From positions 1 through 39,194 of the forward strand of contig JAIOZI010000049.1 in NCBI GenBank assembly GCA_021740785.1: 39,194 bases of DNA. The letters are read 5' to 3'. This DNA is from Melioribacteraceae bacterium (GTDB lineage Bacteria > Bacteroidota > Ignavibacteria > Ignavibacteriales > Melioribacteraceae). Made by a program: the position numbers and the translations under genes. Below are positions 1 to 39,194 of this stretch, piece after piece. Under the pieces are notes generated by a model. That model ran no database searches. It saw nothing but the letters and a program-made list of their open reading frames with translations, and had not been told where the DNA came from. Within the stretch, counting starts at the first letter, position 1; each line of letters begins with the position of its first letter.

Positions 1-484
1 GAGTAATCGGATTGGGAAGATTGCCGTCGGCTAGAAAATATCCAACAGGAGCAGCGCCACCACTTGCATACGACTCAAACTCTTCAGCAGTCCAATTGCA
101 TTTTACAATTTTAACTTCAGCGAAAGGATTTCCATTTCCGAAATTGCCGTTCCATTCCAGAGGTAAAAATCCAACTGCCAGTGCTGTTAATTCTGCAGGA
201 ACAACAAAATATTGAGCGAGGCAATCCTGTGAAGCCATTCCAAAATTGACTCCCGGGGTAATGAAATAATCATTATAACTGATTGTATCTATTGTGCCTA
301 GAGTAGAATAGGCGGAACTAGTAATTGGCTGCACAAACCTAGCATCACCCTTCATTCTAATTGCGTCTTGCAATGAACCTTTCACATGTATTAATTCACC
401 ATTCGGCTTAAGAATAGCTTTGTTTTGTGCCTGCAATGAAAAAGAAAATATAACCAGTAATAAAATTGTAAAAATATTTTTCAT
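1..484 (-). CDS. Partial secreted protein, tandem paralogue of the next gene
   Basis: Only the N-terminal 161 codons are in the window; the frame is open to the left edge. The protein starts with a clear Sec signal peptide (MKNIFTILLLV...SLQAQ). The mature part shares collinear blocks with the neighbour at 499-2769: KAILKPNGEL, PGVNFG, a QYFV.PA block, GNGNP..EVKIVK and a final NPI. The two are therefore tandem paralogues. The start is the ATG at 484, preceded by a GAGGGTGG purine stretch. It begins 14 bp past the stop of the upstream gene, so the two are probably cotranscribed. Function is not recognised. A T9SS C-terminal domain is expected by analogy but lies outside the window. Confidence 0.85.
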   Translation of the reverse strand, partial: MKNIFTILLLVIFSFSLQAQNKAILKPNGELIHVKGSLQDAIRMKGDARFVQPITSSAYSTLGTIDTISYNDYFITPGVNFGMASQDCLAQYFVVPAELTALAVGFLPLEWNGNFGNGNPFAEVKIVKCNWTAEEFESYASGGAAPVGYFLADGNLPNPIT

Positions 485-498
485 AATACCACCCTCTG

Positions 499-2769
499 TT
501 ATTTGAGTAAAAGAAATTTCTTCGTTTGAATAAACTCACCTGAACTTAGAGTATAGAAATAAACACCGCTTGAAAGTTCGCTTGCATCAAACTCAACTTT
601 GTATTTTCCCGGCTGCATTGGTTTGTTAATTAGTGTTTTTATTTCTCTTCCCAGCACATCGTAAACTATTAACTTAGTTTGAAGAGCGGACTTTAGTTCG
701 CTCCCGTCTGAGCGAGATAAATCTCGCTCTACGATTGGGATTGTGAATTCAATTATGGTTGCCGGATTGAACGGGTTCGGGTAATTCTGTGATAGCGAAA
801 AGTGCTCGACCACTTCGTCTGTTTCTATTCTAGTTGTTGTAACTACATCAATACCGAACCAACGCAAAGCTTCAACCTGCGGAGCCGAAGCGCTGAAACC
901 GAACCAGTAATAATCAGGCGCCGAATTTATTGACAACGGATCATATGCGAAGAAAGCGATTTTGTTACCCGCATCTAATTCTCTTGAACCGCCTACATTG
1001 TAAAGTGAATCTTCAAAAACCGTCTGCATGAATACGTCAACATCGGGTAGAAAATCAACGCCGTCAATCCAATTTGAGATACTTATTTCATAATTAGGAT
1101 TATAGAAAAGAGAATCCGCACCTTCTATTTCTTGTTGCTTGCCAAATAGAGCATCTCCTAAAGTAGAACCTTCAACGGCAATCATATATGATGAATCTTG
1201 GGAAGAAGTTACTAAATCTTGATGATCTGCATCTATGCCGAGAATATCGTAGTGAAAATCTCCTGGTAGATAGTCTGTATCTTCCCACCCTGTTTGTGCG
1301 CCGAGCCATTCATCTCCCGCAAGCATGTAGTTATGATTCGGGTCGGCTTCAAGCCATTCTTTAATTACATCGCTATTTATATCACTGGGTCCGCCGGTGG
1401 TAATTTCAATCACATTGGTGTAATGAGAAAGCACCTCTTGAGTCAGCGGACCGTATGCCCAAACATCATGTTCCCAATTAGCTGGAATGTTATTGATGAA
1501 ATCATCTTTCCCGAAATAATAATCCTGCGGATAACCATCCGGATTATCAAAACCGTTGAACAAAAGTAGATTATCAGTTGATGGAACAAAGTTGGAATAT
1601 GAATATTCCATTGAATTGCGAGTGTTTCCATTAACGTCAGTTGCACTCACATGATATTTGACTTCGCCCGGCTCGCTTAATTCCATATATGGAACAGTAA
1701 CACAATAATATTCATCGCTCAAATTCATTTGAAGCGAATCATAAAAATCATTCCCTGGTAGTTTGTACTTGAACCACACTTCGGAAACTCCGATCTCACC
1801 GCCAATCGGATTGCAGTCTAATACTTCTGCACAAAATGTATATTCCGTTCCCGGTAAAATGGCAATAGTTGAATTTATAACTCGGATTAATGGGGGAATA
1901 TCACTTATAATCTCAATTGCAACTCTAACATCTAAATTGTAAGCAGGGCGAATCCACCATCCGTAATCATTACTAGTTAATCTGCCATTGGAGTAAAATT
2001 TCATTAAAGGAGGTCCGTTGCGAGAATCTCCATAAATTCCAATTGCAGAAGATTCATAATTTTCTTCATTATACGGTGAAACATTTTTGATGACTACGGC
2101 AAAAATTTCTCTTGCATTAATAATGGGTATTTCAAGTATATCTGTATTAGACCAATGCCAATGATTCTCAATTGGTTCAATAATCTGTCCGGAACCGTAT
2201 TCGGACCAGATGTCATGACCAAACGGCTCGCTTATCCCGGAATCAGAAACATCAATCCACTCTCCGGTCGTTTCCGGATCATCAATAAAAGCGGAAATGG
2301 GATTGGGAGTATTTCCTTCCGCGGGATAATATCCGAAACGGATTGGGGAATTGAACGATCTAATTTCTTCTTCGGTAAGATTGACCTTTACGATCTTTAC
2401 TTCCAACAAAGGATTGCCGTTTCCGAAAAATCCACCCCACTCATAGGTAAGAAAACCAAATCCATTGATTTTTATATCAGCCGGAGCCACAAAATATTGA
2501 CTTACATAATCATCTGACAGCACGCCAAAATTAACACCAGGATTAGAAAAAAAATCATAAATTAGAGTGTCAACTCTATCCGGGCATGTTAGGTGAAGTA
2601 AACCATTCGGAAGTTTCTTCTTTTGCTGTTTCCACTTCAGTTTTATTACATCATTCGATAGATCATTTACAAGCTGTAACTCACCATTCGGTTTCAGAAT
2701 TGCTTTCTGCTGAGGGTATATGTAAGTGCACAACATAAGGAAAAGTACTAACAGTATAGTCTTTTTCAT
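499..2769 (-). CDS. T9SS cargo protein of unknown function
   Basis: This is a secreted protein of 756 residues. The start chosen is the ATG at 2769 (MKKTILLVLFL...), because it opens directly with a signal peptide; a TTG four codons upstream is a weaker alternative. A GGGGGC stretch precedes the ATG. The middle (about residues 290-400) resembles an Ig/fibronectin-like beta region, followed by an acidic, Trp- and Tyr-rich domain that I do not recognise. The last 90 or so residues are a T9SS type-A sorting domain (NYPNPFNPATI ... LSSGVYFYTL ... KKFLLLK), implying Sec export and then transfer across the outer membrane. The loop between 'FTIP' and 'KLIVYDVLG' is about 20 residues, against 5 in the plainest copies here, and is encoded by two tandem palindromes at 684-729. 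Confidence 0.9.
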   Translation of the reverse strand: MKKTILLVLFLMLCTYIYPQQKAILKPNGELQLVNDLSNDVIKLKWKQQKKKLPNGLLHLTCPDRVDTLIYDFFSNPGVNFGVLSDDYVSQYFVAPADIKINGFGFLTYEWGGFFGNGNPLLEVKIVKVNLTEEEIRSFNSPIRFGYYPAEGNTPNPISAFIDDPETTGEWIDVSDSGISEPFGHDIWSEYGSGQIIEPIENHWHWSNTDILEIPIINAREIFAVVIKNVSPYNEENYESSAIGIYGDSRNGPPLMKFYSNGRLTSNDYGWWIRPAYNLDVRVAIEIISDIPPLIRVINSTIAILPGTEYTFCAEVLDCNPIGGEIGVSEVWFKYKLPGNDFYDSLQMNLSDEYYCVTVPYMELSEPGEVKYHVSATDVNGNTRNSMEYSYSNFVPSTDNLLLFNGFDNPDGYPQDYYFGKDDFINNIPANWEHDVWAYGPLTQEVLSHYTNVIEITTGGPSDINSDVIKEWLEADPNHNYMLAGDEWLGAQTGWEDTDYLPGDFHYDILGIDADHQDLVTSSQDSSYMIAVEGSTLGDALFGKQQEIEGADSLFYNPNYEISISNWIDGVDFLPDVDVFMQTVFEDSLYNVGGSRELDAGNKIAFFAYDPLSINSAPDYYWFGFSASAPQVEALRWFGIDVVTTTRIETDEVVEHFSLSQNYPNPFNPATIIEFTIPIVERDLSRSDGSELKSALQTKLIVYDVLGREIKTLINKPMQPGKYKVEFDASELSSGVYFYTLSSGEFIQTKKFLLLK
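684..729. repeat. Two tandem palindromes inside a T9SS domain
   Basis: Hairpin one spans 684-703 (stem GAGCGGACT against AGTTCGCTC, one G-T pair, 2-nt loop). Hairpin two spans 710-729 (stem GAGCGAGAT against ATCTCGCTC, 2-nt AA loop). Both lie in frame within the sorting domain of the 499-2769 gene and encode most of its extra loop. They sit at the same alignment position as the palindromes at 3067-3094 and 5565-5594. Confidence 0.85.
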
Positions 2770-2811
2770 GTTTGCCCCCAAACCTGATTGATATTGCTGT
2801 TAACTTAAAAT

Positions 2812-2841
2812 TAAACTTACAAGATTAATGTAAAATGTCAA
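2812..2841 (-). promoter_or_regulatory. Candidate promoter for the 499-2769 gene
   Basis: On the minus strand TTGACA (2841-2836) is followed after 16 nt by TAAGTTTA (2819-2812). The second box resembles the Bacteroidetes-type TAnnTTTG -7 element. It lies about 42 nt upstream of the ATG at 2769. An AT-rich palindrome (AAATAAGCTTATTT, 2851-2864) followed on the minus strand by ATTTTT sits just before it and may terminate the 2885-3934 gene. Pattern matching only. Confidence 0.35.
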
Positions 2842-2884
2842 TGCAAAAATAAATAAGCTTATTTTATATAGAGTGTATATCCGG

Positions 2885-3934
2885 TTACTTTATCAGTATC
2901 ATTTTCTTTGATGCATTAATTGTGCCAGTTTTTATTTGATATATGTAAAGTCCGCTTGGTAAATCTTCGGCATTGAACTCGACGGAATGTTTCCCCGGCT
3001 GCATTGGTTTGTTGAGGAGTGTTTTTATTTCGCGTCCCAACAAATCATAGATGACCAATTTTGTTCGTAGGGACAAGTCGCGACTTGTCCCTACAGTCGG
3101 GATTGTGAATTCAATTGTGGTTGTTGGGTTAAAAGGATTCGGATAATTTTGATTGAGTGAAAACTTCTCGGCTACTGTGTCATTATCATCAAGTGATGTG
3201 GCGATCAGTTCATCATATGAAATCGAGTTGACTTGATATACTTTTTTTGTGCTGAGGCTCTGCACGAAAACTTTGAAATTCATATTCGTGATATTCCAGA
3301 ATTCTCCGATTGTAAAACTGGAATTTATTTCAGTCGATTCACCAACATCAATATTGACGGGATAACCATCAGCATTATCAATCGCACGCATTACGTTTGG
3401 ATGATGAGCGATCCCGTTTCTGCCGGTGTATTCAACATCTTCGGCTGCAACAATAAATATTACCAAATCCGATTCTTCAACTCCTATAAGTTTTTCAACC
3501 GTTGCATCAATTGAAATCGTTGCACCGGAAATATCTCCATCAAGTGATATTGAAAAAGATTGAGGTTCCATTACCAATGAATCGATTACATTTTCCCATG
3601 CGCTGTAATTTGAACCGATCTGGCGGTCGCCGTCGATAAATCCGATTGGTGTAAAAAAGAATGATCCGTAAAATGAATCACGCTGATCGGAATAGATTGA
3701 GCTTTGCTGGTATAACGGATCGTCAGGGTATGGATATTCCATATGATAAAAAATTACCTCGGCATTTTCAGCATTGGGATCATTTGTAAAAAAATCTTCA
3801 ACAGCTTCGTGAGCAGGTGGACAAAGCGGGCAGTGCGAGTTGGTGAATACTTCGATTAAAACAGTCTTTCCCTGTGCATACAGAGCTGCCGATAATAATA
3901 AAGTGATGAAAAATGTATTAAAAAATGATCGCAT
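2885..3934 (-). CDS. Omp28/thioredoxin-like T9SS cargo protein
   Basis: The 349-residue product has a signal peptide (MRSFFNTFFITLLLSAALYAQ-like) and then 'TVLIEVFTNSHCPLCPPAH', a thioredoxin-fold opening with a CPLC redox motif as in Omp28-like proteins. A beta-rich segment (about residues 140-235) follows, then a T9SS type-A domain (NYPNPFNPTTTIEFTIP ... MILIK). It is probably an exported or surface protein with a redox-active or merely structural thioredoxin fold. The ATG at 3934 has a good AGGGGGA ribosome site 6-7 nt upstream. The sorting domain carries a perfect 28-bp palindrome (3067-3094). The redox role is inferred from CxxC alone. Confidence 0.88.
   Translation of the reverse strand: MRSFFNTFFITLLLSAALYAQGKTVLIEVFTNSHCPLCPPAHEAVEDFFTNDPNAENAEVIFYHMEYPYPDDPLYQQSSIYSDQRDSFYGSFFFTPIGFIDGDRQIGSNYSAWENVIDSLVMEPQSFSISLDGDISGATISIDATVEKLIGVEESDLVIFIVAAEDVEYTGRNGIAHHPNVMRAIDNADGYPVNIDVGESTEINSSFTIGEFWNITNMNFKVFVQSLSTKKVYQVNSISYDELIATSLDDNDTVAEKFSLNQNYPNPFNPTTTIEFTIPTVGTSRDLSLRTKLVIYDLLGREIKTLLNKPMQPGKHSVEFNAEDLPSGLYIYQIKTGTINASKKMILIK
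3067..3094. repeat. Perfect 28-bp palindrome within coding sequence
   Basis: Each arm is 14 bp with no loop; the ends are GTAGGGAC and GTCCCTAC and the centre is CGCG. It is read in frame as V-G-T-S-R-D-L-S-L between the 'FTIP' and 'KLVIYDLLG' blocks of the T9SS domain. Of the three possible frames, one would hit the TAG in GTAGGG; the gene uses the GTA frame. Confidence 0.95.
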
Positions 3935-4022
3935 AATTTCCCCCTGTTATATATATAAGACGGAAGGTCTTAAAAATTTGATTAAAAGTAAAGTCGGACT
4001 TTTATCCACAATAATTAAACAA

Positions 4023-4047
4023 GAGGGGAATTGTAATAATTCCCCTT
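4023..4047 (-). terminator. Stem-loop, probable terminator of the 4348-5358 gene
   Basis: The minus strand reads AGGGGAATT, a 5-nt loop, AATTCCCCT, then CTTGTTTAATTATT. The stem is a perfect 9 bp plus a G-T pair. The T tail is broken, so termination strength is uncertain. The MITE-like element lies between the gene's stop and this hairpin. Confidence 0.5.
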
Positions 4048-4120
4048 CTGTTGTTTGGGTGGTATGCTAAAGAGAGTAAACGGAAACTTAAACGTTATTT
4101 TTAGTCGAATGATCTTTTAA

Positions 4121-4336
4121 CCCAAAAAATTCATTGGAAATAAATTTTTCGCCGTTGGCCGCTCATAAAATGTTTTATTAAAACATTTTATGTTGCGGGA
4201 TTAACCCCGACAATTTGTAAGAAAAATATTTTACTCAAATAACGAATTCCAAAATATCTATATGGCTAAGTATTTGATATTTCTCAACTTACAAATTGTC
4301 GGCCCGAAGGGCAGATTTTCCAATGGAAAATCTGGG
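4121..4336. mobile_element. MITE-like structured element with TTTAA target duplication
   Basis: The element begins CCCA and ends TGGG and is bordered on both sides by TTTAA (4116-4120 and 4337-4341), consistent with a 5-bp target-site duplication. The ends form imperfect terminal inverted repeats sharing CCCA and CATTGGAAA. Inside are a 13-bp stem with 3-nt loop (4164-4192), a short CGGG/CCCG hairpin (4196-4209), a 15-bp inverted repeat CCGACAATTTGTAAG (4207-4221 against 4288-4302), and an 11-bp stem with 1-nt loop close to the right end (about 4312-4334). It has no coding capacity. A second copy with about 98% identity over 178 bp starts at 39018. It sits 11 bp downstream of the PD40 lipoprotein stop. 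Confidence 0.8.
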
Positions 4337-4347
4337 TTTAATTTGGA

Positions 4348-5358
4348 TTAGAAATCCCCCGGTTTTAGTTTTAGTAAGAAATTGGTGCTCACCCAGTAAA
4401 TATCCGGATTGCCGTTCATGCATCCTTGTGATGCTTCAACCAATTTATTAATAGTGAATCTCTGCTTGCTGAAATCAATCTCCGGATTAGAACGTGCAGA
4501 CATAAAGAATAAATATTTCCCGTCCGGTGATATCGAAGCTGAATATTCTCGGGTACTTTCCGTATTTATTTTGCTTCCCAGGTTTATAGGATTGCTCCAA
4601 TTATCTTTTTCATCATGGAAAACGATGTAATAATCTGTTCCGCCGTAGGAATCTTCGAGTCCGACCGCAGGTACAATTATGAATCGTTCGTATTTATCTA
4701 CATATGCGTTATACCTTGCAGTACCGAAATTAATTTCTTGTCCGAGTTTTTCCGGTTCGGAATACCTGCCATTAACAAATTTTGATCTGAAAATATAGTT
4801 GTTTCTGTCACCATCCGGCTGACGGGTAAAATACAAAGTTCCGTCAACTGTGACGGATGGAAAATATTCTCCGCCGGCAGTATTAATCGGCGCGCCCAAA
4901 TTATACGGTTCGCCCCAGCCGTCATCAGTTCTATCAACAACCCAAATATCCTGATCGCCTTCTATGCTGTCTACATCAACCATTGTTGAGAAGAAAAACA
5001 TTTTACTTCCGTCGTGTGTGATGAACGGTTCAAAATACATGTAGCTAAAGTCTTTTATGAATTCTGCTGGTACGGGTTCGCTCCATTTTCCATCAACTTG
5101 CTTTGTGCAGTAAATCAAATTGTAGTTGAAAGCCGAGACAGAGAAGTAGATCTCGTTTCCATCGGGCATCATTGCGATATCTCTTGTAAAAAGAGAAGTT
5201 GTTATAAAGCCGGGAGCGAACAGCTCCGGTTCTGAGCCGGGAGGTGTTAATCCTAAATACCTTCCCGAATAAGTTTTATCTTCCACATATTTTTCCTGTG
5301 TCTTACAACTCACAAAGATTAAACAGAGTGTAAAGAGAGTAATTATTATTCTATACAT
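4348..5358 (-). CDS. PD40/TolB-like beta-propeller lipoprotein
   Basis: The 336-residue product has a lipoprotein signal peptide (MYRIIITLFTLCLIFVSC; lipobox FVSC, Cys18) and is likely anchored to a membrane. The rest is a beta-propeller of PD40 type with repeated 'DGxxxYFxS' blades: DGNEIYFSVSA, DGSKMFFFSTM, DGTLYFTRQPDG and DGKYLFFMSARS. It resembles TolB/WD40-like domain proteins without the TolB N-terminal domain. No T9SS domain is present. Its start lies 22 bp downstream of the stop of the FG-GAP gene, suggesting one transcript. Substrate or partner unknown. Confidence 0.88.
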   Translation of the reverse strand: MYRIIITLFTLCLIFVSCKTQEKYVEDKTYSGRYLGLTPPGSEPELFAPGFITTSLFTRDIAMMPDGNEIYFSVSAFNYNLIYCTKQVDGKWSEPVPAEFIKDFSYMYFEPFITHDGSKMFFFSTMVDVDSIEGDQDIWVVDRTDDGWGEPYNLGAPINTAGGEYFPSVTVDGTLYFTRQPDGDRNNYIFRSKFVNGRYSEPEKLGQEINFGTARYNAYVDKYERFIIVPAVGLEDSYGGTDYYIVFHDEKDNWSNPINLGSKINTESTREYSASISPDGKYLFFMSARSNPEIDFSKQRFTINKLVEASQGCMNGNPDIYWVSTNFLLKLKPGDF

Positions 5359-5380
5359 ATTTGCTCACATTGTTTTATAA

Positions 5381-7735
5381 TTATCTTAATAATATCATTT
5401 TATTTGTCTGAACGAAATTATCTGCTTTCAATTGATAGAAATAAATCCCGCTCGATAAGCCCGCAGCATCAAACGTGATTTTATATCTGCCCGGCTGCAT
5501 CTGTTTGTTGATTAGTGTTTTTATTTCGCAACCGAGAATGTCAAAGACCTTTAATTTAACCATATGTAGGGGACGAAAATTTTCGTCCCCTACAGAGTTG
5601 GGAATATTAAATTCAATTGTGGTTGTGGGGTTAAACGGGTTCGGATAATTTTGATACAATACAAAATTCTCAGCGACTATTTCCTCTTCATTTTCTTCTA
5701 CCCCGGTGATTTCATCAAGTTCAACTCCGAAGGTGTATGATGCATCAATAATCTGCGCATTGTAATCTCCGGTGATATCGTTCAGTACATTCCCGGTTCC
5801 TTCATTCATATTATAGTAAATAGTCAAACCGGTTTCATTGCCGGCAAGAACTTTATTCGCATTAAACCAAATATCATCATCGGAACGGACATAATTCCAA
5901 AGCCTAATTTCATCAATCGCACCGTTGAAACCGCGGGATAGGTTTTTGTCCTTCCCGATAATCAGAGGTATTCCGGCATTATCCGAAATAGTGCCGTCAT
6001 ATGGTGTTGATCCTGCCATGGTAAAAGGTTTTTCGTTTCCGTTGTAAAATAATTTCACATCACCGTTATCTTGATTTATAGTAATTGCGAAGTGCTGCCA
6101 TTCACCAATGTTAAAAAGACTGTCACCTGAGGCAAATCTGAAGGCAGTACCTTCTGAATCAACTAGGTTCAGCATTACTCCCTGATCCGGAATTGATCCA
6201 AATCCTTTTCCCAAAAGAGAAATTTTAATTGCCTCTTTATCTAAAATAGTGCTGCCGTAAAGATCGAGTCCGGGGGTTGTAGGTTTTGCATCGAATTCAA
6301 AGGTAATATTTCCGGATAGATTCACTACCGAACCTGAATCAAGCAGAACGTAGCCCGATGATTCACTGAATAAAAGAGAACTCTCACCATTGAAAACTTG
6401 TATCAAGTTTTTCTTTACGACTGTTTTAGATGTATCGGAAGTTATTACTCGTAACATAATCGTATATTCACCCGGATCGTTAAATGTAAAAGCCGGATTC
6501 TGTTCGTGTGAATCGATTGTTCCGTCGTTATTAAAATCCCATTCCCAATCCACTGCTTCAAAATGCCCGGTCGATTGATCAGTGAATTGTATTTCGAGCG
6601 GAACATGTCCGGTCAACTGTGATGTGGTGAAGTCAAATTTATTATATGAATTTTTCCAAATTGCGATAAAGCCGGAAGTTCTTGCAGCGCCGAGCAGATC
6701 GAGATCGCCGTCGGCATCGATATCAGCAGCGGTAATTCCGTATCCGTTTATATAGTCACCTTCAAGTCTAGTTTGTGTAAAATTAAGAGAGCCGTCGTTT
6801 TCAAACCAGTACGAACCGTCGCCGGATGTAGAATAAATATCAATATCTCCGTCATTATCAAGATCAGCTGCATCAATCCACAAAGGATGTTCGTTGTTGG
6901 CAATAATTGTTTTTGTGAAATTCTGTGCGCCGTCGTTTAACCAGTAAGCATGCTGCCCGGTATAATAAGCGCAGCCGACAACATCCATATCGCCGTCTAG
7001 GTCCAGATCACGAGCAAAAACAGTGTGAGATTGACTGAATCCATCGTCAACAAAATTCTTTGTGAATTCAAACTCCCCGTTGTTTTCCCACCAGGCAATT
7101 TCACCCAGCGTTTCGCTAGATGCAATAATATCCAGGTCACCGTCATCATCCATATCAACACCCTGCAGAAAAGTTGCCGACTTAAATTCAGTAGAAATCA
7201 CATGCCGCGTAAAATTCATATCTCCTTCATTTTCCCACCAGCAAATTTTATCTGCACCTTCGGATGTATTGAATGCAGAGCCTAGAATATCTATGTCACC
7301 ATCGAGATCGAAATCGATAGGATCGATTGTATGTGCTTCGATAAAATTGGTGTCTAATATATATTCAGTAAAATTCTCACCGTCATTCAGCCAATATTTA
7401 ATTGTGTTGTTATTGAAATTTGCCGAGATAATATCCTGCATGCCGTCTTTATTGAGATCGAAGATTCGAGCACCTCTTGCCGTATTCTCCCCCGATGATA
7501 GGACAAGAGGGTCGAATCCGAAATTATTGTCACCGTACCAAATTTTTATTGTTTTACCGGACGATGTTCCGAGTATATCCTGCATACCGTCTCCGTTTAT
7601 ATCATTAACTTCAACAACCCAAGCAGTTGAAAGAGATAAATTTTCATCGTGCCTTTCGAAAGAAATTGATTGTGAAAAGAGAGTTCCTACTAAAAGAAAC
7701 ATTGATAGAAAAAGTATTTTATGAATTATATTCAT
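5381..7735 (-). CDS. FG-GAP/VCBS propeller, PKD, LamG T9SS cargo protein
   Basis: The product has 784 residues. I chose the ATG at 7735 (MNIIHKILFLSMFLL...SQS) because it opens on the signal peptide and has a GGGGGA site upstream; an in-frame ATG 14 codons earlier would bury the signal. The order is: seven FG-GAP/VCBS-like repeats with Ca-binding loops (for example DINGDGMQD, DFDLDGDID, DMDDDGDLD, DIDADGDLD) at about residues 30-345; a PKD domain (DWEWDFNNDG) at about 350-430; a LamG/concanavalin-like domain (GEWQHFAITI, GAIDEIRLWN) at about 440-650; and a T9SS type-A domain. It is a probable surface adhesin or glycan-binding exoprotein. The sorting domain carries a perfect 30-bp palindrome (5565-5594). 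Confidence 0.93.
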   Translation of the reverse strand: MNIIHKILFLSMFLLVGTLFSQSISFERHDENLSLSTAWVVEVNDINGDGMQDILGTSSGKTIKIWYGDNNFGFDPLVLSSGENTARGARIFDLNKDGMQDIISANFNNNTIKYWLNDGENFTEYILDTNFIEAHTIDPIDFDLDGDIDILGSAFNTSEGADKICWWENEGDMNFTRHVISTEFKSATFLQGVDMDDDGDLDIIASSETLGEIAWWENNGEFEFTKNFVDDGFSQSHTVFARDLDLDGDMDVVGCAYYTGQHAYWLNDGAQNFTKTIIANNEHPLWIDAADLDNDGDIDIYSTSGDGSYWFENDGSLNFTQTRLEGDYINGYGITAADIDADGDLDLLGAARTSGFIAIWKNSYNKFDFTTSQLTGHVPLEIQFTDQSTGHFEAVDWEWDFNNDGTIDSHEQNPAFTFNDPGEYTIMLRVITSDTSKTVVKKNLIQVFNGESSLLFSESSGYVLLDSGSVVNLSGNITFEFDAKPTTPGLDLYGSTILDKEAIKISLLGKGFGSIPDQGVMLNLVDSEGTAFRFASGDSLFNIGEWQHFAITINQDNGDVKLFYNGNEKPFTMAGSTPYDGTISDNAGIPLIIGKDKNLSRGFNGAIDEIRLWNYVRSDDDIWFNANKVLAGNETGLTIYYNMNEGTGNVLNDITGDYNAQIIDASYTFGVELDEITGVEENEEEIVAENFVLYQNYPNPFNPTTTIEFNIPNSVGDENFRPLHMVKLKVFDILGCEIKTLINKQMQPGRYKITFDAAGLSSGIYFYQLKADNFVQTNKMILLR
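5565..5594. repeat. Perfect 30-bp palindrome within coding sequence
   Basis: Each arm is 15 bp; the ends are TGTAGGGGAC and GTCCCCTACA and the centre is AAAATTTT. It is read in frame as V-G-D-E-N-F-R-P-L between 'FNIP' and 'VKLKVFDILG' of the T9SS domain. The outer GTAGGG...CCCTAC-type ends match the element at 3067-3094, but the core differs. Confidence 0.95.
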
Positions 7736-7982
7736 GTTCAATCCCCCGAGCAGTTCGTTAGTTAAAATCTGCTGCAAAATAGAATTATCGGGAATAACTA
7801 TTTTGTATTATAGACAGATCAGTTAATTTAATAGGCAGATAACATTCTTAAATAAATTTGGCTGTGAAATCGATGTAACCTGTTGAATGGTCGATGAAAT
7901 AGGTCGGTTCATCTACAAATAAGATTTTTATCTGGTAATTTTTTTATTATTACATCCTAATTTTCAAATGTGAGTTAATAAT

Positions 7983-9023
7983 GTGATTAAGAGATTTTTG
8001 AAAAATAAAATAGTCCGCCATACATTTTATTGGATGCTGTATGTTGTACTGAACTCTCTTGTTTATTCACAGAACAGTGAAGATTTTATCCGGCAGGCAA
8101 AGGCATTTTTATTTTATATGCCTTTTACTATGACGATTGTTTACGCAACCGTTTACTTTTTGATTCCGCGTTATTTGATGAAGCAGCGAATACTGTTGTT
8201 TATTGCAGGACTATTAATAATAGGATTTACCGGATCATTGGCGGAAAGAACTGCAAATTATTTTATTCTGATCCCATGGTTATTCCCCGAGTATGCTGAT
8301 AGGTACCAAATATTATCAACAAGTCTTATAGGAACAATGATAAGTAATTATCTAATTGTATCCGTCGGCTCAGCAGGAAAATTATTTTACTACTGGTATG
8401 AAAATCAAAAAGCTAAGCAAGAATTAGCTGAAGAAAAATTAAAGACCGAGTTGAAATTTCTGAAAGCACAGGTTCACCCGCATTTTCTGTTTAACACGCT
8501 GAATAATCTTTATGTATTGGTGAAGAAGAAATCCGATAAAGCTCCGGATCTTGTTATGAAGTTATCAAATATTTTACGCTATATGTTGTATGAAATTAAC
8601 ACGGAATTTGTACCGCTGTCAAAAGAAATAAGCATAATAAAAGATTACATCGATATTGAAAAGATACGGCATAGTTCATCACTTTCTATTGATCTGAAAA
8701 TCACAGGTGAAATTAAAGGAAAGATGATTGCCCCGGTTATACTGCTTCCGTTTGTCGAAAATTGTTTTAAGCATGGCATAAGCGGCAGGATTGCAGATAA
8801 ATGGATTAAAATAGAAATTAAGATTGAAGATGATTTTATTGACTGCCGATTTGAAAACAGCAGAGAGATAAATCAACAAGAAGATAAAGACGGTTATCGA
8901 GAAGGGATTGGTCTGAATAATGTTAAGAAAAGATTGAGTATAATTTACAGGAATGATTATTCGATGAAGATTAATGATCAGGATGAAATCTTTTGCGTTC
9001 AATTACAAATTAAATTCAATTGA
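7983..9023 (+). CDS. LytS-type sensor histidine kinase
   Basis: This 346-residue membrane kinase has about four hydrophobic segments in the first 135 residues, a short coiled-coil linker (ENQKAKQELAEEKLKTELK) and a His_kinase domain with the motif QVHPHFLFNTLNN (phospho-acceptor His167). A HATPase_c part follows (PFVENCFKHG, GIGLNNVKKRL). There is no obvious extracellular sensor domain. The start is probably the GTG at 7983; an overlapping ATG at 7981 is out of frame. The partner regulator begins 7 nt after the stop. The 247-bp gap upstream is shared with the divergent FG-GAP operon and probably holds both promoters. Confidence 0.93.
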   Translation: MIKRFLKNKIVRHTFYWMLYVVLNSLVYSQNSEDFIRQAKAFLFYMPFTMTIVYATVYFLIPRYLMKQRILLFIAGLLIIGFTGSLAERTANYFILIPWLFPEYADRYQILSTSLIGTMISNYLIVSVGSAGKLFYYWYENQKAKQELAEEKLKTELKFLKAQVHPHFLFNTLNNLYVLVKKKSDKAPDLVMKLSNILRYMLYEINTEFVPLSKEISIIKDYIDIEKIRHSSSLSIDLKITGEIKGKMIAPVILLPFVENCFKHGISGRIADKWIKIEIKIEDDFIDCRFENSREINQQEDKDGYREGIGLNNVKKRLSIIYRNDYSMKINDQDEIFCVQLQIKFN

Positions 9024-9030
9024 GAGTAAG

Positions 9031-9756
9031 ATGAAAACAAAATGTATGATAGTTGATGATGAACCGCTTGCGATAGAAGCAATCGAAATGCATATAAACG
9101 AACTGAAAGATTTTGAAGTTGCCGCCAAATGTGAAAATGCGATTGAAGCTTTTGAGATATTAAAGAAGAGAAAGATCGATTTGTTATTTCTTGATATCCA
9201 AATGCCAAAGCTGACCGGGATGGAATTTTTAAGAAGTTTGAAAAATCCGCCAAAGGTGATAATCACTACCGCCTACAGTGATTATGCAATCGAAGGTTAC
9301 GAGCTTGATGTAATTGATTATTTGTTGAAGCCGATTCCGTTCGATAGATTTCTGCAGGCGATTGATAAATTTCACCGGGCAAAGGATGAAGGCATTATCG
9401 TTGTTGAAGATGATAAACTTAATAGCACAACAGCTGAGTTTATTTATGTCCGTGCAGATAGAAAAGCAGTTAAAATTAAGTTGAATGAAATCCTCTACCT
9501 GGAAAGTATGCGGGATTATGTTCAGATTAAAACCGAAACTCAGACTGTTACGACGAAAAATCTATTAGGCAAATTTGAAGAAAAACTACCGGGAAATAAA
9601 TTTTTAAGAATTCACAGGTCGTTTATAATTAATAAAGATAAAGTGGATTCTTTTACATCGTTTTCGATTAACATCGGTAAAAAGGAATTGACAATTGCAA
9701 CGAGTTATAAATCGAGAGTTCTGAATGAATTGGGATATGGCGATAAGATGATTTAA
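9031..9756 (+). CDS. LytTR-family response regulator
   Basis: This 241-residue cytoplasmic regulator has an N-terminal receiver domain: acidic pair Asp9/Asp10, phospho-acceptor Asp55 in LLFLDIQMP, a Thr in ITTAYSD, and Lys in YLLKP. The C-terminal LytTR DNA-binding domain follows (YVRADRKAVKIKLNEILYLES ... FLRIHRSFIINKDKV). The ATG at 9031 is preferred because it opens directly with the receiver; a longer in-frame start would overlap the kinase gene. It pairs with the kinase at 7983-9023. The last 24 codons and the following 51 bp are duplicated exactly at 19350-19472. Confidence 0.95.
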   Translation: MKTKCMIVDDEPLAIEAIEMHINELKDFEVAAKCENAIEAFEILKKRKIDLLFLDIQMPKLTGMEFLRSLKNPPKVIITTAYSDYAIEGYELDVIDYLLKPIPFDRFLQAIDKFHRAKDEGIIVVEDDKLNSTTAEFIYVRADRKAVKIKLNEILYLESMRDYVQIKTETQTVTTKNLLGKFEEKLPGNKFLRIHRSFIINKDKVDSFTSFSINIGKKELTIATSYKSRVLNELGYGDKMI

Positions 9757-9762
9757 AATAAA

Positions 9763-9789
9763 GGAAGAGAGCGGTGCAGACTCTCTTCC
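9763..9789. terminator. Stem-loop after the LytTR gene
   Basis: The arms GGAAGAGAG and CTCTCTTCC form a perfect 9-bp stem with a 9-nt loop, 6 bp after the stop codon. No long T run follows (ATCGGGACCTCATTTTGT), so it may be a weak or bidirectional terminator between convergent genes. The same hairpin is carried in the duplicated copy near 19430. Confidence 0.45.
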
Positions 9790-9866
9790 ATCGGGACCTC
9801 ATTTTGTACGAAGCATTCGATCTAATTGTGTAGTTTTATAGCGCTTTTGTCGCTTTAGACCTTTCA

Positions 9867-12629
9867 TTATTTCATCAAAATCATTTTCTTGTTTTGGTAA
9901 AATTCGGAGGTTCTGATTGAATAAATGTATATTCCACTGGCTAATTCTCCGGCATCAAAAATAACTTCATAACGCCCGGGTTTTTTTTCTGAATTTACCA
10001 ACAATCCCACTTCTCTACCAAGAATATCATAAATAGTAATTTTTACAAAACCTGCTTTTGGTATACTATAAATTATTTTGGTGCTTGGATTAAAAGGATT
10101 TGGATAGTTTTGCTCAAGAGAATATTCATCCGGGTGTACATCATCCCCATCAATATTTACTAAAGGAGAAGTTGTTCCGCAAATAGTAATGTTATTATGA
10201 GTCGCAAAGCTTGGTGCTATCACAATTCCACCGGTTAATGAATAAGGATATATTCTTAGTGAAAATGTTTGTCCGTTAGCTATAAACTCATTTAATCCAG
10301 TTGCACTGAATGTTTGCATAGCCGTGTTTAAGTAAGTTAATGGAGATGAATTCAGTAAGGTTTTTGATGACCAACTATCGGTTGAATAATAAACTTGGGA
10401 TTCAAGTATATTGAAATTGATCGATAAAGGATTATCGCCATAGTCAAATGAAACATCGCTAACTGTAAAATTATTTCCGTTTTGAGGTGAAGCATAAAAC
10501 TCAATATAACGTGTTGGATCTTCTATTGAATTAATAGGCCAGCCAGAAGTTCCGACCCAAAGTCTCTGCCCGTTATTGTAATCGTAAACTGTCATAAAAG
10601 GCGAAGAAGATCCCTGGCTAATAATTTCGTTCTGCCCATATACATCACCTAATGTTGATGTCACAGATTCGTCGCCCATTAAATCCCAAGTTACACATGC
10701 CGTTGAAGAATCCTGCATATTACCAAAATTGAGATCAGAGATATTCTCTCCTTCAGAAATAGTCACTGTATAAGTTCCCGGAGAGGAGGGGAAAGTCTGA
10801 ATCCACCCCGATTGATTTATTTCAGAGATAGTATAATTTCCCGGCGCTAAATTGTCGAAACAATAATAGCCGAGTGAATCAGTAAAAACGGGCGAATGTG
10901 TTGCGCAATTTAGTCCGATCTGCCAGTTTGGAAGTCCAGGTTCACCTGAATCCTTGGATCCGTTTCCGTTCAGGTCATTAAATTTAATTCCGCAAATAGA
11001 ACCGGTATTTTGAATTTCTGTTGAAGTTGTTCCGCAAATAGTAATGTTATTATGAGTCGCAAAGCTTGGTGTCCCCGCAATTCCACCGGTTGGTGAATAA
11101 GGATATATTCTTAGTGAAAATGTTTGTCCGTTAGCTATAAACTCATTTAATCCAGTTGCACTGAATGTTTGCATAGCCGTGTTTAAGTAAGTTAATGGAG
11201 ATGAATTCAGTAAGATTTTTGATGACCAACTATCGGTTGAATAATAAACTTGGGATTCAAGTATATTGAAATTGATCGATAAAGGATTATCGCCATAGTC
11301 AAATGAAACATCGCTAACCGTAAAATTATTTCCGTTTTGAGGGGAAACATTAAACTCGATAAAACGTGTTGGATCTTCTATTGAATTAATAGGCCAGCCA
11401 GAAGTTCCGACCCAAAGTCTCTGCCCGATATTGTAATCGAATACAGACATAAAAGGTGAAGTTGATCCCGGACTAATAATTTCGTTCTGCCCTGTTATAT
11501 TACCTATAGTTGAAGTAACAGCTTCACTACTTTGTAAATCCCATGTTATACATGCCTCATCTTCTGAGGTTGGTATGCATTCAATCTCGGCTCTGGCAAT
11601 ACCGCCAAAAGTTCCCGCAAAAATAAACGAATTGCTTGCAGCTAAGCTCGTGACAGTTAATCCGCCGGTGACAGGTAATCCTGCATTATAAGAAATCCAG
11701 GAAGAACCGTTATCTGTAGATAGAATTACCCCACCGCTTGATAATAGACCGGCATAAATATCCGTATCGCAGACTACTTCCAACGTATGAACGACTCCGG
11801 TAGTGAGTTGAGTCCAATTATCCCCGCTATCACTGGAACGGAAAATCCCTCCACCATTTGTTCCGGCAAATAGAAATCCACTTTTGACAGCTAGGGACAT
11901 AATATTGGGATTTGTTAAACCATTATTGACTTGAGTCCAGTTTTGACCATTGTCGCTTGATCGAAACACGCCGCCGCCTGGAGTTGTTCCATAATGATAT
12001 GTACCGGCGAAAATATATGTTCCATCAGAGATGAATGAATACACATAAAGCATTGTTAATCCTGTATTGACCTGGTTCCATGTGGTGCCATTATCGCTGG
12101 AATGATAGATGCCGTTTCCGAAAGAGCCGGCAAAAATATCCGAACCATTAACAAAAAGTGAATAACAACTAATATTCAAAACCGGATTCCACGAATAATT
12201 ACCTGTATTACTTGAGCGGTAAACGCCGCCGTTTGCCGATCCCGCAAAAACGTACTGCGGATTGGATGCAAAGGCTCGTACATCAGTATTACCCGCCATA
12301 CCGGTATTAGGAGTTGTCCAATTCAAACCATTGTCGGTAGTCGACCAAATCATGCTTGCACCGTTAGTCCCTGCTAATAACACCCCATTATTATCAAAAA
12401 CAGTGTTAAATACAAAAGAAGAGGTTAAAGCGGTCCATTGAGCGCTTAGGTTACTGCCGAAGAAAAAAGAAATTAAAAATAAGATCAAAAGAAATTGGCG
12501 CCCAAACCAATTTTTAGTTCTCTGAACTGATTCAGGTCGCTGCCGAATTATGGTGGTCGGCAGTTTAGATATATTTATAGGAGAGTACATGTTTGTGAGA
12601 TTTACAAACACTTTATAATATTTTTTCAT
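9867..12629 (-). CDS. Propeller plus SdrD-B-like T9SS cargo with internal duplication
   Basis: The 920-residue product has an unusually long N-region of about 40 residues before the hydrophobic signal core (FLLILFLISFFFGSNLSA). The start at 12629 is the longest; an ATG 13 codons in is possible. About residues 66-350 are sortilin/BNR-like propeller repeats (GxxxFAGTxGGGIFRSSDxGxxW). Then come a roughly 180-residue domain, a single SdrD-B/CNA-B-like domain (CGIKFNDLNGNGSKDSGEPG), and a second near-identical copy of the 180-residue domain (TWDL ... QRLWVGTSGWPINSIEDPTR). It ends in a T9SS type-A domain (NYPNPFNPSTKI ... MILMK). It is exported and probably surface-bound; function unknown. Confidence 0.88.
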   Translation of the reverse strand: MKKYYKVFVNLTNMYSPINISKLPTTIIRQRPESVQRTKNWFGRQFLLILFLISFFFGSNLSAQWTALTSSFVFNTVFDNNGVLLAGTNGASMIWSTTDNGLNWTTPNTGMAGNTDVRAFASNPQYVFAGSANGGVYRSSNTGNYSWNPVLNISCYSLFVNGSDIFAGSFGNGIYHSSDNGTTWNQVNTGLTMLYVYSFISDGTYIFAGTYHYGTTPGGGVFRSSDNGQNWTQVNNGLTNPNIMSLAVKSGFLFAGTNGGGIFRSSDSGDNWTQLTTGVVHTLEVVCDTDIYAGLLSSGGVILSTDNGSSWISYNAGLPVTGGLTVTSLAASNSFIFAGTFGGIARAEIECIPTSEDEACITWDLQSSEAVTSTIGNITGQNEIISPGSTSPFMSVFDYNIGQRLWVGTSGWPINSIEDPTRFIEFNVSPQNGNNFTVSDVSFDYGDNPLSINFNILESQVYYSTDSWSSKILLNSSPLTYLNTAMQTFSATGLNEFIANGQTFSLRIYPYSPTGGIAGTPSFATHNNITICGTTSTEIQNTGSICGIKFNDLNGNGSKDSGEPGLPNWQIGLNCATHSPVFTDSLGYYCFDNLAPGNYTISEINQSGWIQTFPSSPGTYTVTISEGENISDLNFGNMQDSSTACVTWDLMGDESVTSTLGDVYGQNEIISQGSSSPFMTVYDYNNGQRLWVGTSGWPINSIEDPTRYIEFYASPQNGNNFTVSDVSFDYGDNPLSINFNILESQVYYSTDSWSSKTLLNSSPLTYLNTAMQTFSATGLNEFIANGQTFSLRIYPYSLTGGIVIAPSFATHNNITICGTTSPLVNIDGDDVHPDEYSLEQNYPNPFNPSTKIIYSIPKAGFVKITIYDILGREVGLLVNSEKKPGRYEVIFDAGELASGIYIYSIRTSEFYQNKKMILMK
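10168..10580. repeat. Intragenic direct repeat, copy nearer the 3' end
   Basis: This block matches 11023-11435 with a constant offset of 855 bp (285 codons), no gaps and roughly 96-97% identity by eye. Identity falls off sharply beyond both ends although the domain copies continue. Confidence 0.85.
11023..11435. repeat. Intragenic direct repeat, copy nearer the 5' end
   Basis: Partner of 10168-10580. Differences cluster in a few spots (for example after CAAAGCTTGGTG and near TTTTGAGG). Both copies lie in the same frame of the 9867-12629 gene. Confidence 0.85.
12522..12563. repeat. Two small hairpins in a signal-peptide N-region
   Basis: Hairpins at 12522-12535 (CTGAA, 4-nt loop, TTCAG) and 12540-12563 (CTGCCGA, 10-nt loop, TCGGCAG) lie in the codons for residues about 23-36 of the 9867-12629 product, just before its hydrophobic signal core. 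They may be inserted repeats that lengthened the N-region. Confidence 0.45.
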
Positions 12630-12654
12630 TTTATACTCGATTCAAGTTTTTTAA

Positions 12655-12738
12655 TTAATTTACCATCTTTAGCCTAATTGAAGATTTTTCCTTCAGTGAT
12701 TTTAGAGATGGTTTTAGTTTTGCGATTTTAATAAGCAT
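12655..12738 (-). pseudogene. Truncated relative of the small protein at 14649-14879
   Basis: A 27-codon open frame starting at the ATG at 12738 encodes a peptide containing KIAKLKPSLKSLKEKSSI. It aligns with KIEKLKSSLKSLKNKTSI near the C-terminus of the 14649-14879 product. Over the 17 core codons the differences are mostly synonymous third- or first-position changes (ATA/ATC, TTA/CTA, CTG/CTA, TCG/TCA, CTA/CTG, TCG/TCA, ATA/ATT), as expected for a once-selected protein. The N-terminal half is missing: the stop of the cargo gene at 12755 lies just upstream. It is likely a decayed gene, though a short peptide cannot be excluded. Confidence 0.6.
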
Positions 12739-12754
12739 CCTTTTTGAAGCTTGC

Positions 12755-14608
12755 TTATTTCATCAAAATCATTTTACGTGTACTTGCAAAATTTGTTTTT
12801 CCATCAATGCCGACTGCATTTATTTTATATAGATAAACCCCGGTTGCCAAATTATTTGCATTGAACGTAATCTCATGATTCCCCGCTGAACGGATATCAT
12901 TTACAAGTTCCATAACTAACTGACCTAATAGATTAGAGACCGTAATAGTAACGGTGCTTGCTGATGCGATCGAGAATCTTATTGTTGTCGCCGGATTGAA
13001 TGGGTTAGGATAATTTTGGTATAGAGTAAACTCTCTTGGTATTTGATTAACATAAGCGGAGTTAGCGTCTAATGTAACCTGGGCGATTGTGTTGTAATAT
13101 TCATATTTACCGTCAAGATCAATTTGTTTTAATCTATAGCTTACTTCCACGTTTGCGGGATTTTCAACATTCGCATCCGGTAAATCTGAATCTATGAATG
13201 AATATTCTTTGGGTGAGTTTGTTGTTCCGTGCCCTTGCACAAATCCAACCACTTCCCAATCTTGATACTCGATTCTTGATACTTGCCTCTGTATTTCGAA
13301 TCCGTAATTGTTTACTTCAGTTGCTGTTTCCCAATTTAATTCTACTATATTTTCATTTAACTCGGCAGTAAATGTTGTTAATTCAACAGGCAATGCACCA
13401 TCCGGAGATGCTTTTGATGCGTAAATGTCAATACTAACGTTACGACTATCTTGCCAAGTAATAATCCCACCACTAGCATCACCTGTAATTACGGGAAGCG
13501 TAGCTTTTCCTCCTACGGTTGAAATTGCAATTCCATCTGCTGTCCATTGAGCTGCGCCACTTGAATTTATTCTCTGCGCATAAATGTCATAAAAAGTACT
13601 ATTACGTGCATCATTCCAGGTAATAATCGCCCCACCACTACCATCACTTGAAATATCCGGGGAATATTGATCGCTTGTTAGTGTGCAAACAGGAAGTCCA
13701 TCTGCTGTCCATTGAGGTGCACCGTTTCTATTTATTCTCTGAGCGTAAATATCATTATTACCAGCACGGCCATCAAACCAGGTAATGATTGCACCGCCAC
13801 TACCATCAATCGTTATTGTGGGATTATCTTGCCTGCTTATATTTGTGCAAACATTAACTCCACCTGCCGCTGCCGTTGTCCATAGAGTTGCACCGCTTGA
13901 ATTTATTCTTTGAGCATAAATATCCTGATTACCGGTACGATTATCGTACCAAGTAATAATGGCTCCGCTGCTGCCATCGCTTGTTATTGTAGGTGCTTGT
14001 TGGTGACTTGCTTGTGTGCAAACAGGAAGTCCATTTGCTGTCCATTGAACTGCTCCACTTGCATCAATGCTCTGTGCGTAAATATCATTATTACCATTTC
14101 GGAAAGTATACCATGTAATAATAGCTCCGCCACTGCCATCACCCGTTATTGAGGGAGCATTTTCTCCGTTTACATTTATACTGATAGCCACTCCATCTGC
14201 TGTCCATTGGACTGCGCCACTTGCATTAATTCTCTGCGCATAAATGGAGGGATTACCGTTACGGCTGTCTTGCCAGGTAATGATTGCCCCGCCGCTGCCA
14301 TCACTTGTTATTGAGGCAAAGTATTGAGAGCTTGCTTGTGTGCAGACTGCAAGTCCATCTGCCGACCATTGCAGTGCAGCGCTTGAATTTATTTTCTGCG
14401 CATAAATGTTAAAGTTACCATCGCGGTTGTCATCCCAGGTAATAATAGCTCCACCGCTACCATCGTCTGTTATAGCGGGATATTCTTGGGTATTAGCTTG
14501 TGTGCAAATAGGATTATTAACTGTTGGATCGACTGACCATTGTGAATATATATTATTACTTAATAATCCAATCAGTAATATTATTGTTAAGGTTAATTTC
14601 TTTTTCAT
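12755..14608 (-). CDS. T9SS cargo with eight 'IYAQRINSSG' repeats
   Basis: The 617-residue product has a signal peptide (MKKKLTLTIILLIGLLSNNIYSQ-like). About residues 24-405 contain eight repeats of roughly 47 residues (DGSGGAIITWxDxRNGNxDIYAQRINxSGAxQWTADG), which probably form a beta-propeller. A fibronectin-like stretch follows (VELNWETATEVNNYGFEIQR ... YRLKQIDLDGKYEYY), then a T9SS type-A domain (NYPNPFNPATTI ... RKMILMK). Within 'FEIQR...WEVVGFVQGHG' the segment QVSRIEYQD is encoded by a 10-bp direct repeat pair at 13260-13283. The ATG at 14608 has a weak AGAGG site. The gene is flanked on both sides by copies of a small protein family. Confidence 0.92.
   Translation of the reverse strand: MKKKLTLTIILLIGLLSNNIYSQWSVDPTVNNPICTQANTQEYPAITDDGSGGAIITWDDNRDGNFNIYAQKINSSAALQWSADGLAVCTQASSQYFASITSDGSGGAIITWQDSRNGNPSIYAQRINASGAVQWTADGVAISINVNGENAPSITGDGSGGAIITWYTFRNGNNDIYAQSIDASGAVQWTANGLPVCTQASHQQAPTITSDGSSGAIITWYDNRTGNQDIYAQRINSSGATLWTTAAAGGVNVCTNISRQDNPTITIDGSGGAIITWFDGRAGNNDIYAQRINRNGAPQWTADGLPVCTLTSDQYSPDISSDGSGGAIITWNDARNSTFYDIYAQRINSSGAAQWTADGIAISTVGGKATLPVITGDASGGIITWQDSRNVSIDIYASKASPDGALPVELTTFTAELNENIVELNWETATEVNNYGFEIQRQVSRIEYQDWEVVGFVQGHGTTNSPKEYSFIDSDLPDANVENPANVEVSYRLKQIDLDGKYEYYNTIAQVTLDANSAYVNQIPREFTLYQNYPNPFNPATTIRFSIASASTVTITVSNLLGQLVMELVNDIRSAGNHEITFNANNLATGVYLYKINAVGIDGKTNFASTRKMILMK
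13260..13283. repeat. In-frame 10-bp direct repeat pair in a conserved domain
   Basis: TCTTGATACT occurs twice (13260-13269 and 13274-13283) separated by CGAT. On the coding strand it is AGTATCAAGA-ATCG-AGTATCAAGA. It encodes the linker QVSRIEYQD within a conserved fibronectin-like motif of the T9SS cargo gene. Confidence 0.8.
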
Positions 14609-14648
14609 TTATTGCCTCTCTTTGTATTTGTTTGCCTTGCGTACTTAA

Positions 14649-14879
14649 TCATATAATCTCACCATTCCTGATAGTTATCGAAGTTTTATTCTTTAGCGAT
14701 TTCAGAGATGATTTTAATTTTTCTATTTTCTCTTTTGATACATTTGGGTCACTATCCAAATCTGCAATTGCTTCTTCAATTGAATTGTATTCCCTAACAT
14801 TTTCATTTTCTTTACCCTTTTTTATTATTACCAAAGGGGCTGAGTTTGAAAGCTTATTCATGAATAGTCCCAATAACAT
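14649..14879 (-). CDS. Small acidic/basic protein of unknown function
   Basis: The 76-residue product (ATG at 14879; a TTG five codons upstream is possible) has no signal peptide. It has a short beta-like N-terminus (PLVIIKKGKE), an acidic helix (YNSIEEAIADLDSDPNVS), a Lys-rich heptad-like helix (KEKIEKLKSSLKSLKNK) and a terminal strand (TSITIRNGEII). It is probably cytoplasmic. A diverged C-terminal fragment at 12655-12738 differs mainly by synonymous changes, which supports coding. It lies 40 bp upstream of the cargo gene at 12755-14608 and may share its transcript. Family not recognised. Confidence 0.6.
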   Translation of the reverse strand: MLLGLFMNKLSNSAPLVIIKKGKENENVREYNSIEEAIADLDSDPNVSKEKIEKLKSSLKSLKNKTSITIRNGEII

Positions 14880-15233
14880 TTTTGTGATTTTCAATTTGTT
14901 CCACCAGAATTTTGTACGAAGCTACAAACGGAATTCGGATGATACAACAGCTAACCAGTATACGGTGTCTTTTATTAAACGAACGGTATGAAATAAGAAT
15001 TAAACGGTAAGGAGAATGGAGAGTTATACTTACGTGTTGATAGTTTTTAAGTGTGTTGTATGACTAATTAATTGCCCCGACCCTGCCTACCGGACAGGTT
15101 TTACGTCGGGAATTTAAATGGGGCTAAAGCCCTTTTTCTTTTGTTGTTTTCATTCTCCGTTGGTTAAAACCAACGGCAATTTTTCAATATAAAGTTATGC
15201 AACACACATGGAAGAGGACGGCAATAATATGAC
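14880..15233. other. Intergenic region with structured repeat
   Basis: This 354-bp gap has no credible gene. Its right part is a hairpin-rich element with inverted-repeat ends (15051-15207). The left part, 14880-15050, presumably holds the promoter of the small protein, but no clear boxes stand out. Confidence 0.6.
15051..15207. mobile_element. Structured MITE-like element with terminal inverted repeats
   Basis: The ends GTGTGTTGTATGAC (15051-15064) and GTTATGCAACACAC (15194-15207) are inverted repeats with two mismatches, and weaker pairing continues inward. Inside are three hairpins in a row: CCCGAC...GTCGGG enclosing CCTG...CAGG (15076-15110), GGGCT-AA-AGCCC followed by a T-rich run (15120-15150), and CCGTTGGTT-AA-AACCAACGG (15157-15176). 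No coding capacity. The 13-mer TTATGCAACACAC of its right end recurs at 15234-15246, over the stop codon of the kinase gene. Confidence 0.55.
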
Positions 15234-18200
15234 TTATGCAACACACTCTTTATACAATGGCGGCGGCAGAGAAATAATGATTTCAGTTCCTTGCGAATTG
15301 CTATTGCCATCATTCAGATCTTCAAACATTATCGGTTGTGGGATATGCATTTTTGTGCTTAGTAATCGTAAACGCTCTTCTACTATTTGTATTCCTTTTG
15401 ATATATGATCATCTTTTTCAAATAATCCTTCGGACTTATGTTTCATTGCTTCCTTAATTCCTACACCATTATCTGTAATCTTAATAATCAACGACCTGCA
15501 AACGATCGAATCAATTTCTACATTTTCAAATGAAAAAGAAACCGTAAGTAATCCTTTTATCTCGGAACCGAGTATCCCGTGCCAGAGAGAGTTTTCTACA
15601 AAGGGCTGAATTATCATATTTGGAATCAAAAGAGTTGAAGAATCAATACCTGATCTGTTTATAATTTCATACGAAAATCTATCCTGGAATCTCAATTTTT
15701 CTAGATTTAAATAAAGCTTTAGTCGAGTTATTTCTTCGGATAAAAGAATAAATCCGCTTCCGGCTGTATCAAGATGCTTCCTGATAAGTTTAGCCATCAT
15801 CGCTATGTAATCATTTGCTTCTTCATTTCGTTTAGAATTTATTAGATACTGTACCGAGTTAAGCGCGTTAAATGTAAAATGCGGATTCATCATTGCAGAT
15901 AGCGCCTGATGTTTTAACTCGTTAATTCTTTCGGAAAGTTCCAGCTCTCCAATTATCTTTTTGTTTTTGATCTGCATTCGCCAAGAAACAATTAAAAGAA
16001 CAACAAAAATAATTAGCAAGAATATTCCGAGATAAAATCCAAGAGTTTCTGTAAATCGCGGCTGTATACTGAAAGTTATTATTTGTGGTTTACTCCAATC
16101 TGAGTTTTGAGATTTAGCCATTATTTGGAGAGTATAAGTTCCACTGCCTAGAGAAACAAAATTTAGCAAACTAAAATCGGTATTTATCCATTCACCATCG
16201 AATTTATATCTATATTCTACAGTTCCCGGTGAAGAAAAATTGAGTGCGGTAAAATCAATTTTAACATCATGCTGTTCGGGTGAGAAAATTAAATTGTCAT
16301 ATCCGGTGTAAACTGAATCACCTGCCTCTACATCAGCAATAATTACGTTTGGGGGTTTCGGATTGAAATTATCAAATTGATTAATATCTAGTAAAGATAT
16401 TCCATTGCTTGTTCCAACATAGAGCAAATTCTCACTTTCATCTAAATAAAGAGAAAGCACCTCACTTGAGGGTAATCCTGTTTTTCCGCTGAGATGTTTT
16501 ATCGATTTGCCGTCGATTAAAAATAATCCCTTCATATTAGCAAGCCATAACCTGCCCATTTTATCAAAAGTCATGTAGTTAGAAGCTGATAAATCATATC
16601 CTAATAAATTAGTATGACTTGTTACCAAATTACTTTCGAGGTTGTAACGTGCAATTCCGTTAACACCCGCGAACCAAACGTTATTTTGATTATCCTGAGT
16701 AACGGAGTTAATTCTTGAATTCAATACAGGATCATCCGGGAAAAATGATTTCACAGCTTTAAACTCATTTGACGAATATGATAAACCAGATAGTTTGCAC
16801 AAACCATTTGCAGTCGCAATCCAAACATTTTTTTGTGAATCTTCAAAAATGTCGTTTATGCGATTTAGATTCGGGTTACCTTCAAAGACATAAAATAAAT
16901 GTGTTCCCTCATCAGTATAGTTCAGTCTTCGATTAACGATTATATAATCTGATGTGGTTCCAAAAAGATAAAGCCCGTCTTTTGTTTTAGAAAAAGACTG
17001 CCGGTCAAATATATAAAAATTGATTCCTTCGGAATTAACTTTTGTTATCTTTGCATTGGCAATTGAAACCCCAACATAGAAAGTATTATCAAAGTTCTTG
17101 ATTCCATAGATATATTCAGTTAATGGTTTACCGATATTCCTTTTCAGTCGACGAAATTTTCCATCCTCTAAAATGTTAATCCCGTTAAAAGTACCTATAA
17201 TTATTTTACCCGAATTTTCTTTAACGATTGAATAGACAGTATTATTGCTTAATCCATCATTTTCGTTATATGATTTTAGATAAAGATTATTAAGACAATA
17301 GACACCCTTACCGAACGTACTAATCCAGATATTTCCTTCGTTATCTTCAAAATACTTATTCACAAGAGAATTTTGTAATCCCATTTTACTTCCCATATCG
17401 ATAATTTGATCGGAACCGCTTGGAATAAAATAGAAACCCTTGTTCATAATAGAGAACCAGATATTTTTATTACTATCGAAATAGATATGACTAACGCCAA
17501 GATTTCCATACGCTTTAACATCATAACGCTTGATTACTTTATCATCTTTAATATGATAAATTATCGACTTCGCTGCGGCAAGGTAACTGCCTTCATCACT
17601 TTCAACAAATGAGTAAATATCGGAATCCGGTAACCCGCTGATATTCAATTTGGTAAAATTTCCGTTTTCAAAATCATATAATCCACCTGAAGTTGAAGCA
17701 ATAATTTTACCATTTGACAGTTGCGTTAAGTTATATATTGCATTTATATCAGTTTGAAACAGACTAATCTTAGAATTTGCAAATCCGGCTATTTTGCTTT
17801 CTTTAATTGCATTAATGCCCGTGTAATTTCCGTAAGTATAAATTGTTTGCTCATTAGTTTTAACTCTAGGAATAAATAAATATGAGATGCCAATGCGTTG
17901 CCCATTAATTTCAGTAAAATAATTTTGAATCTTTTCGTCTTTTAGAACATTAATTCCTTTTTCATAATTACCAAAATATATTTCCCCGTCTTTTCCTTCT
18001 GCTAGTGCAATAATTGAATTTGAATTTAGACCTTCAGTAATTCGGAAAGTAGTAAACTGATTTCCGTCAAATTTACTAACTCCATTTGCCGTTGCAAACC
18101 AAATAAATCCATTTTGGGCTTGAAGAATATCATATACTGTTGAGGATGCAAGTCCATCAGATGAGGTGTAGTGGTAGTAGGAAGGAGTCTGTGAGTAAAT

Positions 18201-18329
18201 AGAATTAATTAGTGTGAAAAAGAGGAGTATCACTAAGGTAAATACTTGTCTGTTAAGGTTACACGGAGAACCACAGAGATTATTTTTTCCCGTGTTTTGC
18301 GAAACACTATTAGGAATCGATTTGATCAT
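15234..18329 (-). CDS. Two-component-propeller LytS-type histidine kinase
   Basis: This 1031-residue transmembrane sensor has a long N-region before its signal or anchor segment (VFTLVILLFFTLINSIYSQ). About residues 48-690 are two-component-regulator propeller repeats (SSDGLASSTVYDILQAQNGFIWFAT type), followed by a Y_Y_Y domain (about 700-760), a transmembrane helix (FYLGIFLLIIFVVLLIVSW), a His_kinase domain with NPHFTFNALNSV (His817) and a HATPase part (PFVENSLWHG, GVGI, GIQIVEERLRLL). The large propeller is periplasmic, as in Bacteroidetes sensors of polysaccharides. The ATG overlaps the regulator's TGA (TGATG), so translation is coupled. The final codons and stop lie in a 13-mer shared with the adjacent repeat element. 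Ligand unknown. Confidence 0.95.
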   Translation of the reverse strand: MIKSIPNSVSQNTGKNNLCGSPCNLNRQVFTLVILLFFTLINSIYSQTPSYYHYTSSDGLASSTVYDILQAQNGFIWFATANGVSKFDGNQFTTFRITEGLNSNSIIALAEGKDGEIYFGNYEKGINVLKDEKIQNYFTEINGQRIGISYLFIPRVKTNEQTIYTYGNYTGINAIKESKIAGFANSKISLFQTDINAIYNLTQLSNGKIIASTSGGLYDFENGNFTKLNISGLPDSDIYSFVESDEGSYLAAAKSIIYHIKDDKVIKRYDVKAYGNLGVSHIYFDSNKNIWFSIMNKGFYFIPSGSDQIIDMGSKMGLQNSLVNKYFEDNEGNIWISTFGKGVYCLNNLYLKSYNENDGLSNNTVYSIVKENSGKIIIGTFNGINILEDGKFRRLKRNIGKPLTEYIYGIKNFDNTFYVGVSIANAKITKVNSEGINFYIFDRQSFSKTKDGLYLFGTTSDYIIVNRRLNYTDEGTHLFYVFEGNPNLNRINDIFEDSQKNVWIATANGLCKLSGLSYSSNEFKAVKSFFPDDPVLNSRINSVTQDNQNNVWFAGVNGIARYNLESNLVTSHTNLLGYDLSASNYMTFDKMGRLWLANMKGLFLIDGKSIKHLSGKTGLPSSEVLSLYLDESENLLYVGTSNGISLLDINQFDNFNPKPPNVIIADVEAGDSVYTGYDNLIFSPEQHDVKIDFTALNFSSPGTVEYRYKFDGEWINTDFSLLNFVSLGSGTYTLQIMAKSQNSDWSKPQIITFSIQPRFTETLGFYLGIFLLIIFVVLLIVSWRMQIKNKKIIGELELSERINELKHQALSAMMNPHFTFNALNSVQYLINSKRNEEANDYIAMMAKLIRKHLDTAGSGFILLSEEITRLKLYLNLEKLRFQDRFSYEIINRSGIDSSTLLIPNMIIQPFVENSLWHGILGSEIKGLLTVSFSFENVEIDSIVCRSLIIKITDNGVGIKEAMKHKSEGLFEKDDHISKGIQIVEERLRLLSTKMHIPQPIMFEDLNDGNSNSQGTEIIISLPPPLYKECVA
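18254..18297. repeat. Probable dispersed repeat in the kinase N-region
   Basis: The stretch contains ACACGGAGAACCACAGAGA, which resembles 'CACGGAG...CCACAGAG' repeats that I recall as dispersed in several environmental bacterial genomes. It encodes NNLCGSPCNLNR between the start codon and the hydrophobic core of the kinase at 15234-18329. Recognition is from memory. Confidence 0.4.
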
Positions 18330-19054
18330 CAGATAGTATTTAGAAAAGATTTAATTTTATTCAAAAATTCCGGCGCTTTTCTGCGTGAGATTTCTACTTT
18401 ACTTCCATCAATCATCGTTGCGTAACCACCGCTTAATTTTGAGTAATCTTTAATATGCTTCAAGTTGATTAAGTGAGATTTATGAGTTCTAAAAAAAAAC
18501 TTATCCGAAAGTGTGTTCTCAAAGTCTTTTAAAGTGCGGGAAACAATTTTATTCTTTCCATCTATTAGAATTACTTTAGTATAACATCCTTCAGCTTCAA
18601 GCCGGATAATGTTATCAGTCAGCAAGACTTCAAAACCATGCGAAGCCGGCAGCATCAATTTATCGGATTCGGATGATGACTCAACTTCCACCTTTTTATT
18701 TATTAGGACTAATAGTTTTTTAATAGTTTGTTTGAGTTCCTTTATATTAATTGGCTTGAGCAGATAATCCACAGCACCGGCTTTGACAGCTTTAATCCCG
18801 AATTCTTCATGAGCGCTGACAAATACTACCATAAAATTTCGTTCATCAAATTCATTAAGAAAATCAAATCCGTCTAGCACCGGCATACTGATATCAAGAA
18901 AGACCACATCGGGTTTGTGAATTTCAACAAGTTTCCTTGCTGTGAGAACTGAATCAGCCAAGCCTAAAATTTCTATTTCCGGGCAATAGCTTTCGATAAT
19001 TGCTCTGAGATTTTCTCTACCGTGAAGTTCATCATCAACAATTATTGCCTTCAT
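18329..19054 (-). CDS. LytTR-family response regulator
   Basis: This 241-residue regulator has a receiver domain with Asp7/Asp8, phospho-acceptor Asp54 (VVFLDISMP), VSAHEE and YLLKPI motifs, a Ser/Glu-rich linker (VEVESSSESD) and a C-terminal LytTR DNA-binding domain (IIRLEAEGCYTKV ... FFRTHKSHLINLKHI). It is the first gene of a two-gene unit with the propeller kinase, joined by a 1-nt stop/start overlap. Upstream is a 10-bp palindrome GGAAATTTCC (19103-19112) that could be an operator, but nothing proves this. Confidence 0.95.
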   Translation of the reverse strand: MKAIIVDDELHGRENLRAIIESYCPEIEILGLADSVLTARKLVEIHKPDVVFLDISMPVLDGFDFLNEFDERNFMVVFVSAHEEFGIKAVKAGAVDYLLKPINIKELKQTIKKLLVLINKKVEVESSSESDKLMLPASHGFEVLLTDNIIRLEAEGCYTKVILIDGKNKIVSRTLKDFENTLSDKFFFRTHKSHLINLKHIKDYSKLSGGYATMIDGSKVEISRRKAPEFLNKIKSFLNTI

Positions 19055-19349
19055 CTTTTTATGCCTTTTTTATCCATTACTGCCTTCTAGTTTTGGTATT
19101 CGGGAAATTTCCGGTGAAAAAAGGTCTGTAAAACTAAACCAACTGAAATTGAAGAGAATTCTAATTAGAGCGGAGAGTCAAAAGTATTTCTAATTAAGAA
19201 AAAAACAACAAGATATCTTGTTTTGAAAATGTACGAGTGAAGAATCACAAGTCAATAAAAAATATACCATGTAAAAATCAAATATCAAATAAAATTAAAC
19301 GAGATCAATCAGTAAGTTTTTCATCCTTCATTGATTTGTAGTAAAAAAA

Positions 19350-19472
19350 GAATTGACAATTGCAACGAGTTATAAATCGAGAGTTCTGAATGAATTGGGA
19401 TATGGCGATAAGATGATTTAAAATAAAGGAAGAGAGCGGTGCAGACTCTCTTCCATCGGGACCTCATTTTGT
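19350..19472 (+). pseudogene. Exact 123-bp copy of the 3' end of the 9031-9756 gene
   Basis: The sequence is identical to 9685-9807: the last 24 codons of the plus-strand LytTR regulator including its stop, the 9+9 hairpin and a further 18 bp. Just upstream the two loci still share GTAAAAA-type sequence, then diverge. It cannot encode a functional regulator. The orientation is plus, opposite to the neighbouring LytTR gene. Confidence 0.9.
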
Positions 19473-19594
19473 CAGAGGTCTATTGCCAAAGGGGAGCGGC
19501 AAACTTTTATTTTCTGAAGATCATTTCATTAAATCAATTATTTTCCTTAGTCTTTTTTACATTTTCAAGATTTCTACAATATCTTTATTAAGCT

Positions 19595-19632
19595 AAGTGC
19601 CGTTTCAAAATTCTAATAACTAAACGGCACTT
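19595..19632 (-). terminator. 11-bp stem hairpin downstream of the 19738-22146 gene
   Basis: Arms AAGTGCCGTTT and AAACGGCACTT form a perfect stem with a 16-nt AT-rich loop, about 105 bp past the cargo stop. It lacks a T run, so the terminator assignment is tentative; it could be a repeat hairpin. Confidence 0.35.
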
Positions 19633-19737
19633 GCTCCATCGGGGAGAGGAAAGTATATCTCAAATATCGATTTACTTTTGTTCCATCCAATGTTTTGTTT
19701 TCCTGTATTGCCCCGATCAATACCTCCTATGCTTATG

Positions 19738-22146
19738 TTACTTCATTAATATCATTTTTCTTACAGAGTTGAATTCACCTGCCTGGAGTTGATAGAAATA
19801 AATTCCCGAGTTAAGGTTAGATGCATCAAATGTATAATTATAAGTTCCGGCATCTAGTGTTTTGTTCACGAGAGTTGTTATTTCTTCTCCAATCAAATTG
19901 TAAACAGTTAGCTTCACATACGATTGCGTGGGAATATCAAACCCAATTGTAGTTGTTGGGTTAAACGGATTCGGGTAATTGTTTTTCAGTGTGAATTGAT
20001 CCGGAATTATCTCTTTAATTTCTTCTTCAACATAAGTTGCGGATGGAGTTAGATTAAAATTCATCTCATACTCTTGACCCTCATCAAGATTAGTATGCAG
20101 TGAATTGTTTTCGCTGTTGAATTTCACTTTTGATACAATAATATCAAAGTCACCACTGCCTAGTCCTTGAATAGAATAGTTCCCTTGTGAGTTGCTCATT
20201 GTGTAGTCAACAACATTATTAAATTGGTCAAGGACTGAAACCATAACCCCCGACAACGGTGACCCTGTGTTTGAAGTAATTATACCCGACAATACTCCGG
20301 CGCCGTTGCCCCCATTCACCTCCGCTAGATATGCATCAATTGAACTGACATCCCCCGTCACTAAAACTGTGGCAGCGTCCTCCCACATTATTGCATTGTC
20401 ATAAAATTCAGGAGCATATCCTTCGGCGTAGAACAGAACGTAATAATTGCCTTCGGGAAGATTACCAACAGAATAATTCCCCTCGGAACCGGATAAACCG
20501 AATCCAATCATTCCATTATCAGCGCCGAAAGCTATTATGAATGCGCCGGTAAGCGGCGTTCCCTCATCATCATAAATAGAACCGCTTATTGAGTATTCGT
20601 CGGGATTACCTAATTGTGTAAGTGAAAAATTAATATCTGTTATTTCAGTCTCGCTTGAATCGATGGTAATGACATCAGCCAGAAATATTTCCGGCTGATT
20701 ATCATACCATTCTGATCTATAACCGTTTTTATGTGCGCCTGCGATAAATGAGTTTGAATAACCTGTATAATTGATCTCAGCTGAATAATTACCCTCTGAA
20801 TCGGTCTCGGCATAAAACGGGTCGGCAAAAATTCCGGGTTCATAGTATGTATGCATTATTTCGATTAAGGCATTTTCCAAAGGATTGCCCAGATCATCGG
20901 TTACATTTCCGCTGATTGTAATATTATTAACAACCGGCGCCGGAATACCGAAATCAATACCGGTTGTTGTATTGTTTTCCGTGATTGTTACCGGCGTGGC
21001 TTCTTCTAAAAATTGTACGTCATCGTAATATTCTTGATATGAAAAGAATAATGAATCGGTTGAATAATATTCTACCATCACAAAGTAATCTCCAGCCGGA
21101 AGATCGGCTGAATAATCACCGTTATCATCAGTTGAAACTGTGTAGTTAATTGGTAAAGGCGGCATTGTAAAATTTGGTATAAAATGTACCATCGCATAAT
21201 CCACCGGTATGTCTATTTCGTCGAAATAAACCTGCCCCTCGATGGTTCCGATCCCGGGCGGCTGGTTCCCGGCTAAATTAATATCGAATGTGGTTGTACT
21301 ATCTGGTAAAACTTGTACCGGTAAAATACTTCTGTAATTATAACCCAATGCATCAACAGAGATAAAATACTCACCAGAAGGAAGTTCGTCGAATGTATAA
21401 ATCCCATCGGAGTTTGTTTGAGCCAAATAAGAGATAGTTAAGAATGCATGATGTGCCCAAACTTCTGCATTAGGTACCGGTTCCGGGTCCGAGCCTTCTT
21501 CCGAGATATAAACCAAGCCGGTCAATACCCCGCTGCCGCTGCCTATGCTTTGTGAAATATAAACATCAAAATTATCAATTTCGGAGTTCTCTTCTATAGT
21601 AATGGTATCGGAAAATCCAATGTAATTTGGATGAAAAACATGAAAGAGATAGAACCCCGGCGTAATACTTTCAAAAATATAATTACCGTCGTCACCTGAA
21701 TTGGTTACATAAAAGTTGCCGCTTCCGGGGGGTGATTGAATCATAATTTCAGCCCCGGCAAGTGGTTCTAATGATTCGGAATCATAAATTGTCCCGGCTA
21801 AATGATTGTCGAATAAATCGTTAATAGGCGTAAGCTGAAATCCGAATATTCTTCCGTCATTTACATAAACCGGTCCGAATGTGCCTGTGTGGTATTGAGG
21901 GTGATTGATTTGAACTAAGTAATCTGTGTTTAGTGCAGGTAAATCTACCTCGAACATGCCGTCGAAATTTGTTGTTGCAGAGTAATCGCCGAAATAATTT
22001 GAATCAACGGCAGAAAAAACAACAACAGCTCCCTCGATGGGATTACTGCTACTGCTGCTTGTAACTTGACCGGATACAATCTCCGCATTAATGGAAGTGA
22101 TTCCCATTAGTAAAATTGTGAGTACCGGTAAAATTTTTCTAAGCAT
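19738..22146 (-). CDS. T9SS cargo of carboxypeptidase-regulatory-like repeats
   Basis: The 802-residue product begins with a signal peptide (MLRKILPVLTILLMGITSINA-like) and contains about seven CarboxypepD_reg-like/Cna-B-like beta-sandwich repeats, recognisable by 'GxVxxxxxxPxxGAxVxxxxxx ... TxxxGxYxxxxLxxGxYxxxxxxxGY' (for example SGQVTSSSSSNPIEGAVV, SGSIYDDEGTPLTGAFI, SGIITSNTGSPLSGVMV). It ends in a T9SS type-A domain (NNYPNPFNPTTTI ... VRKMILMK). It is probably an extended surface fibre or stalk; no catalytic domain is seen. An AAGAGAAAG purine run precedes the ATG. Confidence 0.92.
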   Translation of the reverse strand: MLRKILPVLTILLMGITSINAEIVSGQVTSSSSSNPIEGAVVVFSAVDSNYFGDYSATTNFDGMFEVDLPALNTDYLVQINHPQYHTGTFGPVYVNDGRIFGFQLTPINDLFDNHLAGTIYDSESLEPLAGAEIMIQSPPGSGNFYVTNSGDDGNYIFESITPGFYLFHVFHPNYIGFSDTITIEENSEIDNFDVYISQSIGSGSGVLTGLVYISEEGSDPEPVPNAEVWAHHAFLTISYLAQTNSDGIYTFDELPSGEYFISVDALGYNYRSILPVQVLPDSTTTFDINLAGNQPPGIGTIEGQVYFDEIDIPVDYAMVHFIPNFTMPPLPINYTVSTDDNGDYSADLPAGDYFVMVEYYSTDSLFFSYQEYYDDVQFLEEATPVTITENNTTTGIDFGIPAPVVNNITISGNVTDDLGNPLENALIEIMHTYYEPGIFADPFYAETDSEGNYSAEINYTGYSNSFIAGAHKNGYRSEWYDNQPEIFLADVITIDSSETEITDINFSLTQLGNPDEYSISGSIYDDEGTPLTGAFIIAFGADNGMIGFGLSGSEGNYSVGNLPEGNYYVLFYAEGYAPEFYDNAIMWEDAATVLVTGDVSSIDAYLAEVNGGNGAGVLSGIITSNTGSPLSGVMVSVLDQFNNVVDYTMSNSQGNYSIQGLGSGDFDIIVSKVKFNSENNSLHTNLDEGQEYEMNFNLTPSATYVEEEIKEIIPDQFTLKNNYPNPFNPTTTIGFDIPTQSYVKLTVYNLIGEEITTLVNKTLDAGTYNYTFDASNLNSGIYFYQLQAGEFNSVRKMILMK

Positions 22147-22313
22147 TTCTTTCTCTTTGTTATTGCTGATTACTGGTAGGAGTTGTGCTAATTCTATGCC
22201 AAATATTATTTTTTGAGTTGGAAACTGATTCGTGTTGCGAGGTAAAATTTAGGGCATTTATTAGTGCCTCAATTTTATTGAAAGCCAGCAATGTGTGAAA
22301 AGTTTATACGCAC

Positions 22314-22330
22314 CGTGTAAATATTACACG
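22314..22330 (-). terminator. Short hairpin right after the DUF5683-like gene
   Basis: Arms CGTGTAA and TTACACG with a 3-nt loop lie 2 bp beyond the stop at 22332, at the end of the five-gene operon. No T run follows, so it could be an mRNA-end stabiliser rather than a terminator. Confidence 0.3.
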
Positions 22331-22331
22331 A

Positions 22332-23135
22332 TTATAGTGCAATTCTTAGGGTTAAACCAGAATGTGAAAGACCGAATTGGAGGGGCGCCGAATCCGGTTC
22401 ATCTGTGAAAAACAGGATATCGGTTTGGGTAAAAATCCAAAGTGCGGCATAGGCGATATAGAGACCGTTTCTAATTTTGTAGGCAGAATTAAAATCTTTA
22501 TACTTTTGTTCAATCATAGACTTATCACTTGCGGAAAGGTAATTGTTTTCAAGAGTATTTGTGTGTAGTGTAAAATAGATAGATCCCCCGAGAAGCGCTG
22601 CATTTGCAACAGCTATAAACCAGCCGTAGTATTTATCTCTGTAAATATGTCCCCAGCCCGGGAAGATAAGCGATCTCCAAACAGAACCTGTAATTTTGCT
22701 TTTCATTTCAATTTTGGATCTTTCAAATTCGGCTCTGAGATTTTCGGATTCATTCCTATTTGATTTATTGTCAATTACAATTTGAGTGAAATCATTTTTA
22801 ACCGGGTTAAAAAAATCAATTATCTTTGGGGAAATATTTGAGGGATCCGGCTCATAACCGGGATCAATTTTCAGCAGTTCAATAAATGTAAATTTTGATG
22901 AATCAACTTCACCGACTGCATACAACGAAACAGCTTTCATTTCAAGGATTGAGATCAATGTATCAACAGATGTAATTCCGGGTTTGTTCAACAGTCCGTC
23001 TGATAATGCAATTACTGTTTGATAATTATTTTCCTGGAATGCGTCACGCAGAGTTTGAAAATCTGCATTCTGCCCTTGTAAATATTGAGCGCTAAGAAGA
23101 AATATTAGAAATGAAAAACGAAAATATTTTGTCAT
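22332..23135 (-). CDS. DUF5683-like membrane protein with helical N-terminal domain
   Basis: The 267-residue product has a signal peptide (MTKYFRFSFLIFLLSAQYLQGQ-like), a TPR-like helical region (about 25-110: TLRDAFQENNYQTVIALSDG ... FIELLKIDPGYEP) and a C-terminal two- or three-helix membrane domain with RSLIFPGWGHIYRDKYYGW, the hallmark of DUF5683-type proteins. 'DPGYEPDPSNISPKI' is common in such envelope proteins. The ATG overlaps the Kelch gene's stop by one base (TAATG), so translation is coupled. It is the last gene of the operon. Role unknown. Confidence 0.85.
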   Translation of the reverse strand: MTKYFRFSFLIFLLSAQYLQGQNADFQTLRDAFQENNYQTVIALSDGLLNKPGITSVDTLISILEMKAVSLYAVGEVDSSKFTFIELLKIDPGYEPDPSNISPKIIDFFNPVKNDFTQIVIDNKSNRNESENLRAEFERSKIEMKSKITGSVWRSLIFPGWGHIYRDKYYGWFIAVANAALLGGSIYFTLHTNTLENNYLSASDKSMIEQKYKDFNSAYKIRNGLYIAYAALWIFTQTDILFFTDEPDSAPLQFGLSHSGLTLRIAL

Positions 23136-24406
23136 TATTTCAATAACACCATCGATTTAGATTTAATATTATCACTCGTAGTCAACCGGTAAATATAAAC
23201 TCCTGAACCAACTTTACTTCCGTTGCTGTCTGTTGCATCCCAGGTAACCGTGTGACTGCCAAAGTTAATAAAATCATCAACCAATGTTTTTATCTTTTCG
23301 CCCGTAATGTTAAAAATTTCTAATTTTGTTTTGCTGCTTTCTTTTAAATCAAAATCTATCATTGTTACCGGGTTAAAAGGATTGGGATAGTTTTGTTTCA
23401 AATCGAAGAATGACGGGATTGTGTTATCTTCTACTGCCGCCGCTGTAACGTTAAATTCCAAATCAAGAAACTCAACTTTGTGTACAATGTTGCCCTCCTC
23501 ATCAAATCCGCCGAACACAAAAATTTTATCGTGGTATAATACTGCTGAACAATTTGTACGTGCATAATTCATTGATGGACCGTAATAGACAAGGGTATCG
23601 TCGTCTTCGGTTATTTCCAAAATTTCGATTGAGGCTAATGCATTCACACTCTCATTTTGACCGCCAATGATATATATTCTGTTGGAATCTTCAACAGAAA
23701 CTACTGCGCTTTGAGTTCTGGGAGTTTGTAATCCTTGAGCTAACGGACCCATCCATGATAGATTTAAATCGGAGATGTAAATTTTATTTGTTACTCCCCA
23801 ATATATTCCCCCTATAATGTATAGTTTATTGTCGAATATTGTTGCAGCGGGACTAATTAAATCATCTAAAAATATTGCCGATCCGTCATATGCAGATTCC
23901 ATTCTTAGATTAGAAAGATTGAATTTATTCATGATTGGAACAGAGTGAGCTGTAAGTCCGCCAACTAAATAAAGATATTGATCGTCAATTATTCCGCTTG
24001 TCAAAATTCGATTGAAGGAATCGTCGTCATAAATATTTTCCGGTTCGGAGTCTGCGTTGAAATTCCATTTCATTAATTGTTTATTAGCAGTTGGGATGTA
24101 TTCGGCGCCGCCGCAGTAATAAATGTGATTATTATAAACACCCGCGATAAAATTTACACGGGGAGTATCAATATATCCCTCATATTTCCATTGAAATGTG
24201 CTTAGATTAAATGACCTTATCCAGTCAACATTTTCTTGAACTGAATCAGCAAACCCGCCGAGTAAATAAAAAATATCGTTATAAACAACAACTGATGATC
24301 CGGCTGTTGGAAGATCCATGGTAGTTAAAACTTCCCATCCCGCAGGCTGTGCTGCAGTAAAAGAGTTGAGAAGCAGATAAAGTATTATGTAATTTATTTT
24401 TTTCAT
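23135..24406 (-). CDS. Kelch-repeat protein with FlgD-like/T9SS C-terminal domain
   Basis: The 423-residue product has a signal peptide (MKKINYIILYLLLNSFTAAQ) and a Kelch-type beta-propeller of about six blades, with paired glycines: IFYLLGGF, IYYCGGAEY, LYLVGGLTA, LYIIGGIYWG, IYIIGGQNE and IFVFGGFDEEG. The C-terminus is NYPNPFNPVTMIDFDL ... GSHTVTWDATDSNG ... GSGVYIYRL ... KSMVLLK, closer to the FlgD-Ig variant of the sorting domain than to the FDAxxLxSG form. It lies 44 bp after the Ser/Thr kinase gene and overlaps the DUF5683-like gene. It may be the exported output or sensor of the operon. Confidence 0.92.
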   Translation of the reverse strand: MKKINYIILYLLLNSFTAAQPAGWEVLTTMDLPTAGSSVVVYNDIFYLLGGFADSVQENVDWIRSFNLSTFQWKYEGYIDTPRVNFIAGVYNNHIYYCGGAEYIPTANKQLMKWNFNADSEPENIYDDDSFNRILTSGIIDDQYLYLVGGLTAHSVPIMNKFNLSNLRMESAYDGSAIFLDDLISPAATIFDNKLYIIGGIYWGVTNKIYISDLNLSWMGPLAQGLQTPRTQSAVVSVEDSNRIYIIGGQNESVNALASIEILEITEDDDTLVYYGPSMNYARTNCSAVLYHDKIFVFGGFDEEGNIVHKVEFLDLEFNVTAAAVEDNTIPSFFDLKQNYPNPFNPVTMIDFDLKESSKTKLEIFNITGEKIKTLVDDFINFGSHTVTWDATDSNGSKVGSGVYIYRLTTSDNIKSKSMVLLK

Positions 24407-24450
24407 TTTTTTTATATGTTATATATTTTTTTATACAATTGCTATGCCAA

Positions 24451-26052
24451 TTAAAGGCTCTGTAAGTTTAAGTTGATTTTAACAGTGTCATTTAGATTGA
24501 AAACAACTTCTTTTGTAAAATCATCAAAGTTGGGATTTTTCACTTTCAGGGTGTAAGTCCCGGGTGATACTGCTTTAATTTTATCGAAAGGAGTCTGACC
24601 TAAATAAATTTCGTTTAGATACACATCAGCCCAGGGAAAAACTTTGCAATCCAAATATGAAAAGGAACTGCGCATGTTAATATTTAATGCGCTGATTGAA
24701 TCGGCAGAGATACTGACGGATTTCTCGAGATCCGGAAAATCAGGATGTTTAAAAGTCACATCATAATTTCCTGTTTTCAATTTAAAAGCATCATTGAATG
24801 GTGTAATTCCGTAGGAGCTGTCATTAATCATAACTTCAGTCCAAGGAAAAGATTCGATCTGCAGATACCCGTATTGAATTATTTCTGCGGAATTCTCTAA
24901 CTCGGAATCCGGGATTGAAGAAAATCCTGCTGTATCAATTGAAATATTTTCCTCTGGAATATCTTCTTCATTTTTCAATTGAACGTCTTGAGTTTCATCT
25001 GCCGGTTTATCGGATTCCGTATTTGAATCATTTACCGGAGTTTTCGCAATCTCATTTCCAGGTTCCGGCATCACGGGGTCGGTATTCAAAATATTTTCCG
25101 AATGTGAAAGCGTATCAATACTAGCTAAATCTTTTTTTTGATCATAAGTAAAAACAAAAATCAGGATAACATCGAAAACAATAAACAAAACGAACGCGGC
25201 GGCGTACTTTAATAATGGTTTCTTCTTTTGTTTTTTGGAATCGTCTTCGAGCATGCTTAAAATTTCTTCTGCGTTTTCAGCTCTTTTACCAATTTCCTTA
25301 GCAATTGTATTAGATAAAATCAATGCGATATTCGGTGGAAGTTCTTTGATTTTATCTCTGATCGAATTCTCATCGAAATTAAGAATATTGTTTATCGTCT
25401 CATTAAAATTATTTGCAAGGAACAAATTGTGTTTTGTATAAAGTTCGAAAATCAAAACTCCGGCTGAAAATAAATCGCTCTGTGAAGTTGGAACCTTCCC
25501 GTGTATTTGTTCGGGCGACATATAACAAGGCGTGCCGACGATTGAATCGATGCGTGTTGTGAATTCATCACCGAGTGTAAAGGATAACCCGAAATCCGTA
25601 ATCTTTAATTTAAGGTCATTGTTGATGAGAATGTTCTCAGGTTTCAGGTCGCGATGAACTATATTATGCTTATGAAGATAACTCAGACCGCTGAAAAGCT
25701 GCTTAACTAATTTCAATTTTTTTTCATCAGAAAGATTATCATTTTTAATGTAGTGCCGTAGAGTGCCGGCTTCGAAGTATTCAAAAATTATATAGAGCAA
25801 TTCTGTTTCAATTTTAAACTCAATTAAACGGATAATGTTCGGGTGATTTAGTTTAGATAGAATTCCAGCTTCACGTTTGAAACGACGGACCAGTTCGTCA
25901 TCCTGCACAGCTTTATTCCAAAGAATTTTAACAATTACATCTTTACCATTCTTTAATTCTGTGCAGATAAAGACAGCGCCAGTTTCACTCTTTTTTATGC
26001 ATTGTTTTACTCTGTATTTCCGGTTCAATATTTCAGGAAAATCATCAACCAT
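24451..26052 (-). CDS. Membrane Ser/Thr protein kinase with two PEGA domains
   Basis: The 533-residue product has a Hanks-type kinase domain (about 13-270): ATP-binding Lys42 (VIVKILW), Glu61, catalytic loop HRDLKPEN with Asp135 and Asn140, DFG at Asp153, and GTPCYMSPEQ. The Gly-rich loop is degenerate (CIKKSETGAVF; only the last Gly of GxGxxG remains). A transmembrane helix (FVLFIVFDVILIFVFTY, about 285-302) leads to an acidic linker and two PEGA domains (about 395-460 and 462-530; ESFPWTEVMINDSSYGITP, KVFPWADVYLNEIYLGQTP), predicted periplasmic. The start ATG at 26052 lies within the last codons of the sigma-54 activator gene (8-nt overlap). Confidence 0.95.
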   Translation of the reverse strand: MVDDFPEILNRKYRVKQCIKKSETGAVFICTELKNGKDVIVKILWNKAVQDDELVRRFKREAGILSKLNHPNIIRLIEFKIETELLYIIFEYFEAGTLRHYIKNDNLSDEKKLKLVKQLFSGLSYLHKHNIVHRDLKPENILINNDLKLKITDFGLSFTLGDEFTTRIDSIVGTPCYMSPEQIHGKVPTSQSDLFSAGVLIFELYTKHNLFLANNFNETINNILNFDENSIRDKIKELPPNIALILSNTIAKEIGKRAENAEEILSMLEDDSKKQKKKPLLKYAAAFVLFIVFDVILIFVFTYDQKKDLASIDTLSHSENILNTDPVMPEPGNEIAKTPVNDSNTESDKPADETQDVQLKNEEDIPEENISIDTAGFSSIPDSELENSAEIIQYGYLQIESFPWTEVMINDSSYGITPFNDAFKLKTGNYDVTFKHPDFPDLEKSVSISADSISALNINMRSSFSYLDCKVFPWADVYLNEIYLGQTPFDKIKAVSPGTYTLKVKNPNFDDFTKEVVFNLNDTVKINLNLQSL

Positions 26053-27532
26053 TTTTTTTCTTTTCTATCTCAGCTAGTTTTATATAAATCCATTTTCTCG
26101 ATACACCAAGCGATTCAGCCGCAAGAGTTTTGTTTCCGCCGAATTCTTCAATTCTCTTTACTACAATATTTTTTGTTATCTCGTCCAAGGTTCCGGTATA
26201 AATGTTTTCGTTATGTGTCTCATCTAATTCAATAGCATCGGTTCCAATTTTACCGTTCTCAGCAAAAATCAATGCGCGCTGAATAACGTTAATTAGTTGA
26301 CGCACATTGCCCGGCCAATGATGCTGCTCCAACTTTTTCATCGCCGCTGAATCAATGCTTATATTTCCCTCGCCGATACGTTTAATATAATATTCGGCAA
26401 GCAAAGGAATATCGCCCTGCCGTTCCCGCAGAGTAGGTATTCTTACGGGAAATACATTCAAACGGTAGTATAGGTCCTCTCTAAATTCGCCTTTCTTTAC
26501 AAGGTCACTTAAATTTTTATTCGTTGCGGTAATTATTCTAACATTTATCTTTTTTACTTGTGTATCACCCAGTCTAATTATTTCTTGATTCTCAATCACA
26601 CGCAGGAGTTTTGTCTGCAGCGCCGTTGAAATATCGGCAATTTCATCAAGAAAGAAAGTCCCTTCGTTCGCAACTTCAAGCAGCCCTTTTTTATCCGAAT
26701 TAGCACCGGTAAAAGCTCCTTTTTTATATCCGAACAATTCACTTTCCAAAAGGTTGTCGGGAATTGATCCGCAAAATTGGGCAAGATACGGTTTATCTTT
26801 TCTCTTGCTTAATTTATGTATAGCCCGCGCCACTAAATCCTTCCCGGTTCCGCTTTCCCCGGTTATTAAAACAGTTGCATCGGTTTTAGCTACACGGTGA
26901 ATCAACTTTGCCAAATCTTTCATCGGTTTGCTCTCCCCGATCATGTCGGGAAGATTTACATTTTCTTCAAGTTGGTTTTCCAGGCTGATTTTTTCCAATC
27001 GCAGAAGTTCAATTTCAATAATTCTATCGAGCGCGATTGAGATCAACCGGGAAAAAAGTTCAAGCATCACGAGATTCTGTTTGGTGAACTTCTCCCTGAA
27101 CTTTTGACTATCCGCAATTATAATTCCCCATATTTCCTTTTCATGAAATACGGGAACACCGATCACAGATTTAATTCCGCTTATGCGTACACTTTCAAAT
27201 TTTGATAGATCCGGCTGCTGCTGTACATCATGATACATAATCGGTTTTTTTGAATTTAAAACCTCTTTTAAAATTCCCGATGAAAATTCATTGAGACTTG
27301 TAATTGTTTCCTGCTTAATGTTGCGGGCGGCAATTATTGTGAAATCATTATTTACATTGTTGTATCTTGCAAATAATCCTCGTTCGGCATCAATTGCTTT
27401 TACAACCTGATCCAGTGCTTCTTCAATCAGTGCATCTTGATAGATTAAAGAATGAAGGGTCTGAGTGAATTTATAGACAGCTTCAAACTGTTCTTTAGTC
27501 GGAGCTTTTATTTGATCAATGATGTCGTTCAT
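26045..27532 (-). CDS. GAF-domain sigma-54-dependent transcription activator
   Basis: The 495-residue enhancer-binding protein has a GAF domain (about 20-175), a AAA+ sigma-54 interaction domain with Walker A GESGTGK (225-231), the sigma-54-contacting GAFTGA loop (272-277) and Walker B GTFFLDE (291-297), and a C-terminal Fis-type helix-turn-helix (NKTLAAESLGVSRKWIYIKL). There is no receiver domain, so control should come through the GAF ligand or another partner. It lies 9 bp after the lipoprotein gene and overlaps the Ser/Thr kinase gene by 8 nt, which points to functional coupling with that kinase. Target promoters unknown. Confidence 0.96.
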   Translation of the reverse strand: MNDIIDQIKAPTKEQFEAVYKFTQTLHSLIYQDALIEEALDQVVKAIDAERGLFARYNNVNNDFTIIAARNIKQETITSLNEFSSGILKEVLNSKKPIMYHDVQQQPDLSKFESVRISGIKSVIGVPVFHEKEIWGIIIADSQKFREKFTKQNLVMLELFSRLISIALDRIIEIELLRLEKISLENQLEENVNLPDMIGESKPMKDLAKLIHRVAKTDATVLITGESGTGKDLVARAIHKLSKRKDKPYLAQFCGSIPDNLLESELFGYKKGAFTGANSDKKGLLEVANEGTFFLDEIADISTALQTKLLRVIENQEIIRLGDTQVKKINVRIITATNKNLSDLVKKGEFREDLYYRLNVFPVRIPTLRERQGDIPLLAEYYIKRIGEGNISIDSAAMKKLEQHHWPGNVRQLINVIQRALIFAENGKIGTDAIELDETHNENIYTGTLDEITKNIVVKRIEEFGGNKTLAAESLGVSRKWIYIKLAEIEKKKNG

Positions 27533-27541
27533 AATTTTTTG

Positions 27542-28504
27542 TTACTCTATAATAAATGTTGCCGGTTTAGATCTAGTGCTGTTGTTGAACTCATCAATGC
27601 ACCAGATCACCCAAAAATACGTACCCGGATTTATGTTTTTTGTAAAATCAAATTGAATTTCCGATGAAGGAATAAAATCTTCAGACCAATATAATTCAGC
27701 GGTTACATCAACAAGAAAAATCTCAAGTTTATATCTAAAATTGAATCCCGGCAGAAACCGTTTCCATTCTATTGAAAAAGGTAATGAAACAATCTCGTTA
27801 TTTGATGGTGCGGTATACTCAATTTCCTGCTTTATAATTCTTTTAATAATTGAAGAGCCAACGTCGAAAGTCAGCCCGTTTTTATCCACAACATTAATTT
27901 GAAAATTCTTGCCCACAGTTTGATCAATACTTTTCAAGCCAAGTTCTTCAATAGAAAAGCTATTCTCGTACCAATCCGATGCAAAGTTATACAGCAGCAG
28001 TTCATTTATATCGAGATCTTCACTTATAAAGAAGACCGAATCGATATCGTTTTCACTATCGAATAAGTCTGCTTTAACTTCAACAAAGTACGATTGCAAG
28101 TTGGGGTGTCGATTAATAACACTTGAGTTCAAAATAAGCGAATCAATTCTGGGCTTTGCGTTCAAGAAAAATTCCCTGTTGATTTTACTGCTGTTATTCC
28201 AATTAATGTAAGAGGAATCCATGCTGAAGTTTTCCTTTTCAACATAAAGCCAGCCGTTAATCTTAGTGGTGGTTTCAATATTAAAGTTTCCTGAAGAGTT
28301 TGTGTAAACAACTTGGTTGGAATTTGCAAATGTGATTTTTGCCGCAGAAACCGGCGCCCTGGGAATACTGACTGTCTTAACTGATCCGGTGATGATTGCA
28401 AATACATTATCGGGATTGTTGGGATCAAGCGGATTTTCACGCGGGGCATCGCATGAAAAAATGACCAAGATTGATAATAATATAATTGCCGCTCTCATTT
28501 TCAT
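27542..28504 (-). CDS. Lipoprotein with carboxypeptidase-regulatory-like and Ig-like domains
   Basis: The 320-residue product has a lipobox (LLSILVIFSC, Cys18) and 'DAPRENPLDPNNPDN', a typical start of FCB-group envelope lipoproteins. About residues 38-110 form a CarboxypepD_reg-like sandwich (ITGSVKTVSIPRAPVSAAKI). Two beta-rich stretches follow, the last (about 235-320) fibronectin-like (PFSIEWKRFLPGFNFRYKLEI ... PGTYFWVIWCIDE). It is the first gene of the five-gene signalling operon and could be its envelope sensor. No T9SS domain. Confidence 0.85.
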   Translation of the reverse strand: MKMRAAIILLSILVIFSCDAPRENPLDPNNPDNVFAIITGSVKTVSIPRAPVSAAKITFANSNQVVYTNSSGNFNIETTTKINGWLYVEKENFSMDSSYINWNNSSKINREFFLNAKPRIDSLILNSSVINRHPNLQSYFVEVKADLFDSENDIDSVFFISEDLDINELLLYNFASDWYENSFSIEELGLKSIDQTVGKNFQINVVDKNGLTFDVGSSIIKRIIKQEIEYTAPSNNEIVSLPFSIEWKRFLPGFNFRYKLEIFLVDVTAELYWSEDFIPSSEIQFDFTKNINPGTYFWVIWCIDEFNNSTRSKPATFIIE

Positions 28505-28611
28505 AGTTAAATTATTTTGTCTGATGAAAATATAAAAAATGAACAGTACTTAAAAATAATGATGATATAAATCAAAGTTAAGATAATACTAATAAAATTG
28601 TTTGATCAAAT

Positions 28612-30540
28612 TTATCTGCCGGCTGAAATTAAATTGGGAAGTGCAGCGGGCGAATATTTGTTTAGTAAATATGTTGTAGATAGATAACTCTTAAGATCGT
28701 TAAGATTCAGATAAACTTTTGATAAATAAAATAGCGATATGCAATTCAACGGATCTAGTTCAACGGACTTTTTGAGATTTTCTTTCGCTGTTTCCATATT
28801 TCCTGCATGAAAATTTGAATAACCGATTATAGAATATGCGTAGGAATTATAGACCGTGCATAATTCAATCATTTTATTTGCAGTCATCTCAATTTCCTGA
28901 AGTAGAAGGGAATTTTTAGTCTCGAGATATTTTAGAAAAAGATTATTTGCAACGATATAATATTTCACAAATTCGGTTCGGCAAACATCGGGAACAGACC
29001 CGGTGGATAATGGAATTTCGCGCCGGGTAAAGATTGGCAAGTTAACATTTAATTCACGCGAATAAATTAATTGGGGATAGTAATATTTTATAAATTCCTT
29101 TCTTGAAAAAATCGCTGCTTCTGCATAAGCCGAGGGTTTTGCTCCTGCCGGGAAGATTATGAAATCGGGTTCTCTTGATAAAACATAATCAATATTGTAT
29201 TTGCGCTCGCGCCATGCAATGGGAAGCGAATCATCAATTCCCTCAATTTCTTTTGGATTGTTTGCAATATATTTATCTGTTAAGCCGATGAAATCAATTA
29301 CTTCTGCCGAAGAATAATAAGAAAAAGCTCCGATGGTTGAAAGTGCCGCGGCAACCCGTTTTTTGCTTTTCTCTGATTCTTCTTTTATGAATTGAGCGTA
29401 GATACTCATCTTTTTTACTAGTCCAAGCTCATGCCTCTTATTTTTAATTATTAGAGGTAATTCCGATTTATAGGAAACTATACTTAACGGGATTATTACG
29501 ATAATAATGATTACGACTGCAACTCGTCCTAGAACTTTACTGCTGTTGAAAATATAATTGAGTGACTTTGAAAACAGAATAAAGAATAAAGGTAAAACAG
29601 GCAGATAATACCTGTGATGCGGTAGAACATCACCGCCGAATAATGTGATTATAAATGTATATCCGAACGCAGTGAAGAGTAATAATAAAAGCTCTTTCTG
29701 CCGCACTATTTTCTTTATAAAGATGAATGCAGGAGCAAGAATTAAACCGAATAATAAATTGTATTTGAAACTTTGATAGAAGTAAGTAATACCGCGTGTT
29801 AAGTAATGTTCTCCCACACCGCTTTTTGCATATAATGTATTCGGCAGCAGATTGTCGTAATAATAATATCTCACAAAGATTGTAAGAATCATTGGCATAA
29901 TAAAGAGAACATTTGTGAATAAGAATCCTTTTGAAAATACTTTTTCACGATCAAAAATAATTGTGAATATTACCAATAATGCGTAAAGAAGTAATCCTTC
30001 GGGACGCGTAACCGAAAGTAAATACAACACTAAAGCTAAAAGAAAATCCGGTTTGTTGTTCCTTTGATTTTTAATATAAAGCTTGACGGTTATTAAGAAT
30101 AGCAGCATAAAAAGAGAGGTCTCCATTCCGCTTATCGACCAGTAATGAAAGCCGCCTGTAAGAGCCAATAGAATAACCGGCAGGATATTGTAAAATAAGC
30201 TTCTCGAAGGATTTTGATCTTCCGAAACTTTAATTGATTCTGATAATTTTAAGACTGCCGCTAGAACTAAAATTCCGAAAAACATCGAAAGCATTTGGCT
30301 GCCGGTTACCGGGTCAATTTTTAGCGCAAGTATGATTGTCAATAACATTAACCAGGAGATACTTGAATAACCCTCGACCATTTCTCCGCTGTTGAATACA
30401 AATCCGTTTCCATTTAAGAAATTATCCGCATACCGAAGGAATATGAATGTGTCGTCTTGAACGAAATTTATTTCTAAAGATAGAATAATAAATAAAATGG
30501 CTGCGGCGAATACGAGTATATATGAAACTCTTCTAATCAT
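28612..30540 (-). CDS. GT-C membrane glycosyltransferase with C-terminal TPR
   Basis: The 642-residue product (ATG at 30540 preferred; a GTG two codons upstream is possible) has about ten to eleven transmembrane helices in the first 370 residues. The first periplasmic loop carries Asp29-Asp30 and 'DDTFIFLRYADNFLNGNG ... EGYSSISWL', a pattern shared with GT-C glycosyltransferases that use polyprenyl-phosphate sugars, such as the AftB-like group. A soluble domain (about 390-560) and a TPR-like pair (AGNMETAKENLKKSVELDPLN) follow. It likely transfers a sugar on the outer face of the inner membrane. Substrate unknown. The gap to the operon start downstream is 107 bp. Confidence 0.85.
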   Translation of the reverse strand: MIRRVSYILVFAAAILFIILSLEINFVQDDTFIFLRYADNFLNGNGFVFNSGEMVEGYSSISWLMLLTIILALKIDPVTGSQMLSMFFGILVLAAVLKLSESIKVSEDQNPSRSLFYNILPVILLALTGGFHYWSISGMETSLFMLLFLITVKLYIKNQRNNKPDFLLALVLYLLSVTRPEGLLLYALLVIFTIIFDREKVFSKGFLFTNVLFIMPMILTIFVRYYYYDNLLPNTLYAKSGVGEHYLTRGITYFYQSFKYNLLFGLILAPAFIFIKKIVRQKELLLLLFTAFGYTFIITLFGGDVLPHHRYYLPVLPLFFILFSKSLNYIFNSSKVLGRVAVVIIIIVIIPLSIVSYKSELPLIIKNKRHELGLVKKMSIYAQFIKEESEKSKKRVAAALSTIGAFSYYSSAEVIDFIGLTDKYIANNPKEIEGIDDSLPIAWRERKYNIDYVLSREPDFIIFPAGAKPSAYAEAAIFSRKEFIKYYYPQLIYSRELNVNLPIFTRREIPLSTGSVPDVCRTEFVKYYIVANNLFLKYLETKNSLLLQEIEMTANKMIELCTVYNSYAYSIIGYSNFHAGNMETAKENLKKSVELDPLNCISLFYLSKVYLNLNDLKSYLSTTYLLNKYSPAALPNLISAGR

Positions 30541-30664
30541 TACCACTACAAGTTAAATTGAGATATATGAAAATAGTTACAAAATGAATAAAGTAAAAAT
30601 TAGATTAACTGCTTAAGTGTGAAAATCACATAAGTTTTCGTTATTGAGTTATTGCCCCCATGCG

Positions 30665-30743
30665 GACTTCGAGCTCCCCCCTTCGCTAATATTTATCAGC
30701 CGTATTAATTAGTAAAGGTTAGCTTCGGGGGACAGGTCGAAGG
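30665..30743. repeat. Imperfect inverted-repeat element
   Basis: The left arm (about 30666-30695, ACTTCGAGCTCCCCCCTTCG...) and the right arm (about 30713-30743, ...TTAGCTTCGGGGGACAGGTCG) are imperfectly complementary over some 30 bp with a 17-nt centre. No coding capacity; it looks like a dispersed hairpin repeat. Confidence 0.5.
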
Positions 30744-30744
30744 A

Positions 30745-30776
30745 TTCAGTTATTGGGTTATTCAGTTATTGGGTTA
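30745..30776. repeat. Two perfect tandem 16-bp units
   Basis: TTCAGTTATTGGGTTA is repeated exactly twice. The same GTTATTGGGTTATT core recurs at 30944-30991 and in weaker form near 30640. Confidence 0.85.
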
Positions 30777-30840
30777 TTAATACCTTAACACTAATGTTCA
30801 TGTAATATTTGGCAGAATATTAATGAGACAAATAAAACGA

Positions 30841-30909
30841 TAGAATGGCTGAATGAAGATGAATGGATGAATGTTTTTCATTCAAACATACAACCATTCA
30901 ATCATTCTA
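30841..30909. repeat. Imperfect long hairpin of GAATG-type units
   Basis: The arms run 30841-30873 (TAGAATGGCTGAATG...) and 30879-30909 (...CATTCAATCATTCTA), an imperfect inverted repeat around a T-rich centre. Confidence 0.55.
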
Positions 30910-30943
30910 ATGTGATAATTTGGTTCTGGCTTGTCCAGGTTAG

Positions 30944-30991
30944 GTTATTGGGTTATTAAGTTATTGGGTTCTTAAGTTGTTGGTTTATTTA
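30944..30991. repeat. Three tandem 16-bp units, degenerating
   Basis: The units are GTTATTGGGTTATTAA, GTTATTGGGTTCTTAA and GTTGTTGGTTTATTTA. They share the core of the 30745-30776 repeat. Confidence 0.8.
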
Positions 30992-31016
30992 TGTGGCGTT
31001 GTTTGAAGGTATCGTT

Positions 31017-31052
31017 AAAAAAAAACCGCTCCAGCAATAAATGTTGGAACGG
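31017..31052 (-). terminator. Rho-independent terminator of the 31085-36361 gene
   Basis: On the minus strand the stem CCGTTCCAACA, loop TTTAT and TGCTGGAGCGG (one mismatch, one wobble) are followed by nine T residues. It lies about 32 bp past the stop codon. Confidence 0.8.
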
Positions 31053-31084
31053 TATTAAATGGTGTTCTATGCTTCGGGTCAATA

Positions 31085-34000
31085 TTATTTCAAGAGAATC
31101 ATTTTCTTAATACCGGAATAACTGCCTGCTTTCAATTTATAGATATACACACCGCTGGCGAGATTTGCACCGTCGAATTCAATTTCGTAATTACCCGGTG
31201 ATTTTGGTTCGTTGACTAATGCAGCGACTTTGTTACCGAGTATATCATAAATTATTAGACTTACATTTTCACGCTCCGTATTTCTTGAAAAGGCTGATGA
31301 TGGAATTGTGAATCTAATTTTTGTTGCCGGGTTAAACGGATTAGGATAATTTTGTGCGAGTGAAAATTTATCCGGCATTTCCGAGACATCCAAGTTTGTT
31401 GTAAAATCGACTAGGCATGAATCAAATTTTGTTAATTCAGCAGCCTCGTTAAGGCGCATTCTATCGTAATAAACCAACGTATTATTATTCGAGCTGGAAT
31501 CGATTTTAGAGAAATTAAACGTCATCATTGTTCCGTTTAGATCAACACCATTAGAAGATGCAGCCGCAAAATTGAGCATTTCATTCCCGGTTGTATCCTG
31601 AATTACAAATCCATCAAGTTCACTGCTAAAATTAACATTTTCGAATTGCAGAATTGAAGTGTCGTACTTAATGCTTCCTTCGAATGAATAAACATTATTG
31701 GAATTATTAACAGTTACAGGTACGGCAATAACAGGTTCGTTTCCGTCAACATAATCGGGCAGTTCAATTGTTCCATCCGGGAAAATATTAAACGGATGCG
31801 GGAGAGAGTCTATGAGTTCAGCCGTGTACTGCAGAATAATTGATGCATCCATTGCCGAGATTGTTTCATCGATAGTTACATCGGCATTTAATTGCTGCTG
31901 CAAATTGAAGGGCGGATATGCCCCGATTAAATGTTTCAGAATAACAGTTGCATCATAAGGTTGAACCTGCGAGTTCAAATCGACATCACCGTAAAATGGT
32001 TCAAGAATTTGTACCGAGCCGTTCTTAATTCCCACGTCATAAATCCCTGTATCAATCAACACGGAATCAATTAGTACAGGAACAGTGCCTGAACTGTTTT
32101 CCATGACTAAAAACTTAAGAGAGAATAATTTACCGGAAGAATCAATATCCGATGCCGAAGCAAAAGATATCTTTATAAGCGAGTCCTGATCATTAACAAC
32201 GAATTCACTGTTGAATTGTGACAGGATACCGCTTGATGTATCGGCATCAAGAAAATCGAGTTGATTATAAAAACCGGTTACATTAATTAACCCGGAGCTG
32301 AAACTTACCGCATCAAATATTTGCAGATCGAAATCAAGAGAAACCGTATCGCCGGGTACTCCGATTTTATCATCAACCGAGAGATAAAAATTATTTAATG
32401 TAATGTCATCGGATATTGTGAAAACCGCATCGGATATATCCATGTTGGAATTATCATCGGCATCATAAATTTTTACTTTGCATAAATTCGAAGGGATGTT
32501 CGGAACAATCCACTGATAGCTGTTTGCCGCTGCATCAACCGGACCTGCAATCGGGATCCAATTACTGCCGTCATCAACTGAAAATTCAAGAAATACATTT
32601 GCGGTTTCTTCTGATGAATTAATTTTTGAGTTCTTCTTTTTCTTCCCGGTATATTGAATTGCATCTTTATTGAGGAGTGCGCTGCCGCCGGTCGACCAGT
32701 TGATATCATATTTTGATCCGACACTCAATGTATCGCCGCCGTTCGGCGTAATTATCGTTAAAGACTGCACAGTCGAGTTAATCGTAAAAGGAGCTTCGGA
32801 AGAATCAACCAAACCAGCATCATACGTATCGTATATTTTAATCAAGCAATTCCCCGACGGAGTGTTCGGAACCTGCCAATTATAATTTCCGACAGAAGCG
32901 GGAAACCCGCTTATTACCTGCGACCACGTATTTCCCCCGTCAATACTGTATTCAATTTTGACCTGGTAAATGTTTGCCTCTTCCCAGGTAATTGGATATA
33001 TATCATTATAATTAAGAACTTCACCACCGTTAGGGGAAGTTAAATCAAGAACCGGTGTAGGATCATAAATAGTGAACTTATTATTTGAAATATCATAAAG
33101 CGCAGGATTATCAACGCTGGAAACTCTCACAAGGCATTCACTCGAAGGTGTATTCGGAACGTTCCATAGAAAATCAGAAGCTGAACTTACCGAAGACACA
33201 ACTTCGCTCCATGTATTCCCGTTATTGGTAGAATAATCAATTTTAATATAGTCGATACCAACTGCATCAAAGGTAATATTGTGTTCGGTTTCAACTCTCC
33301 AGTATTCCCATCCGTTAGGCGAAGTTACGGTAATCATAGGTGTTTCGTCACCGGTATATTTTAATACTTTCGTATTAGTCATCGCATATGTTGTGTAATT
33401 ATCAAGGGTAAATAACTTGGAAATTGAATTGTTGTAAATACCGTTGGTTCTGTAATTCCAGGTCAATCCGCCATCGGTTGTTTGAATAGTGATTGCCTCA
33501 CTGTGGAAAACGCCATCAACCTCAACACTTATAAAGCCTGAAATCCAGCCGAAGTCTTCATCAATAAAACTAATATCCCGCGGATAGAAATTTAATCCAC
33601 CTCTATTATTCCATGTCTCTCCGCCGTCAGTAGTTTTAAGTATACGATAAGCGTTAATTGCATACCCAACATTATCAGAAACAAAGGAAATCTTTTTAAC
33701 CCCGTGCAAACTATAACCAAAGCTAGTTTTCTCCCATGAATATCCCCCGTCGGTTGTTTTATAAAAGAATTGTTCATTGATATCCTCAGCGGGATAATCC
33801 AAAATAAAATAACCGTTTTGATCTGAAGGAATCTCAATGTCAACAATATCATGACTTTCATCAAGATATACATCAGTCCATATCTCCCCGCCGTCGGTAG
33901 ACATTAAAAGAGCTCCGTTATCACCGCCGATAAATGTATTAATACTATTTTCGGCAATGCAGGTTAAATCTTCGTTAACAAAAGTGGTGGCTTCAATCCA

Positions 34001-36361
34001 GTTGATACCGTTGTCGGTAGTCCAAAATACTTTTCCCTCGGTAGCGGCAATAATACCGCTGCCGTCATCATGCATCAAGATTGATTTAAACCAGTAAGAG
34101 TTGTTGTAATAAATTTCATTCCATGAATCTCCATCGTCGGTCGTTCGGAAAACTCTGTGCCGTGAGATTCCCCAACCTTGATCTGCTGTAAAAGCTATAT
34201 CATTTAAAAAATTACCGGTATTGTAATTTAATGCCGACCAAGAAAGAGGCGGTTCATCAATTGAAAATGTTCCGCTTTCCGATGAAACCGATTGATTATC
34301 GGCAGCCGACACCTTGATTTTAATCTCATTATTTCTTGGATAAGGAACAGTCCACTCGTAAGAACCGTTAGAAGCCGGGTATTCATAAATGATGTTTTTC
34401 CAGTTTATTCCGTTATTAGTTGAATAATAGATTGAAACATAGTCGATATTTTGTGAATCCCATGTTATATTATATGTATCCCCGATTGTTAAATTATCAC
34501 CTTCGTTAGGAGTATTAATCTGAATGTACAATCCCTGATCGGAGATTGTGTTCAAGCTCAAATACCCATTCTGCCCGCCGATATACAAATTGTCTTGCCC
34601 AATAAACTCAAGAGAGTTGATATTATTGCTTCTGAATTTACTATTTGCGTTAAACCACTGATTCCCACCATCAGTAGTGTACATAAGCGCCCCGTTGTTG
34701 CCGCCTATGTAACCCACCAAACTGTTTTTAAATTTTATTGTATTGAAATCATAATCCGGGTCTTGATCATCGTGAAACCAATTTACACCGCCGTCGGTAG
34801 TTCTCAGCAATGTTCCGTTGTAACCGGCAACCCATCCGTTGTTATCATCTGTAAATGCAATTCCTTTTAATGCATACGAGATGTTTAAAAATTCCCTCGT
34901 CCATGTAATTCCGCCGTCGAATGATTTAAGCAGCCTGCCGTTTGGCTGCGTAATAAATCCGCGGTTTTCATTAACAAAGTAAATAGAGTTAACCCCGTAA
35001 TTATATGCAGGTATCTCATGCTCCGTCCATGAAACGCCGCCGTTAGTAGTTTTATAAACTTCGTTTCCTCCTAAAACCCAACCAATATTTTGATTAAGAA
35101 AAAAAAGCGAATAAACATCAAATGCTTGAGTGAAATCATAGTATTCCACCCATGTATTACCTGCATCCGTTGATTTATAAAGATAATCGCCAGTAAGGGC
35201 AAAGCCGAGGTTTTCACTAAAGAAATGCATTGAATTAATTGTGTTTTCGTTTATCCCGGATTCAGAAGGATTCCAGGATATGCCCCCGTCTGTAGTTTTG
35301 AATATTCCGATTGTAGAATTTATATTTTCACTTACATTAATAAAACCCAGCGATGAATCAAGAAATTGAATTGTATTTATCGAATTAATAAATATATTTT
35401 CATCTTTACGGCTCCATGAATTTCCGCCGTTAAGAGACCGGTTAATTACACCGTCATCTCCAACAGCAAGAATATAAGTACCCGAATTATCGAATGAATT
35501 GTAGTTTGGTTGTGTTATTCCAAGAGGATGAATATTTGTCCATGTTTTCCCGCTATCGGCGCTTTCCAGTACAGTTCCTTCTTCGCCAACAATTAAACCG
35601 TAATCACTGGTTTTAAATTCAATTTCATCAATATGTTTGGAAGTTACAAATGATAGTGTCCATGTGTTACCGCCATTGGTTGTTCTCAGCAATTCACCGT
35701 CGCGTGAAATTATCCAGCCGCGGTCGGCAGTATTAAAATCCATTGAAGCAAGCTGCCCGCTGACTTGAGGAATTTCGATTTCATTCCAAGTTCCGCCGCC
35801 GTCAGTTGTTTTAATAAGCAAAGCGTCTCCGCCACTTAAACCGCATGCAAACCCGACTTGGTAATTCACAAATCTCACATCGAAAAAATAAGTGCTTGTG
35901 TATTGATGACTAAGTGTTGTCCAGGATCCGTTATCATATTTTGCAATTGTCTCGTAACCGACTGCATACCCCGTAATACTATTAATAAAATGTGATGCAG
36001 TAAAATCAATATATGTGGGTGTAGGTTGAGATATCCATGTAAAACCGCCGTCGGTTGTTTTTAGAATTATTCCATTTTCTCCAAGTGTAAAACCATTAAA
36101 TTGATCAGTAAAAGAGACAGAGGAAAGATAATTATCTGTCCCCGATTCTACTGTTTGCCATGTATTACCGGAATCTGTTGTGATTACAATAACACCTTCA
36201 TTTCCAACAGCAACGGCATTTGTAATTGAGGATAAATCTATGTCCAAATATCTTGCGCCCGCAGGTTTCGGATTTAACCATGTGGATGAAAGAATCTGCG
36301 CTGTAGAAATATTTGCAGAAAAAATTATTAGTAATAATGAAAATTTTAAAAATGATTTCAT
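31085..36361 (-). CDS. Giant YCF48-propeller T9SS cargo with cohesin- and dockerin-like modules
   Basis: The 1758-residue product opens with a signal peptide (MKSFLKFSLLLIIFSANISTAQ-like). YCF48/BNR-type blades follow (TTDGGxTWxxxxxxxxxxLxxVxFxxxxxGxxxGxxGxxxxT, about 25-640 and again 715-1030), broken and followed by four 'SPNGGE' Ig-like modules (TPNEGDNLTIGDTYNITW; SPNGWEYW; SPNGGEVLNYNDIYPITW; TPNGGDTLSVGSKYDINW). Next come a cohesin-like domain (about 1325-1450), a dockerin-like pair (GDVDLNSQVQPYDATVILKH ... ADVTIDETISAMDASIILQY, about 1458-1520), a second cohesin-like domain (about 1530-1660) and a T9SS type-A domain. The ATG has a strong GGAGGAG site. A strong terminator follows, so it is probably monocistronic. 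Confidence 0.93.
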   Translation of the reverse strand: MKSFLKFSLLLIIFSANISTAQILSSTWLNPKPAGARYLDIDLSSITNAVAVGNEGVIVITTDSGNTWQTVESGTDNYLSSVSFTDQFNGFTLGENGIILKTTDGGFTWISQPTPTYIDFTASHFINSITGYAVGYETIAKYDNGSWTTLSHQYTSTYFFDVRFVNYQVGFACGLSGGDALLIKTTDGGGTWNEIEIPQVSGQLASMDFNTADRGWIISRDGELLRTTNGGNTWTLSFVTSKHIDEIEFKTSDYGLIVGEEGTVLESADSGKTWTNIHPLGITQPNYNSFDNSGTYILAVGDDGVINRSLNGGNSWSRKDENIFINSINTIQFLDSSLGFINVSENINSTIGIFKTTDGGISWNPSESGINENTINSMHFFSENLGFALTGDYLYKSTDAGNTWVEYYDFTQAFDVYSLFFLNQNIGWVLGGNEVYKTTNGGVSWTEHEIPAYNYGVNSIYFVNENRGFITQPNGRLLKSFDGGITWTREFLNISYALKGIAFTDDNNGWVAGYNGTLLRTTDGGVNWFHDDQDPDYDFNTIKFKNSLVGYIGGNNGALMYTTDGGNQWFNANSKFRSNNINSLEFIGQDNLYIGGQNGYLSLNTISDQGLYIQINTPNEGDNLTIGDTYNITWDSQNIDYVSIYYSTNNGINWKNIIYEYPASNGSYEWTVPYPRNNEIKIKVSAADNQSVSSESGTFSIDEPPLSWSALNYNTGNFLNDIAFTADQGWGISRHRVFRTTDDGDSWNEIYYNNSYWFKSILMHDDGSGIIAATEGKVFWTTDNGINWIEATTFVNEDLTCIAENSINTFIGGDNGALLMSTDGGEIWTDVYLDESHDIVDIEIPSDQNGYFILDYPAEDINEQFFYKTTDGGYSWEKTSFGYSLHGVKKISFVSDNVGYAINAYRILKTTDGGETWNNRGGLNFYPRDISFIDEDFGWISGFISVEVDGVFHSEAITIQTTDGGLTWNYRTNGIYNNSISKLFTLDNYTTYAMTNTKVLKYTGDETPMITVTSPNGWEYWRVETEHNITFDAVGIDYIKIDYSTNNGNTWSEVVSSVSSASDFLWNVPNTPSSECLVRVSSVDNPALYDISNNKFTIYDPTPVLDLTSPNGGEVLNYNDIYPITWEEANIYQVKIEYSIDGGNTWSQVISGFPASVGNYNWQVPNTPSGNCLIKIYDTYDAGLVDSSEAPFTINSTVQSLTIITPNGGDTLSVGSKYDINWSTGGSALLNKDAIQYTGKKKKNSKINSSEETANVFLEFSVDDGSNWIPIAGPVDAAANSYQWIVPNIPSNLCKVKIYDADDNSNMDISDAVFTISDDITLNNFYLSVDDKIGVPGDTVSLDFDLQIFDAVSFSSGLINVTGFYNQLDFLDADTSSGILSQFNSEFVVNDQDSLIKISFASASDIDSSGKLFSLKFLVMENSSGTVPVLIDSVLIDTGIYDVGIKNGSVQILEPFYGDVDLNSQVQPYDATVILKHLIGAYPPFNLQQQLNADVTIDETISAMDASIILQYTAELIDSLPHPFNIFPDGTIELPDYVDGNEPVIAVPVTVNNSNNVYSFEGSIKYDTSILQFENVNFSSELDGFVIQDTTGNEMLNFAAASSNGVDLNGTMMTFNFSKIDSSSNNNTLVYYDRMRLNEAAELTKFDSCLVDFTTNLDVSEMPDKFSLAQNYPNPFNPATKIRFTIPSSAFSRNTERENVSLIIYDILGNKVAALVNEPKSPGNYEIEFDGANLASGVYIYKLKAGSYSGIKKMILLK

Positions 36362-36363
36362 TG

Positions 36364-36370
36364 CTCCTCC
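36364..36370 (-). promoter_or_regulatory. Strong Shine-Dalgarno site
   Basis: GGAGGAG ends 2 nt before the ATG at 36361. It is the best ribosome site in the window; most neighbours have only A/G-rich stretches. It suggests high translation of the giant cargo protein and fixes its start. Confidence 0.75.
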
Positions 36371-36447
36371 AAAATTTTGCTATCAATTGGTTAGCGTCGG
36401 CAAGACAATAGCAGTCCCATTTTAATCAAATTAATGAATGTATTAAT

Positions 36448-36473
36448 GAAGAGAATAAATAATTATTCTCTTC
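36448..36473 (-). terminator. 11-bp stem hairpin between the two large cargo genes
   Basis: GAAGAGAATAA and TTATTCTCTTC pair perfectly around a 4-nt loop, about 104 bp past the stop of the 36577-38715 gene. ATTAATAC follows on the minus strand without a clean T run. It could be a terminator or part of the leader of the giant gene. Confidence 0.4.
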
Positions 36474-36576
36474 CTGGGCGTTTGAAAATGTATTTTGTTC
36501 GAACTATATGCAAATCAAGTATCATATTATTAAAAAAACTTCTTAAACAAAGTAAGCAAACAAAAAATACGTGATT

Positions 36577-38715
36577 TTATTTCAACAGCAGTAATTTTTT
36601 AACTGCTTTATAATCACCTGCAACTAATTTATAAAAATAAACCCCACTAGCAAATTGATGTGCGTTCCACGTCACAGAATATTTACCGGCTTGTCTGAAA
36701 TCATCTACAAGAGTTGCAGCTGTTTCCCCAAGGGAGTTATAAATAATAATTTTTACATTGGTACTATGTGCAATTTTATAATCAATAACCGTTGTTGGAT
36801 TAAACGGATTAGGATAATTTTGTGAAAGTTCAAATTCATTTACAGTTGTTTCTTCGTTGACAGTGGTTGGATTTTCAATTTTACCTTTCCAAACACCGCC
36901 GTCGAAAACCGAAGCGTAAATAATTTCGGAGGCGCCAGAAAACCTATAAACCTCAAATTCTCCGGGTAAAGTCAGTTCTACATGTACCCACGTTCCATTG
37001 TCGAATCTGTAAAAGGATCTGTTTTCGTTATCGTACATGTACATTTTGCCGTTCTCCTGAATAAATCGGTAATTATATCCGTTGAAAACAGAATCAAGTC
37101 CGTCTGATACAATTTGCCACTCATCCATATCAGGCGAAGTCATCATTATACCTTCGAAATAAGTAGAAATAAAAATGGTATCATTTAATCCGCCGTAGTA
37201 AATTGGTTTTGTATATTCTCCGAATCCGGTTTCGAAAAGCGCCCATGAACCACCACCGTTTGTGCTTCTGTATGTACCCTCGGCAGTTGAAGCAACAAGC
37301 ATATCGTTTCCGGCAATCAAGTCATAAACTGGTACTCTTATTCCACCCGAAGCAGGAAGCCCGCTGCTTGCTAAAGTCCAAGTCTCACCGTCATTCGTCG
37401 ATTTATAAACACCGCCTGCTTCCCAAACAGGTGGGAGATGTGTTCGCGGACGTGACCGGCTGAATGAAACGTAAACCGTGCCATCACTGCTGCAAATTGC
37501 AGAAGCTGAGTTTACATAATTCGTGGGGAGATTAGAATTAATATTCGAAATAGTTAATCCAAGATCGCTGGTTCTAAAAACGCCGCTGCTGTTTGTATAG
37601 AACAATTCATGATCTATTTTGGTTAGTTTAATTATCCGGTCTGGAAATTCATTCCAACTAATTCCGCCGTCAGTTGTTATTTGTGTGCCGGCTGATGCAG
37701 CATAAGCAATCGCTGTTTCATTGTTAAATGCGAATACAAAAGAATTTGCAGCTACAATTTCAGATGTTATGTTCTCGATTTCCCCTGTCGCCAAATCAAA
37801 CACGTGAAGTTGGTTTGTTGAATATAGAAGAAGTTTACCATTTTTGAACCCTGTAATGCTTCCTATTTCAATTGGGATATCCAACGGCTGCCAAACATCG
37901 TCTTCTAATCTAAAAACTACTCTTGGATTATTTTGAAGCGCATACAAATTCCCGTTATGCGCAATTAGATTTGATATGTAATTGCTTGTTTCAAAAGTAA
38001 ATCCATCCTCATGAAGCTGCCAAGTTGAACCGCTATCGGCTGAAACATATAAACCATAAGATGAAGTAAGATAAAACTTATTATTGTATGTGACAATTTT
38101 GCTGACATTAGAAAATGATTCCAACCCTTCAGGTTCAAACCAGTCTTTTCCACCATTCTTTGATACATAAATGCCATTTTGAGTCATTGAAATCTCACCA
38201 ATGCAGGCAATCACATAATTCGAATCTATATTTGCGACAGATTTAATACTAATTAGTCTTTGCGAGACAGTATCCCCGAAAACATCAACAGTACTTTTCA
38301 AACTGTCGAATGTCTGGGCCCAACTAAAACCATCATACGAATGATAAATCGTGTCGGACATAATTACGAAAAACCGGTCGGGATAAATTGAATAACCGCC
38401 GAAATATCCATCCAACATATCTAACCAATCATTTGTATCTTCATTATAATACTGAATAGTTTGACCGAGGCTGTAAATACGTCCATTATACGAAGCAATT
38501 TGATAACTAAAAACATCCGCGCTGATTCTTTCCCATTCATTATTAGCATAACTGAATAGATAATTGTGAGATGTTAACCCATATATTGTATCTCCGACAG
38601 TTGTAACGGAGCTGAAACTGATCCCGGCAGGTCCATTAGTTTGTTCGAATTGCCCAAACAGTGAAATACTGGTAATTAGAAAAAGAGAAAGGAAACATTT
38701 TATTATACTGGTCAT
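36577..38715 (-). CDS. BNR/sortilin-propeller T9SS cargo protein
   Basis: The 712-residue product starts at the ATG at 38715 (MTSIIKCFLSLFLITSISLFG), chosen because it opens on the signal peptide and has an AAGGTG site; 43 in-frame codons upstream look noncoding. The body is a BNR/sortilin-like beta-propeller with Asp-box-like turns (SKNGGKDW, SADSGSTW, TTDGGISW, STNDGETW, STNGGGSW). It ends in a T9SS type-A domain with the ATWNAHQFASGVYFYKL variant and LLLLK end (NYPNPFNPTTVIDYKI). A 6-bp inverted repeat (TTGCAT/ATGCAA, 38761-38779) lies about 50 bp upstream and could be an operator; this is a guess. No enzymatic motif seen. Confidence 0.92.
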   Translation of the reverse strand: MTSIIKCFLSLFLITSISLFGQFEQTNGPAGISFSSVTTVGDTIYGLTSHNYLFSYANNEWERISADVFSYQIASYNGRIYSLGQTIQYYNEDTNDWLDMLDGYFGGYSIYPDRFFVIMSDTIYHSYDGFSWAQTFDSLKSTVDVFGDTVSQRLISIKSVANIDSNYVIACIGEISMTQNGIYVSKNGGKDWFEPEGLESFSNVSKIVTYNNKFYLTSSYGLYVSADSGSTWQLHEDGFTFETSNYISNLIAHNGNLYALQNNPRVVFRLEDDVWQPLDIPIEIGSITGFKNGKLLLYSTNQLHVFDLATGEIENITSEIVAANSFVFAFNNETAIAYAASAGTQITTDGGISWNEFPDRIIKLTKIDHELFYTNSSGVFRTSDLGLTISNINSNLPTNYVNSASAICSSDGTVYVSFSRSRPRTHLPPVWEAGGVYKSTNDGETWTLASSGLPASGGIRVPVYDLIAGNDMLVASTAEGTYRSTNGGGSWALFETGFGEYTKPIYYGGLNDTIFISTYFEGIMMTSPDMDEWQIVSDGLDSVFNGYNYRFIQENGKMYMYDNENRSFYRFDNGTWVHVELTLPGEFEVYRFSGASEIIYASVFDGGVWKGKIENPTTVNEETTVNEFELSQNYPNPFNPTTVIDYKIAHSTNVKIIIYNSLGETAATLVDDFRQAGKYSVTWNAHQFASGVYFYKLVAGDYKAVKKLLLLK

Positions 38716-39017
38716 TTGACGCACCTTGTTATTATAAGACAATACATCCAATATAATAATTTGCATGAGGGAAATGCAATAATCTATATCACAAATCCAT
38801 ACTACAAAAATTGTGATTTGCAGATTTGCAGACTTAGAGTTCAAAATTCTCTTGGTTAACGTTTGGTAAGAAAGACTAGTGTTATGTCAAAAATGAAATA
38901 TCGTAAATCCATAAGTTTGTCATTTCTAATCCCCGACAAACTACGCAATGCTGTCAACTTAAGAATTGAACTGAGCAGCTTGACTATGGTCGAAGTCTAC
39001 GACAATATCATACTAAT
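38716..39017. other. Upstream gap of the 36577-38715 gene
   Basis: This gap of about 300 bp is AT-rich on the left, where the promoter for the cargo gene should be. 38900-39010 contains a CTGAGCAGCTTGACTATGG-type stretch that may be a dispersed repeat. I see no convincing gene; a plus-strand open frame here runs into the mobile element and is rejected. Confidence 0.5.
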
Positions 39018-39194
39018 CCCAAAAAATTCATTGGAAATAAATTTTTTGCCGTTGGCGCTCATAAAATGTTTTATTAAAACATTTTATGTTGCGGGATTAA
39101 CCCCGACAATTTGTAAGAAAAATATTTTACTCAAATAACGAATTTCAAAATTTCTATATGGCTAAGTATTTGATATTTCTCAACTTACAAATTG
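39018..39194. mobile_element. Second copy of the MITE-like element, cut by the window edge
   Basis: It matches 4121-4298 in the same orientation with three substitutions and one single-base deletion (GGCCGCTC against GGCGCTC) over about 178 bp. It contains the same 13-bp-stem hairpin and reaches into the second arm of the 15-bp internal inverted repeat. The right end is outside the window. The left flank (TCATACTAAT) differs from the first copy. Confidence 0.9.

Follow-up and report, generated by a model that had tools for sequence, protein, structure and literature searches.

How a module of regulatory and secreted-protein genes, with no recognised recombinase, came to lie between two identical copies of one gene's 3′ end is the question raised by this locus. 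The window (the whole stretch of 39,194 nucleotides that was analysed, which is the entire contig C2) contains two stretches of 123 bp that proved to be 100% identical and on the same strand by exact-match comparison, in agreement with the original prediction (Table 1). The measured spacing from copy 1 to copy 2 is 9,665 bp, as against about 9.7 kb predicted, and if one mismatch is allowed the repeat grows to 129 bp (9679-9807/19344-19472, 99.2% identity). Each copy holds the final 23 sense codons and the stop codon of the LytTR1 sequence followed by 51 bp of downstream sequence that contains a perfect 9-bp hairpin (9763-9789 and 19428-19454); the stop, hairpin and flank had been described correctly, whereas 24 codons besides the stop had been counted originally. 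Likewise, copy 2, on the forward strand, lies upstream of a second LytTR/kinase operon in the opposite orientation. Chance cannot plausibly account for an exact repeat of 123 bp. A search for further copies of the block found only these two in its own 4.85-Mb genome (next best match 19 bp); a dispersed repeat, which would need more than two genomic copies, is consequently excluded in this genome assembly. In 57 other genomes searched the block had no match at E 0.001. The perfect identity of the copies agrees with the recent event that had been proposed; no evidence emerged for ongoing conversion, the other possibility named. Residual homology around the copies, a sign of a larger decayed duplication, was not seen; an Rfam search gave no match, no tRNA was found in the window, and the hairpin was not found in viral contigs.

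Table 1. Features of the window around the 123-bp repeat pair
Feature	Position	Strand	Basis
HK1, His_kinase partner of LytTR1 (target operon)	7983-9023	+	Pfam His_kinase, 4.1e-26
LytTR1 response regulator, target gene, intact	9031-9756	+	Pfam Response_reg and LytTR
Repeat copy 1: last 23 codons and stop of LytTR1, hairpin, 3′ flank	9685-9807	+	exact match
Left junction, 14 bp recurring in the module's own promoter region (14909-14922)	9801-9814	+	blastn
Likely inserted segment, 9,542 bp, LytTR2 module	9808-19349		between the copies; LytTR2-HK2 occurs elsewhere without LytTR1
g7, 920-aa T9SS-type secreted protein	9867-12629	-	Por_Secre_tail
g8, 617-aa T9SS-type secreted repeat protein	12755-14608	-	Por_Secre_tail
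Small conserved ORF, 81 aa	14649-14894	-	no Pfam family above cut-off
Probable LytTR operator with three ACCG-type repeats spaced at 21 bp, preceding the small ORF	14961-15008	-	alignment and scan
HK2, Reg_prop/Y_Y_Y/His_kinase sensor (beta-propeller histidine kinase)	15234-18329	-	Pfam
LytTR2 response regulator	18329-19054	-	Pfam
Repeat copy 2: putative displaced native 3′ end of LytTR1	19350-19472	+	exact match
Second and third hairpins, extending the array beyond copy 2	19459-19502	+	absent after copy 1
Putative native downstream neighbour of LytTR1 before insertion	19738-22146	-	adjoins copy 2

Everything between the copies belongs to one gene module, consisting of LytTR2, HK2, the 81-aa ORF, g7 and g8. 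HK2 would sense a signal and act through LytTR2, which would bind the three phased ACCG repeats and activate expression of the small ORF and of both secreted proteins; the operator pattern occurs at 7 sites genome-wide, compared with 1 for the reversed control. All ten insert ORFs of at least 60 aa were scanned against Pfam, and neither a transposase, integrase or recombinase family nor a restriction-modification (RM) gene was found among them; the short ORFs gave no Pfam family above the cut-off, and the window contains no inverted repeats of at least 30 bp. At 36.1% GC, the insert is not unusual in base composition. Another young duplication in the region is located at 10168-11322. LytTR1 and LytTR2 were also considered as recent paralogues, which was rejected at an identity of only 26%.

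The regulator-kinase pair of the module is found in relatives, apart from LytTR1. LytTR2 was close to HK2 in all 11 relatives' loci read, the 81-aa ORF was downstream of HK2 in 7 of these, and relatives of g7 (44-56%) and g8 (about 66%, split over two ORFs) were found beside or near the pair in genomes G044 and G047, respectively. That the LytTR2-HK2 pair recurs in other genera unlinked to LytTR1 is thus directly observed. Conversely, nine LytTR1/HK1 loci in relatives, four of which span only about 3.3-3.7 kb and one 7 kb, contained no LytTR2 or HK2 at E 1e-15. HK2 has 85% amino acid identity to its counterpart in G018, and the HK2-LytTR2 region is 85.8% identical over 3,772 bp compared with 74.6% for the rpoB region. 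Since this excess over rpoB extends to four-fold sites (0.730, n=311, for HK2 and 0.467, n=152, for rpoB), HK2 looks horizontally transferred, the signal from LytTR2 being weak (0.526, n=76). No exact repeats of at least 20 bp bracketed the module in the 11 relatives' loci, four of which contain masked 6-7 kb stretches and some of which end early, and an empty allele of the window's own site was absent from the genomes compared, which include none of the same genus.

We infer that horizontal transfer brought in a module of about 9.5 kb, which integrated at the 3′ end of LytTR1 and thereby duplicated 123 bp of its target. This is the most likely explanation, in our judgement with good though not compelling probability, because the LytTR2-HK2 pair is unlinked to LytTR1 elsewhere, because HK2 carries a transfer signal and because the longer hairpin array is found only past copy 2, beside the module's own regulator LytTR2. 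Part of the last argument could be chance; the fold z-score is -3.69 at copy 2 vs -0.11 at copy 1. Without a recombinase of its own, the incoming DNA would have had its two ends attached at target positions 123 bp from each other, and the stretch between them would have been copied on both sides; the target duplication made by a transposon is comparable but about ten times shorter. Short matches at the ends, GTAAAAA at the right one and ATTTTGT at the left one, perhaps helped; the 14-bp match at the left junction was reached in 1 of 500 first-order Markov simulations, a test made after the match had been seen. One copy would remain in an intact LytTR1, and the displaced native 3′ end would sit on the far side, adjoining the old neighbour of LytTR1, whose product has carboxypeptidase-regulatory repeats and a Por_Secre_tail (Pfam). 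A T9SS-type protein whose C-terminal part is related to g8 (43%) is also convergent to LytTR1 in G034, and such neighbours can therefore arise without this repeat. The repeat had been proposed to mark the junction of a segmental duplication or rearrangement; it does mark both ends of the module, but the repeated sequence would be duplicated target DNA and the module an insertion.

Examination of 31% of the genome revealed three further structures of this kind, with repeats of 121, about 120 and 184 bp, and a fourth that is weaker. The same architecture is present at C34, C56 and C54, with repeats diverged by about 3-9%. The targets are a gene 3′ end at C56, the 5′ end of queE at C54 and the 5′ end of a tRNA-Arg at C34, and the only sequences common to the four repeats, that of the window included, are matches of at most 14 bp, which are at chance level. 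At C56 the target gene directly precedes the downstream gene in 15 of 29 relatives' loci (gap 65-208 bp). The cargo at C34 includes a type I RM system, T9SS-type proteins are carried by the window's structure and at least one other, and two T9SS-tail matches at C54 fall just below the Pfam cut-off (26.3 and 24.6 vs 27 bits). T9SS genes are common in this genome. No recombinase family was detected among the insert proteins scanned at these structures. A candidate at C8 (160 bp, 88%), about 70 bp of which is simple sequence, was left uncounted, as were pairs at C13, C14, C17 and C106 with lower identity or possible origin as gene paralogues. In 1.53 Mb, low-copy repeats separated by 1.5-20 kb comprised 7 direct matches at 6 places and 0 inverted. 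In one screen, 12 of the 20 direct pairs and 17 of the 19 inverted ones were set aside because their sequence had more than two further matches; the high-copy pairs seen belong to a dispersed element. A control census of other Bacteroidota and relatives (95 loci, 1.69 Mb) gave 3 direct and 0 inverted, of which L084 lies in coding sequence at each of its two places, L232 falls in T9SS-tail coding and L038 (85 bp) has the appearance of a further insertion of this kind. Counts this small support neither a claim of enrichment in this genome nor one of a general direct bias, and since a few such repeats occur in the control loci too, restriction of the pattern to this genome is not demonstrated.

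The best-surviving alternative, though an improbable one, is a site-specific integrative element using gene ends as its attachment site, with the integrase lost or acting in trans and the 123 bp representing attL/attR. A direct repeat of a gene 3′ end around foreign DNA is the classic island layout, which the target at C56 shares. However, the insert proteins scanned include no integrase family, the four targets differ in sequence and two of them are gene 5′ rather than 3′ ends. The attachment cores of islands are also usually shorter than this repeat.

Less probable still is that the module never moved and that the repeat arose either when a larger tandem duplication lost most of one copy through deletion or as a templated 123-bp patch during break repair. 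Both could yield direct repeats without a recombinase, in a region that has other young duplications. Against them stand the transfer signal of HK2, the lack of linkage between LytTR1 and the module elsewhere, the absence of homology beyond the repeat and the uninterrupted gene order that relatives keep at the C56 analogue. A pasted patch would, moreover, be expected inverted as often as direct, whereas 0 inverted and 6 direct places were seen, a small number.

Misassembly, raised earlier as an assembly artefact, or a strain chimera is very unlikely, even though the assembly is fragmented (115 contigs, with contigs breaking inside repeats) and the longest exact direct repeats within contigs, 125 and 123 bp, are near the assembler's word length, because words longer than the repeat were evidently used and the diverged repeats at C34, C56 and C54 are unexpected for such an artefact. 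Four pairs among 60 contig ends have exactly 139 bp in common, so the effective word length is about 139 and each repeat copy would be read through with its own flanks; contig ends also showed a single shared end of 48 bp as well as five overlaps of 26-101 bp, of which four lie in the dispersed element. The repeat pair is thus probably not an assembly error.

The proposed insertion of the module with target duplication has a known counterpart. Insertion with long target duplication was reportedly described by Nobusato et al. in 2000 for restriction-modification genes in Helicobacter pylori, and RM genes are frequent but not required as its cargo. The structure in the window matches this mode of insertion, known mainly for RM genes, in that foreign genes are bracketed by a direct target duplication and the insert lacks a recognised transposase, integrase or long terminal inverted repeats; the C34 structure shares even the RM cargo. 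It differs in carrying a two-component/LytTR module with T9SS-type secreted proteins, and the host phylum, judged from the T9SS tails, is probably not that of H. pylori. The passages of a review describe the duplications as long and variable, on the order of 100 bp (PMC3874152), and the literature passages on this mode of insertion name no enzyme for it. Transposed genes in Arabidopsis, which are not transposons, likewise have direct repeats of host sequence on either side, and that sequence is often present at the empty orthologous site; there, however, the host is a eukaryote and the genes moved within one genome (PMC2869330).

A fixed geometry of the machinery may explain why the repeats measure about 116-129 bp in three of the four clear cases. 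It is conceivable, if doubtful, that a recombinase-free (or trans-acting) mobility process recurs in the lineage, setting down whole modules at gene ends with duplication of about 120 bp of target; that its cargo would include, among others, T9SS-type secreted proteins with their regulators is an equally tentative suggestion. The entry of genes without transposase or integrase into bacterial chromosomes is poorly understood, and here the signature of long target duplication surrounds non-defence cargo. The perfect, young repeat makes excision and reinsertion directly testable, and one genome offers several examples of differing divergence, one of them with relatives that lack the insert.

The two copies of the 3′ end of LytTR1, the target regulator, form a direct repeat without any mismatch over 123 bp, as the original prediction had it, and over 129 bp if one mismatch is allowed. 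Copy 2 lies on the same strand as copy 1, 9,665 bp downstream, and some 0.3 kb upstream of another regulator operon, one that runs on the opposite strand. The search for further copies that had been called for was run on the whole genome and returned this pair as the sole occurrence; the block had no match at E 0.001 in any of 57 other genomes, all of them from other genera.

Features of the window and of analogous repeat structures (contigs C34, C56 and C54) in the same genome
Feature	Position or size	Description
LytTR1 response regulator	9031-9756	intact; 3′ end is copy 1
HK1		kinase of LytTR1, directly before it
LytTR2	18329-19054	regulator at far end of insert
HK2	15234-18329	kinase; Reg_prop propeller, Y_Y_Y, His_kinase
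Small ORF, 81 aa	14649-14894	no Pfam family over cut-off
Two proteins with type IX secretion (T9SS) sorting tails	617 and 920 aa	last in module, read from far end
C34 (L241) repeat	63478-63661 / 77954-78137	184 bp, 96.7%, direct
C56 repeat	121 bp, 93.4%	3′ end of 659-aa gene; brackets two T9SS-tail proteins
C54 repeat	~120 bp in two halves, 97% and 92%	5′ end of queE

The window is an entire contig within a 115-contig assembly, and an assembly artefact had been proposed as one origin of the second copy. The 60 ends of 30 contigs include four pairs whose shared terminal stretch is exactly 139 bp long, as left by a word-based assembler whose words measure about 139-141; the remaining end matches are shorter (one shared end of 48 bp, and overlaps of 26-101 bp) and lie mostly within a dispersed element. 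Identical 137-bp stretches at contig ends (C78 2-138, C78 58375-58511 and C13 1-137) are a further mark of this word length. Inside contigs, the longest exact direct repeat in the 1.53 Mb sampled is 125 bp, that of the window is second, and none reaches 139 bp. Since the 123-bp repeat is shorter than the assembler word, it was read through with its own flanks; the artefact explanation is thus unlikely, and the repeat is regarded here as real. The sample may still be a mixture of strains, some with the insert and some without.

The RNA 3′ of copy 2 forms a series of three hairpins, of which the second spans the repeat end (z -3.69, 0 of 200 shuffles as good), and 3′ of copy 1 just the first hairpin is left (z -0.11, 94 of 200 as good). 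Because the array is complete at copy 2 only, the sequence from 19473 onward is suggested to be the one that natively lay downstream of LytTR1. At the left junction, the 14-bp stretch 9801-9814 is identical to 14909-14922 in the module's own promoter region; one of 500 simulations, run once this match had been noticed, reached as much. At the right junction GTAAAAA occurs on both sides. These are possible microhomologies, short of proof.

Strong matches to HK2 occur in 12 of the 57 other genomes, and 11 of these loci were read (L206-L211 and L232-L236, leaving out G051). LytTR2 lies within ~0.2 kb of HK2 in ten of them, and in G047 at ~0.8 kb with two small ORFs in between. None of nine LytTR1/HK1 loci (L154-L158 and L032-L035, from seven other genomes plus a paralogue in the own genome) holds LytTR2 or HK2. 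The segment between the copies is therefore one module, the core of which occurs elsewhere without linkage to LytTR1. The 81-aa ORF stands downstream of HK2 in 7 of the 11 loci (at ~4 kb in G034); none was seen in L210 or L234, L206 ends early, and L211 is partly masked, yet the leader is present. The conserved ORF with its leader occupies 14649-15011 in the window and recurs in L207, L208, L209, L232, L233, L235 and L236. The G047 cluster has a relative of the 617-aa protein, divided over two ORFs (about 66%), and the G044 cluster one of the 920-aa protein (44-56%); more distant relatives of both stand together on another contig of G018. The 920-aa gene also carries a near-exact internal duplication (10168-10467 / 11023-11322, 97%, 855-bp period, exact runs up to 121 bp).

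Against G018, a different genus, the HK2 and LytTR2 DNA is 85.8% identical over 3,772 bp, and the rpoB region of the same pair 74.6%. Identity at four-fold sites is 0.730 for HK2 (n=311), 0.467 for rpoB (n=152) and 0.526 for LytTR2 alone (n=76), a sign of transfer for HK2 that is weak for LytTR2. As, in addition, protein identity in G012 is 81% for LytTR2 and just 52% for HK2, the module looks mosaic. Nothing stood out in the base composition of the insert.

A census of 17 contigs of the own genome (1.53 of 4.85 Mb) for low-copy same-contig repeats of ≥60 bp and ≥85% identity, >1.5 kb apart, gave eight direct and two inverted repeats, one inverted pair made up of a contig's two ends, the other with its members 37.7 kb apart. 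Under second limits (50 bp, 88%, 1.5-20 kb) there were seven direct matches at six places and no inverted ones. Besides the window, three structures are clear, C34, C56 and C54; C8 is a weaker further case. The C34 repeat comprises the first 14 bp of a tRNA-Arg gene with its upstream region and brackets a 14.3-kb defence island (type I restriction-modification (RM) system, PRTase, Mrr, HipA-like), in which no integrase family was recognised among the proteins scanned. No recombinase was recognised at C34, C54 and C56 among the ORFs scanned, which were those above about 90-110 aa; some insert proteins have no family. The two proteins bracketed in C54 have T9SS-tail matches just below cut-off. 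For C56, 29 relatives' loci were compared, out of 49 other genomes with the isocitrate/isopropylmalate dehydrogenase. The target gene directly precedes the dehydrogenase gene in 15 (gap 65-208 bp); a further locus matches in part, at 1,164 bp, and the other 13 show no match. This uninterrupted order strongly indicates that C56 is an insertion in which the end of the target was duplicated, and speaks for such an origin of the window structure as well. Repeat lengths are 123-129 bp in the window, 121 in C56 and about 120 in C54, against 184 in C34, and the four repeats have no common sequence beyond chance-level matches of up to 14 bp. A noncoding stretch of 288 bp (C56 17376-17663 / C8 69282-69569, 88.5%, inverted sense) lies upstream of T9SS cargo in both segments.

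The dispersed intergenic element (~180-250 bp) occurs in the window at 4121-4298 and, at the contig end, 39018-39194; genome-wide, 40 places scored of 211 candidates are 93-98% identical to the end copy, and several contigs end at it. One C54 repeat copy, near the contig end, was later split by a 225-bp element with a short GTTAAA-like duplication, the other being uninterrupted; for this reason the element looks like a MITE.

Under the first limits, 95 control loci from other Bacteroidota and relatives (1.69 Mb in all, most of them 20 kb long) gave three direct repeats, two of them in coding sequence, and no inverted ones. Since control loci also yield direct repeats, we claim neither enrichment in the own genome nor a general rule. 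An 85-bp direct repeat of 95% identity in L038 (Marinilabiliales; 4248-4332 / 6850-6934) brackets two membrane-protein-like genes, possibly a further insertion of this kind.

'Insertion with long target duplication' is reported from H. pylori, where RM genes are frequently involved (PMC1643837; PMC3031569; PMC4978471), and a review gives 100 bp as the order of magnitude of target duplications (PMC3874152). No paper was found that joins 'long target duplication' to type IX secretion or to Ignavibacteria, and the papers with the term itself bear no title on this group, which is thin evidence of novelty. We group the window insertion with this class, from which it differs in its unusual cargo.

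LytTR binding follows a general consensus, and Bacteroidota promoters are of the -33/-7 type. Upstream of the 81-aa ORF, ACCG-type repeats at a 21-bp period are recognisable, with substitutions, in 10 of 11 aligned leaders, the exception being the second leader of G047, and a conserved stretch comes next after them. The strict repeat pair matches leaders of the window, L207 (twice), L209, L211, L235, L236 and L237. Direct repeats are bound by LytTR proteins, AgrA being an example (PMC4227749). We infer that LytTR2 would turn on the 81-aa ORF and the secreted proteins upon a signal from HK2.
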